Positions 1 through 64,000 of a DNA stretch of 64,000 nt are shown piece after piece. How positions within the stretch are numbered: position 1 is the first letter of the stretch; each line of letters opens with the position of its first letter. Made by a program: the position numbers and the translations under genes. Where the stretch lies: contig NZ_JTDV01000001.1 in assembly GCF_000943555.1 (NCBI RefSeq), forward strand, positions 124,001-188,000, read 5' to 3'. This stretch comes from Neotamlana nanhaiensis. Its GTDB lineage: Bacteria; Bacteroidota; Bacteroidia; Flavobacteriales; Flavobacteriaceae. The notes below the pieces were generated by a model. That model made no database searches and had not been told where the DNA came from. It saw only the letters and a program-made list of their open reading frames with translations.

Positions 1-179
1 GCCCAACGCAAACTGCCTTCTCCGTCATCATTTAAATTGGTGACATACAACACTTTTCCGCCCCGACCGCCTTTAGCATAAGCACCAAAGCCCTCTGCCG
101 TCGGAAAAGCCAATTGCTGTGCCATTACTGCATTTAAGCTGAAAAACAAAACAAGCACTGTCAATTTTAATTTTTTCAT
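1..179 (-). CDS. PL1-like pectate lyase, N-terminal part (cut by window edge)
   Basis: The reading frame starts with ATG at 179 and runs off the left edge, so only about 59 residues are visible. They begin with a signal peptide ([20 protein letters not shown], cut before QQ). This is followed by the [18 protein letters not shown] and [13 protein letters not shown] motifs that open the parallel beta-helix of the secreted pectate-lyase-like proteins in this locus. It lies 18 nt downstream of the fused PL1-propeller gene and is close to it in sequence, which suggests tandem duplication. Because the window ends here I cannot say whether it carries a C-terminal extra domain. Confidence 0.85.
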
Positions 180-197
180 TTTGAACTGATTTAATTT

Positions 198-2759
198 CTA
201 ATCTAAAACCTCCGATTGTACATTGGCATTTTCACTTTCCTGACTCATAATCCAAGGCATTTTATCTTTTGGCCATTCGCCATTTACAATAGGGAAAGTT
301 TCTAATTTATCAGGATCTAAAACCACGTGCTTTATACGCTTACGATGCCACGAATAGGTAATGTGCACCAAACCGTCTTTTGTTTGAATCACGGCAGGAT
401 ATGAATACTGCACTGCTCCTGTTCTGTATTCTAAAACCGCGGCAGCTTCCCAGTTAATTCCATCTTTAGAAATAGCCACAGCAAGGATGCCACGGCCTTT
501 TCTACCTCCAATAGGGTCTTCGCGAGTAGAGTGATTGTACACCAATAAGTGCCTGCCATCTTTTAAAGTTACGGCATCAATGGCCGAATTATTATTAGGC
601 AAATTGGTATCGGTAACGGGCGACCAAGTCAACCCACCATCATCTGACCACGACTGTGCTATTCTGGTATCCTCACCTTTTCCATTAGGCCGTGCCAACA
701 ATTGTAATTTTTTCTGTGAATGCACTAAAAAAGTAGGCTGTATAATTTGATATTTGGTATTCACGGGGTCGCTTATGGATTCTGTTCGTGTCCACGTTTT
801 GCCATTATCGGTACTGCGCTCCACATGAACGCGCTTTCCGGGGTCTCCCTGCAAACTGGCCCCAGCAATAATGGTTCCATCATCCATATATATAGGTTTG
901 TTTACAAGAGGCCCCGTAAATCCTTTCGGTAATTTTTGAGGCTTGCTCCAAGTGTGCCCATTATCTGTTGAAGTGGTAACTTGTCCGTCGTCAATTTCAG
1001 GGCTCAAGAAATAAATTTGAATATCGCCACCTTTTAATTGAACCAACACAGGGTTAAACAATGTTTTTCCGTCCCCATCATAAACCACCACGGGTGTTTT
1101 CCATTTTCCTCCTTTAGGCTTTCTGGAAATCCAAAGATTTACATCGGGGTGTCTTTCTCGTGTTCCACCGAACCACACACAAAGCAAATCACCATTTTCC
1201 AATTCTAATATAGAAGAAGCATGACAATCACGAGTCGGCTGTTTGGTAAAGACAAATTCTTCTGACACAATTGCCTTCTTTGACGGTGATTGCGCCACAA
1301 TTTTCGCATTACCTTCAGCAACCAATTCATTTAAATAGTCTTCTAAATTGGTATACCCATCATTATTCCTATCTGAATTGCAGTCTGAAGTATCATTTGG
1401 GTTCAGGCCATTTTTTATTTCCCAATCATCGGGCATACCATCGTGGTCTGAATCTTTTGGGGCTGGAAGCGATTTTAATTCTGGCCAGCCACCAACATCA
1501 TTTTGCGAATCAATAATTCCGCATATTTTAGATTTATCAGCAACTTTTTTTAGCTTTTTATAAGCTTCTCCCTCATGTGTAGCATATCCGCCAAGCGTTT
1601 CCTTAACTATTCTGGTATCTATTTCATCTCTTTTAGGCAAATTTGCCCCTGCCTGATTTAGAACCAGCTGAAAAGCCACTTCGGCGGGCTGCTCATTTAT
1701 GGGCATTGACGGCCAAGGTTCATCCATCTTTAACTTTTCCAAAGCCATTTTTGTTTGTACACCACCGTTCCAATTATTTTCGGAAACCTTCTCGTTACCT
1801 TCAATAACATTATCGGCGACATACCACTTACCGTGGTCTTCTTCACTTCTAAAAGATGGATTAGCAATTCGATAAGACACCTCTCCCGGTTGGGTTGCAG
1901 GCCCAGGTTTATAATAATTGCCAACCATATTTACTTCGAAAAAATTGTACTTCTGCGGATTGCTATTTTCTATTTTTTCTCCTCCATAGCATGAATTATA
2001 ACCCCAATTATAAATCACATTATTGCGATAATCCGTATAACCTACACCTGAGGCCCAACGCGGATTTCGACTGCTGTGGTGCGCCAATAAATTATGATGA
2101 TAAGAGGTATAATTCCCTCCCCAAATGCCTCCAAAACCATGATTTCCTTTTTCATGCTTTGAGAGAAACATACTTTCTGAAACGATGCTCCATTGTACGG
2201 TTAGGCTATCACATCTATAAATCGACATGGCCTCATCTACACTCCAACTGGCTGAAACATGGTCTAAGATTACATTTTTTATGTATCGCCCACTTACGGC
2301 ATCATAACCTTTGCCTGACACATCACCCGGTCTTACCCTTATGTAACGGATAATCACTTCATCGGCATCTATGCTCAATTGGTGGTTTTTAAGACAAATT
2401 CCATCGCCGGGTGCAGTTTGTCCTGCAATGGTGATATAAGGGTTTTTAATGCGGATTGGACTTTCCAACTCAATATTTCCAGACACCCTAAAAACTACGG
2501 ATCTTGGTCCATTCGCCTCAACAGCTGCTCGCAAACTTCCCGCGCCGTTGTCATTTAGATTGGTGACTTCGAAAACTTGACCACCACGGCCACCTTTGGT
2601 GTATTTTCCATATCCTTCTGCGGTTGGAAAAGCTAACCGGGAATCTTTACTCTCAACAGCCATGGCTAAATCTACAGTTCCAATGTTATCGTTTTTCTTA
2701 TTTGAATGACATGACAGTATTATCAAACAAAGTATCATGCAAAAAAAAGATAGTTTCAT
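198..2759 (-). CDS. Fusion lipoprotein: PL1-like pectate lyase + sialidase-type BNR propeller
   Basis: An 853-residue protein with a lipoprotein signal (LSC, Cys17), so probably surface or periplasm anchored. Residues about 42-430 are a PL1-type beta-helix: FPTAEGYG start, GQTAPGDG at 113-120, LDHVSASWS near 165 and SRNPRW near 230, the likely catalytic-arginine segment. Residues 436-478 form a DSDHDGMPDDWE/NNDGYTNLEDYL calcium-binding repeat, which in the sister lyases is close to the C terminus. Here a second domain of about 325 residues follows (500-825). It has Asp-boxes at 597-604, 649-656 and 704-712 and a DCHASS...WFGGTRER opening, typical of BNR sialidase-superfamily propellers. The same propeller type is fused to a different partner at 24434-26365. 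Pectate cleavage is a family-based expectation; the propeller substrate is unknown. Confidence 0.85.
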   Translation of the reverse strand: MKLSFFCMILCLIILSCHSNKKNDNIGTVDLAMAVESKDSRLAFPTAEGYGKYTKGGRGGQVFEVTNLNDNGAGSLRAAVEANGPRSVVFRVSGNIELESPIRIKNPYITIAGQTAPGDGICLKNHQLSIDADEVIIRYIRVRPGDVSGKGYDAVSGRYIKNVILDHVSASWSVDEAMSIYRCDSLTVQWSIVSESMFLSKHEKGNHGFGGIWGGNYTSYHHNLLAHHSSRNPRWASGVGYTDYRNNVIYNWGYNSCYGGEKIENSNPQKYNFFEVNMVGNYYKPGPATQPGEVSYRIANPSFRSEEDHGKWYVADNVIEGNEKVSENNWNGGVQTKMALEKLKMDEPWPSMPINEQPAEVAFQLVLNQAGANLPKRDEIDTRIVKETLGGYATHEGEAYKKLKKVADKSKICGIIDSQNDVGGWPELKSLPAPKDSDHDGMPDDWEIKNGLNPNDTSDCNSDRNNDGYTNLEDYLNELVAEGNAKIVAQSPSKKAIVSEEFVFTKQPTRDCHASSILELENGDLLCVWFGGTRERHPDVNLWISRKPKGGKWKTPVVVYDGDGKTLFNPVLVQLKGGDIQIYFLSPEIDDGQVTTSTDNGHTWSKPQKLPKGFTGPLVNKPIYMDDGTIIAGASLQGDPGKRVHVERSTDNGKTWTRTESISDPVNTKYQIIQPTFLVHSQKKLQLLARPNGKGEDTRIAQSWSDDGGLTWSPVTDTNLPNNNSAIDAVTLKDGRHLLVYNHSTREDPIGGRKGRGILAVAISKDGINWEAAAVLEYRTGAVQYSYPAVIQTKDGLVHITYSWHRKRIKHVVLDPDKLETFPIVNGEWPKDKMPWIMSQESENANVQSEVLD

Positions 2760-2779
2760 TCTTTATGATTTAAGTTATA

Positions 2780-4150
2780 CTAATTTTTAGGCCATTCACT
2801 TTTTAAAAGGAAATGGAACGTGCTATTACGTGCGTTTCTTTTAGTAGGCTTGATTTCTATTTTGTCGTTCTGAAGTAATCGGATGATTTCGGCACCGGCA
2901 TACAGCACCGGTCCGTAACCATGGGTTGCGTAAATACTTTTTCCACGGTGATAATAATAAGTGTTATCATGTGCAAAGGTGGTACCTTCGCAAGTACCAT
3001 CAACAGCTCCGTTTTCCTGCACTCTAGTTTGGGTAGCATTCCATCCAGTAAGTGCCACAGGCCCGTAAACATGGCTTATCCAACCTTCGTTGATGCCCTT
3101 CGCAATGGCAAAAGTGAACATGGCGGTACAAGACGTTTCGGTATAACTATTGTTCTTATCCAACAAATTATACCAAAATCCAGAACCATCCTGAAGGTTT
3201 GCCAAACTTCGTACCATGGATCGGTATAAATGTAAAATTTCTGCTCTTCCTTTATAATTCTCGGGCAAAATACTGAGCACCTCAGCCATCGACATCAACA
3301 CCCATCCATTGGCTCGCCCCCAGAAAAAACGAGGGTCGTAATCGCCTGAAGTCACATTCCAACCATGGTCGAACAGTTCTTCTTTTTCAACATATAAATA
3401 ACTTGCCATTTGCAGCACTTGTTTTACGGCATCATCAAAATATTTATGGTCTTGTGTAAGCACGCCCATGTTTATTAAAAACGGAACGCTCATATACATA
3501 TCATCTGCCCAAACCGATTGATACTGCGGCCTATTTCTGGCCAATGTGCCATCATTTAAACGGTATTGATTTTTGGAAATATGCGCATCTGTTTGATTAA
3601 TTAGAAGTAAATAGTCACTGTTTTTATTTTTTAAATAGGTTTTTATCATGGCTGCTGAAATGGAGCCACAATCGTCCAAAGCATGGAAATTCAAAATACG
3701 ACCCCAGCCCCCTATTTTTTCTTTATGAATCTTAGCTTTATTCTTTTGAAAGTAGGGCAAGCTCTCCACCACATAATCATAAAATTTGACATTGTTGCTG
3801 AAGAACGCATCGTCACCAAGTACATCATCAATATATTCAAAAGCCGAAAGCACTACGCCATGCGTATAAGACCACTCACTTGAAAAACCTTTAGAGGGTA
3901 CAGCGTTTATATTGAACGATTTAAAATCGGTTATTGGCTCTCCCGTTTTGGAGTCAACAATACTTTGATTGCTCGACTCTTCATAATACACCCTAATCCG
4001 GTTCAAAATGTCCTTTATGTTTTCTACGGAAGGCAGTTCGTATGGGATATTATATTCGGGTATTCTACTATTAATGTTTTGCTGGGCAATAATTCTAGCA
4101 TTACACAATACAAGTAAAGCTATTAATAGAACACTATTCTTCATATTCAA
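2780..4150 (-). CDS. GH105 unsaturated rhamnogalacturonyl/glucuronyl hydrolase
   Basis: A 456-residue secreted (alpha/alpha)6-barrel protein with signal peptide MNMKNSVLLIALLVLCNARIIAQ. Family features are LDDCGS at 158-163 (candidate catalytic Asp), WADDMYMS at 215-222 and FWGRANGW at 276-283, all characteristic of YteR/YesR-like GH105. GH105 enzymes remove the 4,5-unsaturated uronic acid left at the non-reducing end of oligosaccharides by pectate or rhamnogalacturonan lyases. That fits the PL1 genes directly downstream (20 nt gap). The start sits 1 nt from the stop of the DUF1593 gene before it, so the two are almost certainly co-transcribed. Specificity for a rhamnose versus galacturonate aglycone cannot be read from sequence alone. 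Confidence 0.9.
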   Translation of the reverse strand: MNMKNSVLLIALLVLCNARIIAQQNINSRIPEYNIPYELPSVENIKDILNRIRVYYEESSNQSIVDSKTGEPITDFKSFNINAVPSKGFSSEWSYTHGVVLSAFEYIDDVLGDDAFFSNNVKFYDYVVESLPYFQKNKAKIHKEKIGGWGRILNFHALDDCGSISAAMIKTYLKNKNSDYLLLINQTDAHISKNQYRLNDGTLARNRPQYQSVWADDMYMSVPFLINMGVLTQDHKYFDDAVKQVLQMASYLYVEKEELFDHGWNVTSGDYDPRFFWGRANGWVLMSMAEVLSILPENYKGRAEILHLYRSMVRSLANLQDGSGFWYNLLDKNNSYTETSCTAMFTFAIAKGINEGWISHVYGPVALTGWNATQTRVQENGAVDGTCEGTTFAHDNTYYYHRGKSIYATHGYGPVLYAGAEIIRLLQNDKIEIKPTKRNARNSTFHFLLKSEWPKN

Positions 4151-4151
4151 C

Positions 4152-5609
4152 TTATTTAATTTTTATAATTATCCTTCTGTATCGGGTTAATGCTGGTTTT
4201 CCTGTATCCGTTACCTCGCAAACAAGATGTATAGTATCTCCCTCTTTGACATCTTTTGGCACCATAAACCCAACACTGATTTTATTAGGTTTTAGAATTT
4301 CTATTTTTCCATTGTAGCTATCAACCTCATCATATTGCCACCACTTGTAAATTAATTTATCACCATCGGGATCAAATGTCCCCTTGGCCGACAACTTTAT
4401 TTTATCACCAGCTTTGGCTTCAATATCCAAAGCATTGACAAGTACCACAGGTGCATGATTAGCTTCTTCAAAAGACTTTACACACCAATCGGCTCGTGCT
4501 GCAAAATCGTTTTGAAGCGCGTCAGCCCAACGTGTTAGGGGATTAAAATAGGCATTCATTAAATCTTGATTTTCAGGGTAGATATTCCGCATATAATTTC
4601 TACCCCAAGCCGATTGTGTATACCATCGGCCCTCTGGATAAGTATAATTTGCCTCAGGCACCGGATCCAACCAAGTATTTTCCCTAACTTTTATATAACG
4701 ACCGCCCCAACCACCAAAATCTGGTGATTCTAAAGAGCGCAACCCCGTGGGAATGGTATAAATAAAAGCTGGCGAATCGCCCTCTGAACGAAAAGCTCCT
4801 TTTTGCTTAGGACTTCCGGCTCTCCAGCCTTCATTATCACTCCCGCCCTTGTAAGCTTCATATAGCGAACATAATGCTCCATGACCTTCCAATATATTAG
4901 ATTTCATCCAGCCATTGCTGAAATAACCTAATTTATCTTCAGGCATAACTTTATCCCATTGGTAGGCTATAGCCCAAAATTGATCACAAATTATGGTTTG
5001 AATATTGAATTTCCCCCAAACACGACGGATATAGGTTTGATAAGTATTATCCTGTTCCCAGATAAAGAAAAAACGAAGTTTACTGGCTACATATTCCATT
5101 TTTTCAGGATGATTTTCTTCAATAGTTTTAAGCGCCCTTGCAATAGTGTTAGTGCCTCCCCATGCCTGAATCCAAACAGGACGATTATCGGATTCGTCCA
5201 AAAGCACCTTAACTATATGCTCTGAACCCGGAGTGACAATTTCCATTTCCCCCTCTGCATCTACATTACCCAAGAAAGCAATCGATTTTAAATATTCTGG
5301 TGACGGATAAGCTTTATCGTGCTTAACCAAATTGGAATAAACTTGGCCGTAGGTATCTAAATATTGTTCTACCCAATCATCACCAGCCCACTTATGGCCC
5401 CGCCAATGGTATTGAGAACTCGAAGTAATGATACCCTCAACATCCCATTCGTTAGTGTACAATAAAAATCGCACCATGGAACACTCGTCATCAATCTCAC
5501 CGTCGGAAGTTACAATTACTCTCGGTTTTAAGTTTTGTTCATAAAAAATTGTTTGAGACAGACAAAAAAGCACAAACATAATTATGGATAACTTCTTTTT
5601 TATTATCAT
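4152..5609 (-). CDS. DUF1593 nucleoside-hydrolase-like secreted protein (copy 1)
   Basis: About 485 residues, starting at the ATG at 5609. A TTG 15 nt further upstream would overlap the preceding gene, whereas the ATG leaves a 7-nt gap and gives a clean signal peptide (MIIKKKLSIIMFVLFCLSQ). The N-terminal domain resembles nucleoside hydrolases, but the metal-binding signature is altered: TSDGEIDDECSM instead of the DxxxxPDD form seen in the neighbouring copy. The last ~100 residues are a beta-sandwich with FDPDGDKLIYKWWQYDE, matching the Sde182-type C-terminal domain attached to this family. This is the third of three tandem relatives in transcription order. The family was linked to cellulose binding in Saccharophagus, but no activity is known to me, so I leave function open. 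Confidence 0.8.
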   Translation of the reverse strand: MIIKKKLSIIMFVLFCLSQTIFYEQNLKPRVIVTSDGEIDDECSMVRFLLYTNEWDVEGIITSSSQYHWRGHKWAGDDWVEQYLDTYGQVYSNLVKHDKAYPSPEYLKSIAFLGNVDAEGEMEIVTPGSEHIVKVLLDESDNRPVWIQAWGGTNTIARALKTIEENHPEKMEYVASKLRFFFIWEQDNTYQTYIRRVWGKFNIQTIICDQFWAIAYQWDKVMPEDKLGYFSNGWMKSNILEGHGALCSLYEAYKGGSDNEGWRAGSPKQKGAFRSEGDSPAFIYTIPTGLRSLESPDFGGWGGRYIKVRENTWLDPVPEANYTYPEGRWYTQSAWGRNYMRNIYPENQDLMNAYFNPLTRWADALQNDFAARADWCVKSFEEANHAPVVLVNALDIEAKAGDKIKLSAKGTFDPDGDKLIYKWWQYDEVDSYNGKIEILKPNKISVGFMVPKDVKEGDTIHLVCEVTDTGKPALTRYRRIIIKIK

Positions 5610-5616
5610 CGTTTTA

Positions 5617-7044
5617 CTATTCAATCACATCAATAATAACACGTTCGTAACGCGTTAAACGCGGTGAACCGTGGTCGGTTACAGCTAAAATAACATGCAA
5701 AGTTCCGGTAGAACCTAAAGCTCCTATACGTTTATTCGGCACTGTAAACCATGCCTCGGGTTGGTCGAAATTTTGAATATGTAACGGTTGACCGCTACGG
5801 GAATCGGAAACCGAAAACGTTCCGGCTTCTTCATAACAAAACCAATGGTAAGATAAGGCATCGCCATCTGGATCGGAAGATGCTTTGGCATTCAACAGGA
5901 TTTTATCTCCTTTTTTTGCTCTTATCCTTTTTTCGTTGGCCAACTTAGGAATTGGTGGATGATTAACTTTTTCATAATCTTTTATGGTCCAATCCATTCG
6001 GGCTGCAAAATCGTTTTGATACGCTTCGCGCCAGCGCCAAATGGTTTCATGGTTGCCCGAATGCCAACGCCCATCCACGCCCATAACTTCATCTTTAGCA
6101 TCAGAATAAAATGGTCTGCTCTCAGGGTACAAAAACCATTTTTGCGTTCGTGGCGTATAAAACTCGTATCGACCACCCCAGCCGCCCCATTCCGGATGTT
6201 CAGGATTACTCAATCCATTATTGATTAACGATAAAAACGAAGGCGTATCACCTTCCATTAAAAAATCCCAATGTGGATATTCCTCTCCCAAAGGCCCTTT
6301 TTTTCTAATATTTCTTTCCAACCATTCGTTTGAAACTAGAGTAAAATCGGCACCATCGCAGCGTGCATGAAAATAATCGCCACTAATACCGCTCCAAGTA
6401 GCATGATGATACCCACCTCCTGCATTAAAACCGGGGCTTGCGATATAAAATAAATTAGGGAATTCCTTTCTTATCCAAGGGCCACTATCATCTTGGTCTG
6501 AAATAGTGTAAACTCTCAGTTTACTAACGAATTTTTCCAAGTCTTTTGTAGAACGTGTTTCGCGCACTTCCCACAACGCTTGTGCCAATACATTAGGGCC
6601 ACCCCACACGGTTACCCATAATGGGCGCTCATCATTTTTATCAACAGCTTGAATAAGTTGCTCGGAAGCTTGCGAATTTTTCCCCTTGCCAACAGCTTTC
6701 ATCCCGTATTCGGGAAGGCCTTCACAAATAACAGACTCTACAAATTGGCCCGTTGGAAATCCAGATTCATGTTTTTCAAGATTGTTTCTCACTTTTCCGT
6801 AAGCCTCTACAATCTCTTTTACTCGCCATGTGGCCACTTTATTTTTTTGGTGAATAGAAGTTGTTGCCGCTAAACCTTCAATATCGAACTGATTGGCATA
6901 CACTAAAAATCTTACCAAAGACATGGCATCATCCGGTTCATTTTCAATATCGGTAAGTACAAAAACCCTGCTTTTTTCCTGTGCATAGGAAAAATTAATT
7001 ATTACTGTAAATACCAGTAACAATGTTAGTTTAAATAGTCTCAT
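5617..7044 (-). CDS. DUF1593 nucleoside-hydrolase-like secreted protein (copy 2)
   Basis: A 475-residue protein with signal peptide [21 protein letters not shown]. The nucleoside-hydrolase-like domain opens with [19 protein letters not shown], retaining the two adjacent aspartates used for calcium in true nucleoside hydrolases. [13 protein letters not shown] lies in the middle of the protein, as in copy 1. The C-terminal ~95 residues carry [18 protein letters not shown], the Sde182-type sandwich domain. It shares the two-domain plan of copy 1. The gene lies 11 nt after copy 3 and 7 nt before copy 1. A role in cleaving an N- or O-ribosyl-like bond in the polysaccharide is conceivable, but nothing here proves it. 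Confidence 0.82.
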
Positions 7045-7055
7045 TTAATTGTTGT

Positions 7056-8354
7056 TTAGTTGTTGAGCCACGCCCATCTTTTGGCCCAATCCATTAAAAA
7101 GGCTTCGCGGTGTCTTGAAATAGTTTTTGCTCCTTGTTGGTCTTTTAAGAATAAAGCTTCATCGGGTAAGTCGCCGTACCAATTTTCTCCCAAAACATAG
7201 TCATCTTTGTCTTTTTTACCTGGCCAAGGTTTGATGCTGACATACTGCCCAGTATGACCATCCAATTCAGGAATAGCACTTGACGTTTTGTAACTGGCCG
7301 CTTCTGGTTTTTTAGAAGAATATCTAGTAGCGTAAACACCTTTACCCAAATAATAACCTGGCCAAACTTGCTTGGAAATTTCCATGGTGAAACACACCGA
7401 ATCTTGCGGAATATCCAATTCCGGCCCTTTAAAATGCCATTCTTGAATGCCATAGGCCACTACTGTATCGGCTATTGAACTATTGCCCTGAAATATGGTA
7501 CGCGAACTGTGGTTGATTTTTACAAATTCACCACCCCAACTTTCGGTGGTAGGGTCATCAGGGTTTCCATTCATAACATAGGCCAATGATGGGGTATCAC
7601 CCATTTTAATTCGCCCTTCGTAGTAGTTTATAAAATCGGTGCCCATGTGCCCCACATTTTTAATATAGTTTTCAAAAAAGACCTTGGCTTTTAAATCTTT
7701 TGGTGATTCCGAATCCATAAACCAGCCCCGATAAGTCGCATTGTTTTCAATCATCCAAAGGTTAGGATGTTTTTCGGCGATATACGCATAAGCATTGGCA
7801 CCCCATTTTTTATTGGGACCGCCAATCCAATACACCCTTATTTTATCTTCAATTTCTGGAGCGTCATGCAGCGCTTGGGCCACATCTTCAATACCGCCCC
7901 AAACCAGCACCCACAGTGGTTGGTCGCTTTGCTTTTTCGCGCATTTAATGATCCAATCCGATCCTTCGGAAGATTCACGATATCCTTTATACGGTGCTTC
8001 TTTGGTAGTGCCCTGCTTGGTTAAAGCCCTTAAAGCATCTGGATTGGGCAAATCTGGAGCATGAGCTCTTAACTTCGGAAGATCTTTTTCATAAAGATCA
8101 ATCATTTCAAAAATATTATCAGTAGTGCCCGTTTGGAAAGAAGTGGACACCAATCCCTCAATTTGAAATTCATTGGCGTACATCAATAGATGAATCATTG
8201 ACTGATTGTCGTCAGGGTCAGTACCCCCAATATCGGTACTGATTAAGATTCTTGGTTTAGTTATCTCTGAACTGCTTTGAGCACACCCCAAAAAACAAAA
8301 AACAGAATACAAAGCACAAATAAATGTGGTGATTTTAGTTGGCGAAAGAAACAT
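7056..8354 (-). CDS. DUF1593 nucleoside-hydrolase-like lipoprotein (copy 3, most divergent)
   Basis: A 432-residue lipoprotein (FLGC lipobox in MFLSPTKITTFICALYSVFC...). The N-terminal domain begins RILISTDIGGTDPDDNQSM, the best match of the three copies to the nucleoside-hydrolase DxDxxxDPDD calcium motif, followed by HLLMYANEFQIEGLV. Unlike copies 1 and 2 it lacks the FDPDGD sandwich domain; its C-terminal third (PQDSVCFTMEISKQVWPGYY...) is different and unassigned. It is the first gene of the left-hand group and is preceded by 122 nt containing a 20-nt tandem repeat. That makes it a plausible promoter-proximal gene. Substrate unknown. Confidence 0.78.
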   Translation of the reverse strand: MFLSPTKITTFICALYSVFCFLGCAQSSSEITKPRILISTDIGGTDPDDNQSMIHLLMYANEFQIEGLVSTSFQTGTTDNIFEMIDLYEKDLPKLRAHAPDLPNPDALRALTKQGTTKEAPYKGYRESSEGSDWIIKCAKKQSDQPLWVLVWGGIEDVAQALHDAPEIEDKIRVYWIGGPNKKWGANAYAYIAEKHPNLWMIENNATYRGWFMDSESPKDLKAKVFFENYIKNVGHMGTDFINYYEGRIKMGDTPSLAYVMNGNPDDPTTESWGGEFVKINHSSRTIFQGNSSIADTVVAYGIQEWHFKGPELDIPQDSVCFTMEISKQVWPGYYLGKGVYATRYSSKKPEAASYKTSSAIPELDGHTGQYVSIKPWPGKKDKDDYVLGENWYGDLPDEALFLKDQQGAKTISRHREAFLMDWAKRWAWLNN

Positions 8355-8394
8355 TTATTCAATTGATTTAAAACAAATTAGTATGCCTTACAAA

Positions 8395-8434
8395 ACATAA
8401 TTAACCAAAAATAAACATAATTAATCAAAAATAA
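8395..8434. repeat. Two direct 20-nt repeats upstream of the DUF1593 group
   Basis: ACATAATTAACCAAAAATAA (8395-8414) is followed immediately by ACATAATTAATCAAAAATAA (8415-8434), differing at one base. They sit 41 nt upstream of the start at 8354. The arrangement could be a duplicated operator or a slippage product. Confidence 0.7.
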
Positions 8435-8476
8435 ATGAAATAAAACGAAAATTTGAAAAAGTACTTTGGTTAAGTA

Positions 8477-9718
8477 TTAGTTTCGTTTTCTCCAAAAATT
8501 GGCAAGTACAGAACCTGAAATATTCATCCACGGACTAAAAACAGCCGCTGCCAATCCTAAAGTAGCCAGTTTTCCCATCGCTCCTGCTAATCCAGATGCC
8601 ATTCCTCCGTTTTGTAAACCGACTTCAAAAGCAATAGTCTGACTTTGTTTTTTACTCAAACCTCCTATCCTACTGATGGCATACCCAAAAACATAACCTG
8701 CCGAATTGTGAAGAATAGCCGCTAAAAATAATAACAAGCCAATTTCGAGTAGGTTTTCGCTTCCTGCTGCGGTAGTGACTAACGTGAAATACACAATACC
8801 AAACATGGAAAATAACGGCATGTAACTATCAATTTTACAAAAGGATTTATAAACCATATGATATAAAACCCCAACAACAAAAGCAGCACATAAAAAGTTT
8901 ATAATAATGATTACGTTAGGCATCGTTTTACCAAAAATGGTTTCCGATAAAAACAGAACCAGTAACAACCAAAGTCCGCAAATCATAGAAATTTTAAAGA
9001 TAAATGCACGTGTTTTAGAATTATAGATTTTCAAAGCATCATGAATCATGGCGGCAATAAGTGGCACCAAAACTATTTTTACAATATTCATCATCATGGT
9101 GAGGAAATCAATTTCAATAAAGGTTCCTGCAAATACCTTCATTAAAAATGTTGTCATAATGGGTGCTGTTAAAGTTGAAATCGCTGTAACCGTAACCGAT
9201 AGCACCAAATCGCCTTTAGCAATATAAGTCATAACATTGGAAGCTAAACCACTACTACACGAGCCAATAAGCACAATTCCTGCTGCAATTTCGGGTTCAA
9301 ATTGAAACGCTTTTGCTATTAAAAATCCGATTACAGGCATAATAGTAAACTGGCATAATAATCCAACTAAAACACCTCTACCTGATTTTTTTATGCCTAT
9401 AAAATCCTTAATACTCATTTGGGTGCCCATACCAAACATAACCAATTGTACGATGATTAAAATGAGCCATTTATTTCGCAAATCGATACCACCTACATTT
9501 AAAATTTCTTTAGGATAGATTAATCCTGAAACTACCGCCGTAACAATCCAAAACGTGTATTGATAATTAGCTAATGCTTTTACCGAACCTATACCTATTG
9601 CAAAGGAAATTAACCCACAAACCACACATAATTTACTAAACCAATAGGTTTCAATACCGAATGAAATGGCAGAAACTAAAAGAAATAGAAAAGCTATGTA
9701 AAGAAAATATTTACGCAT
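8477..9718 (-). CDS. BASS-family (SBF-like) organic anion:sodium symporter
   Basis: A 413-residue integral membrane protein with about ten hydrophobic segments and very little soluble sequence. Family hallmarks are GSCSSGLASNVMTYIAKGD (around residues 152-170) and EVGLQNGGMASGLAG near the C terminus. These are the two crossover regions where bile acid/sodium symporters bind sodium and substrate. Members carry organic anions such as bile acids, pantoate and 2-keto acids. It follows the racemase-like gene after 77 nt that include a strong hairpin. Its position after a RuBisCO-like/kinase module suggests uptake of a monoanionic sugar acid, but this is inference. The protein is about 80-100 residues longer than many prokaryotic members, with extra N-terminal hydrophobic segments. 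Confidence 0.85.
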   Translation of the reverse strand: MRKYFLYIAFLFLLVSAISFGIETYWFSKLCVVCGLISFAIGIGSVKALANYQYTFWIVTAVVSGLIYPKEILNVGGIDLRNKWLILIIVQLVMFGMGTQMSIKDFIGIKKSGRGVLVGLLCQFTIMPVIGFLIAKAFQFEPEIAAGIVLIGSCSSGLASNVMTYIAKGDLVLSVTVTAISTLTAPIMTTFLMKVFAGTFIEIDFLTMMMNIVKIVLVPLIAAMIHDALKIYNSKTRAFIFKISMICGLWLLLVLFLSETIFGKTMPNVIIIINFLCAAFVVGVLYHMVYKSFCKIDSYMPLFSMFGIVYFTLVTTAAGSENLLEIGLLLFLAAILHNSAGYVFGYAISRIGGLSKKQSQTIAFEVGLQNGGMASGLAGAMGKLATLGLAAAVFSPWMNISGSVLANFWRKRN

Positions 9719-9747
9719 GGTGTGGTGGTTTTTGTTTAGTTGGATTG

Positions 9748-9779
9748 AAATCCGTCAGTTTTATATCTCTGACGGATTT
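9748..9779 (-). terminator. Strong hairpin after the racemase-like gene
   Basis: AAATCCGTCAG (9748-9758) and CTGACGGATTT (9769-9779) form a perfect 11-bp stem with a 10-nt loop, between the stop at 9796 and the next start at 9718. On the minus strand only a short T-stretch follows (ATTTCAATCC). It may act as a partial terminator or mRNA-stabilising element instead of a full stop. Confidence 0.6.
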
Positions 9780-9795
9780 TATGTTTCGAATTATT

Positions 9796-10458
9796 CTAAA
9801 AATAATCTTCAGCCAATTTTTTCATGGCAATAGCAGGACTTGCAAGAATGGGTACTACTTTTTCTTCGGCAGTTAAACCATCTACAACACGAGACATTGA
9901 TGCCTGAGCTAATACAATCACATCAACTTCTTTCATTAGTCCTTTTAAAGCAGATGCTACCATGGCATCGTGTTTTGCGCCATCACCGCTCATTAACGCT
10001 TCAAATGCGCCATCGCATAATTTTGAAGTAATTTCAACCTGCTTTCCTGCTACTTCTGCGCGACGTTTTACTAAATCGGTTGTAGGTTCTAAAGTAGTTG
10101 GCAATGTTGCAATCACACCTATTTTATTACTTGTTTTAACCGCTTCATCTGCCATAGCTTGATCTACGCGAATTACAGGCACTGTGCTTAAAGTTGCGCC
10201 AGTTTCTATAGCCACACCAATAGACGAGCAGGTCACCAAAATAACATCGGCACCAGCGTGTTCTGCGGCTTGAATGTGTTTAACCACACGAGCTGCGGTG
10301 TTTGCTTTTAATTCACCTTTTTTAATAACATCTTTAATTAAACTATCGTCTACAATGTTGAAGGTGTCTACGTTTTTTAAATAATCGTTTGTGAGTTGCT
10401 GAAACAAAGGCACCAATGTTGCCGAGGTATGTACAAATCCTAATTTTTTCGCTTTCAT
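9796..10458 (-). CDS. Asp/Glu/hydantoin racemase-like protein
   Basis: A 220-residue cytoplasmic protein without signal peptide. The fold family is recognisable from LVTCSSIGVAIE (Cys77) and the Rossmann-like segment KIGVIATLPTTLEPT (112-126). Two-cysteine racemases have a second catalytic Cys in the C-terminal half; here the equivalent strand reads IVLAQASMSRV (181-191) with no Cys. A classical two-base racemase is therefore unlikely. It is the third gene of a kinase/RuBisCO-like cluster (26 nt after the kinase), so it probably acts on the same sugar acid, perhaps as an isomerase, decarboxylase or lyase. The substrate is unknown. Confidence 0.8.
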   Translation of the reverse strand: MKAKKLGFVHTSATLVPLFQQLTNDYLKNVDTFNIVDDSLIKDVIKKGELKANTAARVVKHIQAAEHAGADVILVTCSSIGVAIETGATLSTVPVIRVDQAMADEAVKTSNKIGVIATLPTTLEPTTDLVKRRAEVAGKQVEITSKLCDGAFEALMSGDGAKHDAMVASALKGLMKEVDVIVLAQASMSRVVDGLTAEEKVVPILASPAIAMKKLAEDYF

Positions 10459-10484
10459 TTTATGAGTGTATTTCTTTTTAGTTT

Positions 10485-11870
10485 TTAATTAATTTTTTCT
10501 CCTTTTAGAACTTTTAAAAAATAATCTGGCGTTCCTACTTGTCCGCCTTTAAAATTAAGTTCTAAATTATTCACCAAAGCATCATCAGAAATGGCCTTAC
10601 ATAATGGCGCTCCTGGAGCCAAAGGTGCAATCATTTCTAGTGCTGAAATATGTAATTCTGAAGCAGCGTAACTCGATGTATCGCCACCTGCAAATAGAAT
10701 ACGTTTTAAATCGACTTGTTTTAGAACCTGTTTAGCAATTTCTCCCAACACAAAGCCGTAAGTAGAACTACAGGCATTTTGAATGGCTTCTTGAGCAATG
10801 CCTTGTGATTTGAAAATTTGTTCCGATTCTAAAATACGAGGATCGTTCGAGCCTTTGCTAGTATGCAAAACAACACTTTTACCTTGTTTCAAATAGCTTA
10901 CTATTTCTGAAACCACAGAAGCAATAATTTCTTTTTGTTTAGAAGAATTCACTGCTTCGCTTGGTAATGCTATCTCCTCAAAACCGTTTTTTACAGCATA
11001 TTCAATTTGTTTTTGAGTTACTGGCGAGCAACTTCCAGACAATACCAAAATAGGTCCGTTTTCGCCATAATGAGCACTCATTTCTTTAGCTGAAACGATA
11101 CCTTTTGAAGCCCAATCTAAACCTAATGCCATAGCAATGCCTGACGAACCTACCGAAAATAAGGTTTGTTTTTCGGCATAGGTATTAAAAACGCTTCCTA
11201 TGGTTTGCAAATGCGATGTATTTAAGCCATCAAAAAATAGAATTTCGGCTGAATTATTTTCAACTTCGCTTAGCACTTTTTCTACACCAGATTCCATTTT
11301 TGTAACATCAATTAAGTTTATAGATTTTTTGGTTTGTTTTGCCAAATGAGTTCTTAAATCACCATCCAAAGCTGGTGTTACGGGATGTTTACTCATAGAC
11401 GGGTGTTGATCGATTCTGTATATATCGCCATCGCCTGCTGTTCCCATTTTCGCAAAAAGATTTCCGAAAGCACAATAGCGACCTAAATGCGGTGCCGATG
11501 GCGAAACAAAAACAGTTTGCTGATTAAATACCGAACTTCCAACCGCAATGGCAGTACCTATATTGCCAACATGTGGAGCCGAATCGAATGTAGAACAGAC
11601 TTTATAATGCACGTGTTTAGGTGTAAAATTTTTTAATATTTTAAATGCAGGGTCAAGCTCTTCTTCCATAGCTTTGGGAGCCATCGAACGGCTTTTTCCC
11701 GCAATTCCAATGGCTTGAATATCTGGAAATTGCTCAACATCGGCTTTTGTTGGTTGTTTTAAAAACAAAATGGTTTTTAATCCCGCTAAGGTTAAAAACT
11801 CCAAAGCATCGGTGGAGCCTGTAAAGTCATCACCGTAAAAACCTAATAATATGTTGTTTTGCCCCGTCAT
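10485..11870 (-). CDS. Four-carbon acid sugar kinase family (DUF1537; OiaK/OtnK/DtnK-like)
   Basis: A 461-residue cytoplasmic protein. The N-terminal substrate domain begins LLGFYGDDFTGSTDALEFL (8-26), the DDFTG signature of the family. The C-terminal nucleotide-binding domain carries LFAGGDTSSYAASEL. Characterised relatives phosphorylate D-threonate, L-erythronate, 3-oxo-tetronates and, in apiose catabolism, 3-oxo-isoapionate. The stop codon of the RuBisCO-like gene abuts this start with no gap, so the two are translationally coupled. Kinase plus RuBisCO-like protein is the pairing described for apionate breakdown, which makes an OiaK-type role the leading guess. Sequence alone does not exclude a tetronate kinase. 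Confidence 0.85.
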   Translation of the reverse strand: MTGQNNILLGFYGDDFTGSTDALEFLTLAGLKTILFLKQPTKADVEQFPDIQAIGIAGKSRSMAPKAMEEELDPAFKILKNFTPKHVHYKVCSTFDSAPHVGNIGTAIAVGSSVFNQQTVFVSPSAPHLGRYCAFGNLFAKMGTAGDGDIYRIDQHPSMSKHPVTPALDGDLRTHLAKQTKKSINLIDVTKMESGVEKVLSEVENNSAEILFFDGLNTSHLQTIGSVFNTYAEKQTLFSVGSSGIAMALGLDWASKGIVSAKEMSAHYGENGPILVLSGSCSPVTQKQIEYAVKNGFEEIALPSEAVNSSKQKEIIASVVSEIVSYLKQGKSVVLHTSKGSNDPRILESEQIFKSQGIAQEAIQNACSSTYGFVLGEIAKQVLKQVDLKRILFAGGDTSSYAASELHISALEMIAPLAPGAPLCKAISDDALVNNLELNFKGGQVGTPDYFLKVLKGEKIN

Positions 11871-13112
11871 TTACTTTTTAAATTTCTTTACCGAAGCTGC
11901 AAACTCCTCATGTTTTGCTGCTGTTTCTTCTAAAGTTAAACCTTCTACGGCGCCTTTCCAAGCTTGCTGTAATGCCGTTACGCCTGCTTTTGGACCTAAC
12001 GGATGCGCTAAAATACCGCCTCCTGCCATGTAGAGTAAATCTGTTGTTTGTGTGCGTCTGTAGGTTTCAAATGCTTGTCCGCCCCATTGCCCCGATGAAA
12101 CCACAGGACAAATTTCATCGTTTCCAAACATTGGTTTTAAACAGGATTTTATTGAGGTTACTACAGAATCGTCCGATTCCCAAAATTTATTTTGAATGCC
12201 ATTTACATGCAACTGATCTACACCTGCTAAGCGTTGTAATTTTTGATACGCTGGAAATTCAATTCCTAATAACGGATGCCTATTCATCATGCCCCAACCG
12301 TTTCTGTGGCCATGAATTACCAGTTCACCTCTGTCGCACAATTTTTTTGTTGCTGCTAAACCAACACTGTTTACGCTAATCATAGCGCAACTTCCTCCTT
12401 CCGTAACAATGGTATCGTAGTGTTTTTGCATTTGGTCTATTTCATCGGAAATATTGAAGGCATACATTACCTTTTTACCTGTTTTTTGTTCGTTATCCCG
12501 AATGATCTCCATAATGCCTTTTACACGTTCTTCAAATGGTGAATTTGCTGCAGACCCCATTAATTCATCATCTTTTATAAAATCAATACCTGCTTCAATT
12601 AACGATTTCACCAAATTTGCGGTTTCTGAAACCGACATACCTATACTTGGTTTTATGATGGTACCAATCATGGGTCTGTCTCCTACACCACACGATTGTT
12701 TTGAACCTTTGATACCGAATTTTGGTCCCGAAAAATGATTTTTAAACGAATCTGGCACTTCTAAATCCATCAGCTTTAAACCTGTAAACTGACTGATTTC
12801 ATACAAATTACCTTGAAGCGTGCTTACCAAAACAGGTAAATTATACCCGAAGTTTTCAATAGACCAACTCACCTTTACTTTAGCACGTTGGTATTTTTTT
12901 CCTGGTATGGAATTTCCTGGAATTGAAGGATTATCAGCTATATCAAGTAGTTGTAAATCTTCAACACGTGCAGCAAACCGTTGTTTTAACTCCTCAGTTT
13001 CACCCGGAACAGAAACAAAAGTTCCTGAAGATTGCTCACCAGCTAAAACGGCTGCGGCATGTTCTACATCATAAGGTGTTTCGATATAATATTCAGCAAA
13101 AACTCTTTCCAT
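11871..13112 (-). CDS. RuBisCO-like protein (form IV; OiaX/OiaT-type candidate)
   Basis: A 413-residue RuBisCO large-chain homologue. Active-site elements present are GTIIKPSIG (Lys154), GIDFIKDDE (Lys180 for carbamylation with Asp182 and Glu183 as metal ligands), HGHRNGWG (267-274), HVNGIQNKF with Lys309 at the loop-6 position, SSGQWGGQ (339-346) and AGGGILAHPLG (363-373). Loop 6 lacks the GKxEG form of true RuBisCO, and there is no small subunit or phosphoribulokinase nearby, so carbon fixation is unlikely. RuBisCO-like proteins next to DUF1537 kinases act as decarboxylase or transcarboxylase/hydrolase on 3-oxo-isoapionate 4-phosphate in apiose catabolism. That reaction type is the best hypothesis, strengthened by the GH140 gene in the same locus. 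It follows the GH2 gene by 8 nt. Confidence 0.87.
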   Translation of the reverse strand: MERVFAEYYIETPYDVEHAAAVLAGEQSSGTFVSVPGETEELKQRFAARVEDLQLLDIADNPSIPGNSIPGKKYQRAKVKVSWSIENFGYNLPVLVSTLQGNLYEISQFTGLKLMDLEVPDSFKNHFSGPKFGIKGSKQSCGVGDRPMIGTIIKPSIGMSVSETANLVKSLIEAGIDFIKDDELMGSAANSPFEERVKGIMEIIRDNEQKTGKKVMYAFNISDEIDQMQKHYDTIVTEGGSCAMISVNSVGLAATKKLCDRGELVIHGHRNGWGMMNRHPLLGIEFPAYQKLQRLAGVDQLHVNGIQNKFWESDDSVVTSIKSCLKPMFGNDEICPVVSSGQWGGQAFETYRRTQTTDLLYMAGGGILAHPLGPKAGVTALQQAWKGAVEGLTLEETAAKHEEFAASVKKFKK

Positions 13113-13120
13113 CTTTCTAA

Positions 13121-15541
13121 TTAATTTGACGTATTTATGGTAATGCTTTTAGAAGTCAACCCGTTGGAAATTGCTGTTAATTCAATGTTTTCAAGTTTTC
13201 CGTTCGATTGAATGATTACCAAACACTTTCCGTTATAAGCTTTTCTGTAATTGGCTTTGAAAGGCTCTAAACTGGCTTGATAACCGTTGTCAACACCAAC
13301 AATTTTTCCACCGCCAGAAACTTCAAATTCAATTAAATTATCGGCATTTGGCACTAAATTATTACCTTCATCTAACACATTAACGGCCACATAAACCAAA
13401 TCATAATAATCGTTTTTAATGGTTGTTTTGTGTGGTTCTAATTCCAATTTAGTAGCCTCAAAAGCGGTGTGTATTTCCTTTTCTAAAACGGTCGTTCCAT
13501 TTTTTCTGGACACTGCTTTTAGTGTTCCTGCTTCAAAAGGCACTTGCCACATCACGTGTAAATCGTCATTTTCTTTTGATTTTTTCCCTAAAGATGTTCC
13601 GTTTAAAAACAATTCAACTTCATCAGCATTGTTGTAATACGCCCAAACATCCACGGTTTGTCCCGCTTCCCAGTTCCAATGCGGAAAAATATGTAAAACA
13701 TCTTTTTTACTCCATTCACTTTGGTACATGTAATACACATCCTTTGGGAAGCCTGCTAAATCAACAATTCCGAAGTAAGAACTACGCGCAGGATACGGAT
13801 ACGGAATAGGTTCGCCAATGTAATCGAAACCCGTCCAAATAAACGTTCCCGCTATGTAATCTCGGGCTTTTACCGCTTTCCAACTTTCCTCGTGTGTAGC
13901 ACCCCAATAAGCCGAAACTTGATCGTAAGCCGAAACCGTTAAATCGTCGTTGCCATCAAAAGGTTGGTTATGCGCTGGTGGCCATCGTTTTATTTCAGTT
14001 GATGGCAAATCGTAATGTCCTCGGGTTTCTAATGCCGAAACACTTTCGGAAGCAATAATTTTCTGTCCTTTAAAATTTTTAGGAAAACTGTCGTAATCGG
14101 CGTGTTTGTAATTAAATCCTAATAAATCCAACGCTTCAGACTGATAAATAAAGTTTTTTTCTGGAACATTTTCGGTCAATGCGCAAGTTACCGGTCTAGT
14201 TTTATCTAAACTTTTCACAATGTTTACCAACTTTTTAGTTATGGAAACGCCTGTACTGTCAAACTGTTCGCGAATTTCGTTACCAATGCTCCACATCATT
14301 ACCGACGGGAAATTTCTATCGCGTTTTACAAAATCTTTTAAATCTTGCTCATGCCATTCGTCCCAATACAAATTATAATCGGCTTTTACTTTTTTCTTTT
14401 TCCAAACATCAAAAGCTTCAACTTGCACAATAAAACCCATGTCGTCACACAGTTCTAAAAGCTCTAACGACGACGGATTATGAGATACACGAATGGCATT
14501 TACACCCATATCTTTCATAATTTGAAGTTTGCGTTTTATAGCCTCGTAATTGGCAACCGCACCTAAAGCACCATTATCGTGATGCAAGCAAACCCCACGC
14601 ATTTTAGTCGGTTTACCGTTTAATGAAAAGCCTTTTTCAGCATCAAAATTGAAAAATCGAAAACCTAAAGGTGTTTCATAATCATCAACCAAGTGGTCGT
14701 TTTCAAAAACTTTGGTTACTATTTTATATAAATATGGATTTTCGGTATCCCACAAATTAGGGTTTAAAACTTCAAAATTTTGATTGTTGACTGCTAATGA
14801 GTTTTTAGCAATTTCACCTTCAGAAGTAACCGAAGCCACTTCTAAATTTTCAGCATTTAAAATTGTACTAACTAATTTGAATTGCTTTTTGATTTCAGAA
14901 TCATTCTGAAGCGTAACCTCTAGATTTACAGTTCCTTTTTCTGTTGAAATTTCAGGCGTGGTAACATACGTGCCCCAGTGTGCAACATGTAATTTTTCGG
15001 TGGTAACTAAACGCACATTTCGGTAAATTCCAGAACCCGAATACCAACGCGAATTGGGCTGTTCAGAATTATCAACTTTTACAGCAATAACATTGGTTGC
15101 ATTACCAAAATTTAAGTGGTCGCTTAAATCATAGGCAAACGAAATATAACCGTTTGGGCGAATGCCTAAATAATGGCCATTTATCCAAACTTCGCTTTTA
15201 CGATAGACGCCATCGAATTCAATAGAAATGATCTTGTTTTTGTTGGTTTCTGAAAGTTTAAACGTTTTTCTGTACCAAGCAACACCTGTCGGTAAAGCGC
15301 CGCCTTCTGGTTTTGCAGGATGTTCTTCGCTAAAATCGCCTTCAATACTCCAATCGTGAGGCAAGTTTAAAGTTCTCCAATCGTCACTTTTAAAAGTTGA
15401 ATCGACCGCCTTCGGAAAATCACCTAATTGAAATTGCCAATTGAAGTTAAAATCTTCAACTATTCTTGCCCGTTTTTCATCTTGTTTACAGGAAAAACAC
15501 AAGATTAAAAAACTACTTAATATCAACAACCATTGTTTCAT
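13121..15541 (-). CDS. GH2 beta-galactosidase-like lipoprotein with DUF4982-type module
   Basis: About 806 residues. I chose the ATG at 15541 because it begins an ideal lipoprotein signal (MKQWLLILSSFLILCFSC) and leaves a 19-nt gap; the upstream ATG at 15583 would overlap the previous gene. Domain order is sugar-binding sandwich, immunoglobulin-like sandwich, TIM barrel, then a DUF4982-like domain and a C-terminal Ig-like domain (VDNGYQASLEPFKANYRKAYNGK). The acid/base is the Glu in WSIGNE (about 422) and the nucleophile probably the Glu in IIASES (about 499). GH2 exo-enzymes release beta-galactose, beta-glucuronic acid or alpha-L-arabinopyranose; the substrate here is undetermined. Confidence 0.88.
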   Translation of the reverse strand: MKQWLLILSSFLILCFSCKQDEKRARIVEDFNFNWQFQLGDFPKAVDSTFKSDDWRTLNLPHDWSIEGDFSEEHPAKPEGGALPTGVAWYRKTFKLSETNKNKIISIEFDGVYRKSEVWINGHYLGIRPNGYISFAYDLSDHLNFGNATNVIAVKVDNSEQPNSRWYSGSGIYRNVRLVTTEKLHVAHWGTYVTTPEISTEKGTVNLEVTLQNDSEIKKQFKLVSTILNAENLEVASVTSEGEIAKNSLAVNNQNFEVLNPNLWDTENPYLYKIVTKVFENDHLVDDYETPLGFRFFNFDAEKGFSLNGKPTKMRGVCLHHDNGALGAVANYEAIKRKLQIMKDMGVNAIRVSHNPSSLELLELCDDMGFIVQVEAFDVWKKKKVKADYNLYWDEWHEQDLKDFVKRDRNFPSVMMWSIGNEIREQFDSTGVSITKKLVNIVKSLDKTRPVTCALTENVPEKNFIYQSEALDLLGFNYKHADYDSFPKNFKGQKIIASESVSALETRGHYDLPSTEIKRWPPAHNQPFDGNDDLTVSAYDQVSAYWGATHEESWKAVKARDYIAGTFIWTGFDYIGEPIPYPYPARSSYFGIVDLAGFPKDVYYMYQSEWSKKDVLHIFPHWNWEAGQTVDVWAYYNNADEVELFLNGTSLGKKSKENDDLHVMWQVPFEAGTLKAVSRKNGTTVLEKEIHTAFEATKLELEPHKTTIKNDYYDLVYVAVNVLDEGNNLVPNADNLIEFEVSGGGKIVGVDNGYQASLEPFKANYRKAYNGKCLVIIQSNGKLENIELTAISNGLTSKSITINTSN

Positions 15542-15560
15542 GTTCTTTCTACTTTTTATT

Positions 15561-18500
15561 TTATTGAAATTCGAAAGATTCAATTCGTAACCCTTTCATG
15601 TTATTAGATTCTAATGTTATTTTATACGTTCCGGCATTAATAAATCCGCCAGAAGTGGTATTTAAAACCTTCCATTTATCATTTCTAATCGGAAATTCTA
15701 TATCATCATTTCGCAATAAAATTCCGTTGGCATCTTCAATTTTTAAGCGCACTTTTACAGGATGATTATTCATATTCATGAAACGATAACGCATCAAATA
15801 AATATTGGCAACTCCAGGATTTACGGTAAACGTGATGCTATTTTGCGCGTTTTCGGTAAACTCGACGTAATCACTTTTCTTAAAAAAGGCTTTGGTAACA
15901 CCTGTTCCAGAGGTTTGTGCATTTTCGGCTTCTAATTTTAGCACCGGTCTATCATCATGTTCTTCCATATTGTATTCTGGAACAACAGCAATGGTTGAAG
16001 GGTTTTCTCCTTTTTTAAAAGCAAACGAAACAACCTCGCCTTGTTTTGCTTGTTTTTTGTAAACATTGAATTGTTGCCCTAACGAATTTTGAACTGTATC
16101 AGACGTTTTTTCGAAAGCATTTAACCAAGTTGATTTTGGATTTTCAGCGGTTTCAAACACATAAACAGTTGCATTTTCTTTTGAAGTAAATTGTCCTGAA
16201 ATTGGTTTATTGATGTTCTTTGAAAACTTGATATAATCTGCTCCAAAAACTTCGGAAGGCAGACTCGCAAAGCTAACTTCTGAATTTAAAAATTGCTTGT
16301 CGGTTATATTTAACCATGAGGCAATTTCTGCGGAACTATTTACGGAAAGATTGATAATATTTTTTGATGAAGGTTTTGCCGGCGTAATCTCTTTGTCTTT
16401 AGTTGAAATGGCAATTGCCGAAATAACCGCTTGACCTGATGCTACTTTTGGAAAATGAATCACAATTTTTCCATGTTCACTTTTCACTTGATACGTTTTC
16501 TTAAGTGCAGCATCATGACCAACTTCGCTCCAAATATCTACGTTTTTTTCAACTATTTTTCCATTAATGGCAATATCAAAAAGGCGCCAAGATTCACAGT
16601 TCATATTTTCGTCAGTACCATACCATGGTTCTATAAAAAATAACTCCACTTGATAATCACCTTCTGGTGCTGGAAACTCATATTTTAATTGATTCGCGCC
16701 GTATCGAAAATCTTGAAATAGCTTCCAGTCTTTGGTGTTTTTTATAGGATCGTAAGTTTGTCTTTTGCTGGCATAAAAAGCTGGAAGGTTTTCAAAACTA
16801 TCTGTCCATGACAAAGAACCCCAAGTAGCTTCAGATGTTTTATGCACATCAGCTAACCATAAATTTCCGTTTGTATCTTCATAATCAGAGCCGCCACAAT
16901 TAACACGATACAAGTAATTAGATTCGGTTTCTGGCTCTAAAATGGTATTTGTTTCGGTTTCTAGTTTTTCAAAATGTGGCGCTTTTGGCAACTGGTTTAA
17001 CACGATATAATCTTTTGCAACAGGTTTGCCATCAACATATCCAACGGCGTACAACACATTGAAATTAATCGGTACGTTATTCCATTGAAAATGTTTCCCT
17101 AATCCTGGGTTTTTAAGTTTTCCTAACGATATATTTTCAACATCATTAAACAACTCCACTTCATCGCAATTTGAGTATACATCGATACCATTTTTAACCC
17201 CAACATCATTCCAACGTGTTGGCCACGAATGAGACACGATATAGACCATCGGTTCCGTTTTATTTGAAACATAATTGGCACGATACATATAAAATGCATC
17301 GGTTGGTTCGCCCCAAATAGTAAAAATACCTTTGTAATTTACTGGGCCTACTTTATCGATATCACGATAACCTTCACCATTTTGCGAACGCCCTGGATTT
17401 TCGTGTGAATACAATAACCAATGGTATTGCCCAACAATACTATCGCGCACCGATTCTGCTTCTCGCACCTTAATTTCCATAAGTTGTGCAAAACGGTTTT
17501 CGCTGTAAATGCCTTTTTGGTTGAATTCACCTTCGGTGTGCAAATCTGCCGAACGCCATGCCCCATATTCGCCGTTTAACAACTGTTCAGTCATTTCTTC
17601 ACCGTAATTATAAGGATCGCCACCGTAAGTTCCTGACCAGTTTTGTATCACGTTCCAATCGGTGCCTTCGCCACCATTACAAGTGGTAACAAGGCGTTGT
17701 TGCGCCGATGTTGGATCGAGTTCGCGTATAATTTGCGTGCATTCTTCAGCGAAAACTTTAGGAATGGTACTTTCATTTTGCAAGCCCCACATCACCACCG
17801 ACGGATTATTACGACGCTCTTTTATCCATTCCTTTAAAAGGGTTTTAAAGTTTTCTTTAAACTCAGGCGTGTCGTACCAAATATGTGCCGAAAACTGACT
17901 CCAAAACAAAATACCTTCTGCATCTAAATGTTCTTGATATCGCAAATTATGTGGTTGGTGCCCTTCACGAAAGGCATTATAACCCGCAGCTTTTACTTGC
18001 GATATTCGGCTTTGAACTTCCTCGGATGAAAAAGAATGACTTTTACCAATACTGTGTTCGTACTCGCAGGTACCGTTTATAAAAAACGGTTCGCCGTTTA
18101 TGTAAAATCGATTATCCTCACCTTCTCTATTAATTGGCCAACTTACCCAACGCATGCCATAAGGTGTGGTTTGCGCATCGATCAACTCACCATTTTCATA
18201 AACTTTTGTAGATAGTTGATACAAATACGGGTTTTTAGGCGACCATAAATTCGGGGTTTTAATTTCGGGTAGGGTTTGCTTGATGGTTTTTAGATCTGAA
18301 AAGTTTTCAAGTTTCGTTTCAACTGAAGTAACTTCAGCGCCTTCTGCGTCTAGTAAACTATTTTCAATCGTGATGGTTTTTGCTGAATTACTGTAGTTCT
18401 TAAGCTCCGTAGTAATATTTACTGTTGCGTTTTTTTTGCTGATATTTTCATTCCAAATATGAACGCCAAAAGGTTCGATTCTAACACTATTCGTTACAAT

Positions 18501-19094
18501 TAAAGATACCGGTCTAAAAATGCCCATAGGTTGCGAACCTTCGGAAAAGCCCCATTCGCCTGAGCAACCGCCACAAACCCAAGGTAGATCAGCTATAAAC
18601 GCTGGATGTTCTGCTTTTACCAAAATGGTGTTTTCAGCTTCAAAATTTAGTGCTTCAGAAATATTAATAGTAAAAGTTGTTCGTCCACCTTTATGCGTGC
18701 CAACTTTTTTTCCATTTACCCAAACCGTGGCATAACTTCCTACGCCTTCAAAAAACAAAAAGTGTTGTTTATCAGCATTCTTTTTATCAACCTCAACTAT
18801 TTTTTTATACCAAGCTATACCGTGTAAGTTGCCATGTTTCATGCGGCGATAACCGTAATATTGATCCCAGTTATGTGGTACAGAAACGGTTTCCCAATTT
18901 AAATTAGCAGGTATATTTTTAACAAAAGTAGATTCTGATTGACTTAAACTATCCAAATGGATGGTTTGCCAGTTCGCATTTAGTGAAAACTCCTTTCTTG
19001 GTTCAAATACCCTATTTTTTCCTTGACAAGCAGATAAAACAACTATAAAAAAACAGATGCAGATTTGAATAATTATTTTAGTTGTTTTTGTCAT
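15561..19094 (-). CDS. Large GH2 lipoprotein with malectin and C-terminal CBM-like domain
   Basis: About 1177 residues from the ATG at 19094 (a GTG 15 nt upstream is less likely). The signal MTKTTKIIIQICICFFIVVLSAC gives an LSAC lipobox. GH2 modules occupy roughly 35-720, with the acid/base Glu in WGLQNES (about 441) and nucleophile candidate in GEYGAW (about 509). Residues about 728-900 (YRVNCGGSDYEDTNGNLWLADV...) are a malectin-type carbohydrate-binding domain. The last ~125 residues (LEAENAQTSGTG...DYVEF) look like a CBM35/CBM6-type sandwich. Such decorated GH2 enzymes usually attack branched plant polysaccharides. A 92-nt AT-rich gap upstream (19095-19186) is the largest break in this part of the run and may hold a secondary promoter. 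Confidence 0.87.
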   Translation of the reverse strand: MTKTTKIIIQICICFFIVVLSACQGKNRVFEPRKEFSLNANWQTIHLDSLSQSESTFVKNIPANLNWETVSVPHNWDQYYGYRRMKHGNLHGIAWYKKIVEVDKKNADKQHFLFFEGVGSYATVWVNGKKVGTHKGGRTTFTINISEALNFEAENTILVKAEHPAFIADLPWVCGGCSGEWGFSEGSQPMGIFRPVSLIVTNSVRIEPFGVHIWNENISKKNATVNITTELKNYSNSAKTITIENSLLDAEGAEVTSVETKLENFSDLKTIKQTLPEIKTPNLWSPKNPYLYQLSTKVYENGELIDAQTTPYGMRWVSWPINREGEDNRFYINGEPFFINGTCEYEHSIGKSHSFSSEEVQSRISQVKAAGYNAFREGHQPHNLRYQEHLDAEGILFWSQFSAHIWYDTPEFKENFKTLLKEWIKERRNNPSVVMWGLQNESTIPKVFAEECTQIIRELDPTSAQQRLVTTCNGGEGTDWNVIQNWSGTYGGDPYNYGEEMTEQLLNGEYGAWRSADLHTEGEFNQKGIYSENRFAQLMEIKVREAESVRDSIVGQYHWLLYSHENPGRSQNGEGYRDIDKVGPVNYKGIFTIWGEPTDAFYMYRANYVSNKTEPMVYIVSHSWPTRWNDVGVKNGIDVYSNCDEVELFNDVENISLGKLKNPGLGKHFQWNNVPINFNVLYAVGYVDGKPVAKDYIVLNQLPKAPHFEKLETETNTILEPETESNYLYRVNCGGSDYEDTNGNLWLADVHKTSEATWGSLSWTDSFENLPAFYASKRQTYDPIKNTKDWKLFQDFRYGANQLKYEFPAPEGDYQVELFFIEPWYGTDENMNCESWRLFDIAINGKIVEKNVDIWSEVGHDAALKKTYQVKSEHGKIVIHFPKVASGQAVISAIAISTKDKEITPAKPSSKNIINLSVNSSAEIASWLNITDKQFLNSEVSFASLPSEVFGADYIKFSKNINKPISGQFTSKENATVYVFETAENPKSTWLNAFEKTSDTVQNSLGQQFNVYKKQAKQGEVVSFAFKKGENPSTIAVVPEYNMEEHDDRPVLKLEAENAQTSGTGVTKAFFKKSDYVEFTENAQNSITFTVNPGVANIYLMRYRFMNMNNHPVKVRLKIEDANGILLRNDDIEFPIRNDKWKVLNTTSGGFINAGTYKITLESNNMKGLRIESFEFQ

Positions 19095-19186
19095 AATTAA
19101 ATTAAACACTATTTTAATTTTAAACTATATATATGTATATATTTAGATTTTTACTTTTCACATAAAATGATCTCATTCTACTTTTA

Positions 19187-20287
19187 CTATTTTCCCCAAG
19201 CCAAAGTACATTTCCCTATGGCATAAAAAGTTTTTTTATCATCATTTACCATAGATGTGTAAACCACTGTAAAAGTGCCATCATCTTCTTCAATAGCACA
19301 TAATGGTGTACGCATGGCGTGGTCGCCTTCTTTACCCCAGAGGTTCTTGTCTGATTGAATTTTAATCCTAATTTCCGGACTCCAATTAATGCCATCATCA
19401 GATAAACTATAGGATATTTCGTGATTGCCAAAAGAGTCAAAAACGGCTAAATATCCACCTGCCTTTAATTCTGTTACCTGAGGATTTTCAATAAACTCTT
19501 CTGCAATTGGCAATGGGTTAATACCTTCGGGCAATCTTTCCCATGGTCCTTCTAATTTTGATGCTTTTGCAAGACCAACTGGCCATGGTCCTTTAGGAAT
19601 ATAATTATGTCCATCATAGAATGCATACCATTTATCACCAACTTTATAAGGGTTAAAAGTAGCGACTGCCTGTTGGCCTTCCCATGACTGGGAATTCTCG
19701 TCAGGTTGTAATACGATACCCATATCGGCATAAGGTCCTGAAATACCATCAATGCCTTTAAAAACTGATTTTGCGCGCCATATTCTTCCCTGATAATCGC
19801 TTCTTGCATATTCTCCATTTTCACTATCCCCTCCTCGATAAGCTACATAAAAAATATTCCATGCATCTTCCATTTCATTAAACTCAACACCAGTTATCCA
19901 AACTTCAGATCTGGGGTTTGATGGCGACCTCCCTGGAATACTTTCCTTTATCGTTGAATGTCGTTTCCAATTAACAGCATCTTCGCTAATCCAATAAGAT
20001 ATCCTTAAATCCCTATGAGGGCGAAAGAACATTTCGTTTACAAACATGTGATAAATACCATTGACCTTTACCACTTGTCCTGTCTCAAAACCAGCTTGAT
20101 TATTTGTGCCCAAAACATCTTTATGATTATTCCCTATAACTGGCCCAATATAATCTGACAACAAAACTAACTTTTTACCCTTTTCTTTAATTTCTTTTTG
20201 TGAAAACGCAGTATACAACGGAAGAAAGAAACATAAAGAAGCTAGAACGAATCGATATAATAAAAACTGTTTGCTCTTGTGAAACAT
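19187..20287 (-). CDS. Secreted five-bladed-propeller glycosidase-like protein
   Basis: A 366-residue protein with signal peptide ending LPLYTAFSQ. It has repeated propeller strands such as GIYHMFVNEM, YWISEDAVNWKRH, DAWNIFYVAYRGG, DKWYAFYDGH and YSLSDDGINWSPE. These patterns are typical of the GH32/GH43/GH62/GH68/GH117/GH130 fold group. I cannot place it in one family; GH43-like is the nearest description, and GH137, a propeller beta-L-arabinofuranosidase family of RG-II, is an alternative worth testing. It is the last gene of the compact run, 6 nt after the GH29 gene, so an exo-acting side-chain role is likely. Confidence 0.65.
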   Translation of the reverse strand: MFHKSKQFLLYRFVLASLCFFLPLYTAFSQKEIKEKGKKLVLLSDYIGPVIGNNHKDVLGTNNQAGFETGQVVKVNGIYHMFVNEMFFRPHRDLRISYWISEDAVNWKRHSTIKESIPGRSPSNPRSEVWITGVEFNEMEDAWNIFYVAYRGGDSENGEYARSDYQGRIWRAKSVFKGIDGISGPYADMGIVLQPDENSQSWEGQQAVATFNPYKVGDKWYAFYDGHNYIPKGPWPVGLAKASKLEGPWERLPEGINPLPIAEEFIENPQVTELKAGGYLAVFDSFGNHEISYSLSDDGINWSPEIRIKIQSDKNLWGKEGDHAMRTPLCAIEEDDGTFTVVYTSMVNDDKKTFYAIGKCTLAWGK

Positions 20288-20293
20288 TGCTTT

Positions 20294-21721
20294 TTATTTA
20301 AGATTTATTTTAAAAACTTGCGCAATATCCGAAGGTAGTCTTACTCTATCTGGTACAACTATTGTTAAACCTTCTGTTGTATGCTTAAAAGAACAAGATT
20401 CAATTTTCTTTAAGCCAAACAGTTCTATTGATTTTACTTTGCGCCCAAGCTTAGTTGTTGAAAGTTCTTTTAGCTTAAAAGAAAATGATGGCGCCTTTGT
20501 TACTCCTCCTGGCCATTTTGAAGTTATAGCAAACACGGCATCTTTATTTTTTGTAAAGGTCACCTTTAAATCTTCTTCAATGGTTTCAAATGGTACATAA
20601 TATGGTCTGGTTTCATAAATGGCCTCACCAAAGGTCCATAACCAACGTCCTACTTCGTAAACTATCAATTTCTGTGCTTCTGGGAATGTTCCATCTGCCA
20701 TAGGCGATAAATTTAAAAGCATTTGTCCATTACAACTTACAATTTCAATTAATTTATTAATAATATCATGAGCAGATCTTAGTTGCATGCCATGGGTATA
20801 TCCCCATGAGAACGAATATCCTGTGCCAATAGAGTAATCACATAAAAAAGGGATTTTAGATATTTTACTTGGATTACTATTTTCATGATCCAGCATACCG
20901 CCTCCTTTTATATCATCTCCTTTATAAGTAACAATAACTTCTCTGTTAGTTTTCTGGGCATCGTTAAAATAGTATGCGAGATATTCTTTTAAATACTGCT
21001 GATTGACCCTTTCTAGCCAAGCATCATGGTAAAGTATATCTGGTTGGTATTTATCTATAACCTCAATACATTTATCCTTCCACATTTTCTGCCAGTCATT
21101 TTCGTTCATGGTACTTCCATAAAGTTTTTGATACTTGGAATCATAGCCTGCCCATGAAGGGTTCATTTTAAAATTTGTATAATTAAGCTCATGATGAAGA
21201 GACACAAAATACTTTATTCCTTGCTTACGAATGGATTCTCCAAGAGCCCCAACAATATCGCGTTTAGGCCCCATATCTTTAGCATTAAAAGGTGTTAAAT
21301 CACTATCCCACATGGCAAATCCATCATGATGTTCCCCAACCAATCCAGCAAACCTTGCTCCACCTTTAATGAATAGTTCTGCCCATGCATCAGGATCGAA
21401 TTTTTCGCCTTTAAAGTCTGGTATAAAATGGTGATAGTCAAATTCACTAAGCGGTCCATAAACTGCCACATGCCTTTTGTGTGTTCCTAATTTAGAGTAA
21501 CTCGAGGTATCACGCATGGCCTTTATATAATGTTCATTATTATAGGCTGGCACTGCATATATTCCCCAATGACAATAAATTCCAAATTTGGCGTCACGCA
21601 TCCAATCTGGTACACTTTTGTGTTTTGAAAGCGACTCCCAATTAGACTCATATTTTTGTTGCGCATGGAACTGAATTCCTATAAGCAAAAGACATATAAA
21701 TACTATTTTATTTATTCCCAT
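20294..21721 (-). CDS. GH29 alpha-L-fucosidase family
   Basis: A 475-residue secreted protein (signal MGINKIVFICLLLIGIQFHA). GH29 hallmarks are WMRDAKFGIYCHWGIYAVP (40-58), GEHHDGFAMWDS (129-140) and a nucleophile segment DILYHDAWL with Asp233. The acid/base residue is not obvious, as is usual in this family. GH29 enzymes release terminal alpha-L-fucose, and an L-fucose isomerase lies in the same window at 59250, so released fucose could be used directly. Fucose and 2-O-methyl-fucose both occur in RG-II. It sits 28 nt after the 894-residue lipoprotein gene. Confidence 0.87.
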   Translation of the reverse strand: MGINKIVFICLLLIGIQFHAQQKYESNWESLSKHKSVPDWMRDAKFGIYCHWGIYAVPAYNNEHYIKAMRDTSSYSKLGTHKRHVAVYGPLSEFDYHHFIPDFKGEKFDPDAWAELFIKGGARFAGLVGEHHDGFAMWDSDLTPFNAKDMGPKRDIVGALGESIRKQGIKYFVSLHHELNYTNFKMNPSWAGYDSKYQKLYGSTMNENDWQKMWKDKCIEVIDKYQPDILYHDAWLERVNQQYLKEYLAYYFNDAQKTNREVIVTYKGDDIKGGGMLDHENSNPSKISKIPFLCDYSIGTGYSFSWGYTHGMQLRSAHDIINKLIEIVSCNGQMLLNLSPMADGTFPEAQKLIVYEVGRWLWTFGEAIYETRPYYVPFETIEEDLKVTFTKNKDAVFAITSKWPGGVTKAPSFSFKLKELSTTKLGRKVKSIELFGLKKIESCSFKHTTEGLTIVVPDRVRLPSDIAQVFKINLK

Positions 21722-21749
21722 ATTCTCAATATATAAATTAAATAATTTT

Positions 21750-24434
21750 CTAATAAAATAACCAATCTACGGTCTTTCCTGCTTCTGAATCGGTAATACC
21801 AGCATCATGAATTAAAATGTTTTCTTTATCATCAATAAAGCCTAAAATTAAAACTCGACCTTTACCAAGTACTAATTCATGTTGACCAGGTTCATAACTA
21901 TAACTGTAAATATTTACAGGATAAAGCCCTGGAACTAGCATAGCATTAGCTATTTTAATATCCGCCTGTCCTCTATTGTTAGCTTGCGCATTGGTTTCTA
22001 ATGTTGGTGGTTCTAAAACCGTATAGCTATTTGTATTGAAATACCCTACTAATATTTTGATTGGCTGGTCATTTTTAAACTTTAAAACCGTTCCTTCTTC
22101 TCTTTGCAGCTCATCAGAAAACTGAACTCCTGATAATTTCTTTAGCTCATCGGCAACTTCTTCTATTTTTGCCGTATTATCCGAATATACTTGCTGTCCC
22201 TTTTGCAATTTAAACTGTTTAACGCCTTTATTAAGAATTGTTACTTGAGCAGGTTCATACGCTTTAACTTTTTTCTCTTCAATATTGCCGCTATCTTTTG
22301 ACTTAAGCATTTCAATATTACGCTTAAATACTTCTAACTCTTTTTGATAATGAGGTAATAATTCTTCCCAAGTTTTATTGGTGCCATCTCTTCCAGTAAT
22401 AGGAATACGCCTTTGGGCTGTTTGCATACTGTTGGCATACAAATAAGTGTATTTTGTAAGCCCCACCAACTCGTTATAATACTTCAAGCTATTTTCTAGA
22501 TAAGGACTCGCCTTTTCTAAATCGGTAATATCATTAGAGTATTTGTACTGTAAAACTAACATAGCCGCCTTTACTTTTTCAGCAAAGAAATTAGCAAAGG
22601 CATTATAACAATACACATCGTTTTTTAAACGCTCAAACTCTTCGTTGTTTTTTCCAATTGATGAAGTAGCTCTTTCAATAGCTTCTACAGCTAATTTCCC
22701 ATGGTTTACAACTTCTTCAATAATCTGAGGTGGTGTTTCTCCAACATGAGGTTCTCCTTTCCATTCTTTTGCTGCATAATCGATAAGTATCTCTCCAATA
22801 GGCCCGTTAGAAGACAAGAAGTTTTTGTAAACATGATATTTGTATGGGTTTACTAATTGCCCCATGAACATACCCAACAACAAAGTTTGACGGTTTCCAT
22901 CTGAAATCCCGAAAGTTCTAAGTAATTTTGGAGCAATTTCCCCAGTTTCCTCATAGGCAACTAAAATATCTTTTCCTCCTTCGTCACAATTATAGTAATC
23001 GCCAATTACGTCTGTCCAATAATCAACTTCTTCACCTCTATCTCTTTGCGATTTCCATGCATATCTAGCCCAAGCTTGATACCACATCCAATCACGGTCG
23101 ATTTGTTTTAATCGTTCAGTAGTATTATCGGCTGTATAAGGCCAATCCCAATATGACGACTGTGGGTACAGATGTAACCCATTGGCTCCCTGAATGTCTC
23201 TCATAGCCTTCACACTCTTTTGAATAAAATCGGGTGAACTATATCTAAAAGGCTCCAAATTCGCCAAAATATGAACATTAGAGATGTGCACCGAACCCAG
23301 TTCGCTCAATGCCTTAGGAATAGATTCCCAAGCATCTCTAGGCTGATAAGTTGTTAGCGACTCGCCATTGTATTTAAACGTTGTATATAAGTTTTTATAA
23401 ATTGGTAATGCTGCTTCCATAACTTGTTTGGCATCGGTATCGTGCCCTCGTAAAACAATAGGCGGTTCGTTGGTTATGCCTAATTCTTCTAAACCATTTT
23501 TAACTCCTGGAATAATGGTTTTTGTAAACCATTCCACATCATCATCAATGGTATGCATCGCTTCGCCTAACGTTACCAAAAAGCCAACATTTGGGTATTT
23601 TTTTATGAATTCGGTAATCGATTTTTGGGTGTAATCTGCAATTAGTGGTGTTATTGGTCGGCTACGTTCTTGAGTTTTTATACCATGCTCTTCTGCAAAA
23701 GGTTTTGAAACTATAATGTTATAAAACATCTGAATTACCCATATTCCTCGTTTATTAGCTTCTTCTGTCAAGAACTTAAAAACTTCTTCATTCTTTTTAA
23801 ATGTTTCATCATCAACTTCTACGGCATAAGGATAATCATCTAATTTTACTAAAGAAGCAAACGGGTGTCCGTTCCATAAATACAATGTATTAAAACGGTT
23901 TTCAACCATCATATCTAAATACTCAATCCAATGTGCTTTATCGTAAAACCAAGGAAAGTTTTCGGGCGTGTATGGATATTCGTAAACGGTACGCCCGGGT
24001 AAATATTCAGTTTTTTGTAGTCCAATGCAGGTACCACGTAAAACCATTTCTGGTTTATCTTGAATATTTAGATTTAAAGGAATTTCGCCAGAAGCCTCAA
24101 CTCTGTCAGATAATTCTAAAGCACCGTATAAGGCTCCAGAGGCATCAGTACCTTCAATAGTTATGGTATTTTTTGTTGAGCTTATTTTAAAACCTTCTTT
24201 ATTGGTTTTATCTAATTTTTCAGTAATTGAAATTATAAGTGCATCATTTGTATTTTCTTCATTAGCTGAAGCTAGACTTACCTGATAACCTAAATCTAAT
24301 AACGTTTTTTCAAGCTTTTCTTGAGCAAAACCAATTCTAGAGTTTTCCGAATCAACTACAATGATGACTTGTTGCTTTTCCGAACACGAAGAAAGCAAGA
24401 TTAACGTAACTAATAAAACTAAAATGTTTCGCAT
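21750..24434 (-). CDS. Large lipoprotein with GH20/GH67-like N-terminal domain and TIM barrel
   Basis: An 894-residue lipoprotein (MRNILVLLVTLILLSSC). Residues about 20-115 resemble the zincin-like accessory domain that precedes GH20 and GH67 catalytic barrels (ENTITIEGTDASGALYGALEL-type segment). A TIM-barrel-like part follows (KAHWIEYLDMMVENRFNTLYLWN, then GFLVTLGEAMH, PIVLRGHD and LHLYPQSSYWDWPY). The middle-to-late part is helical, and the C-terminal ~180 residues look like beta-sandwich. Its start overlaps the preceding stop by one base (TAATG). I cannot assign a CAZy family: an alpha-uronidase is suggested by the GH67-like layout, and an RG-II alpha-galacturonidase role is a speculation. 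Confidence 0.6.
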   Translation of the reverse strand: MRNILVLLVTLILLSSCSEKQQVIIVVDSENSRIGFAQEKLEKTLLDLGYQVSLASANEENTNDALIISITEKLDKTNKEGFKISSTKNTITIEGTDASGALYGALELSDRVEASGEIPLNLNIQDKPEMVLRGTCIGLQKTEYLPGRTVYEYPYTPENFPWFYDKAHWIEYLDMMVENRFNTLYLWNGHPFASLVKLDDYPYAVEVDDETFKKNEEVFKFLTEEANKRGIWVIQMFYNIIVSKPFAEEHGIKTQERSRPITPLIADYTQKSITEFIKKYPNVGFLVTLGEAMHTIDDDVEWFTKTIIPGVKNGLEELGITNEPPIVLRGHDTDAKQVMEAALPIYKNLYTTFKYNGESLTTYQPRDAWESIPKALSELGSVHISNVHILANLEPFRYSSPDFIQKSVKAMRDIQGANGLHLYPQSSYWDWPYTADNTTERLKQIDRDWMWYQAWARYAWKSQRDRGEEVDYWTDVIGDYYNCDEGGKDILVAYEETGEIAPKLLRTFGISDGNRQTLLLGMFMGQLVNPYKYHVYKNFLSSNGPIGEILIDYAAKEWKGEPHVGETPPQIIEEVVNHGKLAVEAIERATSSIGKNNEEFERLKNDVYCYNAFANFFAEKVKAAMLVLQYKYSNDITDLEKASPYLENSLKYYNELVGLTKYTYLYANSMQTAQRRIPITGRDGTNKTWEELLPHYQKELEVFKRNIEMLKSKDSGNIEEKKVKAYEPAQVTILNKGVKQFKLQKGQQVYSDNTAKIEEVADELKKLSGVQFSDELQREEGTVLKFKNDQPIKILVGYFNTNSYTVLEPPTLETNAQANNRGQADIKIANAMLVPGLYPVNIYSYSYEPGQHELVLGKGRVLILGFIDDKENILIHDAGITDSEAGKTVDWLFY

Positions 24435-26365
24435 TACTCGACTTTAAATACTTGTTTTAAATACTTTACATTAGCTCTGTAGTTCTTCACTACTTCGCGT
24501 ACCATAGACGTGTCACGAGAACGTTCTACAATTAACCAACCTTTCCAGTGCATTTTATCTAAGGTTTCTTTAATTTTTGGCAAATCGATTGCTGGATCGT
24601 TTTCAATCCAATGCCCATCGGTGTTTGAGGCATGAATTTCACCAATATTATCACGTCCCAAAGTTTTTAATTCCTTAGAAATATCTCGTCCGTTTTTAAT
24701 TGCATTTGCAAAATTAAAGGCGATTTTAATGTTTCTATTACCAATTTCTTCCAGTAGCTTTTTCTCTTCGTCCGCCGAAAGTGAAGTTTCAACAGCAATA
24801 ATGCCATTTATTTTATCAACCTGCTCACCTGCCCAACGCAAACGCTCTACGATCGCGGGACGCAATTCTGGATTTTTAACCAAATCGCCTTGAGTTCCCA
24901 ATGGTAAATAAGCCACTTCAACATTAAAAATTTTCATTACCTCAATACAATCTTCAACCATTTGTTTTACGGTTTCTCGCTTTGCAAAAGATTGCGCGTA
25001 AAAACCAGACATAGCCACAGAACTAATACCAACACCCGTTTCAGTTGATTTTTGCTTAAACACGCGCACACTAGCTGTGTCGCCATTTATAAATTTACTA
25101 TCAAAAGTTTCACGATTTCCTAAGCCACCCATGTCCATTTCAATGCCTTCGGCACCAATTTCTTTAGCACGCTCAAAAGAACCCAATTTTTGACGTTTGA
25201 GAATCATCCAATCGCAGACCGCAATTTTATAGCGTTCTTTTTGTGGCCCAGGCCATACACCATCTTTTATTGGGAACGTAACGAGTTTTGAAGGATCTAT
25301 TTTTACGTATTTGATTTTTTGACGTCGCCAAGTATAAACACAGTGCAACATGCCATCAGATCCTTGAATAATTGATGGATAGGAATATTGACTGATACGT
25401 GAATCTTCCAACACCAAAGCGGCATTCCAATTAATGCCGTCTTTAGAAATTGCTAAATTTAATGGACTTCTATAGCTTTTCTGCATATCCTCATTTGGCC
25501 AAACATGGTTATAAATTAAGGCATGCTCTCCGTTTTTCATGGTAACAGCATCTGTACCTGAATTATTATTGGGCATGTTCAACAATTCTAAAGGCGACCA
25601 TGTTTTACCATTATCTTCAGACCAAGTTGAAAATAAATGTCTGTTTCTGGTGCGTCCTATTTGTTGTAATTTACCATCTTCATGGAATAAAATGCTTGGT
25701 TGAATAGCATTGATAGCGTTTAGTCCTTTTGGCAATGTATCTTGCATTTGGTGTGTTTTACTAAAGTCAGAAGTTGATTCCAAGCGTAAATTCCATCCAT
25801 TTTCTTCGGTACTCGATGGTAATAATAACCTTCCGTCCTCTAATAATTCTGGTTTGTTTTTTATTGGACCTAAAAAACCTTCAGGTAGTTTTTCGGCTTC
25901 AGACCAGGTTTCGCCACCATCAGCTGAACGTTTTAACATACCCCACCACGTTGAAGGATGCGGACCAACTTTATAATACAATAATAAATCGCCATTTGGC
26001 ACTTGATACAACACTGGGTTCCAAGTTGGGTAACGCAATGTATCGTTTTGAACACCATTGGCAACTTCTTTCGCTTCCGTCCATTTGCCATTTTTGCGTT
26101 TACTTACATAAATACACACATCTGGATTGCGCTCATGCGTACCACCAAACCAAGACGCAACCAATTCGCCATTCGTATTTTCGGCTATTGTAGCTGCATG
26201 ACACGATGGGTATGGTGCTCTATTATATACAAATTCATCTATTTCGATGCCTTCGCGCCAAGTTTTATCGGCTAAAGCAATTTGCGGCACGTCTTCTTTT
26301 GTTTCTTTACAACTTCCAAAAAGAAGTGCTACAAAAAGTAAAATTAAAGGTTGGTATATTTTCAT
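24434..26365 (-). CDS. Fusion lipoprotein: sialidase-type BNR propeller + xylose-isomerase-like TIM barrel
   Basis: A 643-residue lipoprotein (MKIYQPLILLFVALLFGSC). Residues about 40-375 are a BNR propeller with Asp-boxes SADGGETW and SEDNGKTW and the opening PSCHAATI...WFGGTHERNPDV. This is clearly related to the C-terminal domain of the protein at 198-2759. Residues about 380-643 are a sugar phosphate isomerase/epimerase (AP-endonuclease-2-like) barrel: GAEGIEMDMGG, VETSLS, EIHASNTDGHW, LIVERSRD. The position where many relatives have a metal-binding Asp reads FNFAN, with Asn. Barrels of this type are normally cytoplasmic, so a surface or periplasmic copy joined to a glycosidase-like propeller is unusual. 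Leader TTTAGTTTAAT (plus-strand view) precedes the ATG as in susC and fucI. Confidence 0.83.
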   Translation of the reverse strand: MKIYQPLILLFVALLFGSCKETKEDVPQIALADKTWREGIEIDEFVYNRAPYPSCHAATIAENTNGELVASWFGGTHERNPDVCIYVSKRKNGKWTEAKEVANGVQNDTLRYPTWNPVLYQVPNGDLLLYYKVGPHPSTWWGMLKRSADGGETWSEAEKLPEGFLGPIKNKPELLEDGRLLLPSSTEENGWNLRLESTSDFSKTHQMQDTLPKGLNAINAIQPSILFHEDGKLQQIGRTRNRHLFSTWSEDNGKTWSPLELLNMPNNNSGTDAVTMKNGEHALIYNHVWPNEDMQKSYRSPLNLAISKDGINWNAALVLEDSRISQYSYPSIIQGSDGMLHCVYTWRRQKIKYVKIDPSKLVTFPIKDGVWPGPQKERYKIAVCDWMILKRQKLGSFERAKEIGAEGIEMDMGGLGNRETFDSKFINGDTASVRVFKQKSTETGVGISSVAMSGFYAQSFAKRETVKQMVEDCIEVMKIFNVEVAYLPLGTQGDLVKNPELRPAIVERLRWAGEQVDKINGIIAVETSLSADEEKKLLEEIGNRNIKIAFNFANAIKNGRDISKELKTLGRDNIGEIHASNTDGHWIENDPAIDLPKIKETLDKMHWKGWLIVERSRDTSMVREVVKNYRANVKYLKQVFKVE

Positions 26366-26392
26366 GTTGCTATTTAGTTTAATCTGTTAATT

Positions 26393-29140
26393 TTAATTGA
26401 CTGAAATATGATACGTTCCTGACTTCAACTCTAAAACAGTTTCATTATTTTCTGTTGAAAATTTTGTTTCCGATTTATCGAGTTTGATTTTATTGATTTT
26501 GATTTTTGACTGATTCCCGAGAGTTAAATACACCTTAGCGGAAGTATTTGGAGGTACCGTAACCTCCCAAGTTAATCGCTTACCTTTTTTATTCCAATGA
26601 CTTTTGATGATACCATAACTCGATTTATAGGATGCTTTTACGTATGATAAGCCTGCATCAAAATCGGGTTTCATAATAATTTCTTTGAATCCAGGATTCG
26701 TCTCACTGCTTTTAACACCCGCCATATTTTCGTAATACCAGATAATTAAATCGCCCAAAAGCATCACGTGGTTTTGCGAGTTCATCTTAGGATCTGCAGT
26801 ATTTCCATTCCACAATTCCCAAATGGTTGTAGCACCATTTTCGGCCATATATCCCCAACTCGGATACGTTTTATTCGAAGCCAGTTTAAAGGCTAAATCG
26901 CCACGACCAAATTGTGTTAAGGTGCGCATTAAAAACTGAATACCCACAACACCTGTGCTTACATGCCCGTTTTTAACCACCTCTACTTGGTGTACCATAT
27001 TTTCAAACACCTTATCGGAATACCCTTCAGGAACCATATTGAACGCCAATGGCAATACATTTGCCGTTACTGTATTATTGGCATAACTAAAGTTTTCTTT
27101 ATTGAAATATTTAGTGTTAAAAGCAGTTTTTACGCGATTAGCTAATGCATCGTAATACTCAATATCTGATGCTTTTGTGTTGGAAATTTTGGCAAATTTT
27201 TTCATCAATTGAAGCAAATGGTAATAAAACGCACTCGACAACACTTCACCATCGGTTAAACGGGCAGGATCTTTAGAGCGGATAATTTCCAGAGATTCTG
27301 GCGGCACACACCAATCGCCGTATTTATCCTTAGTCATTAAATCATTTTTAAGGTAATTGTCTTCCATATACAACACCCATTTTTTCATGTACGGATAATG
27401 CTTTTTTATACCTTCTTCATCACCAAACTGTTGGTATAACATATCGGCAACTTTTAAATAAGCGCCTTGCCATGTCACGCCATCGCCGTAATAACGCCAA
27501 AATGCTGGTGCTACATCTGGAATACCTCCATCTAAAGTTTGCGAATATTTAATATCGTCCAGCCATTTTCTATACAAGGTCTGATTATCGAAAATAAAGC
27601 TTTCGCCATAAGCGCCTGTGGTACGATCGCCTAACCATGGCTGACGTTCGTTACGCTGTGGACAATCAATTGGCATACCTTTATAATTACCGCGAATTCC
27701 CCAAAACGCATTTTTAAACACCTGATTCATGGTTTCGTTTGAACACTCAAAAGTGCCCACGGTTTCCATGTCGTCATAAATTACTTTTCCGATAAAATCA
27801 GATAATTTTGGTTGGTAATTGTAGCCTTTAATTTCTACATATCGAAACCCATGATACACAAATTTAGGTTCCCAAATTTCATCGCCTTCACCCTTTAAAA
27901 TATAGGTATCGGTAACGCGAGCATCACGCAAATTTGCGATGTAAAGCGAACCATCTGCTTTTAACGATTCGGCAAATTTCATACTAATAGTGTCGCCTTT
28001 GTTTCCTTTTACTTTTATTTCCAACCAACCGACCATATTTTGTCCCATATCTAAAATATAGCTGCCGTTTTTGGTTTTTGTAATGGCGCTAGGTTTTACA
28101 CTATCCATCACTTTCATGTTGGGTGTCATTTGGCCTTCATAAAAACCGCCGGGTTCTTGAACCCACATCATATTTAACCAATCGCTATCATCAAAATTTG
28201 TTGTATTCCAATTCAGGATTTCTTTTGTAGCATCATAAACTTCGCCATCGTATTCGTTATTTTCACGAATTGGTCCATGAGGCGAAAACTTCCAAGACTG
28301 GTCGGTTTTAATGGTTTCTTTACTGCCATCTTCATATTCAATTTGTAATTGAAGTGCCATTTTTGGAAACCCAAAACTCTTAATCTTATAGGGTTTATAT
28401 TCTTGTCGCATAGCGAAAAACCGACCGTTACCCAAAATCGTTCCTAACACATTTTCGCCTTGTTTCAGTTGCGACGACACATCAAAAACATTGTATTTTA
28501 CGTTTTTTGTATAATCGGTTGGTACAGGCGCTAAAACTTGACTTCCTATTTTTTCACCGTTTATGTAAAACTCATATAAGCCCATGCCCATTAAGTAAAC
28601 TTTGGCTTGTTTTACCTTTTTCTCTAAGTTTATTGCTTTACGAACATAACGCGCCGATAACTTTGAAAACTGCCCAATGCTATCGCCTTCAAATAAGGTG
28701 TTATGCCCAATCCATCTCGTAGATTTCCATTCGGCGTAGGTTAAAATACCCATGCTCCATAATGCCCTTTCGGACCAATTGGTTTCGCCTTTGTTTGTCC
28801 AAACCTTAACTTTCCAGAAGGCTTCATCTCTACTGTCTAAGGTTTTTCCGTTGTAATAAACATTGATGGAAGCATCGCTTTGTACTTTACCAGAATCCCA
28901 TAAATCGGCTTCGTTATTATTCAATTTTTCTTGAGAAGAAGCCACCAAAATGTGATACGCCGTTTGTTCAACTTGAGATTGATTCGTATCTATCTGCCAA
29001 CTCAATCGCGGATTCAGAACATCAATTCCCAACGGATTGGTTAACATTTCACATTCCAGCTGTTTCAATTTAATATCGTTTTGAGCTATTGCTGAAAAAG
29101 ACATTAAGATTATACAAATTATGAATATAATTTTTCGCAT
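26393..29140 (-). CDS. GH78 alpha-L-rhamnosidase (copy 1)
   Basis: A 915-residue secreted protein (MRKIIFIICIILMSFSAIAQ). It has the family's N-terminal fibronectin-like and jelly-roll domains (NPRLSWQI; LYEFYINGEKIG; DMGQNMVGW) and an (alpha/alpha)6 barrel. The catalytic acid region reads DCPQRNERQPWLGD (492-505, Glu498), versus the usual DCPQRDERxGW, so the aspartate preceding the Glu is Asn here. A TIWELWNG segment late in the barrel holds the probable base. The enzyme would remove alpha-L-rhamnose from rhamnogalacturonan or RG-II side chains. It is 2 nt after the 520-residue barrel gene. Confidence 0.9.
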   Translation of the reverse strand: MRKIIFIICIILMSFSAIAQNDIKLKQLECEMLTNPLGIDVLNPRLSWQIDTNQSQVEQTAYHILVASSQEKLNNNEADLWDSGKVQSDASINVYYNGKTLDSRDEAFWKVKVWTNKGETNWSERALWSMGILTYAEWKSTRWIGHNTLFEGDSIGQFSKLSARYVRKAINLEKKVKQAKVYLMGMGLYEFYINGEKIGSQVLAPVPTDYTKNVKYNVFDVSSQLKQGENVLGTILGNGRFFAMRQEYKPYKIKSFGFPKMALQLQIEYEDGSKETIKTDQSWKFSPHGPIRENNEYDGEVYDATKEILNWNTTNFDDSDWLNMMWVQEPGGFYEGQMTPNMKVMDSVKPSAITKTKNGSYILDMGQNMVGWLEIKVKGNKGDTISMKFAESLKADGSLYIANLRDARVTDTYILKGEGDEIWEPKFVYHGFRYVEIKGYNYQPKLSDFIGKVIYDDMETVGTFECSNETMNQVFKNAFWGIRGNYKGMPIDCPQRNERQPWLGDRTTGAYGESFIFDNQTLYRKWLDDIKYSQTLDGGIPDVAPAFWRYYGDGVTWQGAYLKVADMLYQQFGDEEGIKKHYPYMKKWVLYMEDNYLKNDLMTKDKYGDWCVPPESLEIIRSKDPARLTDGEVLSSAFYYHLLQLMKKFAKISNTKASDIEYYDALANRVKTAFNTKYFNKENFSYANNTVTANVLPLAFNMVPEGYSDKVFENMVHQVEVVKNGHVSTGVVGIQFLMRTLTQFGRGDLAFKLASNKTYPSWGYMAENGATTIWELWNGNTADPKMNSQNHVMLLGDLIIWYYENMAGVKSSETNPGFKEIIMKPDFDAGLSYVKASYKSSYGIIKSHWNKKGKRLTWEVTVPPNTSAKVYLTLGNQSKIKINKIKLDKSETKFSTENNETVLELKSGTYHISVN

Positions 29141-29142
29141 TT

Positions 29143-30705
29143 TTATTCTGAAATTACTTTAGTTAAAGTTGCAGCTGATGCAACCTCTTCACCATTTCTA
29201 AACACCTTAAAGCCTTTGCCTTTATTGTATTTTTCACCAGTTTTATCCCATAAAATGGTTAAAATATCTCCGTGATATAGGATATTATCTAAACAAAACC
29301 AATCCCAGGTTTCTTCTGGAATTAAAGGGTTGACTTCAATTTTTTCGTCGGCACGCGGGCGCAATCCAACTAAACCAGTAATTATTAAATCGTTGAATGT
29401 GGAATGGTTGTAATATCTGCTGCGTTCTCTATCGCCCATTAGCCAATAGCCGGTAGTTTCGTCAAGATATTCGCCAATGTATGGTCTGCCACGATAATAT
29501 TGCGACTCCACATACAAATTCATTTGATGGAAATAATCTGATTTATCCACCACGTCTTGCGGATAATTGTTTAACACATTGGCCAAAGCCGTTAAGGTTT
29601 GCGAAGTGGCAAATGGCCACACAGCACCATCCCATTCGCAGGTTCCTGTACCGTGACTTCTAAAACGTGGGCTACGGCGTTCGGCAGTGGTAAGTCCAAA
29701 TGGTGCTGCAAAGCCTTCTTCATCTTTAAATTGATTCCAAGCTGCTTCGTATCCTTTGTTTTTAGATGGTAAATTGAAATACCAAGGAATAAAACCAATA
29801 GCTTCGCGCACATTAGAAGACGTGTCTTTTTCGGTTAAGGTTTCAAAAAATTCAGCCTCAGTATTCCATAATTTAGTTTCAATTAACTGTTTTAAAGTAT
29901 CCGCTTTTTTATTGAAATAATCGGCTTTTTCAGTATCACCTTTCATGGTTGCCATTGTTGAGAGTGCTTTCGCATTCGCAAACATATAGCTATTTATGGT
30001 TGGTCTCGCATTACGCACATGTCGCCCACCGCTTAAAGATTCTTCCATACCATCTTTTACATCATTCTGCCAAAATAAACCATCAGGTCGCTGGCGTTCT
30101 TCTTCCCATCGTGCATAATCACTAACCATATCTGGATACATGTCTATTAAATAAGCTTCATCTTTGTTTACTAAATACTGATTGTACAAGGCATCGGGCG
30201 TCCAACTACTAAATTTATGCAGTCTGCTCATGGGTTTACCATCGTTACCACGATACCATAAATGCACGTTTTGATTGCTATATTCTGGATTGTGCACCCA
30301 ACGGAATTCGTAAATATGATGCCCCAGAGCGCAAGCAATTAAATTATACTTATCGGCATACGACCGCTCTACCAAAAACTCAGTAATACCGTAACCTTCT
30401 GGCGTTTTGGTGATGTGCTTTCTTAAGCTCCACCAACGGAAATAATACATTTCTTCGAAGTTGTCTTGCGGACAATCGAACAACGGAATATTCTTTTGCA
30501 TCCAGCTCCAGGCACTATCGTTTGGTACAGCTTTGGCGATATTTTCATCTTCCATTCTGTTGAAATAATCTACGTAATGCTTGTAATCATCTACGTTTAA
30601 AATTTCAGCCGAATGATTTGTTTTAGCTGACTTAGCTTTGCAACCATATAGCGCAATCGCTAAGAACAGCAAAATAAATTTTATATTTAGTTTAAGTAAT
30701 GTCAT
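29143..30705 (-). CDS. Lipoprotein with (alpha/alpha)6-barrel glycosidase fold (MGH1/GH63-like)
   Basis: A 520-residue lipoprotein (MTLLKLNIKFILLFLAIALYGC). The sequence has the toroid pattern of trehalase/GH63/mannosylglycerate-hydrolase-like enzymes: RWWSLRKHI, SARPTIN-type NARPTINSYMFANA, GTCEWDGAVWPFATSQTL and STFNDLIITGLVGLRP. Acidic residues in these segments (WEEER, EWDGAVWP) are catalytic candidates. I cannot give a CAZy family with confidence; GH142, a beta-L-arabinofuranosidase family found in RG-II systems, is one possibility to test. It lies between GH95 (11 nt) and GH78 (2 nt), so an exo-glycosidase role on the same glycan is likely. Confidence 0.65.
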   Translation of the reverse strand: MTLLKLNIKFILLFLAIALYGCKAKSAKTNHSAEILNVDDYKHYVDYFNRMEDENIAKAVPNDSAWSWMQKNIPLFDCPQDNFEEMYYFRWWSLRKHITKTPEGYGITEFLVERSYADKYNLIACALGHHIYEFRWVHNPEYSNQNVHLWYRGNDGKPMSRLHKFSSWTPDALYNQYLVNKDEAYLIDMYPDMVSDYARWEEERQRPDGLFWQNDVKDGMEESLSGGRHVRNARPTINSYMFANAKALSTMATMKGDTEKADYFNKKADTLKQLIETKLWNTEAEFFETLTEKDTSSNVREAIGFIPWYFNLPSKNKGYEAAWNQFKDEEGFAAPFGLTTAERRSPRFRSHGTGTCEWDGAVWPFATSQTLTALANVLNNYPQDVVDKSDYFHQMNLYVESQYYRGRPYIGEYLDETTGYWLMGDRERSRYYNHSTFNDLIITGLVGLRPRADEKIEVNPLIPEETWDWFCLDNILYHGDILTILWDKTGEKYNKGKGFKVFRNGEEVASAATLTKVISE

Positions 30706-30716
30706 TAGTTTTAATT

Positions 30717-33191
30717 TTATCTGCTGTAGAACGTGTACGTTTCGCCTGCTTTCATAGGCACGTCGTACTCGTAATATTTTGGTAATTTTAGTTTTTGTAG
30801 GTCTGCTTTTTCAGAAATAATTGGTTGTTTAACTTCTACTTCGAAAAATAACGGGTTGCTATTTTCACCTTTGGCGCGTTTTAACGCTTTTCCGTTAGCA
30901 TATTTTAATGGTGATTTTGAGCGTAATCTGCAATTCCCATCAAACTTGGCTGTGATTTTTAATTTTGAAACCTTGTCGTTGTTCCAAGTTAAATCCAATT
31001 CGTAACCGCCACGAGCTTTTAAACCTGTAATTTCGCCCGATTTCCAAACGCTTGGTAAAGCAGGTAATAGATGAATGGCGCCTTCGTGACTTTGCATAAG
31101 CATTTCGGCGATTCCTGCGGTACAACCAAAATTTCCATCGATTTGGAACGGTTGATGTGCATCTAACATATTCGGGTAGGTTCCACCACCTTTACGCTGA
31201 TCGGCTGTTACTAAATGTAATTGGTCTTGTAATAATTTATAAGCATGATCGCCATCTAATAAACGCGCCCAAAGGTTCACTTTCCAACCCATTGACCAAC
31301 CTGTAGATTCATCGCCACGATATAGCAACGACTGTTTTGCTGCTTGAAACAATTCTGGTGTTTTAAACGGTGAAATTTGATTACTTGGAAACAAACCGTA
31401 CAAATGCGATACATGGCGATGGTGATCTTCAGGATCGTCCCAATCAATCAACCATTCTTGTAACTGCCCGTGTTTACCAACTTGCATCGGTGCCATTTTT
31501 GATAAAGCTGATTCTAATTTGGAAACAAACGCTTCATCTTCACCAAGAATTTTAGTCGCATTTTTAATATTATTGAATAAATCAAACACCAATTGATTAT
31601 CCATGGTTGTTCCTGCGGTTATGGTAGATTTTCCATCTTCGCCTGCATGCGTGTTTTCAGGTGAATTTGATGGCACAATTACTAAATATCCCGAATTCGG
31701 GTCTTGAATCATAAAATCTAAGAAAAACTGTGCGGCACCTTTCATTATTGGGAAAATCTCTTTTAGATAATTCTTATCGCCCGTGTACAAATAGCGTTCC
31801 CATAAATCTTGACAAAGCCATGCGCCGCCCGTTGGCCACATACCGGAAGCCGCCATATCTATCGGACCTGTAATACGCCAAATATCGGTGTTGTGGTGTA
31901 ATACCCAACCATTGGCATTGTACATTATTTTTGCTGTTTCTTTACCGGTTTCTGCAACCTCACGAGCCAATTGAATAAAAGGCTCATGCATTTCGGTGAG
32001 ATTGGTTAATTCTACTGGCCAGTAATTCATTTCAGCATTAATATTCATGGTGTATTTACTTTCCCAGGGCGGAAATAACATGTCGTTCCAAATACCTTGT
32101 AAATTTGAAGGTTGACCACCAGGTTGTGAGCAAGAAATCAACAAATATCTACCGAATTGAAAGTACAGAGACGCTAACTGCGGATCGAATTGGCTATCGA
32201 ATTTTTTAATTCGAACATCTGTAGTTTCCTTTGAAACATCTGTAGTTCCTAAATCTAAAGACACACGATTGAAAAAGTTTTGGTAATAGGCTACATGATT
32301 TGTTTTTATGCTTTCAAAATCACTGGTAATGGCCTTATCTAGAATCGATTTACTTTTCGCGATATAATCCTCTGTAATGTCTTTATAATTCTTAAAGTTT
32401 GTTGCAATTGAAATGTACAAGGTTACTTCATCTGCATTTTCAACGCTAATAATACCGTTTTTAACAGCTAGTTTTCCGCCTTTATTTTTAGCCGTCATTC
32501 GCCCTTGGAACTTAACGCGCCCTTTCTGACCTTCAACGGTACTTGTAACAGCTGCTAGCGTAACTTGATTATCTTCGGTTGTGGTTTTGGTTTTATCAAA
32601 CGGACTGTTTAAAAATCCATTAAAAGTGATTTGTCCAGGTTTGTTCGCACTCAGTTTAACAACAACCACATCTGCTTTAAATGCGGTGATTATTTCACGG
32701 GTAAAGGTCACATCATCAACCGTGTATTTTACCGTTGCGGTGGCATTTTCAATATTTAAATCGCGATAATAATTGGTGTAATCTTGATGCCCAGGAAAAG
32801 ATAAAAACACCGAACCAAAAGTTTGGTATGGCATCCCGTTATTGGTTTGCGAACGAATATCGGAAGTTGCTAATGCCTGTGCTTCGGCATATTGTCCATC
32901 AAAAATTAACTGGCGTACCTTTGGCAACGCCTGTAATGCTTTTGGATGAGCATTACTATTTGGCGAACCTGCCCAAATGGTTTCTTCGTTAAGTTGCAAA
33001 CGTTCGATAGCAGGATCGCCAAACACCATAGCTCCTAATCGTCCATTTCCTAATGGTAAAGCTTCATTCCAGATTTCTGCTGGTTCTTTGTACCATAATT
33101 TTAGTTCGGAAGTTTGTCCAAAAACTTGATTTAAGCCAATGATGGCAATAATTAGGAAACTTAAAAATGTATGTTTATTACTTAACGTCAT
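30717..33191 (-). CDS. GH95 alpha-L-fucosidase / alpha-L-galactosidase family
   Basis: About 824 residues from the ATG at 33191, which begins the signal peptide MTLSNKHTFLSFLIIAIIGL and overlaps the upstream stop by only 14 nt. An ATG at 33215 would add eight charged residues and more overlap. GH95 features are the N-terminal WYKEPAEIWNEALPLGNGRLGAMVFG, the LQGIWND and NINAEMNYWP segments that carry the catalytic asparagines, and QIDGNFGCTAGIAEMLMQS with the catalytic Asp. In RG-II degradation a GH95 enzyme acts as alpha-L-galactosidase, while elsewhere the family is 1,2-alpha-L-fucosidase; both fit this locus. Confidence 0.9.
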   Translation of the reverse strand: MTLSNKHTFLSFLIIAIIGLNQVFGQTSELKLWYKEPAEIWNEALPLGNGRLGAMVFGDPAIERLQLNEETIWAGSPNSNAHPKALQALPKVRQLIFDGQYAEAQALATSDIRSQTNNGMPYQTFGSVFLSFPGHQDYTNYYRDLNIENATATVKYTVDDVTFTREIITAFKADVVVVKLSANKPGQITFNGFLNSPFDKTKTTTEDNQVTLAAVTSTVEGQKGRVKFQGRMTAKNKGGKLAVKNGIISVENADEVTLYISIATNFKNYKDITEDYIAKSKSILDKAITSDFESIKTNHVAYYQNFFNRVSLDLGTTDVSKETTDVRIKKFDSQFDPQLASLYFQFGRYLLISCSQPGGQPSNLQGIWNDMLFPPWESKYTMNINAEMNYWPVELTNLTEMHEPFIQLAREVAETGKETAKIMYNANGWVLHHNTDIWRITGPIDMAASGMWPTGGAWLCQDLWERYLYTGDKNYLKEIFPIMKGAAQFFLDFMIQDPNSGYLVIVPSNSPENTHAGEDGKSTITAGTTMDNQLVFDLFNNIKNATKILGEDEAFVSKLESALSKMAPMQVGKHGQLQEWLIDWDDPEDHHRHVSHLYGLFPSNQISPFKTPELFQAAKQSLLYRGDESTGWSMGWKVNLWARLLDGDHAYKLLQDQLHLVTADQRKGGGTYPNMLDAHQPFQIDGNFGCTAGIAEMLMQSHEGAIHLLPALPSVWKSGEITGLKARGGYELDLTWNNDKVSKLKITAKFDGNCRLRSKSPLKYANGKALKRAKGENSNPLFFEVEVKQPIISEKADLQKLKLPKYYEYDVPMKAGETYTFYSR

Positions 33192-34599
33192 TCGTTCTTT
33201 TATTTTCTTCTCCAAAAAGTTTATACAATTCGTCTATATCTTTCAGGGCATTTTTCGGTAAATTTTCACCGTTTTTGCCAAAAACAAGCAAATTTTCATA
33301 AGGCTCTATCGTACATCCAGACTCATCAATTTCTCCGTTTTTATCTATAATTTTCGATAAATTTAAATTGAGATGCTTTGCCATAAATGGATACATCGCT
33401 TTGCGTTTTGATGCGCCGTAATTATGACCTTCCTTTGGGAAATGACTGTTTTCAACAAGCTCTTGTTTTCCGTAGAAATTATAAATGCGCTTTACAAAAG
33501 GAAACTCCACTTCAGGCGTATTATTTGTCCAATCGCCACCATCTGAAATAATTAATTGTGGTTTTGGAGCTGCCATACTCGCAATTTCAACATTATTGGT
33601 GCCGTTACCGCATAAATGAATGCCACGACCACTCTCACATGGGCAACCTCCAGAATGGTAAGATGACATCATAACCACAGGAACGGAAACCGTAATGCGA
33701 TCATCTAAAGCCGCTAAAAACATGGTTTGCGAACCACCGCCAGAACCACCAGTAACGCCAACGCGAGTCATGTCGGCATTTTTTAAAGTTGATATATAAT
33801 CTAATAATCGCATGCCACTTAAAACCTGTATGGTTGAAGCAACACTATTACGATGGGTTTCGTATGGAAATTGTAATTGCGATTCGCCCCAAGCAAACAA
33901 ATCGTAATTAACTACAATCGCGCCCATTTTGGCTAAAAGTGCACAACGTATTTGCTCGCTTTCTCGATAACGTCCATCAGCAAAATGTCCGTTTGGCGTT
34001 ACTACAACCGCATTTTTCCCACGTAGCGGATAGGGTTTATAAATAGAACCTGTGGTATAAACACCTGGTAAAACTTCTAATGCAATATTCTCAACAGTAT
34101 ATCCTTTGTATTTTCGCTTTTTGGTTAAAATAGGCTTAGAATTGGGCATTTTTGGCGCCTTTTCGATAGCAAAAGCGTCAATCATGCACGATTTAAGATT
34201 TGCTTTTCGAGCTTCCCAAGCTTCTAAATTGTCATATTTTGATGCTAAAAACGCTAACTTTTCAGCTCCTCGTTCTTCGGTTAGTTTATGATATTGAAAT
34301 GGCTTTATTTTGTAAACCGAATCGTTTTGTTTTTGAGCAGACAAGTTAAACGGACTCAACAAATTCGCGAAAGTTACTTCTAAATTAGTAGCATCGATTT
34401 TCCATTGGGCGTATTCCAAAGTCTTTTCATTTAATAAACCGTCGTTATCTTTAATTTCAATATTAAAAATAGACGCCACGGTTTCCATGGTTTCAGGCAA
34501 GCCTTGTTTAAAATTGGAATCGCTGGTTTGCGCGTTTAAAAGACTAGCTCCTAAAAACAGTAATAAAAAAACTTTGCTATATCTCAATCGCTGTTTCAT
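33178..34599 (-). CDS. Secreted alpha/beta-hydrolase esterase with N-terminal STN-like domain
   Basis: A 473-residue protein with signal peptide MKQRLRYSKVFLLLFLGASLLNA. Residues about 40-98 (TVASIFNIEIKDNDG... to NLSAQKQNDSVYKI) look like a small STN/FecR-associated secretin fold, which is unexpected on an esterase. The hydrolase part has GVTGGSGGGSQ with Ser287 as nucleophile, an aspartate in SDGGDW and a histidine in PKEGHNYG. It overlaps the GH78 gene by 4 nt (ATGA) and the GH95 gene by 14 nt, showing tight coupling. Related secreted hydrolases in RG-II loci include the CE19 pectin methylesterase, so removal of a methyl or acetyl group is the working guess. Confidence 0.75.
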   Translation of the reverse strand: MKQRLRYSKVFLLLFLGASLLNAQTSDSNFKQGLPETMETVASIFNIEIKDNDGLLNEKTLEYAQWKIDATNLEVTFANLLSPFNLSAQKQNDSVYKIKPFQYHKLTEERGAEKLAFLASKYDNLEAWEARKANLKSCMIDAFAIEKAPKMPNSKPILTKKRKYKGYTVENIALEVLPGVYTTGSIYKPYPLRGKNAVVVTPNGHFADGRYRESEQIRCALLAKMGAIVVNYDLFAWGESQLQFPYETHRNSVASTIQVLSGMRLLDYISTLKNADMTRVGVTGGSGGGSQTMFLAALDDRITVSVPVVMMSSYHSGGCPCESGRGIHLCGNGTNNVEIASMAAPKPQLIISDGGDWTNNTPEVEFPFVKRIYNFYGKQELVENSHFPKEGHNYGASKRKAMYPFMAKHLNLNLSKIIDKNGEIDESGCTIEPYENLLVFGKNGENLPKNALKDIDELYKLFGEENKRTNDVK

Positions 34600-37379
34600 T
34601 TCTTTAAACTTTCAATGGTGTAGGTTCCTGAACCTAATGTGAATTTTGACACCGTTCCTTCAACAACAAAATCATTAAACGATTCACCATTAATTTCAAC
34701 ATTTGAAGCATCTGAAATTGGTAACACCAAAGTTGCCGTTGTATTGGCTGGAATGGCAATATTAAAAACCGATTTATCTTCAGCCTTTTCCCATTCTGAA
34801 ACAATTGTACCGTAAACCGACTCGTAACTGGCTTTTACAAAACTTAAATCGCCCACCATTTTTGGTTCAATAAAAAAGTGCTTAAAACCAGGTTGTTCTG
34901 CATCGGGAACAATACCTGCTAAACTTTTATAAAACCACTCCTCGATTTGTCCCATCATAAAATGATTCCAAGAATTGCCTTTTCTTGGGTCCCATTGTTC
35001 GGTTAGCGTTGTTAATCCGAATTTAATTTGAAAACCGTAACCAGGTGTATCGTAATGATTGTTCATTTTATACATGACGTCGTTAGCATCATTCATCGCT
35101 AAAGCTTGAAATAAATAACGGTTTCCAACATCGCCAGTGGTTAAGCGGAAGCCTCGTTTTTCAATGTCAGCTAACAAATTTTTCATCACAGCTTCTTTGT
35201 TTTCGGAAGCTACAATATCCATAAAAATAGCAACCGCATTACTAAACTGACTTCCTGTACCGTATTGCTTGGTTTCTTCATTAAAAAACTCCGTATTAAA
35301 GGCCTTTTTTATATTTGAAACTAAAGTGTTGTACTTGTTAATATCATCCGTTTTATTCAAATGTTTTGCTGCTTTTGCAAACAATTTGGTGGCATAGAAA
35401 TAATGACTGGTTGCCGACAACGCAATTGGGCTATTTTTTGAATATCCTGCAGCATGCTCGCCGTAGTCGTACCAATCGCCCAAGCCGTAAGAAACAATGT
35501 AATTTTCAGATTTTGAAGTGAGATAATCAACATAACGCTTCATAACCTCGTAATAATCTTCAATTAAGCTATCGTCGCCGTAATATTCGTAATACATCCA
35601 AGGTAAAATAACGCCCGTAGTACCCCATTCTGGAGAATCGGTAAAATCGCCACCAAACACCACGTATTCTGGTGCGATGGTTGGAATCATACCGTTTTCG
35701 CGTTGTGCATCTTTAATATTTTCCATGATGCTCGGGATAAAGGTTTCGAGGTTGTAATTAAATAGTAACCCTGGTCCGTTTAGATGCGCTTCTTCCAACC
35801 ATCCTAACTTTTCACGATGTGGGCAATCGGTTAAAACCGCTTGAAAGTTACTTTTTATAGCATTATTTATAAGTTCATGCGCTTTATTAAAGATCTCGTT
35901 GGAACTTGTAAACGTGCCCGCTTCACCCGCCGAATTATAGATGAAATTTGATTTTAAATCAAAAAGTGTTGGTAATTCTTTATTGGTATCTTCCTTATAA
36001 TTCACACTATCCACTTGAATGTATTGATAACCATAATAGCTAAACTTAGGTTGCCACTCCTCTACACCATCGCCTTTAAGTGTATATTCAAAATAATAGG
36101 GTTTTCCAGAACGCCCTTGACGGATGGTGCCGTCATCTTTTAAACTTTCGGCCGTCCATAATCTTATTTTTTTTCCTTTTTTACCTTTCACTTTTATGGT
36201 TGGAAAACCAGAAAGATTTTGTCCCATATTGAACACATAGGTGTGCTCATCAACTTTGTTCACCTCCTTAACTTCATATTCCTTTTGAATGTGAATTGCA
36301 GGTGCCGATTGCGGTTTTAAACTGCCTTTTGGGGCTTCTTGCTTTACAACAGGGTTCCAGGTTGAAGCATCAAAATCAGCTGTATTCCAACCTGTTTGTT
36401 CTAAATTGGCATTATAATCTTCACCACCAAACATACCATTGTAGGTAATCGGGCTGTTACTGTATGTCCAACTTTCATCGGAATTTATAATGGATTCTGA
36501 ACCGTCTTCAAAAATCAATTTCATTTTAAAAAACAACGTTGGCGGACCAAAACTCACAAAAAACTTGGTGTAACGCTCTTGTACCGTATTGTACATACCA
36601 TTTCCTAGCATCACGCCAATAGCGTTTTTACCTTGTTTTAAAAGGTTTTCAGGAATTTCGTAAGTATTAAAATTAACCGATTTATCGTAATCTGTCCAAA
36701 GTGGTGCAAATTCGCTGTTGCCAATTTTTTCACCATTGATTGTTAATTCGTAATGACCTAAACCTGAAATATAAACAACAGCTGCTTTAATTTTTTTATC
36801 CATTGAAAATGGTTTACGAAGCATGATGCTTTGTCGTGCCATGGGGTGTGACGCATCAATAATTTCTTGGCGTCTCGACTTTTTCATTGAAGCCGTGTGG
36901 TAAGTTCTACCTTCAGGCAGATTACTTTCGGCTTTAGTAATGGCACCAATCCAAGTTGGATTTAAACTTTCAATCTCTGGTTTTACTCTAAAAAAAGCTG
37001 TTTCACTCCATGGTGTTTCGGTATCGTTCGTCCAAATTTTAACCTTCCAGAAGTATTTCTGTTCGGGATTTAGAGTAGTTCCGTTGTAATTAACCAAATG
37101 ACTTTTGTGCTCACTTACTTTTCCGCTATCCCAAATATCACCTTGGTTTTGATTTAATTTTTCTTCGGAAGATGCTACCAAAATTTGATAAGCGGCTTGT
37201 TCTACATTAAAAGCATCGGTAATTATTCTCCAACTAAAACGCGGTGATGCATCAACAGCAAGCGGATTACTGGCCATATTACAGGTTAGATTGGTAACCG
37301 AAATAGTCTTATTATTTTCAACCGATTTACAAGCTGAAAACAGAACAACAAAAATGAATATGCTTTTTAAAACTTTCAA
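34596..37379 (-). CDS. GH78 alpha-L-rhamnosidase (copy 2)
   Basis: A 927-residue lipoprotein (MKVLKSIFIFVVLFSAC). Same layout as copy 1: NPLAVDASPRFSWRI N-terminal sandwich, GLGHYELTINGEKIG jelly-roll, FNMGQNLSGFPTIKVKG, then the barrel. The catalytic region is DCPHREKLGWLEEAHL, with the LGW of the common GH78 form but HREK instead of QRDER. The base segment is TTLTEQWDPRKGNSWNH. The two GH78 copies differ enough to suggest different linkages. Gap to the preceding gene is 1 nt, and its stop overlaps the esterase start. Confidence 0.9.
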   Translation of the reverse strand: MKVLKSIFIFVVLFSACKSVENNKTISVTNLTCNMASNPLAVDASPRFSWRIITDAFNVEQAAYQILVASSEEKLNQNQGDIWDSGKVSEHKSHLVNYNGTTLNPEQKYFWKVKIWTNDTETPWSETAFFRVKPEIESLNPTWIGAITKAESNLPEGRTYHTASMKKSRRQEIIDASHPMARQSIMLRKPFSMDKKIKAAVVYISGLGHYELTINGEKIGNSEFAPLWTDYDKSVNFNTYEIPENLLKQGKNAIGVMLGNGMYNTVQERYTKFFVSFGPPTLFFKMKLIFEDGSESIINSDESWTYSNSPITYNGMFGGEDYNANLEQTGWNTADFDASTWNPVVKQEAPKGSLKPQSAPAIHIQKEYEVKEVNKVDEHTYVFNMGQNLSGFPTIKVKGKKGKKIRLWTAESLKDDGTIRQGRSGKPYYFEYTLKGDGVEEWQPKFSYYGYQYIQVDSVNYKEDTNKELPTLFDLKSNFIYNSAGEAGTFTSSNEIFNKAHELINNAIKSNFQAVLTDCPHREKLGWLEEAHLNGPGLLFNYNLETFIPSIMENIKDAQRENGMIPTIAPEYVVFGGDFTDSPEWGTTGVILPWMYYEYYGDDSLIEDYYEVMKRYVDYLTSKSENYIVSYGLGDWYDYGEHAAGYSKNSPIALSATSHYFYATKLFAKAAKHLNKTDDINKYNTLVSNIKKAFNTEFFNEETKQYGTGSQFSNAVAIFMDIVASENKEAVMKNLLADIEKRGFRLTTGDVGNRYLFQALAMNDANDVMYKMNNHYDTPGYGFQIKFGLTTLTEQWDPRKGNSWNHFMMGQIEEWFYKSLAGIVPDAEQPGFKHFFIEPKMVGDLSFVKASYESVYGTIVSEWEKAEDKSVFNIAIPANTTATLVLPISDASNVEINGESFNDFVVEGTVSKFTLGSGTYTIESLKK

Positions 37380-37380
37380 C

Positions 37381-39231
37381 TTACAGTTTTTTGGTTATCA
37401 ATGATTTTATATTGAACACAGCCTCGCGAATTGACGCACCTGTAAACGGCACATCATCATAATTTGGTGTATCAACAGGTGTATCTACATTTGGATAGTA
37501 GCGCTGTTCGCCTGTACGGAACATGATTCTTGAAATTCCGTCTGTTGGCATAAAAAAGATGCCTTTCACTTCCTTTTCATCATTAATTTTAATGTCGTAT
37601 AAACGCGTTGAAGCATCAACAGATAAAGTTATTTGGTATTCTTTTCCGGCATCATATGGCATAATATTTCGCAAGCGATACCCCATTTTTTGCTTTATAT
37701 TTCCTGCTTCATCAAAAATTAATCGTACCGAAGGCAAACCTTGTGCATTTTGCAATTCAATTTGAAGCATGCCATGATTGTTTTGCTCTGGTTTAACCGT
37801 GAACGTAACTTCTAACTTTTCAGAAAATGGAATAACACGCTCCACACGTGAGTAATCAAAAGGATCTTGATCGCGTAAGGTTAACCATTTTTCACCATTT
37901 TTTGCTTCAATATTTGCGGTTGCCCATTGCAAATCGTATGTGTTCCAAAGCTTTAATTCTTCGCCATCAGGCATATTTGTAAACACATCATTGGCATGTT
38001 CACTAACTGTATTGGTAACAGGAACGGGCACTGAAGCCACCCAAATATCTTCTTTATTTACACTATAGGTTAACCACATATTGCCATCTTTAGGCGTACC
38101 GTTGTTTGGCGTTATTCCACGCACATATTGCGGCCCGTGCGATTTGTAAGCACCACCATAGCGAATGCGAGACAATTCACCATGAACAAGAAATAAGTTA
38201 TCATAATTCAATCCGTCATTACTAGTTGAAACCGCTAAAGGCCATCGAAATTCTGAAGGATTATAAACTGTTGCATACTTTCCGTCTGTTGTTTTTTGTC
38301 CCCAAATTTTAGCATTGCTGTTTACAAAACCTGGTGCGCGTAACGGGTCGTATTGCCATGTTTTACCACCATCATTACTCATTGAGGTTAAGGCGTGTTT
38401 CCATAAACCAACGGTTCTTCCATCTGGAATATCGTAAAAACTAAAGGCTTTATATTGTTTTTGCAACGGAATTAACGGATCGTCTCTATCGGCTTCTTCA
38501 ACCCATTGCTGCATTAATAGTGGTTGCGCCATTAACTCCTCGCAAGCCTTTTTAAAACCGCGATCTTTACTGCTTTTATAGAATGGATAGTTGGTATTTT
38601 TTTCGTTCCAACCATGATTGTATCGAATAAAATAAATAGCCCCTAAACTACCATCTTTATAGATTTCTCGAATAACACGTCCAATACCGTTACCATCGTT
38701 AGGACTGTCTTTTTCGTGCATAGAAATACCGTAAAACGCCAATGTGAAAAAGCGATTATCAGATGACGTGAAAAAGCCCATACGTTGATGCATGGTAGCT
38801 TTTAAATTTTTAGCAACACCTTCTACGCCTTCTTTAACAAAACCATCAGGAATGCTATAAATAGGAAACGTAACCTGCGGGAAACTCCACTTTTCTCCAT
38901 CTTTTGAAGTTAACATAAAGGTTTGACTAGGCGGAATATGTTCACCAACAGGATCGCTTAAATATTGTATAAAAAACGTATCATTCCAATAGGCTATGTT
39001 TGGTGCGTGATTGTACGTCCATCCATAACCATCAGCTTTTTCAGGGTGTTCACGACTTGCCCTCATAATTTGAGTGGCATGCACACCAACCGCTGGTTCT
39101 AACATACCATGATGGTAATCGACGTTTGATAAGGTTTTACCAACATATTTTATGGTATCCTGTTGTGCGTTTAGCACAGAAACCACACATAATAATTGGG
39201 TAATGAGTATGGATTTAAAACCTAACTTCAT
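37381..39231 (-). CDS. Secreted sialidase-type propeller with C-terminal concanavalin-like domain
   Basis: About 616 residues from the ATG at 39231 (MKLGFKSILITQLLCVVSVLNA signal); the longer frame would need a TTG. Residues about 20-425 form a propeller with Asp-box-like turns TSKDGEKW, SNDGGKTW and STSNDGLNY, plus conserved NHAPNIAYWNDTFFIQYLSDPVG near the start. Residues about 430-615 (WLTLRDQDPFDYSRVERVIPF... to YNDVPF-type end) resemble a LamG/concanavalin-like sandwich. I do not recognise a family with certainty. It sits in the tight run 1 nt from both neighbours, between GH43 and GH78. An exo-acting hydrolase or lyase on an acidic sugar is the simplest idea. Confidence 0.65.
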   Translation of the reverse strand: MKLGFKSILITQLLCVVSVLNAQQDTIKYVGKTLSNVDYHHGMLEPAVGVHATQIMRASREHPEKADGYGWTYNHAPNIAYWNDTFFIQYLSDPVGEHIPPSQTFMLTSKDGEKWSFPQVTFPIYSIPDGFVKEGVEGVAKNLKATMHQRMGFFTSSDNRFFTLAFYGISMHEKDSPNDGNGIGRVIREIYKDGSLGAIYFIRYNHGWNEKNTNYPFYKSSKDRGFKKACEELMAQPLLMQQWVEEADRDDPLIPLQKQYKAFSFYDIPDGRTVGLWKHALTSMSNDGGKTWQYDPLRAPGFVNSNAKIWGQKTTDGKYATVYNPSEFRWPLAVSTSNDGLNYDNLFLVHGELSRIRYGGAYKSHGPQYVRGITPNNGTPKDGNMWLTYSVNKEDIWVASVPVPVTNTVSEHANDVFTNMPDGEELKLWNTYDLQWATANIEAKNGEKWLTLRDQDPFDYSRVERVIPFSEKLEVTFTVKPEQNNHGMLQIELQNAQGLPSVRLIFDEAGNIKQKMGYRLRNIMPYDAGKEYQITLSVDASTRLYDIKINDEKEVKGIFFMPTDGISRIMFRTGEQRYYPNVDTPVDTPNYDDVPFTGASIREAVFNIKSLITKKL

Positions 39232-39232
39232 A

Positions 39233-40156
39233 TTATTTTTCTTTACTTTTTTCAATTAATTTGCTTAAAACTGATTTCGATATGGTGGTTATTGTACCGT
39301 GTTTATGACCTTCAGGAAGTGAAATTTCACTTGATACATCTTCAAAGGTTTTAAAATCTTCGGTACTGACAGCTTTATAATTTTTTTCACCGTAATTGTC
39401 ATAATAAATCACGTATTTACCATCTTTTTTAATGAAGCTTGGTCCTTCCGAAAGGAACCCTGTATAAGGCTCTGAAATATTTGTAAAAGGCCCAAGCGGT
39501 GTTTTACCAAAACCTACTTTTAAATTTCTGTTTGGTCTGGTGTTATCTTTTATAATTAAAGCATAATCATCTTTCGCTCGTTTTACAATCACACAATCAA
39601 TGACACTAAAACCGGGTTCTAAAAACAATTTTGTATCTGAAAAGATTTTAAAATCTTTTGTAGTTGTGTAATACATGCGGTGATTGTTTTCTTCGTCTTC
39701 GGCACCTTTTTCATAGCGAAACGGAATGGTTGATGCCCAAATAATAATGTATCTATCGGCTTCATCATCATAAAAAATCTCTGGTGCCCACACATTAACC
39801 ACATCGGGTTCATGCTGCATCACAGGTATGTATTGTTGTTCACTCCAATTTATAAGGTCTGTAGAACTGGCGTAGCCGAAACCATTGCCTCCTCGCCATT
39901 CAGTAGTCCAAACCATGTGATACACATCGTCTTTACCACGCACAATCGATGGGTCACGCATAATTTTACTAGCCCCTGTTTCTGGCTTTAAATAGGGCCC
40001 TTTTAAATCTTCCCATTGGTAGCCATCTTCGCTGTACGCTAAATATAATCCGTCGGTGGCAGGCTCTCTAAATGATGTAAATAGATAATACTCTTGTTTT
40101 GAAGCACAACCAAAACCGATAAAAATAAGTAGAACAACTGCGAGTTTTTTCATCAT
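39233..40156 (-). CDS. GH43-like glycosidase lipoprotein
   Basis: A 307-residue lipoprotein (MMKKLAVVLLIFIGFGC). It is a compact five-bladed propeller with the three acidic residues expected in GH43-type enzymes: Asp68 in MRDPSI, Asp187 in SVIDCV and Glu237 in SEGPSF. VWAPEIFYDD (122-131) is also typical. Members are arabinosidases, xylosidases or galactosidases. It is shorter than multi-domain GH43 enzymes and has no extra sandwich. It follows GH28 by 6 nt. Arabinofuranosidase is the most likely activity for a pectin locus. Confidence 0.82.
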   Translation of the reverse strand: MMKKLAVVLLIFIGFGCASKQEYYLFTSFREPATDGLYLAYSEDGYQWEDLKGPYLKPETGASKIMRDPSIVRGKDDVYHMVWTTEWRGGNGFGYASSTDLINWSEQQYIPVMQHEPDVVNVWAPEIFYDDEADRYIIIWASTIPFRYEKGAEDEENNHRMYYTTTKDFKIFSDTKLFLEPGFSVIDCVIVKRAKDDYALIIKDNTRPNRNLKVGFGKTPLGPFTNISEPYTGFLSEGPSFIKKDGKYVIYYDNYGEKNYKAVSTEDFKTFEDVSSEISLPEGHKHGTITTISKSVLSKLIEKSKEK

Positions 40157-40162
40157 CTTGAT

Positions 40163-41734
40163 TTAATCTTCTGTAATTTTAGACTTCACTAATTTTCCAG
40201 CTTTAACAGCTATTTCCACGTTATTTAAAACACTATTCTTTAAATAAATAGACTCATTTTTAGCGCCTTCAACTTCTAAAAAAATATGAGTTGGTTGCAT
40301 TAAAAACGTATTGCTTAACAATGCTGTTTCTACATTTTTAAAATGCACTACAGGTTTTTCTTTTATAGGCGTTGCTGTACCTATATTATCTAAAAGGATT
40401 TGTTTGGTATCTTCAATTTTGAATGCTGACCCTAAAGTGGTGTTGATTTTAACATCATGAAACTCGATGTTTTTTGCAGTATGCACCGAAAAACCTTCTT
40501 TAGCATCAATATCGATATCTGAAAATGTAATGTTATGAATGGGCATTTCTGGAATTCCTAAAATCTTTCCTGCCATATTCACATTCGTTGCTGTGACGTT
40601 GCTAATATGAATGTTTCTAAAAATGGGCGTTTCTTCGGTTACTGGTCCTTCAACGGTGTTTTTATCGTAAAACAAATTCAGCATAAAAGCTTCACGTTGA
40701 ATGTTGTTCATCACAATATTGGACACGCGAATATCTTCAACCACACCTCCACGACCACGCGCCGCTTTTAAGCGAATACCTCTATCGGTGCCATCGAAAA
40801 CACAATTAGAAATCGTAATTTTTTTAATACTTCCAGACATCTCGCTACCTATAACCACACCGCCATGACCGCTTAACATCGTGCAATTGGTAATAGTAAC
40901 GTTTTCGGTTGGAGTTGCCCATTTTCTACCATCAACATCACGACCAGATTTTATGGTAATGCAATCGTCTCCTACACTAATATGGCAGTTTGAAATGTGT
41001 ACATTTTTACAAGAGGTTGGATTTATACCATCGGTATTTGGAGAATACGGATTAAAAATCGTGACATTATCCACCGTAATATTATCACAAAACGCCGGGT
41101 TTATCGTCCAAAACGGTGAATTTTGAATCGTGACACCTTCAATAGTTATATTCGAACATTTAAAGGCTTGAAACAACGGTGGCCTATGAAATAAATAGCT
41201 TCGTGTGCGTTTGTAATAATCGGCAGTTTTAACATCTTTATTGGCTTCCTGCGTCATTTTTTGATATTTGGTAAGCTCCAATTTTTCTTTTGAAGATTCG
41301 ATGCGCCAAATTTCTTTCCACCAAGCTTCCCCTTGTCCGTCGATTGTGCCACGCCCAGTAATCGTGATATTATCGGCATCACGAGCATGCAATAAAGGTT
41401 TGAAGGTTTGAATTACGGTGCCTTCCCAACGCACTTCGGTAAATGGTAAATAGTCATCGAAGTTGGTTGAAAACTTAATTAAAGCGCCCGCTTCAACATG
41501 TAAAACAATATTGCTTTTTAATTCTAATGCGCCCGTTAAATAGTCGCCAGCTGGAAAATAAATGGTTCCTCCACCAGCTTTCGCTGCTTTATCTATGGTA
41601 TTCTGAATGGCTTTGGTACACAATTCCCCCGTATTATTTCCGCCATTTTCTAAAATATTGTACCAACCGTTAGTTGCAAAAACACTAAAAGATAATAAAC
41701 CAAAAAACAATATTACGCTTAATTTTTTCATCAA
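40163..41734 (-). CDS. GH28 polygalacturonase
   Basis: A 523-residue secreted beta-helix protein (MMKKLSVILFFGLLSFSVFA signal). All GH28 signatures are present in order: NTDG (233-236), GDDC (255-258, the Asp pair), SGHGG (288-292) and GIRLK (319-323). The family hydrolyses alpha-1,4-galacturonan; members of about this length in Bacteroidota are often exo-acting. An insertion (about 145-185, rich in Lys/Glu) precedes the core and may shape an exo-site. It is 6 nt from both neighbours, placing backbone cleavage in the same transcript as apiosidase-family GH140. Confidence 0.93.
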   Translation of the reverse strand: MMKKLSVILFFGLLSFSVFATNGWYNILENGGNNTGELCTKAIQNTIDKAAKAGGGTIYFPAGDYLTGALELKSNIVLHVEAGALIKFSTNFDDYLPFTEVRWEGTVIQTFKPLLHARDADNITITGRGTIDGQGEAWWKEIWRIESSKEKLELTKYQKMTQEANKDVKTADYYKRTRSYLFHRPPLFQAFKCSNITIEGVTIQNSPFWTINPAFCDNITVDNVTIFNPYSPNTDGINPTSCKNVHISNCHISVGDDCITIKSGRDVDGRKWATPTENVTITNCTMLSGHGGVVIGSEMSGSIKKITISNCVFDGTDRGIRLKAARGRGGVVEDIRVSNIVMNNIQREAFMLNLFYDKNTVEGPVTEETPIFRNIHISNVTATNVNMAGKILGIPEMPIHNITFSDIDIDAKEGFSVHTAKNIEFHDVKINTTLGSAFKIEDTKQILLDNIGTATPIKEKPVVHFKNVETALLSNTFLMQPTHIFLEVEGAKNESIYLKNSVLNNVEIAVKAGKLVKSKITED

Positions 41735-41740
41735 TCTTTC

Positions 41741-43168
41741 TTATTTTGAAGTTAGTATTAAAACCCAATCGTTACCATCAACCGCTTCACCTTCAGGTTT
41801 AAATTCTTGAGTGCCTTCATTTTTAAATTCACCTATGTTAGTTTTCTTACCGTTTCTCGGATTAAACCATGATGCCACAACTTGCTGTCCTTTAATTTTA
41901 CCCATATTTACAACAATAGATTTTCCATTGTACACATAAATAAGTGCATAATCCTCTCCTTTTGTAGCGGCTTTAAAATCGTATTTTTCACCTTGATTAT
42001 CTACCAAACTCTTATCTGGAACACGCTCGAAATAAGGAAACTCTAACATTAAGTTTTTTAAATGCTTCATTTGTCCTGCTCCAGGATCATTTAAAGCATC
42101 AACCCAATAGGTTTTGCTTCCGTAAGCCTCTGGTTTGCTATGATTTTCGTGCATTTGCATGATATGGTTGTTTCCATAAGTAAAACCTGCAGCACCAGCA
42201 AACACTGACCAATAGGCATAACGACGTAAATCGTTGTCGTTCCAAAGTGGTTGCAACGTATCGTGTAACCCTTGCGGAATGCCTTCGTATGATGGTTCGC
42301 CATCAAGTGTCGGTTTTGCGGGTTTTAAGTTGAAATCGACCTGAACATATTTGTAATTATCCTGCCCGTAAGCGCGCTCCGTATCATCTTGATCGTAACG
42401 ACGATGCCCAGATTGAAACATATTGAAATCGAGCCAGTTTTCATTATGAAAATCATCAGAAGAATCGGTACGACCACGCGGATGAAAGGTTACCAAGCGA
42501 TCAGGATTTGCCGTTTTTAGTATGCTTCCGATGGCTTTCCATATTTCGGTATTTTTGTTTCCAAAGGTATCGCCACCGTTTAACCAAATGATATTTTCAT
42601 GATCTTTAAAACGTTCAGCTAAAAAATTAGCATAGGTTTTAGCTTGCTCTAAATTTACTTTTCCATCGCTAATTGGCGAACCCCAAACAGGAACCATTGC
42701 CAAATACAACCCTTCTTCTTTGGCAACCTCAAGTGCATAATCTATATGATCCCAATAATCATAAGCATCGGCATTCTTAAAATCGTTGCCTTCGGTTGTT
42801 AAAGGTTTCGATAAATCTTTAGCTACAAGCGCAGAATCACCGTAAACATTAGCTACACCAAGCGAATGCACCGTCATAATTTGAATAATGTTATACTCCT
42901 TTTCTTTACGATCTTTGAAATAGGTTTTTATTTCATCTCGATTTAATTTATTAAAGGTCAACCAACCCGTATCAGCTAACCAAAAAAATGGTTTTCCGTT
43001 TTCGGTTTGAAAATAATGTCCGTTTTCGGAAACTTCTATTTTCGGAAATCCTTCTTCTTCAGCTAAAACGGTTTCTTTTTCAACCTTTTTATTATCCTTA
43101 CAAGACAGCATTAGTGTCGCAAAAAGTAATGCTGATGTAATTGTTGATATTTTTAATTTATGTCTCAT
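41741..43168 (-). CDS. GH140 apiosidase-family lipoprotein (DUF4038)
   Basis: A 475-residue lipoprotein (LMLSC, Cys23). The TIM barrel (about 40-370) begins with FFWLADTGWLTFNKLNRDEI, the DUF4038 pattern, and has IIWLNGGDTF (Asp200) and TLDGEPSYEG (Glu291) as the likely acid/base and nucleophile. The C-terminal ~80 residues (DYALIYVYNGKSIVVNMGKI...WFNPRNGKKTNIG) are the small sandwich usually found in this family. The founding member of GH140, from Bacteroides thetaiotaomicron, removes apiose from the RG-II backbone. Together with the RuBisCO-like/kinase genes this is the best evidence that the target contains apiose. Spacing of 6 nt on both sides. Confidence 0.87.
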   Translation of the reverse strand: MRHKLKISTITSALLFATLMLSCKDNKKVEKETVLAEEEGFPKIEVSENGHYFQTENGKPFFWLADTGWLTFNKLNRDEIKTYFKDRKEKEYNIIQIMTVHSLGVANVYGDSALVAKDLSKPLTTEGNDFKNADAYDYWDHIDYALEVAKEEGLYLAMVPVWGSPISDGKVNLEQAKTYANFLAERFKDHENIIWLNGGDTFGNKNTEIWKAIGSILKTANPDRLVTFHPRGRTDSSDDFHNENWLDFNMFQSGHRRYDQDDTERAYGQDNYKYVQVDFNLKPAKPTLDGEPSYEGIPQGLHDTLQPLWNDNDLRRYAYWSVFAGAAGFTYGNNHIMQMHENHSKPEAYGSKTYWVDALNDPGAGQMKHLKNLMLEFPYFERVPDKSLVDNQGEKYDFKAATKGEDYALIYVYNGKSIVVNMGKIKGQQVVASWFNPRNGKKTNIGEFKNEGTQEFKPEGEAVDGNDWVLILTSK

Positions 43169-43174
43169 TATTGA

Positions 43175-46100
43175 TTAGTTTTTCTTTTGAATGAACAACA
43201 CTTTAGCGTTATTACTTGAAGCGTTTATTGTGTGTTTTATTCCGCCTTTTAAGGTTAAAACTGATGCTATACTTCCATCTTTTTGATTTATCCAAAATGC
43301 TTGAAACTTACCTTTGTATTTAGATAAATCGACTGAAACTTCTTTTGCATTTCTTAAGTAAGATAAGTAGTTAACGCCTTCATTTTTCAATTTCCAAATA
43401 GCACTTTCGTAATTAGATTCCATTGCTGGCTTCATGTTCGATAAAGCTATATTGAATCCCACATTTTCAATTTTTGGAAGTGCTGGCAAAGAACCTCCAG
43501 CCATTAAAACCGCCCAACCAAATCGTGGTGCCGCATTTGTAGAATACAAAACCGCTTTTTCAGGATATTTTTTACGGTATTCTCGAACCGCTCTGTAAAT
43601 TTGCTCCTCGGTTTCTTTGCCCGTTTTCATTTTACGAGCATGTTGCCTTGGTGCTAAATTTTTACCACCTTCTGGCGCATAGGTAGTTTCATCTTCGCGA
43701 TAATGCCAGTAACGAATGTCAATCACATCAACAACATCAGTTCTATCAGAATCATTTAAAATCGCATCTTGCACATCTTTGGTTGCACTTAATCCTATAA
43801 AGCCGCCAGAAACAGCTTCCTGTTTATACTTTTTTACTTCATCTAACCAAAACTGCATAAAATGAAGCGGACCCGTATATTCGGCACTCGTAAAGTGAAT
43901 AACATTGCTGTTCTCCTTAAAATTCTCTAAAGATTGCTTTATAAATTGCTGATGGAGTTTTTTGCGATGTTCGTGAGTAACATCGTAAAATTGCTCTGCC
44001 ATAAAAATGCGTTTGTCTCCCGCATAAGGCACAGGCTCAGGGAAATCGGTTTCGTTGATATTATTTGCAGAACGCCACGGCGAACTCGACCAATGCGCAC
44101 CTGCTTCTAAAATATTATGCTGAAAATACTGCTGATTGATTAAAATTTGTCCTTCAGCTTCGGCTAAACTCGCGAACTGCTTTAAACGATTCCAATACCA
44201 TTTATTTGGTTGATTTAAATCGTATTTACTTAAACCATCCCAAGCTTGCCCTTTGCCCGATCGGTTAAAAGGTTGCTCGTAAAATGGAGCCCAAACATCG
44301 GCATCAATTCGGCGTACACGCTCATGATCGTCCATTCGGCGTTCGTACCACAAACCGTAATTATTGTCTAAAGCTGCTACATTCGTGGATTTGAATTTGT
44401 TTACAACTTCTGTTAAATCATCTGTAAATCCTTTTCCAATTTTTCCTGGTACAAAACGAGTAACATGTGCCGAAGCTTTATTAACGTCGTGGTTTCTTAA
44501 ACTACCACGCCACCACATCACATTACTTTTTTTGCCTGTAATTACAGCTCCGTTGTGTGTTAACCAGCCGTTTTTAATACTCACTTTTGAAGTATTTACT
44601 GCTGATTTAGAAGTATATTTTACTTTGATGTCGTGAACGGATTTTACTTTTTTAGATTCTGAAGAAATAATGTTTTCCTCTGAAACTTTTTTAATCCAAT
44701 CTTTTAAAGTCTTTTTTGGTGCTACAGCTTCTAAAGTGAGTTGCTGCGCTTGATCGATAGTTGGACTTGAAGTTGGCTCAGAACCTGTATCGTAAACGTA
44801 AGATTCGAAGGGTAAACTACCCAATCGATTTTCTAATTGTGCATAAAATAAACTTCGTGGCATGATGTGATTGTTTACATCTTTCCAATGGCCATTTCCT
44901 GTCATGATACCACCCCAAACACCAAACGCCCAGTTTTGCGCTGTTGGCGGACTATAACACGCTATTTTTGAAGCTGAAGATTCCCAAATAACACTGTTTG
45001 CAGCCGTCCAACCTGCACCACGTTTTGCTTGCTCTTGATTATCGAAAAGAATCGCATTGGCATCAATATACGCTACATCAAACAATACGCCTGTTGCCCA
45101 ACTCCCCATGGAACCGCTATTGCTATTTGATAAATATGATTCGCACTGCACAAAAGCATTCGGTCCAGCAGTACCATAACCACCAACTGCAAAATCGTTA
45201 TAACCAAACTCAGAATAACACCTTTGAAATAAGGTTTGTTGCCCTTCGGTATAAAATGTTTGACGACGATGGGCAGCGATTTCAGAGATTGGTTGTTCTG
45301 AAATACAATCTTCAACCGTAATTTGTTGCGCCGTTTTTAATAAGGCAACAGCACTTCCTGCTAGATGTTTAAAATTGACTTGTCGTACCCAAGCGTTTTT
45401 AACATTCTCCATTGTAATGCCATACCAACGATGTTGCTCGTCTTTTGGATTTGACACATCGTAAGTCGATTGAATACTTAAATTTTCAATACCAATATTT
45501 TCTATTCTACCCGACCAATTATATTTGATTACCTCAATTTGGCTATAATCGTTGGACGTGATTGTTAACGGTGCGTTTAGTGTGATAGTGTTACCTTCAA
45601 TTTTTGTAACGGTTCTAAAAGATTGAATATCCCAATCGCGTGTTTTCCAACCAATCCAACCACTTTCACCACCAAAATATTCAGTATTTAAAGCTTTTAA
45701 CCAAGTATTGGTTAATGGTTTTCTAATGATAATGTTGTCTCCCACTTGTAACGTACTCGCTGTTTTTAATTGCAAAGTTTCCGCAGAAAGCGGCACAAAA
45801 TTATTAGCAAGTTGAAGTGTATCTTTGTTAACTATGTTATCTTCTCCGACCACTCTAATAATGGCTTCACGTTTAATGCCAGTGCCTAAAATTTGTGTTT
45901 CATTACTTCCGCTACCACGTAAAACCACACCTGAATTTTTTAAATACAACGTGCCTTCAACATTAAAAACACCTTTATCAAGTAAAACAGCACCTCTAAA
46001 ACCATGATCATCTGGTTTTAATTGCACAATATAATCGATGGCTTTTTGAATGATTTCCGTAGCATCTTCAGTTTGATTAGGCACAAAAACCTTAGCTTCA

Positions 46101-46324
46101 ATTGTTGGAATTGGTTTTTCTGAAACTTTATAACCTGCATAAGAAAAATCAGGAATAGTGTTTCCTAAACTATCAGGAATGCGTTCTATTTTTCCGTTTT
46201 TATTCTTTTTTATATCAGGAAATTGGGATTGCGCGCTAATTATAGCACAACAAAAAACACAGCTTAACAGTGTTATTGTTTTTACAAACTGCTTAAATTG
46301 ATATGTTACGTTTACTAAATGCAA
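43175..46324 (-). CDS. Large secreted beta-helix protein with DUF6298-like C-terminal half
   Basis: A 1049-residue protein with an N-terminal hydrophobic export segment (KTITLLSCVFCCAIISAQ). Residues about 60-500 form a right-handed beta-helix (GIENLSIQSTYD, GITMENVKNAWVRQVNFKH, ITVEDCIS). The second half, about 590-1045, is a separate domain: MWWRGSLRNHDVNKASAHVTRFVPG, DNNYGLWYERRMDDHERVRR, HFTSAEYTGPLHFMQFWLDE and VIDIRYWHYREDE. It looks TIM-barrel-like with many acidic and aromatic residues, so both halves could be catalytic. I know this layout only as DUF6298 proteins of polysaccharide loci, with no activity I can name. It is 6 nt upstream of GH140, hinting at a linked step. Confidence 0.7.
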   Translation of the reverse strand: MHLVNVTYQFKQFVKTITLLSCVFCCAIISAQSQFPDIKKNKNGKIERIPDSLGNTIPDFSYAGYKVSEKPIPTIEAKVFVPNQTEDATEIIQKAIDYIVQLKPDDHGFRGAVLLDKGVFNVEGTLYLKNSGVVLRGSGSNETQILGTGIKREAIIRVVGEDNIVNKDTLQLANNFVPLSAETLQLKTASTLQVGDNIIIRKPLTNTWLKALNTEYFGGESGWIGWKTRDWDIQSFRTVTKIEGNTITLNAPLTITSNDYSQIEVIKYNWSGRIENIGIENLSIQSTYDVSNPKDEQHRWYGITMENVKNAWVRQVNFKHLAGSAVALLKTAQQITVEDCISEQPISEIAAHRRQTFYTEGQQTLFQRCYSEFGYNDFAVGGYGTAGPNAFVQCESYLSNSNSGSMGSWATGVLFDVAYIDANAILFDNQEQAKRGAGWTAANSVIWESSASKIACYSPPTAQNWAFGVWGGIMTGNGHWKDVNNHIMPRSLFYAQLENRLGSLPFESYVYDTGSEPTSSPTIDQAQQLTLEAVAPKKTLKDWIKKVSEENIISSESKKVKSVHDIKVKYTSKSAVNTSKVSIKNGWLTHNGAVITGKKSNVMWWRGSLRNHDVNKASAHVTRFVPGKIGKGFTDDLTEVVNKFKSTNVAALDNNYGLWYERRMDDHERVRRIDADVWAPFYEQPFNRSGKGQAWDGLSKYDLNQPNKWYWNRLKQFASLAEAEGQILINQQYFQHNILEAGAHWSSSPWRSANNINETDFPEPVPYAGDKRIFMAEQFYDVTHEHRKKLHQQFIKQSLENFKENSNVIHFTSAEYTGPLHFMQFWLDEVKKYKQEAVSGGFIGLSATKDVQDAILNDSDRTDVVDVIDIRYWHYREDETTYAPEGGKNLAPRQHARKMKTGKETEEQIYRAVREYRKKYPEKAVLYSTNAAPRFGWAVLMAGGSLPALPKIENVGFNIALSNMKPAMESNYESAIWKLKNEGVNYLSYLRNAKEVSVDLSKYKGKFQAFWINQKDGSIASVLTLKGGIKHTINASSNNAKVLFIQKKN

Positions 46325-46348
46325 TGGATAAATTGGTTTAGGGTTTAC

Positions 46349-48037
46349 TTATTGTAACAATCCTTTTTTTACTTCCGCTAGAGTATCTTTATTATTTTCT
46401 GGCTTAGTCCAATCTATTTTTTGAGTTGGATCGATATTATTGAAATAAGCCTCAATATTAGTGTAGCCATCGCCGTTTAAATCTTGATTAGCATCCGAAG
46501 CATCTTTGTGATTTAAACCATATTTTTTCTCCCATTTATTAGGAATACCATCACCATCTGAATCTTTATAAGGTTTGCCTTTATATTTAGGATAACCACC
46601 TGCTTGACTTGGATGCGTTAAGATACCTTTTTTGTAAGAATCGTCAGGTAAACGGCGCTTCACAAACTCCTTTCCAATGGCATTATCTAAACCATCAGGA
46701 TAATTTATTTTACCCGTTTTTACTTGATTAATTACGCGAACATCAACCGCATCACGTTTTGGTAAAGTCGCTCCAACATTTTCTAACACAAAATTATAAG
46801 CATCTTTAGCATTAATAATACTTACATGAGCCATTTCAAAAGGCGCATCTTGCTTGATGTATTGTAGTTTTTCTTCTTCACCAATTTGCACACCACCATT
46901 CCAGTTATTTTTTGAAACTTCACTATTATTTTCAATAAAATTACCAGCAACATAAGCACGTCCGTATTGTTTTGGTTCTAAATAACCTGTTTCTGGTTTT
47001 AAAATACGGTAACTAATAGGCTCTGCTTCGGGAGTAATTGGCCCTGGTTTAAAGTAGTTATTAATGATGTTGAATCTTGAACGGTAATCGCCACCATCAA
47101 TCGAACGATTCCACCAATTAAATAAAACATTATTTACAAAATTGAAACTACCATACATACCAATTGAAGGGTTTCTAGAAATATTATTTGCCCAAAGATT
47201 TCTTGCAAAGGTGCTATTTAAACCACCAATAGTACTACCAAAAGCATGGTTGTAAGTATCTAAACCTTCTGATGAAATGGTGTTTTGAATGGTAATATTA
47301 ACGGTTGGCAACTTTTCTCTTTTCGATCGTTCGTTAGCTTGAAACATGTGACGGTATAATGAAATATTCTCGTCTAATCCCCAACTTACCGAACAATGAT
47401 CGATAATAATGTTTCCTACCGCATTTCCGCCAAGGGCATCATCACGACGGGTAACATCGGTTTCACCCCTACGAAAGCGCATATGACGGATAATAACGTC
47501 GTGCGTATCGATTAAAATAGATTCTCCTGCTATACAAACACCATCTCCAGGAGCTGTTTGTCCCGCAATGGTTACGTAAGGCGCTTTAATATTTATTGGC
47601 TTTTTAAGCTGAATAATTCCAGCTACATTAAACACAATGGTTCGCGCGCCAACAGCTTCTAAAGCTTCGCGCAACGTACCCGAACCTGAATCTTCGAGAC
47701 TTGTCACAACAAATATTTTACCTCCACGACCGCCAGGTGTAAAAGCGCCACCGCCTTCAGCACCAGGAAACGCAGGGATATTGGCTTTTATTAAATCGCC
47801 TGGTGTGGCTGCCCATGGAATATAAGGTCTGCCTTGTTTACTTTCCTCTAAAATAATGTGATAATTTTTTTCCCAAATGTCTTTTAAACGTGCTTCTTCC
47901 TGTGCTAAAAAGGCATCGGTTTTGTCCTGCATTTCTTTTGGAATTTCAGGATACTGCGCAAAAGTTAGTTGTACTGAAAATATGCCCAGAAAGATTGTTA
48001 ATAGACATTTTATACTTGTTGATGTTGCTTGATTCAT
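46349..48037 (-). CDS. PL1-type pectate lyase (PL copy A)
   Basis: About 562 residues from the ATG at 48037, which opens the signal MNQATSTSIKCLLTIFLGIF. The frame extends further upstream but that gives a poor signal. The beta-helix begins IPAFPGAEGGGAFTPGGRGG and includes GQTAPGDGVC, IIDHCSVSWGLDENISLYR and ISRNPSIGMYG, whose Arg is the likely catalytic base. The C-terminal end has a DSDGDGIPNKWE and NGDGYTNIEAYF calcium-binding repeat. An N-terminal extension (about 30-95, rich in Lys and Glu) is shared with PL copy B. It is preceded by a hairpin that follows the DUF3826 gene. Confidence 0.92.
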   Translation of the reverse strand: MNQATSTSIKCLLTIFLGIFSVQLTFAQYPEIPKEMQDKTDAFLAQEEARLKDIWEKNYHIILEESKQGRPYIPWAATPGDLIKANIPAFPGAEGGGAFTPGGRGGKIFVVTSLEDSGSGTLREALEAVGARTIVFNVAGIIQLKKPINIKAPYVTIAGQTAPGDGVCIAGESILIDTHDVIIRHMRFRRGETDVTRRDDALGGNAVGNIIIDHCSVSWGLDENISLYRHMFQANERSKREKLPTVNITIQNTISSEGLDTYNHAFGSTIGGLNSTFARNLWANNISRNPSIGMYGSFNFVNNVLFNWWNRSIDGGDYRSRFNIINNYFKPGPITPEAEPISYRILKPETGYLEPKQYGRAYVAGNFIENNSEVSKNNWNGGVQIGEEEKLQYIKQDAPFEMAHVSIINAKDAYNFVLENVGATLPKRDAVDVRVINQVKTGKINYPDGLDNAIGKEFVKRRLPDDSYKKGILTHPSQAGGYPKYKGKPYKDSDGDGIPNKWEKKYGLNHKDASDANQDLNGDGYTNIEAYFNNIDPTQKIDWTKPENNKDTLAEVKKGLLQ

Positions 48038-48120
48038 TGTTAGGAAACTTGATTTTTTAATCTGATTTTGTTTAGATATATGCATTACTAAATACATTCA
48101 CAAGAACTTCTCGATAGAAA

Positions 48121-48147
48121 TAAATTGAGCTTTAACTGCTCAATTTA
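48121..48147 (-). terminator. Hairpin after the DUF3826 gene
   Basis: TAAATTGAGC (48121-48130) pairs with GCTCAATTTA (48138-48147) around a 7-nt loop, 32 nt past the stop at 48180. On the minus strand the stem runs into TTTCTATC, so this is a probable but leaky intrinsic terminator. Confidence 0.6.
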
Positions 48148-48179
48148 ACATCTATCTTATTCTTTTTATTTTCAAATAA

Positions 48180-48851
48180 TTACTTATTTGCTTGTTGTTT
48201 TTGAGCCTCAATACGCTCATACCAACCATCTCTTTCTTTTTGAAGATCGTAACCTTCTTTAGATAAATAATTGTTTATTCGGCCTTTGTACTTACCAAAC
48301 CATGCGTGCTTTTCTTTTGATGAGCCACCATCCATGGCGTATTCGCGCGCTTCTTCTAAATTATTATAAATGTATTCTTTTTGAGTATCGGTTAAACTCG
48401 GTATCATTTCTAAAAATGCCGTATATGTTTTTGGCAAAACGCCATAAGTCATACCGTTTTTAACTGCTTCAACTTGATCGTTGCTTAATACTTTATTTAA
48501 TTGACTCACATATGATTTATGAAGCTTTTTAATTTTTTTAGCTGATTTCTTCTTAGCCTTAGCAATCTTATTTTCTTCTTTTTCATCCTCTAAACCTAAG
48601 GATTTAATCGCATCTACTTTTGCATCGCGTGCATCGTGATACTTACTTAAATTTTGATATTGTTTCGCAATAATTTGAGTTACAGCTTCGCTTTTTTCTT
48701 CATTTGAAATATCTAAAGTTTTTACAATTTTAGAAGCGCGTTCTACGGTTACTTTTATATATTCTGAATCTAAGTGTTGCTGCGCCGTTACCGTAAATGC
48801 AACGAACGCGAACATTAAAGTTAATCCTTGCTTTAATTGTTTTGCTGACAT
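48180..48851 (-). CDS. DUF3826 secreted protein
   Basis: A 223-residue, highly charged, mostly helical protein with signal peptide MSAKQLKQGLTLMFAFVAFTVTA. A Lys-rich helix (about 95-115: IAKAKKKSAKKIKKLHK) and TYGVLPKTYTAFLEMIPSLTDTQKEYIYNNLEEARE match the DUF3826 family. Those proteins recur beside pectate lyases in Bacteroidota loci, and here the gene lies between two closely related PL1 genes. The function is not known to me; a non-catalytic helper, binding or spacer role for the lyases is conceivable. It starts 13 nt after PL copy B ends, so it shares its transcript. Confidence 0.82.
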   Translation of the reverse strand: MSAKQLKQGLTLMFAFVAFTVTAQQHLDSEYIKVTVERASKIVKTLDISNEEKSEAVTQIIAKQYQNLSKYHDARDAKVDAIKSLGLEDEKEENKIAKAKKKSAKKIKKLHKSYVSQLNKVLSNDQVEAVKNGMTYGVLPKTYTAFLEMIPSLTDTQKEYIYNNLEEAREYAMDGGSSKEKHAWFGKYKGRINNYLSKEGYDLQKERDGWYERIEAQKQQANK

Positions 48852-48864
48852 GAGTATTGATTTT

Positions 48865-50571
48865 TTATTTCTTCAATAAAGGCGCTGTTAGCGTTTCTTT
48901 ATTGTTTGCTAAATCTTTCCAATTGGTTGTAATACTCGGGTCGATTCCGTTTATGTAACCTTCGATGTTTGTGTAACCATCATTGTTAGCATCTTGATTA
49001 GCATCAGAAGCATCTTTATGGTTTAAACCGTGTTTCTTTTCGTAAGCATCTGGCATACCATCGCCATCTGAATCTTTATAAGGTTTTCCTTTGTATTCTG
49101 GATAACCGCCAACTTGAGAAATATCGGTAATAATGCCTTTCTTATACGAATCTTTAGGTAAACGTCTGTGTTTAAAATGATAGAAAGACTCTGGATCTAA
49201 TCCTTTTACATACTCCGATTGTCCTGTTTTTACAGTTCTAACAATACGTTCATCTACTACATCGCGTACTGGTAAAGTGGCACCTACATTTTTAGTTACG
49301 TAGTCGAAAGTTTCATCGGCAGACATGATGTTTCCAATATGCGGCATAGGAAACGGTCTATTTGAATTCATATAATCGAAGTACGGTTTTGCACCTTCAA
49401 AATCTAGCAACTCACCATCTTTACCTTCAATTTGCACGCCACCATCCCAATTATTTTTGGTGATTTTTGAGTTATTTTCTACAATATTTCCTTTTACATA
49501 AGCTCTACCATAAACCATGGTATCAAGCTTGCTTCGTCCTGCTTCTGGTTTTAAAATTCTGTAGCTTACAGGTTGATCTAGAGGAGTTAATGGTCCTGGC
49601 TTGAAGTAATTGTTTATGATGTTATATTTTGCGGTATAATCGCCTCCATCAATAGAACGGTGTACCCAATTGTACATCACGTTATTTACGAAATTAAAAA
49701 TACCATTCCACCCAATAGATGGGTTTCTACCAGCATTACTTGCCCACATGTTTCTCATAAACGAGCAATTTTCACCACCTAAAGTACTACCAAAAGCGTG
49801 GTTATAAGTATCTAAAGCTTCACCAAATAAACTGTTTTGAATAGTGATGTTTACGGTTGGTAATTTTTCATCTTTATAATCGGCACCTGGACTAAACATA
49901 TGACGATAAATAGACATATTCTCATCTAATCCCCAAGTAGCTGAAATGTGATCGAGCATGATGTTCCCGACGGGATTTCCGCCGATAGCATCATCGCGCC
50001 GTCCTACAAACGTTTCACCACGTCTAAAACGCATGTGACGAATTATTACATCGTGCGTGTCAATCCAAACTGTTTCTCCGGCTACACAAATACCGTTTCC
50101 AGGAGCTGTTTGTCCCGCAATAGTAATGTAAGGTGCACGAATGATAAGTGGCGTTTCTAATTTTATAATTCCCGAAACGTTAAATACGATAATTCTAGCG
50201 CCACCTGTTTCGCAAGCTTCACGTAAGGTTCCGGGGCCGTCATCTTCTAAACTGGTTACAGTTAATACTTTACCACCACGGCCGCCGTAGGTATACATCC
50301 CTCCGCCTTCTGCACCTGGAAATGCAGGTATTTCTGCTTGAGGTAAATCGGTTGGTCTACCTGCCCATGGAATATAAGGCTTGCCCTCTCTGGCTTCTTG
50401 TTGTACTATTATTTTAGCTTTTTCCCAGGCTTCATCAGAATGTTTATAAGCTGCATCTTTAATGGCTTTTTCTTTGGCTCTATCTGCATCTGTTAATTTA
50501 GGATATTGCGCATAGGCATTACATATTCCTAAAAAAGCCAGACATAATATAGATAAGCTAAGTTTTTTCAT
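48865..50571 (-). CDS. PL1-type pectate lyase (PL copy B)
   Basis: About 568 residues from the ATG at 50571 (signal MKKLSLSILCLAFLGICNAYA); a start at 50625 would bury the signal. The beta-helix starts IPAFPGAEGGGMYTYGGRGG and shares nearly every block with PL copy A, including GQTAPGNGIC, LDHISATWGLDENMSIYR, AGRNPSIGWNG and the terminal DSDGDGMPDAYEKKHGL repeat. It carries a short insertion near 385-410 (EGKDGELLDFEGAKPYF). The pair A/B flanking DUF3826 looks like an old tandem duplication. A 16-bp palindrome lies 123 nt upstream of its start, and its transcription is separated from susCD by a terminator. Confidence 0.92.
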   Translation of the reverse strand: MKKLSLSILCLAFLGICNAYAQYPKLTDADRAKEKAIKDAAYKHSDEAWEKAKIIVQQEAREGKPYIPWAGRPTDLPQAEIPAFPGAEGGGMYTYGGRGGKVLTVTSLEDDGPGTLREACETGGARIIVFNVSGIIKLETPLIIRAPYITIAGQTAPGNGICVAGETVWIDTHDVIIRHMRFRRGETFVGRRDDAIGGNPVGNIMLDHISATWGLDENMSIYRHMFSPGADYKDEKLPTVNITIQNSLFGEALDTYNHAFGSTLGGENCSFMRNMWASNAGRNPSIGWNGIFNFVNNVMYNWVHRSIDGGDYTAKYNIINNYFKPGPLTPLDQPVSYRILKPEAGRSKLDTMVYGRAYVKGNIVENNSKITKNNWDGGVQIEGKDGELLDFEGAKPYFDYMNSNRPFPMPHIGNIMSADETFDYVTKNVGATLPVRDVVDERIVRTVKTGQSEYVKGLDPESFYHFKHRRLPKDSYKKGIITDISQVGGYPEYKGKPYKDSDGDGMPDAYEKKHGLNHKDASDANQDANNDGYTNIEGYINGIDPSITTNWKDLANNKETLTAPLLKK

Positions 50572-50693
50572 AACTAGTTTTAATGTTTTATTGTTTATTT
50601 TAAGTTTTGTGGTAATGGATAACATCCATTACTAATACTTTTAAATTTTGTTTAACCCTAAGTTTTTTCAAAGAAAAAAGGGCTAAAATGTGA

Positions 50694-50709
50694 ACTTAAT
50701 CGATTAAGT
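50694..50709. promoter_or_regulatory. Perfect 16-bp palindrome ACTTAATCGATTAAGT
   Basis: ACTTAATC is followed directly by its reverse complement GATTAAGT. The symmetric site with a central CG resembles LacI-family operators. It lies between the susD terminator and the PL copy B start, so it could control the enzyme genes separately from susCD. Confidence 0.5.
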
Positions 50710-50770
50710 GCCTGATAATTTGAGCGTAATCGAATAATTAAAAAATCCATACTATCATCAAACTCACACT

Positions 50771-50803
50771 AAAAAAATACCTACGTTAAATTGCCGTAGG
50801 TAT
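50771..50803 (-). terminator. Intrinsic terminator of susCD
   Basis: ATACCTACG (50777-50785) pairs with CGTAGGTAT (50795-50803) around a 9-nt loop. On the minus strand the stem is followed by a run of seven T (50771-50777 in plus coordinates). It starts 27 nt after the susD stop. This is the clearest terminator in the window. Confidence 0.85.
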
Positions 50804-50830
50804 GTTTTGTTTTAATTCATGCTTAGAACA

Positions 50831-52810
50831 CTAATTGTACGGAACAAAAGAACCGCCCCAACCTTCTGTTTGCTCCAAATATGGTGCCGATTCTATTAAA
50901 TCTTGATAAATTCCGAAGAAATAATATTCGTTATACCATTTAAATGTAAAATCAACTCGTGCTTCTATTGCTTCATCTTTAACTACAACTTCAAAATGAT
51001 TATCATAAAGATAGTCTACATATTCCTCGTAAGTAGTAACTCCATCTGGATAAGACGTTGCATCTCGATTTATAACAGGTGCACTAGAACCTTTGAATGG
51101 ATCAGGAATACCTACATAATAAGATGACTCATCCGATTTAGCAAACGTATAATATCCTTGTCTTCTAATACCTTCAATTGGATCTTGGTTTAATCTGGTA
51201 CAAGTACCAAAATCATCATTAAATAACATCCAACGTCTAAGATCGAAAAAGCGCTTATTTTCGTATGCAAACTCGACTTTTCTTTCGTTTATAATTGCTG
51301 CAAAAAGTGCATCTCTAGTATTTATGGAAGCTAAACCATATTGTCCATCTAAATTTTGAACTCCTGCTCTAGAACGAACATCACCAATATACCCTTTAGC
51401 TTCAGCGAAATTGCTAATACCTATTGCAGATTCTGCTAAATTTAGCACCACTTCGGCAAAACGAATTTCCATATAATCATCGCCATTATTACGGTACATA
51501 TTGGTTTGTGAAGACGCATCGTTTGTAAACTTTCTTAAATAAATACCTGAAACATGAAAAGGTGTGTTAGTTGCTATTTTTGGTCCACTTGGATCGGCAG
51601 CAAGTGGAAACCAATAGTATGACCAATGCTTATAATTTGGACTTTCTTTATAAGGCCAAATACTTCCGTTATAAGCAAAGGTGTGATAAAACCTAGGATC
51701 TCTATCTCTATAAAAATGATTTAAATTACCATTTGCATCATAAGCTGTTCCGTCGGACATTGGAAAAGCATCCATTATATTTTTAGTGGGTACTAAATTA
51801 GCGGCTCCACCTTGAGGAATGGATCTGGTGTCATATTCCGTATAATTGTTTTTTTGAATACCTCCGGAATTTGCTGCAAAGTTATTAAAGCCGAAAGCAA
51901 AAATTGATTCCATCCCATTATCTGTAAAGAACATATTTTTCCAATCTGGATCAAGGCCTTTACCCGATTCTAAACATACGTTATATGCTTCTAAATTTGC
52001 ATCGTAAGCACGTTGCCAACGCGCCACATCATCCTGTCTATTAAATAAAGGACTCGCCCATAATAATAATACACGCCCTTTTAATGCCGCCGCAGCCGCT
52101 GGTGTTATTCTACCTGCATCACCTGCTGTATAAGGTCTAGCGTTTTCTAATAACTCCTTAGACATTTCTAAATCGGAAACTATTTGCTCAATAACATCGG
52201 CAGCAGAGCTTCTTGGTGTTTGGTTCATAGGATCGTCAAGTGCCAAAGGCTGTTCTTCTAAAACTATTGGAACACCACCATAAAGTCTTACCAAATCGTA
52301 ATATTGCCATGCTCTCCAAAAATATAATTGTCCTAAAATTTGGTTTTCAAAATCTTCATCTAATTCAGAATACTCATCTAAGTTATTTATATATAAGTTA
52401 CAATACCTTATGCGTGTATAACTCATATTTTGAGGGTTGGTTCTAATAGGTGTTCCTAAAGACTTTAAACAATGATCATTTAAATTAGATATTTCTGCCC
52501 ATTCTTTATTTAAATCAACCTCTCCCGAAATTTCGTCGGTGGCTCTTGCAAAAATTGTTGAATTACCAGTACCAGGAACATTTGAATTATCTCGTGCTGC
52601 TTTAGACCACATAGACATGTTAACATTGCCATCTGGCAAAAACAACCCATAAACATAATCTACATAATTAATGGCTAATGATTCGTATTGATAGATTTCA
52701 ACATCTACTTTTTGAAAGTTCTTTTTCTCTTCAATAAAATCTGTACTGCAACTAACAACAAGAGCAGAAGCAAACAGGAAAAAAAGTATATTTATTTTAA
52801 AATTTTTCAT
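50831..52810 (-). CDS. susD: SusD/RagB-family outer-surface glycan-binding lipoprotein
   Basis: About 659 residues from the ATG at 52810, giving lipoprotein signal MKNFKINILFFLFASALVVSC and a 19-nt gap to susC. SusD features include the N-terminal TPR-like helices (YCNLYINNLDEYSELDEDFENQILGQLYFWRAWQYYDLVRLYG region), AAAAALKGRVLLLWASPLFN, and the C-terminal FADVVLNLAES-type segment (RFAEVVLNLAESA) with NERKVEFAYENKRFFDLRRW. It binds the glycan outside the cell and forms a lid on SusC. Its length is above the usual ~530-600 residues, with an extended C-terminal tail. Ligand identity cannot be told from sequence. Confidence 0.95.
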   Translation of the reverse strand: MKNFKINILFFLFASALVVSCSTDFIEEKKNFQKVDVEIYQYESLAINYVDYVYGLFLPDGNVNMSMWSKAARDNSNVPGTGNSTIFARATDEISGEVDLNKEWAEISNLNDHCLKSLGTPIRTNPQNMSYTRIRYCNLYINNLDEYSELDEDFENQILGQLYFWRAWQYYDLVRLYGGVPIVLEEQPLALDDPMNQTPRSSAADVIEQIVSDLEMSKELLENARPYTAGDAGRITPAAAAALKGRVLLLWASPLFNRQDDVARWQRAYDANLEAYNVCLESGKGLDPDWKNMFFTDNGMESIFAFGFNNFAANSGGIQKNNYTEYDTRSIPQGGAANLVPTKNIMDAFPMSDGTAYDANGNLNHFYRDRDPRFYHTFAYNGSIWPYKESPNYKHWSYYWFPLAADPSGPKIATNTPFHVSGIYLRKFTNDASSQTNMYRNNGDDYMEIRFAEVVLNLAESAIGISNFAEAKGYIGDVRSRAGVQNLDGQYGLASINTRDALFAAIINERKVEFAYENKRFFDLRRWMLFNDDFGTCTRLNQDPIEGIRRQGYYTFAKSDESSYYVGIPDPFKGSSAPVINRDATSYPDGVTTYEEYVDYLYDNHFEVVVKDEAIEARVDFTFKWYNEYYFFGIYQDLIESAPYLEQTEGWGGSFVPYN

Positions 52811-52829
52811 GAGTAACAATTTATATTTT

Positions 52830-55800
52830 TTAAAAACCAACATTTACCCCTAAAGAAAATGTTCTTAGTACTGGATAGCTGTCGTAACCCCCATAAGGAC
52901 TTAAACCATAATCTTTGTACGGATTGTACAAAATAAAAGGATTTATTCCCACTAAGTTCAATCTAAAGCTTCTAACACCTAATTTATCGGTTAAGGTTTT
53001 AGGTACCGCATAACTTAAATTAATGTTACGCATTACTAAACTAAAACTACTTACTTGCCAAAATTTAGATGAAACCGTATTTATATTTTGATTTCTTTTG
53101 GTTAAATTAGGAATAGTTCCTGAAGGGTTTAGTTCTGGATCATACATATTAGCCCAAAATGCAGGCCTGTTTTCATAATTGGCTGTAATTTTCTCAGAAT
53201 TTAAAACTGATTTAGCTCCCCCTACTTCTCTGTAGCCTCCCCAATTAACACTAATTACAGTGTTTAATTTGAAGCCTTTATAACCCACGTTAAAGATTGA
53301 AGAAAAGCCTTGAGGCCCTCTTTGACGCTTTTTTAATTGAATTTGATCATTCTCATTTACTACACCATCTTTAGGTAAAAACGTTCTAGTTTCTGGATCC
53401 CAATCTCCGCGAACATCTCTATAATAAAGCATTCCTGGTCTTAATTCATTAGCAGGTACTCCAAGAATAGAGGTAATCCCAGTTTCTGAAATATAATTAT
53501 CTATCTCGTCTTGGGTTTTAAACATTCCTACATAGTCATATCCCCAAGCACCTCTGTCTGAAGGTCCTGGTCTATTTGTTTCCCATGGTTTCCAGTTACT
53601 TTCATCTGTAAAGTTTCCTTTTATAATATTATTGTTATACCATCCCATGTTGAATCTAGCCGAATAACTAAAATCGGAACCAATATTATCGCTCCATCCT
53701 AAAGAAATTTCGGTACCCCATGTATCAGCTTCACCATAATTTGAAGATGCTGCTGCGCCACCAACAGTAAAAGGCACTCCAGAATTTAAGTTTATTAATA
53801 ACTCTCTACCCATGTTGTAAAATGTTTCTGCACTAGCAGATAATCGGCTGTTTAAAAAACGTGCTTCAAAACCAAAGTTTGTTTTTAACTCTTTACCCCA
53901 TCTTACATCTGGATTTGCAACCCTATCTGGCGATAAACCTTGTGAAACTGAAGAGTTTCCTCCAAATACAGCACCACCACTTGTTTCGGTACTAAAATTT
54001 TGTCTCCACTCCCATGCTCTTGTATCATCTTTTCCGACAACACCAACAGAACCTCTAAACTTTAAAAAATCTATGACTTCAGATTTGAAAAAAGACTCTT
54101 TTGAAATTATCCAACCACCAGAAACAGAGTAAAAGTTACCCCAATAATTTTCGGGAGCGAATTTAGCAGAGGCATCACTTCTAAATAAAAACTCGGCATA
54201 ATACTTTTCGTTGTAGTTATAATTTAAACGACCAATATATCCTAAATCTCCAGATTCATAACGCCAGTTATAAGTGTTTTCAGGGTCGAAAATTCCCGTA
54301 GTTTGCCAAATCATACCATCGGCATAGTCCGGCACTCCATATTTAATTATACGCTCTTTGTGCTGATAACGCTCTGAACGTTCTACAGCTAAAAATGCTG
54401 CTATCTCATGATCTCCAAACTCTCTATCGAACGTTGATTGAAATCTAAATTGCTCATTACTACTTTTACCATTATCAATTAAAAGTCTATCACCATTAAT
54501 AATTTCTGTTTCTTGACGAATATCATTTGTTCCTAATGGTCCTGAACCACTCTCATATAAAACGTAAGTTTGTCTTCTATCTGTCGTAGCTAATTGGTCG
54601 GCTCCATAAAATTCATATAAATTAAAGGTACCACCTATTTGACTTCCTCTATCCGCAGATTCTTGTCTAGTGTAAGTTCCTTTAAATTTTAAACCTTTAA
54701 CAAAAGGAACTTCGTACTCTATATTTAGATTAACATTTACGTTATTATCTTTTGTTTCGGCCAAGTTTTGTAAACGTAAAATTTCACCATAATGAAATCC
54801 GGCTAAAGCATCATTACCACTTGCACCAATTTGCAACGTTGGTAAGCCATTAATATACATTGGTAAAAACGGTGCTCTGTTTTGAAGTTGTCGAAAATCG
54901 TTTTCTACATTTTCACTACCAATTTTGCTAGTTGTTTGACTTCTATCTGTAAAATACCCAGAAACTTGAAAGCCTGCTTTAAAACCTCTGGCCAAATTAA
55001 CATTTGTACCTGCTCTAAAAGACCATCTGTCGTAATCTAAAGTACCTAAATTCCCTTCTTGTGTATAATATGAAATGCCCCCGAAATAAGTAGCATCTTC
55101 ACCTCCACCAGATAAATTAAGGTTATGACGTTGCGATCCAGCTGATGTCCAATATTGATCTAAAGCATCATATGAATTATTTTCAAAATGTTCTATTTCG
55201 GTTGGCGAAAAGAAATATTCACTAAAATTATCTAAAGACTCGTCGTAAAGTATACCTGTCCCATTTGCGCCATTCATTATGTTATACACTTTAGCAAATT
55301 GAGACGCGTTTAGCATTTTATTGCGGTAGGTTTCATCAGACGCTGAAAAATTGCCTGAATAAGAAAACACTGCAGGCCCTTTTTTTCCTCTTTTTGTGGT
55401 AACCAACACAACACCTTGAGATGCCCTAGCACCATAAATGGCTGCTGAAGCATCTTTTAAAAACGAAATACTTTCAATTTCTGAAGCATCTAAGTTATTA
55501 AACAAAGTAGGATCGCTTAATCCTGTATTAGGATCAATTTGCATGATTCCATCAATTACATAAAGTGGATCACCTGAAACCCGGTCTTTCGCTCTAATAT
55601 TAGTACCTGTAATTGGATTACGAATGGTTATTTGTGCCGGCGATCCTGGACGAGAAGTTCCTCCTGAAACACTTACACCTAACACTCGTCCAGCTAAAGC
55701 AGCACCTAAATTACCTACGGGTAGCGCTTCAATTTCTTCGGCTTTAATAGACTCAACAGCTCCTGTTACTGCTTCTAATTTCTGCGAACCGTAACCCACC

Positions 55801-56141
55801 TCTATAACCACTGCATCAAGTGATTGTGTATCTTCTTCTAAGGTTACATTAAGTGTTGTTTTGTCTCCAACTACAATTTCTTTTGTTTTTAAACCTACAA
55901 AAGAAAACACCAGTGTACTACTTGAAGTTACCGATATACTGTAAACGCCATCAAAATCGGTAACAGCTCCATTGTTTGTACCTTTTTCAATAACTGTTAC
56001 ACCTGGTAAGGGAATATTGGCCTCATCTACAATAACGCCAGTTACATTTTTTTTACTGCTTGTATTCTGCGAAAAACCAGAAAAAATACTCAGTAAAGAG
56101 AAGAGCAGCAAAAGCAAAATTTTTGAAATTGCTTTTTTCAT
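52830..56141 (-). CDS. susC: SusC/RagA-family TonB-dependent outer-membrane transporter
   Basis: A 1103-residue protein with a signal peptide ending FSGFSQ. It has a carboxypeptidase-regulatory-like domain (about 32-110, VTGVIVDEANIPLPGVTVIEKGTNN start), a plug (about 115-240, GYGSQKLEAVTGAVESI... and VLVTTKRGKKG) and a ~860-residue beta-barrel ending LRTFSLGVNVGF with terminal Phe. There is no STN domain, so signalling through an anti-sigma factor is not indicated. It imports oligosaccharides together with SusD. Transcription starts in the divergent region 56142-56403. Confidence 0.96.
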   Translation of the reverse strand: MKKAISKILLLLLFSLLSIFSGFSQNTSSKKNVTGVIVDEANIPLPGVTVIEKGTNNGAVTDFDGVYSISVTSSSTLVFSFVGLKTKEIVVGDKTTLNVTLEEDTQSLDAVVIEVGYGSQKLEAVTGAVESIKAEEIEALPVGNLGAALAGRVLGVSVSGGTSRPGSPAQITIRNPITGTNIRAKDRVSGDPLYVIDGIMQIDPNTGLSDPTLFNNLDASEIESISFLKDASAAIYGARASQGVVLVTTKRGKKGPAVFSYSGNFSASDETYRNKMLNASQFAKVYNIMNGANGTGILYDESLDNFSEYFFSPTEIEHFENNSYDALDQYWTSAGSQRHNLNLSGGGEDATYFGGISYYTQEGNLGTLDYDRWSFRAGTNVNLARGFKAGFQVSGYFTDRSQTTSKIGSENVENDFRQLQNRAPFLPMYINGLPTLQIGASGNDALAGFHYGEILRLQNLAETKDNNVNVNLNIEYEVPFVKGLKFKGTYTRQESADRGSQIGGTFNLYEFYGADQLATTDRRQTYVLYESGSGPLGTNDIRQETEIINGDRLLIDNGKSSNEQFRFQSTFDREFGDHEIAAFLAVERSERYQHKERIIKYGVPDYADGMIWQTTGIFDPENTYNWRYESGDLGYIGRLNYNYNEKYYAEFLFRSDASAKFAPENYWGNFYSVSGGWIISKESFFKSEVIDFLKFRGSVGVVGKDDTRAWEWRQNFSTETSGGAVFGGNSSVSQGLSPDRVANPDVRWGKELKTNFGFEARFLNSRLSASAETFYNMGRELLINLNSGVPFTVGGAAASSNYGEADTWGTEISLGWSDNIGSDFSYSARFNMGWYNNNIIKGNFTDESNWKPWETNRPGPSDRGAWGYDYVGMFKTQDEIDNYISETGITSILGVPANELRPGMLYYRDVRGDWDPETRTFLPKDGVVNENDQIQLKKRQRGPQGFSSIFNVGYKGFKLNTVISVNWGGYREVGGAKSVLNSEKITANYENRPAFWANMYDPELNPSGTIPNLTKRNQNINTVSSKFWQVSSFSLVMRNINLSYAVPKTLTDKLGVRSFRLNLVGINPFILYNPYKDYGLSPYGGYDSYPVLRTFSLGVNVGF

Positions 56142-56403
56142 TATCTATTATTTAGTTTAATTAATTTAGTTAGCTGTTTTATGGTAGAAACACCATAATG
56201 AATGATGTTAATCTAATGCTAATTTCATTAATTTGACAATTATTCGATGTAATTTTTGAACGACGACCAATTTTATAAAGCCTTTTTCGAGTATTTATCG
56301 AAATTTGACATAAGCGTCTATTTATCATTATAAAAGTCACTTTTATTACACCACTATTTTTATGGTGTACACAACTAACTATTTTTAACTATAATTTTAA
56401 CGT
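56142..56403. promoter_or_regulatory. Divergent promoter region between susC and the dapA-like gene
   Basis: This 262-bp stretch holds no gene. Its two ends carry copies of the same half-site ACACCATAA in opposite orientation. Near susC is ATGGTagaaacACCAT (56181-56196). Near the plus-strand gene are ACACCA-N9-TGGTGT (56348-56368) and GTGTACAC (56365-56372). The TGGTnnACCA-like symmetry resembles GntR-type operators. No convincing flavobacterial -7/-33 pair could be fixed by eye. Confidence 0.55.
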
Positions 56404-57321
56404 ATGTTTAATGGCATTATAACCCCAATGGTTACCCCGTTACAATCTGATAATCTTTCTTTAGATATTGCTAACACCAATAAATTAATAAATCATATTA
56501 TTTCTGGTGGCGTACACGGTCTATTTATCTTAGGAACTACAGGTGAAGCTACAAGTTTAAGTTATAAAACTAGAATTCAACTTATTAATGAAGCCTGCAA
56601 CATTGTAAATAACCGAATTCCTGTTTTTGTAGGTATTTCAGATACCACAATTGAAGAAAGTGTGCATTTAGCCGAAATCGCTAAAGAAGCTGGAGCTAAA
56701 GCTGTGGTTGCTGCACCACCTTTTTATTACGGCTTAGGACAAATAGAACTTTACAAATACTATTGTCGATTGGCAGACCAGTTACCTTTACCTCTGTTTT
56801 TGTACAACATGCCATCGCATACCAAAATTAATATTGAAATTGATACAGTTTTAAAACTTGCTCAACACGACAATATAATTGGTTTAAAAGATAGTTCGGC
56901 AAACATAGTTTACTACCAAAAACTGTGTTATTTATTAAAAAACATCGATAACTTCTCGTTACTTGTTGGTCCTGAAGAGGTAACCTCGCAAACGGTTATT
57001 ATGGGTGGTCATGGTGGCGTAAATGGAGGTTCTAACATGTTTCCTAAACTATATGTACAACTATATAAAGCTACCTTGGCACGAGATTTTGAACGTGTGC
57101 ATGAACTACAAAGTTTAGTGATGGAAGTTTCTACCAAAATATATAACTTAGGTTCCTTTGGATCGAGTTATTTAAAAGGAATGAAAGCTGGACTTTTTAC
57201 ATTGAATTTAATAGAGCATAATATTGCACCTCCTTTTGATTGTTTTGATGAAAAAGAAATGACAGCAATCGCAACAAACATTAAAGCTCTAAAAAGTAAA
57301 ATAGACTCAGCTTTATCATAA
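56404..57321 (+). CDS. DapA-superfamily aldolase/lyase
   Basis: A 305-residue cytoplasmic TIM-barrel protein of the dihydrodipicolinate synthase / N-acetylneuraminate lyase superfamily. Diagnostic residues are GTTGE at 44-48, Tyr134 in LYNMPSH and the Schiff-base Lys162 in GLKDSS. Such enzymes split or build pyruvate-containing sugar acids (Neu5Ac, 2-keto-3-deoxygluconate, 2-keto-3-deoxy acids) or lysine precursors. The gene diverges from susC and precedes an SSS symporter by 76 nt, a pairing reminiscent of sialic-acid loci. In a pectin locus the likely substrates are 2-keto-3-deoxy acids, such as Kdo or Dha of RG-II or keto-deoxy products of galacturonate. A weak AACGGA/TCCGTT hairpin follows the stop (57324-57344). 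Confidence 0.85.
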   Translation: MFNGIITPMVTPLQSDNLSLDIANTNKLINHIISGGVHGLFILGTTGEATSLSYKTRIQLINEACNIVNNRIPVFVGISDTTIEESVHLAEIAKEAGAKAVVAAPPFYYGLGQIELYKYYCRLADQLPLPLFLYNMPSHTKINIEIDTVLKLAQHDNIIGLKDSSANIVYYQKLCYLLKNIDNFSLLVGPEEVTSQTVIMGGHGGVNGGSNMFPKLYVQLYKATLARDFERVHELQSLVMEVSTKIYNLGSFGSSYLKGMKAGLFTLNLIEHNIAPPFDCFDEKEMTAIATNIKALKSKIDSALS

Positions 57322-57397
57322 ATAACGGAACTAACCAATCCGTTTTAAAGTGCAACTAATTACTTTTACCACTTTTACCAACTAAAACCAACATAGA

Positions 57398-58867
57398 ATG
57401 AACACTCTAGATATTATTGTATTTTTTGCTTACATTATTGGTATAGCACTTTTTGGAGGTTCGTTTGCTAAAAAAAATAAAACATCAGCGTCTTACACGT
57501 TAGGTAATCAAGATATTCCAAGTTGGGTGGTTACCATGTCTATTTTTGCCACTTTTGTAAGCAGCATTAGCTATTTGGCTTTACCCGGAAATGCTTTTCA
57601 AAGTAACTGGAATGCCTTGGTGTTTAGCTTATCATTACCAATTGCTACTTTAATTGCTGTAAAATACTTTGTACCATTATATCGCAAAATTAATAGTCCG
57701 TCGGCATACACATTTATGGAACAACGTTTTGGTTCGTGGGCGCGTATTTATGTTTCGGTTTGCTATTTATTAACACAACTTATGCGCATTGGTACCATTT
57801 TGTATTTACTCGCCTTAACTTTAAATGCTATTACAGGTTGGGATATTGCCACCATAATAATTTTTACTGGAATTATCGTTGCTGTTTATTCTATGTTAGG
57901 TGGTATAAGTGCTGTGTTATGGACAGACGCCATACAAGGCATTATTTTAATTGTTGGCGCCTTAGTTTGTATTGCATTTATGTTTTATAGCATGCCCGAA
58001 GGCCCCATGCAAGTTTTTACAATAGCTAACGAAAATGACAAATTCAGCTTAGGAAGTTTCGATTTAAATTTATCGGAACCAACATTTTGGGTGGTTTTAG
58101 TTTATGGCGTTTTTATAAACTTGCAAAACTTTGGTATTGATCAGAATTACGTGCAACGTTATATGGTTTTAAAATCGGATAAGGAAGCTCAAAAATCGGC
58201 TTTAATTGGCGGATTGATTTATTTACCTATTTCGGCGTTGTTTTTGTTTATTGGCACCTCGCTTTTTGCCTATTACAATTCTGCCGATACCTTACCTGAA
58301 GCTTTGCAAGGCTTAAGTAAAGCAGATAGAGTTTTTCCGCATTTTATTGTAAACGCTTTACCTATGGGAATTACAGGATTGTTGATTGCTTCTATTTTTG
58401 CTGCTGGTATGAGCACTATTTCTACTAGTTTTAATAGTTCTTCTACTGTTTTTTTAACCGATTATTACAACAAGTATTTTAAACAAAATATTTCTGATAA
58501 AAAACGTATGCAAGTGCTTTACATCGCTTCTGCAGTTATAAGTATTTTAGGTATTGGTATTGCCATTGCGATGATTAATGTAAAAAGCGCCTTGGATGCT
58601 TGGTGGAAGCTATCTTCGATTTTTAGCGGCGGCATGCTTGGTTTATTTTTGTTAGGAATTTTTACGAAGAAAAAAAATACAACCAGTGCTATTATTGGTA
58701 TGATTGCTGGAATTCTGGTGATTTTATGGTTAACCTTATCGGAACAAATTTTTGGTAGCGACAGTATTGGTGCTTCTTTCCACACCTATTTAACGATTGT
58801 TTTTGGAACTATGGCTATATTTTTAGTGGGCTTTTTGGTCTCTTCTTTTTTGAAACCTAAAAATTAA
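57398..58867 (+). CDS. SSS-family sodium:solute symporter
   Basis: A 489-residue membrane protein with about 13 transmembrane segments. Family traits are the N-terminal SYTLGNQDIPSWVVTMSIFATFVSSISYLALPG region, GGISAVLWTDAIQGIIL (TM5-6) and ASIFAAGMSTISTSFNSSS (TM8-9, sodium site). SSS members import sugars, sialic acid, amino acids or organic acids. A short 9-nt tandem repeat ACTTTTACC (57362-57379) lies just upstream of the start. Co-transcription with the DapA-like gene suggests it imports that enzyme's substrate or a monosaccharide freed in the periplasm. Confidence 0.9.
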   Translation: MNTLDIIVFFAYIIGIALFGGSFAKKNKTSASYTLGNQDIPSWVVTMSIFATFVSSISYLALPGNAFQSNWNALVFSLSLPIATLIAVKYFVPLYRKINSPSAYTFMEQRFGSWARIYVSVCYLLTQLMRIGTILYLLALTLNAITGWDIATIIIFTGIIVAVYSMLGGISAVLWTDAIQGIILIVGALVCIAFMFYSMPEGPMQVFTIANENDKFSLGSFDLNLSEPTFWVVLVYGVFINLQNFGIDQNYVQRYMVLKSDKEAQKSALIGGLIYLPISALFLFIGTSLFAYYNSADTLPEALQGLSKADRVFPHFIVNALPMGITGLLIASIFAAGMSTISTSFNSSSTVFLTDYYNKYFKQNISDKKRMQVLYIASAVISILGIGIAIAMINVKSALDAWWKLSSIFSGGMLGLFLLGIFTKKKNTTSAIIGMIAGILVILWLTLSEQIFGSDSIGASFHTYLTIVFGTMAIFLVGFLVSSFLKPKN

Positions 58868-59249
58868 ATTATTGACTTTAGACGTAAAGGCACAAAGTTG
58901 AATGTTTCTCTGAAAGATGCCTTGATTTGACAGTTTAAATATGATTCGGAGAAGTTTTAATTAATTTTCTCACGAAGGCGCGGAGGCGCAAAGATTAAAT
59001 GAGTTTTATTTTCCAAAGTTGTAGCTGACCATCATAAATAATGAAAAACCTTAGTGCTGGTGCGCTAGGGATTGTAGTGGCTAGCTTTTGGCGAGGCGTG
59101 CATCGAGCCAAAACTAATAACGGAAAGCCCGACCCTTGGGTAGCGCCCTAATAGTTAATTTTTAGAACCTGCAGACCTAAGAAAGAAAAACGAAACAATC
59201 TATTTATTAGAATAAAACAGATTGCTTCGCTCTGATCGTAATGACAGGA
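58868..59249. other. Gene-free intergenic stretch of 382 bp with structured repeats
   Basis: This lies between the symporter and fucI, whose 3' ends face each other. No credible coding frame is present. It holds a segment with CACGAAGGCGCGGAGGCGCA (58973-58992 region), the hairpin-rich element at 59061-59160 and a GATTGCTTCGCTCTGATCGT stretch near the right end. All three resemble fragments that recur between genes in flavobacterial genomes. No clear intrinsic terminator was found for either gene. Confidence 0.6.
59061..59160. repeat. Flavobacterial-type dispersed intergenic repeat with nested hairpins
   Basis: Nested pairings are TAGGG (59066-59070) with CCCTA (59146-59150), TTTTGGC (59086-59092) with GCCAAAA (59107-59113) and the small ACCCTTGGGT stem (59132-59141). 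The GGAAAGCCCGACCC core is a string I associate with intergenic repeats in Flavobacteriaceae. Only one copy is in this window, so repeat status rests on recall. Confidence 0.5.
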
Positions 59250-61031
59250 TTACCCGTAAATTGCCTTATATGTTGCGCAAGCACGATAATCGGCTGATTC
59301 TTTATCCATTCCAAAGGATGCCCAAGCGCTTGGTCGGAAAATTTTGTCTTCGGGTACATTATGCATATTCACCGGAATTCGTAACATAGACGCCAGAGTA
59401 ATTAAATCGGCACCAATATGACCGTAGGTAAATGCGCCGTGGTTGGCACCCCAATTTGCCATAACACTGTACACGTCTTTAAACGGCCCGTTGCCTGTTA
59501 AATTTGGCACAAACCAAGTGGTTGGCCATGTTGGATTAGTGCGTTCGTTTAGAGTTTCGTGAACATCGGTTGGTAATTCTATGGTTTCGCCTTCGGCAAT
59601 TTGTAACACCGGACCAATGCCTTTTACTAAATTTATACGGCACATGGTAACGGGCATACCGCCTTTGGTTTTAAAGGTTGATGAGTAACCGCCACCTCTA
59701 AAATACTCCAACATCCCTGGTCCCCAAGTGGTGTTTTCTAAACATTTTTCGGCTTCTTGCTCTGTAATATCCCACCACGGTTTCATGGCTGGTTTGCCGT
59801 TTATGGTTTGCTCGCCTGTGCCATCGAGTGCTGATGCTCCTGAGTTTATTAGGTGTATAAATCCGTTTTCGGCTTTTCCCGTTAGCGTATGCCCTGTAAC
59901 CCGTTTTACCGATTCTGGACTCCAAAATGTGCGCACATCGCTAAATATTTGAGCAGCTCCTGTTAATAAATGCCCGAATAGCATGGAAATTCCGTTTAAA
60001 CTGTCGTTTTCTGTGGCGAACATAAAAGGTTGACGAATGCCATTCCAGTCGAAAGATGATGTTAAAATAGCTTCCATAAAATCACCATTAGGGAAATGAT
60101 CTGTCCATTGGCGTTGCCCTTGAAAACCTCCAGAAATGGCGTTTCTGCCAAGAGCTTCTTCGGCATAACCAATCTCTTTTAGCTTAGGGTTACCAATCAT
60201 TAAATCGCGACCAATTAAAGCCATTTTTACCACAAATTCCCAGTCGGCATCCAATGCTTCTCTAGATTTTACTTTTTCTGGCGGATTGTAATTTTTGCCT
60301 TCTTTACATTTGGCTTTTGCCCAGGCGAGTGCTTTTTCGTATTCGTCTTTATCGTAAATTTCTTGTTCTATACGACGGATAAACTCCGACATGTCGATAT
60401 TTTCGCAACGCATGCCTAAATAACTTTCAAAGAAATCGGCATCGATGATTGATCCTGCAATTCCCATGGAAACCGAACCCATAGACAAGTATGATTTGCC
60501 TTTCATAGTAGCCACTGCCAAACCTGCTTTTGCGAATAGCAGTAATTTTTCCTTTACATCGTTGGGTATGGAACTATCGTCGCTATCTTGAACATCGCGA
60601 CCATAAATTCCGAATGCAGGCAACCCTTTTTGGTTATGTCCTGCTAATGCTGCTGCTAAGTACACCGCGCCAGGGCGTTCGGTGCCATTAAAACCCCAAA
60701 TAGCCTTAGGTATTAACGGATCCATATCGATGGTTTCGCTACCATAGCACCAACAAGGTGTTACGGTTAAACTTACGCCTACTCCTGCTCTTGAAAATTT
60801 ATCGGCCGATGCTGCAGCTTCGGCAACTCCGCCTATACATGTATCTGAAATGACGCATTCTACTGAGCTTCCATCGGCATGACGTAAATTGTCGGTTAGA
60901 AATTTAGCGGCATTTTTTGCCATATTCATGGTGGTTTCTTCCAGTGATTCTCTAACACCATCTAAACGTCCATCAATTACTGGACGGATTCCTATTTTTG
61001 GCAATTCGCCAATTAATGTTTTGAATTTCAT
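59250..61031 (-). CDS. fucI: L-fucose isomerase
   Basis: A 593-residue cytoplasmic enzyme without signal peptide, very close to the ~591 residues of the Escherichia coli protein. Characteristic segments are [20 protein letters not shown] at the start, [53 protein letters not shown] (metal-binding Glu/Asp region) and [20 protein letters not shown] near the end. It converts L-fucose to L-fuculose (and can act on D-arabinose), the first cytoplasmic step for fucose freed by the GH29/GH95 enzymes. Fuculokinase and aldolase are not in the window. The leader TTTAGTTTAATTA (plus view, 61041-61053) is shared with susC. Confidence 0.96.
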
Positions 61032-61078
61032 GGTTATATTTTTAGTTTAATTAGCTGATTATTTTGTTCTACTTTAAA

Positions 61079-63094
61079 TTAGTAAGGCATCCAAACGGTC
61101 ATTTCCTCCACATTTCTATTTCCCCAACTGTAATATGGAATAAGCGTGATATCGATTGCTTTCTTTGATAAGTTTAAAGGTTTATACAACGCTTTATCCC
61201 AATCTTGGTTTTCAACAAAACCTTTAGCCGTAATTCCTAAAACTTCTCTGTTTTTTATCGTGATAGGTTTTGTTTCAAAATTTGAATTAATATCTAAAAC
61301 CACTTGATTGATGTTTACTTTTTCAGATAAATCATCAGTTTCCAAACAATAAACAATTGGTCCACGCTTAACAGCCACTTGACTTTTAGTTTCTTCAACC
61401 AATGGATTAGCTTGCATTAAACGTACTGGCATTGGGATATTGATTTCAACAATATCGCCTTTTTTCCATTTTCTGTTCAGTTCTGAATAAGCTCCCGATT
61501 TAATTTCAATATCAGTTGAAGTTTTATTAATTGTTATTGAAGCGCCTTCACTCCACCCCGGAATTCTGGTGAAGATTGAAAAAGCCTTTTTTGGTGCTTT
61601 TACTATTTTAAGCGTGATTTTTCCGTCCCATGGATAATTTGTGATTTGTTTAATTTCTAATTTATCACCTGAAGACGTTTTAGTTTTTAAGTGATTGCTT
61701 CCGTAAAGGTTAACATATAAACCTTTTTCTGAAATGTTATAAGCATAATTGTTTACCTGTGCTAAAGTGCGTGTAACATTGGGCGCACAACAGTTTGACC
61801 ATGCAATATAACCTTCACGCTCGTGCCCCCAACGTTGTTTAAATGGTAAATCTTTTGAAACGTTTAAAGGATTGTTATAACAAAACTCGGTGCCTTCTAA
61901 ACTCACACCCGACAATACGCTATTGTAAAACGCCAATTCCATAACATCGGTGTATTTGGCATCGCCTGTAAGTTGCAACATGCGCCAGTTCCAAAGTACA
62001 TTACCAATATTGGCACAGGTTTCGGTGTGTGCCGTAGCGTTTGGTAATTGATACGGGCGCCCATAAGCTTGATGCGTTTTTTGAACAATTTTAGGGTCGT
62101 AAACCGTTCCATCTGGCGATACACCGTCGTACAACGCGCCGCAACCACCTGTAATGTACATTTTGCGGTAAGCCACATCTTCCCAAATGGATTGCAAGTT
62201 TTCCATGAGTTTCGCCTCGCCTGTTTCGGCATATAAATCGGCTATTCCTGCATACAGGTAGTTTGCGCGAACAGCGTGTCCCATAGCTTGAGTTTGCTCT
62301 CTAAACGGAATGCGGTCTTGGTTATCGTCTGTTCCATCGTTTGTGGTTCCGCGAATATCAATCAGGTTATTGGCCAGTTCCAAATATCGTGGATCTTTTA
62401 CAGTACGATACATTTCGACAATGCCCATATAATGCGACGGACAAATAGCATTTCTTGCTAATTCTGGCGATGCTTTTTTGTAGAAGTCGTATAGAAATTC
62501 GGCTACGCCCTTGGCTACTTCTAAAAAGTTGGTTTTTCCTGTGGCACGGTAATGCACGCACGCCGACGTCATTAAATGTCCCATGTTATACTTCTCGAAA
62601 CCTAATTGCTTTTTAAGCTCTTCTGGTCCTAAAGTTCCCCAACGTTCTTCAATTAAAACAGGTGTGTTGATGTAACCATCTTTACGTTGCACTTGGGCAA
62701 ACATGGCTATGGCTTCATCTATTTGTCTATCCAATTCGGGGTTTTTGGTAACCGCATACGCCGATGCCATACCTTCCATGATTTTGTAAAAGTCGCCATC
62801 ATGAAAAGACGGACCTGCATGTTTACCTTTTTCTAAACCTGCCGCAATTTTAAAATTTGCGTAAGCATGACTAACACTGTCGTTATGATACAACTCCCAC
62901 ATGTATGGCAAGGTATTTTGGGTTTCTACATCAAACTGTTCTTTCCAGAAACCATCAGTCCAAACCACATCTTGTAAATCTAGACTTTTAAGTTTGGTAT
63001 GCGGACTGTTTGTGTTTGCGGTAAGTCCTTTATTTTGAGCTATGGCCAATAGGCCACAAAGACTAAAAACTGAAAGAAGGATTTTATTTTTCAT
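61079..63094 (-). CDS. GH127 beta-L-arabinofuranosidase / aceric-acid hydrolase family
   Basis: A 671-residue secreted protein (signal MKNKILLSVFSLCGLLAIAQ). The (alpha/alpha)6 barrel begins LQDVVWTDGFWKEQF and contains GHLMTSACVHYRATG, TETCANIGNVLWNWRM and SNCCAPNVTRTLAQV. The latter two hold the cysteines and Glu of the zinc-dependent cysteine nucleophile site of GH127. A C-terminal beta-sandwich region (about 460-670) follows. Family activities are beta-L-arabinofuranosidase and, in RG-II degradation, aceric acid release. It lies 47 nt upstream of fucI and is likely co-transcribed. Confidence 0.9.
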   Translation of the reverse strand: MKNKILLSVFSLCGLLAIAQNKGLTANTNSPHTKLKSLDLQDVVWTDGFWKEQFDVETQNTLPYMWELYHNDSVSHAYANFKIAAGLEKGKHAGPSFHDGDFYKIMEGMASAYAVTKNPELDRQIDEAIAMFAQVQRKDGYINTPVLIEERWGTLGPEELKKQLGFEKYNMGHLMTSACVHYRATGKTNFLEVAKGVAEFLYDFYKKASPELARNAICPSHYMGIVEMYRTVKDPRYLELANNLIDIRGTTNDGTDDNQDRIPFREQTQAMGHAVRANYLYAGIADLYAETGEAKLMENLQSIWEDVAYRKMYITGGCGALYDGVSPDGTVYDPKIVQKTHQAYGRPYQLPNATAHTETCANIGNVLWNWRMLQLTGDAKYTDVMELAFYNSVLSGVSLEGTEFCYNNPLNVSKDLPFKQRWGHEREGYIAWSNCCAPNVTRTLAQVNNYAYNISEKGLYVNLYGSNHLKTKTSSGDKLEIKQITNYPWDGKITLKIVKAPKKAFSIFTRIPGWSEGASITINKTSTDIEIKSGAYSELNRKWKKGDIVEINIPMPVRLMQANPLVEETKSQVAVKRGPIVYCLETDDLSEKVNINQVVLDINSNFETKPITIKNREVLGITAKGFVENQDWDKALYKPLNLSKKAIDITLIPYYSWGNRNVEEMTVWMPY

Positions 63095-63132
63095 TGGTCT
63101 TATTTGTTTGCGTTGAAAATTAAATCGATGAG

Positions 63133-63153
63133 ACCCTGAAACAAGTTCAGGGT
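63133..63153. repeat. Small hairpin repeat ACCCTGAA-acaag-TTCAGGGT
   Basis: A perfect 8-bp stem with 5-nt loop between the partial PL1 gene and GH127. The minus-strand sequence GTCACCCTGAACTTGTTTCA is a string I recall as common between genes in Bacteroidota. No T-run follows on the minus strand, so it is not a typical terminator. Confidence 0.5.
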
Positions 63154-63162
63154 GACATTCAA

Positions 63163-64000
63163 TTATTTTATAAAAAGATTTACTAGTCTTGTCATGTTGT
63201 CTCCATCGGCATCTTTTACCGATATTTTGAATGATGCAAAACCTGTTGATTTTGGATTAATTTTTATCTGATTGTTTTCTATAACTGCTGAAGTATTTTG
63301 TACTTCTGAAATGGTGTAAACAGGATTATTTTCAAAGCCTTTAAAAAACTCTGATACCATTAAACTTAAAGTTTCATCTGCTTGAATGACGTAATGTGGT
63401 TGTGCCAACCAGTTTAAATAATCTTCCAATTGAGTGAAGCCATCTTTGTCTTCATCTTTATTAGCATCTGAAAAATCACCAACTTCAGAATTGATATTAA
63501 AGCCTTTAGCTTCTTCCCACCAATTTGGCAATCCGTCATGATCGGTATCCCAATCTTCTGGTCTCGTTTCGCTAGTATATTCAGGAAAACCGCCAGCATC
63601 CAATTCGGTATCAATCATGCCTGGAAATCCTGTTTTACTTCCTTTGTTGGAATAAGTTCCTTTTAAGGTTTCATCAACAATACGTTTATCGTGATTATCT
63701 AATTTTGGTTGATTGGCTCCAATATCGGACAATACATCTTTATAAGCTGCAAAAGCAGATTGTGTGTTTACATACGATGGAAAAAACGGTTCATCAACAA
63801 AGGTTTCAAAATCTACGATGGCATGTTTACTTGTTTGGATAATACGTCCATCATCCTGTGAATTTTCATCAAAATATCCCGGCATCACATTACCATCAAA
63901 ATAATAACGTTGACTTCCCTTTCCAACGCCTTCATGTTGTACTTTTAAAGCGTAAAATACTTTTGAAGCCGCTCCTGGTTTATAATAATTATTAACAAAA
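63163..64000 (-). CDS. PL1-like pectate lyase, C-terminal part (cut by window edge)
   Basis: The frame is open to the right edge, so an internal ATG at 63888 is not the real start. Visible residues begin FVNNYYKPGAASKVFYALK, the late beta-helix segment seen in the other lyases (NNYYKPGP). They continue with a GFPEYTSETRPEDWDTDHDG calcium-binding repeat and DKDGFTQLEDYLNWL. A final ~70-residue tail (VIENNQIKINPKSTGFASFKISVKDADGD) looks like an Ig/cadherin-type sandwich not present in PL copies A and B. It lies 68 nt upstream of GH127. Confidence 0.85.
   Translation of the reverse strand, partial: FVNNYYKPGAASKVFYALKVQHEGVGKGSQRYYFDGNVMPGYFDENSQDDGRIIQTSKHAIVDFETFVDEPFFPSYVNTQSAFAAYKDVLSDIGANQPKLDNHDKRIVDETLKGTYSNKGSKTGFPGMIDTELDAGGFPEYTSETRPEDWDTDHDGLPNWWEEAKGFNINSEVGDFSDANKDEDKDGFTQLEDYLNWLAQPHYVIQADETLSLMVSEFFKGFENNPVYTISEVQNTSAVIENNQIKINPKSTGFASFKISVKDADGDNMTRLVNLFIK

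Follow-up and report, generated by a model that had tools for sequence, protein, structure and literature searches.

The closest described relatives of the gene cassette analysed here belong to the catabolism of branched-chain sugars. The OiaK/OiaX branch of D-apiose catabolism, to which PMC6302742 and PMC10176493 refer, is said to have been described by Carter et al. in 2018, and OiaT, a 3-oxo-isoapionate-4-phosphate transcarboxylase/hydrolase, gives 3-phosphoglycerate. A RuBisCO-like protein (RLP) acting as an oxygenase was reportedly assigned to the D-hamamelose pathway by Kim et al. in 2018, a work that PMC10176493 cites. L-Aceric acid (3-C-carboxy-5-deoxy-L-xylose) is a rare branched sugar of the pectin rhamnogalacturonan-II (RG-II), and enzymes freeing RG-II sugars are already known. 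RG-II is described as present in all plants in the excerpted text of PMC12168206. The BT1003-type GH127 enzyme of Bacteroides thetaiotaomicron is an aceric acid hydrolase that frees this sugar; the extracts of the articles concerned (PMC5698469, PMC10850190) do not say what becomes of it afterwards. Among the matches listed for literature naming aceric acid, no described route for its breakdown was found. For a Xanthobacter RLP, 3-oxo-isoapionate-4-phosphate transcarboxylase/hydrolase activity is named in the excerpted text of PMC6302742.

The window (the whole analysed stretch of 64,000 nucleotides from Neotamlana nanhaiensis) carries on its minus strand a gene for a form IV RLP of 413 aa (11871-13112), which combines the RuBisCO fold (PF00016, 4e-61; PF02788, 2e-8) with changed catalytic residues. 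Its TAA stop codon runs straight into the ATG of a minus-strand gene for an OiaK-like four-carbon acid sugar kinase of the DUF1537 (SBD_N/NBD_C) type (10485-11870, 461 aa; PF07005, 2e-55; PF17042, 8e-34), so that the gap between the two is zero. The ORFs, the Pfam matches and this junction bear out the earlier note on this DNA, which had described an RLP with Lys154, Lys180-Asp-Asp-Glu183 and Lys309 abutting a DUF1537 kinase. On the same strand lie genes for an Asp/Glu-racemase-fold protein (9796-10458; PF01177) and a BASS/SBF sodium symporter (8477-9718), whose scores against its nearest NCBIfam models (bass, PanS) stay below the respective cut-offs.

The surroundings of this cassette have the composition of an RG-II utilisation locus, i.e. 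minus-strand genes for a SusC-like TonB-dependent receptor (52830-56141; PF13715, PF07715) and SusD (50831-52843; PF07980), together with a GH140 apiosidase-family protein (41741-43168; PF13204, 7e-109), a BT_1020-like protein (37381-39255; PF24067, 8.8e-121) and a GH127 aceric acid hydrolase of 671 aa (61079-63094; NF049879, 1098 bits against a cut-off of 950). The last of these has, as judged by eye, a signal-like hydrophobic N-terminus. The placement of GH140 in the strand run of the RLP, also claimed earlier, was correct: both genes are on the minus strand, 28.6 kb apart, and the only plus-strand ORFs of at least 150 aa between positions 198 and 56141 (1895-2353 and 11915-12379) are both located within minus-strand genes. 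The GH127 gene lies 48 kb from the RLP gene, i.e. farther off than GH140. The racemase-family gene, the BASS/SBF transporter and the aceric acid hydrolase had all been absent from the earlier note.

Analysis of the loci of relatives (the best 80 out of 573 or more) revealed that the RLP, kinase, racemase-fold protein and BASS transporter are encoded in this order and on one strand in 70 of the 80, and that the hosts are many Bacteroidota, with Flavobacterium, Pedobacter, Mucilaginibacter, Niabella and others among them. Within this set of 80, a GH127 gene was found at most 10 kb from the RLP gene in 37 loci, and in 27 it was placed directly upstream, on the same strand, at a distance of less than 300 bp; 43 loci had no GH127 within 10 kb, and GH140 was this close in 4. 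Since other GH127 proteins also match NF049879 (at about 490 bits), a bare match was not accepted as proof of the subfamily, and the scores were mapped instead. The neighbouring GH127 gave usable ORFs in 34 of the 37 loci (all except L058, L064 and L075), and for each of the 34 the aceric acid hydrolase model NF049879 was the sole NCBIfam match. In all 21 isolate loci among these 34 the neighbouring GH127 was also the top NF049879 match of its genome (20 over 950 bits, one at 917 bits).

The same association was observed at the level of whole genomes. The RLP clade (membership set at 496 bits or more) was present in 7 of 296 Bacteroidota genomes, and all 7 belonged to the 16 whose aceric acid hydrolase exceeded the cut-off (P=3e-10, a value that assumes independent genomes); in each of them the RLP and hydrolase genes were on one contig, at most 53 kb apart. 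A further set comprised 50 RLP-holding genomes drawn from the 51 isolate-like relatives among the 80 (L009 was left out; three genomes, G021, G080 and G286, were judged common to both sets). In 49 of these the hydrolase exceeded the cut-off, and in the 50th it scored 917 bits. The RLP was missing in 9 of the 16 hydrolase-positive genomes, which makes the link a one-way one. We consider that the four-gene cassette is probably a catabolic module for L-aceric acid freed by the GH127 enzyme encoded at 61079-63094.

The earlier note had coupled release of a branched pectin sugar to a pathway containing the kinase and the RLP. This stands as regards the kind of pathway (OiaK/OiaX-related proteins in an RG-II locus), whereas the choice of apiose as the sugar is probably wrong. 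If it were right, GH140 would free D-apiose, which would be converted via apionate to 3-oxo-isoapionate by enzymes encoded outside the window, and the kinase and RLP would be OiaK and OiaX or OiaT. The best NCBIfam models do point this way, being OiaK (NF042436, 413 bits, cut-off 700) for the kinase and OiaX (NF042437, 509 bits, likewise under a cut-off of 700, which was exceeded in none of the 296 Bacteroidota genomes) for the RLP. As the kinase beside Rhizobium oiaX falls short too (466 bits), the NCBIfam cut-offs were dropped as a stand-alone argument. The sister position of the RLP clade to OiaX also favours apiose, as does the GH140 gene of the locus. Strong GH140 matches (340 bits or more, a cut chosen at a score gap) were present in all 7 RLP genomes and in 25 of the 296 overall (P=1.3e-8), as well as in 46 of the 50 RLP isolate genomes. 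The former reflects the tendency of RG-II loci to carry both GH140 and aceric acid hydrolase, and the remaining 4 of the 50 have retained RLP and hydrolase without a strong GH140. The RLP was absent from all 9 genomes with strong GH140 but without aceric acid hydrolase; among GH140-positive genomes the hydrolase separates the RLP holders weakly (P=0.024, with lineages that are not independent).

The upstream apionate enzymes, to which the earlier note had tied the apiose pathway, point in the same direction. ApnO was not found in the window's genome with a protein query, which in control loci did retrieve homologues (46-72% identity), or with the PF16896 model, and ApnL was not found there with a protein query whose only positive was the query itself. 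The same ApnO model detected nothing in the 50 RLP isolate genomes and matched a single one of the 296 Bacteroidota genomes (G119), which lacks this RLP clade and in which ApnO adjoins GH140 and an OiaC-like AP_endonuc_2 protein. The RLP follows aceric acid hydrolase, not ApnO. An AP_endonuc_2 TIM barrel, of the same superfamily as the OiaC-like protein and hence a point for apiose, forms part of a fusion in the window (24434-26365); tblastn searches (E<=1e-5) of the window and the 80 loci with that OiaC-like protein, ApnO, TIM and RpiB gave no homologues. The missing TIM and RpiB are not diagnostic of an OiaT-type enzyme, because the Salipiger OiaX locus has neither within 8 kb. Taken together, apiose appears quite improbable as the substrate. 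GFO/IDH/MocA dehydrogenases, encoded close to part of the RLPs in two families (13 and 11 loci), were considered as candidates for ApdH and rejected (20.6-27% identity to Salipiger ApdH, in 8 of 14 loci, among the matches listed). None is encoded in the window and, not being conserved, they were left out of the cassette.

The structure of aceric acid suggests how so small a set of enzymes could serve. As the methyl homologue of 3-oxo-isoapionate, its ketose would call for no more than an isomerase, a kinase and an RLP, and since the sugar's own carboxylate would stand beside the new keto carbon, ApdH, ApnL and ApnO would be unneeded. Aceric acid would be imported across the inner membrane by the BASS symporter and converted from the aldose to the 2-ketose, for which we use the name acerulose (CH2OH-CO-C(OH)(COOH)-CHOH-CH3), by the racemase-fold protein, with Cys77 as the presumed single base. 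The OiaK-like kinase would then act as an acerulose 1-kinase, placing phosphate on the CH2OH beside the keto group; given an aceric acid module, this step is very probable by analogy with OiaK. The RLP is predicted to decarboxylate the phosphorylated beta-keto acid to an enediolate, the carboxylate being shifted to the phosphate-bearing side and the C-C bond hydrolysed, with 3-phosphoglycerate and lactate (presumably L-lactate, from the configuration at C4 of the sugar) as products. This would correspond to the second half of the RuBisCO reaction, performed on the 5-deoxy analogue of its carboxyketone intermediate. That the route holds in its entirety (one-base racemase-fold isomerase, acerulose 1-phosphate, and an RLP giving 3-phosphoglycerate and L-lactate with no net loss of CO2) is rather unlikely.

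For the RLP, residue counts were based on 76 sequences (the window protein and 75 of the 80 relatives, i.e. those with called, clustered ORFs). Lys154, Lys180-Asp-Asp-Glu183 and Lys309 were identical in all 76, and the invariant residues were E26, T31, N102, K154, K180, D182, E183, H269, R270, H302 and K309, whereas RuBisCO Lys177 (numbering which, as for the other RuBisCO residues, we take to be that of the spinach enzyme) was replaced by Ser throughout. The columns of S379 and G381 were out of register with RuBisCO and were not used. MtnW of methionine salvage was rejected as an identity for the RLP (TIGR03332, 136 of 514 bits; PRK09549, 170 of 409 bits; compared with 509 bits for OiaX). The tree check proposed earlier placed it as a sister of the annotated OiaX clade and outside it. 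The first tree contained two very long branches, and it was rebuilt after 4 of the 32 rows, RuBisCO and three RLPs of a different type from Bacteroidota, had been taken out (no characterised OiaT was among the rows); two long branches are still present. The window RLP, which is about 50% identical to Rhizobium OiaX, falls into a separate clade of 17 rows (support 100/98), and the sister relationship of this clade to OiaX received moderate support in the two trees (92/86 and 90/77).

RuBisCO Glu60, Asn123 and His327 are kept in the window clade, whereas the four rows of the OiaX clade show E60D, N123G and H327Q; this retention hints at cleavage to 3-phosphoglycerate and lactate. The same three residues are present in the RLPs of Labrenzia L132, Caballeronia L136 and Haloterrigena L086, which fall outside the OiaX clade and are encoded beside ApnO. 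The locus of the last one also encodes enolase and pyruvate kinase. To judge from these residues, the RLP may be hydrolytic and not purely decarboxylating, an assignment which we make tentatively. An RLP that only decarboxylates, as OiaX does, would yield a 5-deoxypentulose 1-phosphate, to be split by a class II aldolase into DHAP and acetaldehyde. OiaX is the closest named family and the sister clade, and the genome contains a class II aldolase domain in an ORF of 710 aa, the size of a putative RhaD-type fusion. Against this speak the retained Glu, Asn and His, and the results for the aldolase: an AraD query detected none in the 80 loci, and AraD accounts for the genome's other class II aldolase match. 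This variant is the less likely of the two. An oxygenase outcome, as in the D-hamamelose pathway, may also be considered.

The racemase-fold protein resembles 1jfl in structure (TM 0.78 by query), and its best PDB sequence match, from a profile search, had an E-value of 2e-5. It was encoded near the RLP in 75 of the 80 loci, a number reached also by the BASS transporter, and among the 296 genomes it occurred in those 7 that hold the RLP (the next best score was 28 bits). Cys77 was present in all 75 proteins compared and was aligned with the first catalytic Cys of the hydantoin and allantoin racemases used as references (2eq5, 3qvj). Gln185, also found in 75 of 75, aligns with their second catalytic Cys (GCTGM/GCGGM motif), albeit in weak alignments (phmmer E 0.02-0.08), and Cys148 (74 of 75) is located away from this column. 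The window family thus shares the fold and the first catalytic Cys with Asp/Glu/hydantoin racemases (PF01177), and differs in that the second Cys is apparently replaced by Gln185. Two-base racemases require both cysteines, and one base can suffice for a cis-enediol isomerase, although we know of no aldose-ketose isomerase with the Asp/Glu racemase fold. An isomerase role for this protein seems plausible, if slightly less than evenly balanced.

Fucose isomerases act on 6-deoxy aldoses, and an L-fucose isomerase gene (FucI; 59250-61031, minus strand; TIGR01089, 1077 bits, cut-off 850) adjoins GH127 in the window. FucI could perform the isomerase step, leaving the racemase-fold protein to other tasks, e.g. 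mutarotation or epimerisation. However, this enzyme passed both FucI cut-offs, and fucose is itself named as an RG-II sugar in the excerpted text of PMC12168206. Moreover, a FucI homologue was encoded near the RLP in only 1 of the 80 loci, compared with 75 for the racemase-fold protein, whose distribution over the 296 genomes matches that of the RLP exactly. FucI as the acerulose-forming enzyme is therefore possible but doubtful.

The assignment of the cassette to another RG-II acid, Dha or Kdo, could draw on the BT_1020-like protein, encoded at most 10 kb from the RLP in 8 of the 80 loci; however, GH127 was present in all 8 of these and, at the same distance, in 37 of the 80. Dha and Kdo, as 3-deoxy-2-ulosonic acids, lack a quaternary carbon that bears a carboxylate, and may be better matched by a DHDPS-family aldolase of the window (56404-57321). 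This assignment is very improbable.

If L-aceric acid is indeed the substrate, four genes could be named for its use after release in many Bacteroidota. It would add a further function to RuBisCO-like proteins, through an enzyme that has kept most RuBisCO catalytic residues and would apply RuBisCO-like carbon chemistry to a sugar acid; the racemase fold, too, might gain a new reaction. A further prediction is that hydrolase-positive bacteria lacking the cassette (9 of the 16 in our sample) leave aceric acid to others.

Compared with the OiaK/OiaX branch, the locus has in common an adjacent DUF1537 kinase and RLP for a branched sugar acid. It differs in the presence of the racemase-fold protein and BASS transporter, in that ApnO, ApnL, TIM and RpiB were not found, in its tie to aceric acid hydrolase, in the retained active-site Glu, Asn and His, and in scores under the NCBIfam cut-offs. 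The window GH127 and those adjacent to RLPs are recognised by the NCBIfam equivalog model for aceric acid hydrolase, the activity of the BT1003-type enzyme. As in D-hamamelose catabolism, an RLP is placed in a branched-chain sugar pathway, and the reaction predicted for it is of the OiaT type on a different substrate, a likeness drawn from residues.

The window (C1:124001-188000 of the 4.02-Mb genome of Neotamlana nanhaiensis, G000) is a rhamnogalacturonan-II (RG-II) degradation locus. Its minus-strand members comprise SusC/SusD (50831-56141), GH140 of the apiosidase family (41741-43168), GH28, a BT_1020-like protein, GH95, two rhamnosidases, GH2 proteins, an alpha-L-fucosidase and others (RG-II composition is treated in PMC12168206 and PMC12282258). 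The RuBisCO-like protein (RLP; 11871-13112) and the DUF1537 kinase (10485-11870) singled out in the earlier note are real and complete genes, and they open an operon-like run of four, followed by a racemase-fold protein (9796-10458) and a transporter (8477-9718) that matches BASS/PanS NCBIfam models with scores below cut-off. The BASS family includes carboxylate carriers. At a distance of 48 kb from the RLP lies a GH127 aceric acid hydrolase (61079-63094; 1098 bits against an NCBIfam cut-off of 950), adjoined by an L-fucose isomerase.

Several further genes of the window deserve mention. Three Sde182 nucleoside-hydrolase-like proteins in tandem (4152-8354) come after the transporter; such proteins are also present in locus L002, and a single relative stands upstream of the RLP in L014. 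One ORF (198-2759) combines a PelZ-like region (38-387) with a BNR_2 domain (523-800), another (24434-26365) fuses a BNR_2 sialidase-like domain to an AP_endonuc_2 TIM barrel, and three RG-II locus proteins (19187-20287, 46349-48097 and 48865-50625) have no Pfam match at E<=0.001. A DHDPS-family aldolase and an SSF symporter, encoded on the plus strand between the two halves of the locus (56404-58867), are candidates for Kdo or Dha use.

Searching across species genomes revealed at least 573 relatives of the RLP, the best 80 of which (65-94% identity) were used for locus counts. The kinase was present in 77, the racemase-fold protein in 75 and the transporter in 75 of these 80 loci, and the complete cassette, in the same order and on one strand, in 70. 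Among the other ten, L040, L050 and L079 end near a contig edge, L038, L062, L066 and L073 carry the racemase-fold protein and transporter on the opposite strand, and L032, L033 and L055 lack one or more partners within the stretch. A BT_1020-like gene lies directly downstream of the RLP in L032, L040 and L055; no kinase was found within the stretch of L032 or L055.

In 37/80 loci a GH127 was located no more than 10 kb from the RLP, and in 27/80 it was placed directly upstream on the same strand, at less than 300 bp (14-215 bp). The corresponding 10-kb counts were 4/80 for GH140, 8/80 for BT_1020-like genes and 1/80 for FucI. Direct adjacency was observed in Flavobacteriaceae, Sphingobacteriaceae, Chitinophagaceae, Flectobacillus and Fodinibius (Balneolota); the Flavobacterium loci among the best 80 had no GH127 inside 10 kb of the RLP. 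The aceric acid hydrolase model NF049879 was the sole NCBIfam match of all 34 neighbouring GH127 proteins with usable ORFs. Since other GH127 proteins also score about 490 bits with this model, its scores were mapped per genome: the neighbouring GH127 was the top match of its genome in 21/21 isolate loci having such a neighbour, and exceeded the 950-bit cut-off in 20 of them (1043-1209 bits), the one in Pelagicoccus scoring 917 bits. BT1003 is a GH127 aceric acid hydrolase, according to PMC5698469 and PMC10850190.

Among 296 Bacteroidota genomes, the hydrolase was detected above cut-off in 16, with a score gap between 1056 and 845 bits. RLPs of the window clade (496-517 bits; next RLP type, 225 bits) and the racemase-fold protein (next best score, 28 bits) occur in the same 7/296 genomes, all seven of which carry both the hydrolase and GH140. 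GH140 itself (>=340 bits) is present in 25/296 genomes, including 16/16 with the hydrolase; within these 25, the RLP was found in 7/16 genomes with the hydrolase versus 0/9 without it (P=0.024; shared ancestry uncorrected). Of 50 RLP-bearing isolate genomes, 49 contain the hydrolase above cut-off (917 bits in the fiftieth) and 46 contain GH140 at >=340 bits; both sets of counts treat genomes as independent, without ancestry correction. Another RLP type is present in 62/296 Bacteroidota genomes (202-225 bits to OiaX; L098-L120), and its three checked representatives have Lys334 replaced by Arg, Asn123 by Glu and Thr65 by Gln.

OiaK (kinase), OiaX (RLP decarboxylase), OiaT (RLP transcarboxylase/hydrolase), ApnO, ApnL and OiaC catalyse reactions of apiose catabolism. 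PMC6302742 and PMC10176493 assign RLPs to the apiose pathway. Of the upstream apiose enzymes that the earlier note listed as missing from view, a whole-genome search found neither ApnO (with a query detecting homologues 46-52% identical) nor ApnL (with a query lacking an independent positive control). ApnO was also found in 0/50 RLP-bearing isolates, and ApnO (PF16896) in 1/296 Bacteroidota genomes, G119, in the row ApnO - AP_endonuc_2 - GH140 - GntR (L128, G119:C171). This cluster seems to be an apiose pathway of another type, whose AP_endonuc_2 protein we read as OiaC-like; used as a query, it gave no match to the BNR_2-fused barrel of the window. No RLP of the window clade was found in G119. 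Going by G119, an oxidative route for apiose appears to be present in Bacteroidota, but not where the cassette occurs.

The general idea that release of an RG-II sugar is coupled to a kinase/RLP pathway holds, but aceric acid, not apiose, is the probable substrate. Aceric acid is 3-C-carboxy-5-deoxy-L-xylose (PMC5698469). A shift of its carbonyl from C1 to C2 would give HOOC-C(OH)(CHOH-CH3)-CO-CH2OH. The apiose-pathway intermediate 3-oxo-isoapionate is HOOC-C(OH)(CH2OH)-CO-CH2OH. By these formulas the two would be one methyl apart, so that a kinase resembling OiaK, together with an RLP of the OiaX/OiaT sort, would suit the ketose after a single isomerisation. Such a route would need no dehydrogenase, lactonase or oxidoisomerase, and the conserved content (one extra enzyme, of racemase fold, and one transporter) appears to match it. 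Among the open-licence literature matches listed, titles and abstract beginnings included no paper on aceric acid catabolism after release.

The racemase-fold protein has a confident AlphaFold model (pLDDT 95) with an Asp/Glu racemase fold, and its Cys77 aligns with the first catalytic Cys of racemases. Weak but agreeing alignments (E 0.02 and 0.08) set L-A-Q-A-S-M of this family against L-G-C-T-G-M (2eq5) and L-G-C-G-G-M (3qvj), which places Gln185 at the second catalytic Cys position in 75/75 proteins. This makes a two-base 1,1-proton transfer appear unlikely; a one-base 1,2-transfer via an enediol, as performed by aldose-ketose isomerases, would fit the residues. The second conserved Cys, Cys148 (74/75), is away from the Gln185 position.

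Trees group the RLP with further rows from Bacteroidota, Balneolota and Verrucomicrobiota in a clade of 17 rows (100/98), which is placed next to OiaX at moderate support. Assignment to MtnW, the methionine-salvage RLP, was rejected on NCBIfam scores. Residues matching RuBisCO E60, T65, N123, K175, K201, D203, E204, H294, R295, H327 and K334 are kept in 76/76 aligned RLPs (that of the window plus 75 relatives), and the K177 position is Ser in 76/76.

At the E60, N123 and H327 positions the four OiaX-clade rows carry D, G and Q, whereas the window RLP keeps E, N and H, like ApnO-associated RLPs outside that clade (Labrenzia, Caballeronia, Haloterrigena). The Haloterrigena locus, on a haloarchaeal plasmid (L086, 8001-15816), groups ApnO, RLP, kinase, pyruvate kinase and enolase, the last two hinting at 3-phosphoglycerate as product. 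We take the kept residues and this gene content as a hint that the window RLP, like OiaT, may bring the reaction as far as hydrolysis of the C-C bond, yielding 3-phosphoglycerate and lactate. No TIM or RpiB was found beside the cassette in the best 80 loci and the window, and no AraD-like aldolase in those loci; as an argument this is weak, since the Salipiger OiaX locus likewise lacks TIM and RpiB. It is possible that the RLP is a pure decarboxylase with an aldolase located elsewhere. It is also possible that the RLP is an oxygenase, as an RLP reportedly is in the hamamelose pathway (cited in PMC10176493). The cassette, whose four genes are open to testing, would represent a previously undescribed form of OiaK/RLP pathway. 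As a control for the apiose route, Rhizobium sp. K102 has oiaX grouped with a kinase, TIM, RpiB, a dehydrogenase of ApnO type (PF16896) and another of the Gfo/Idh/MocA family.
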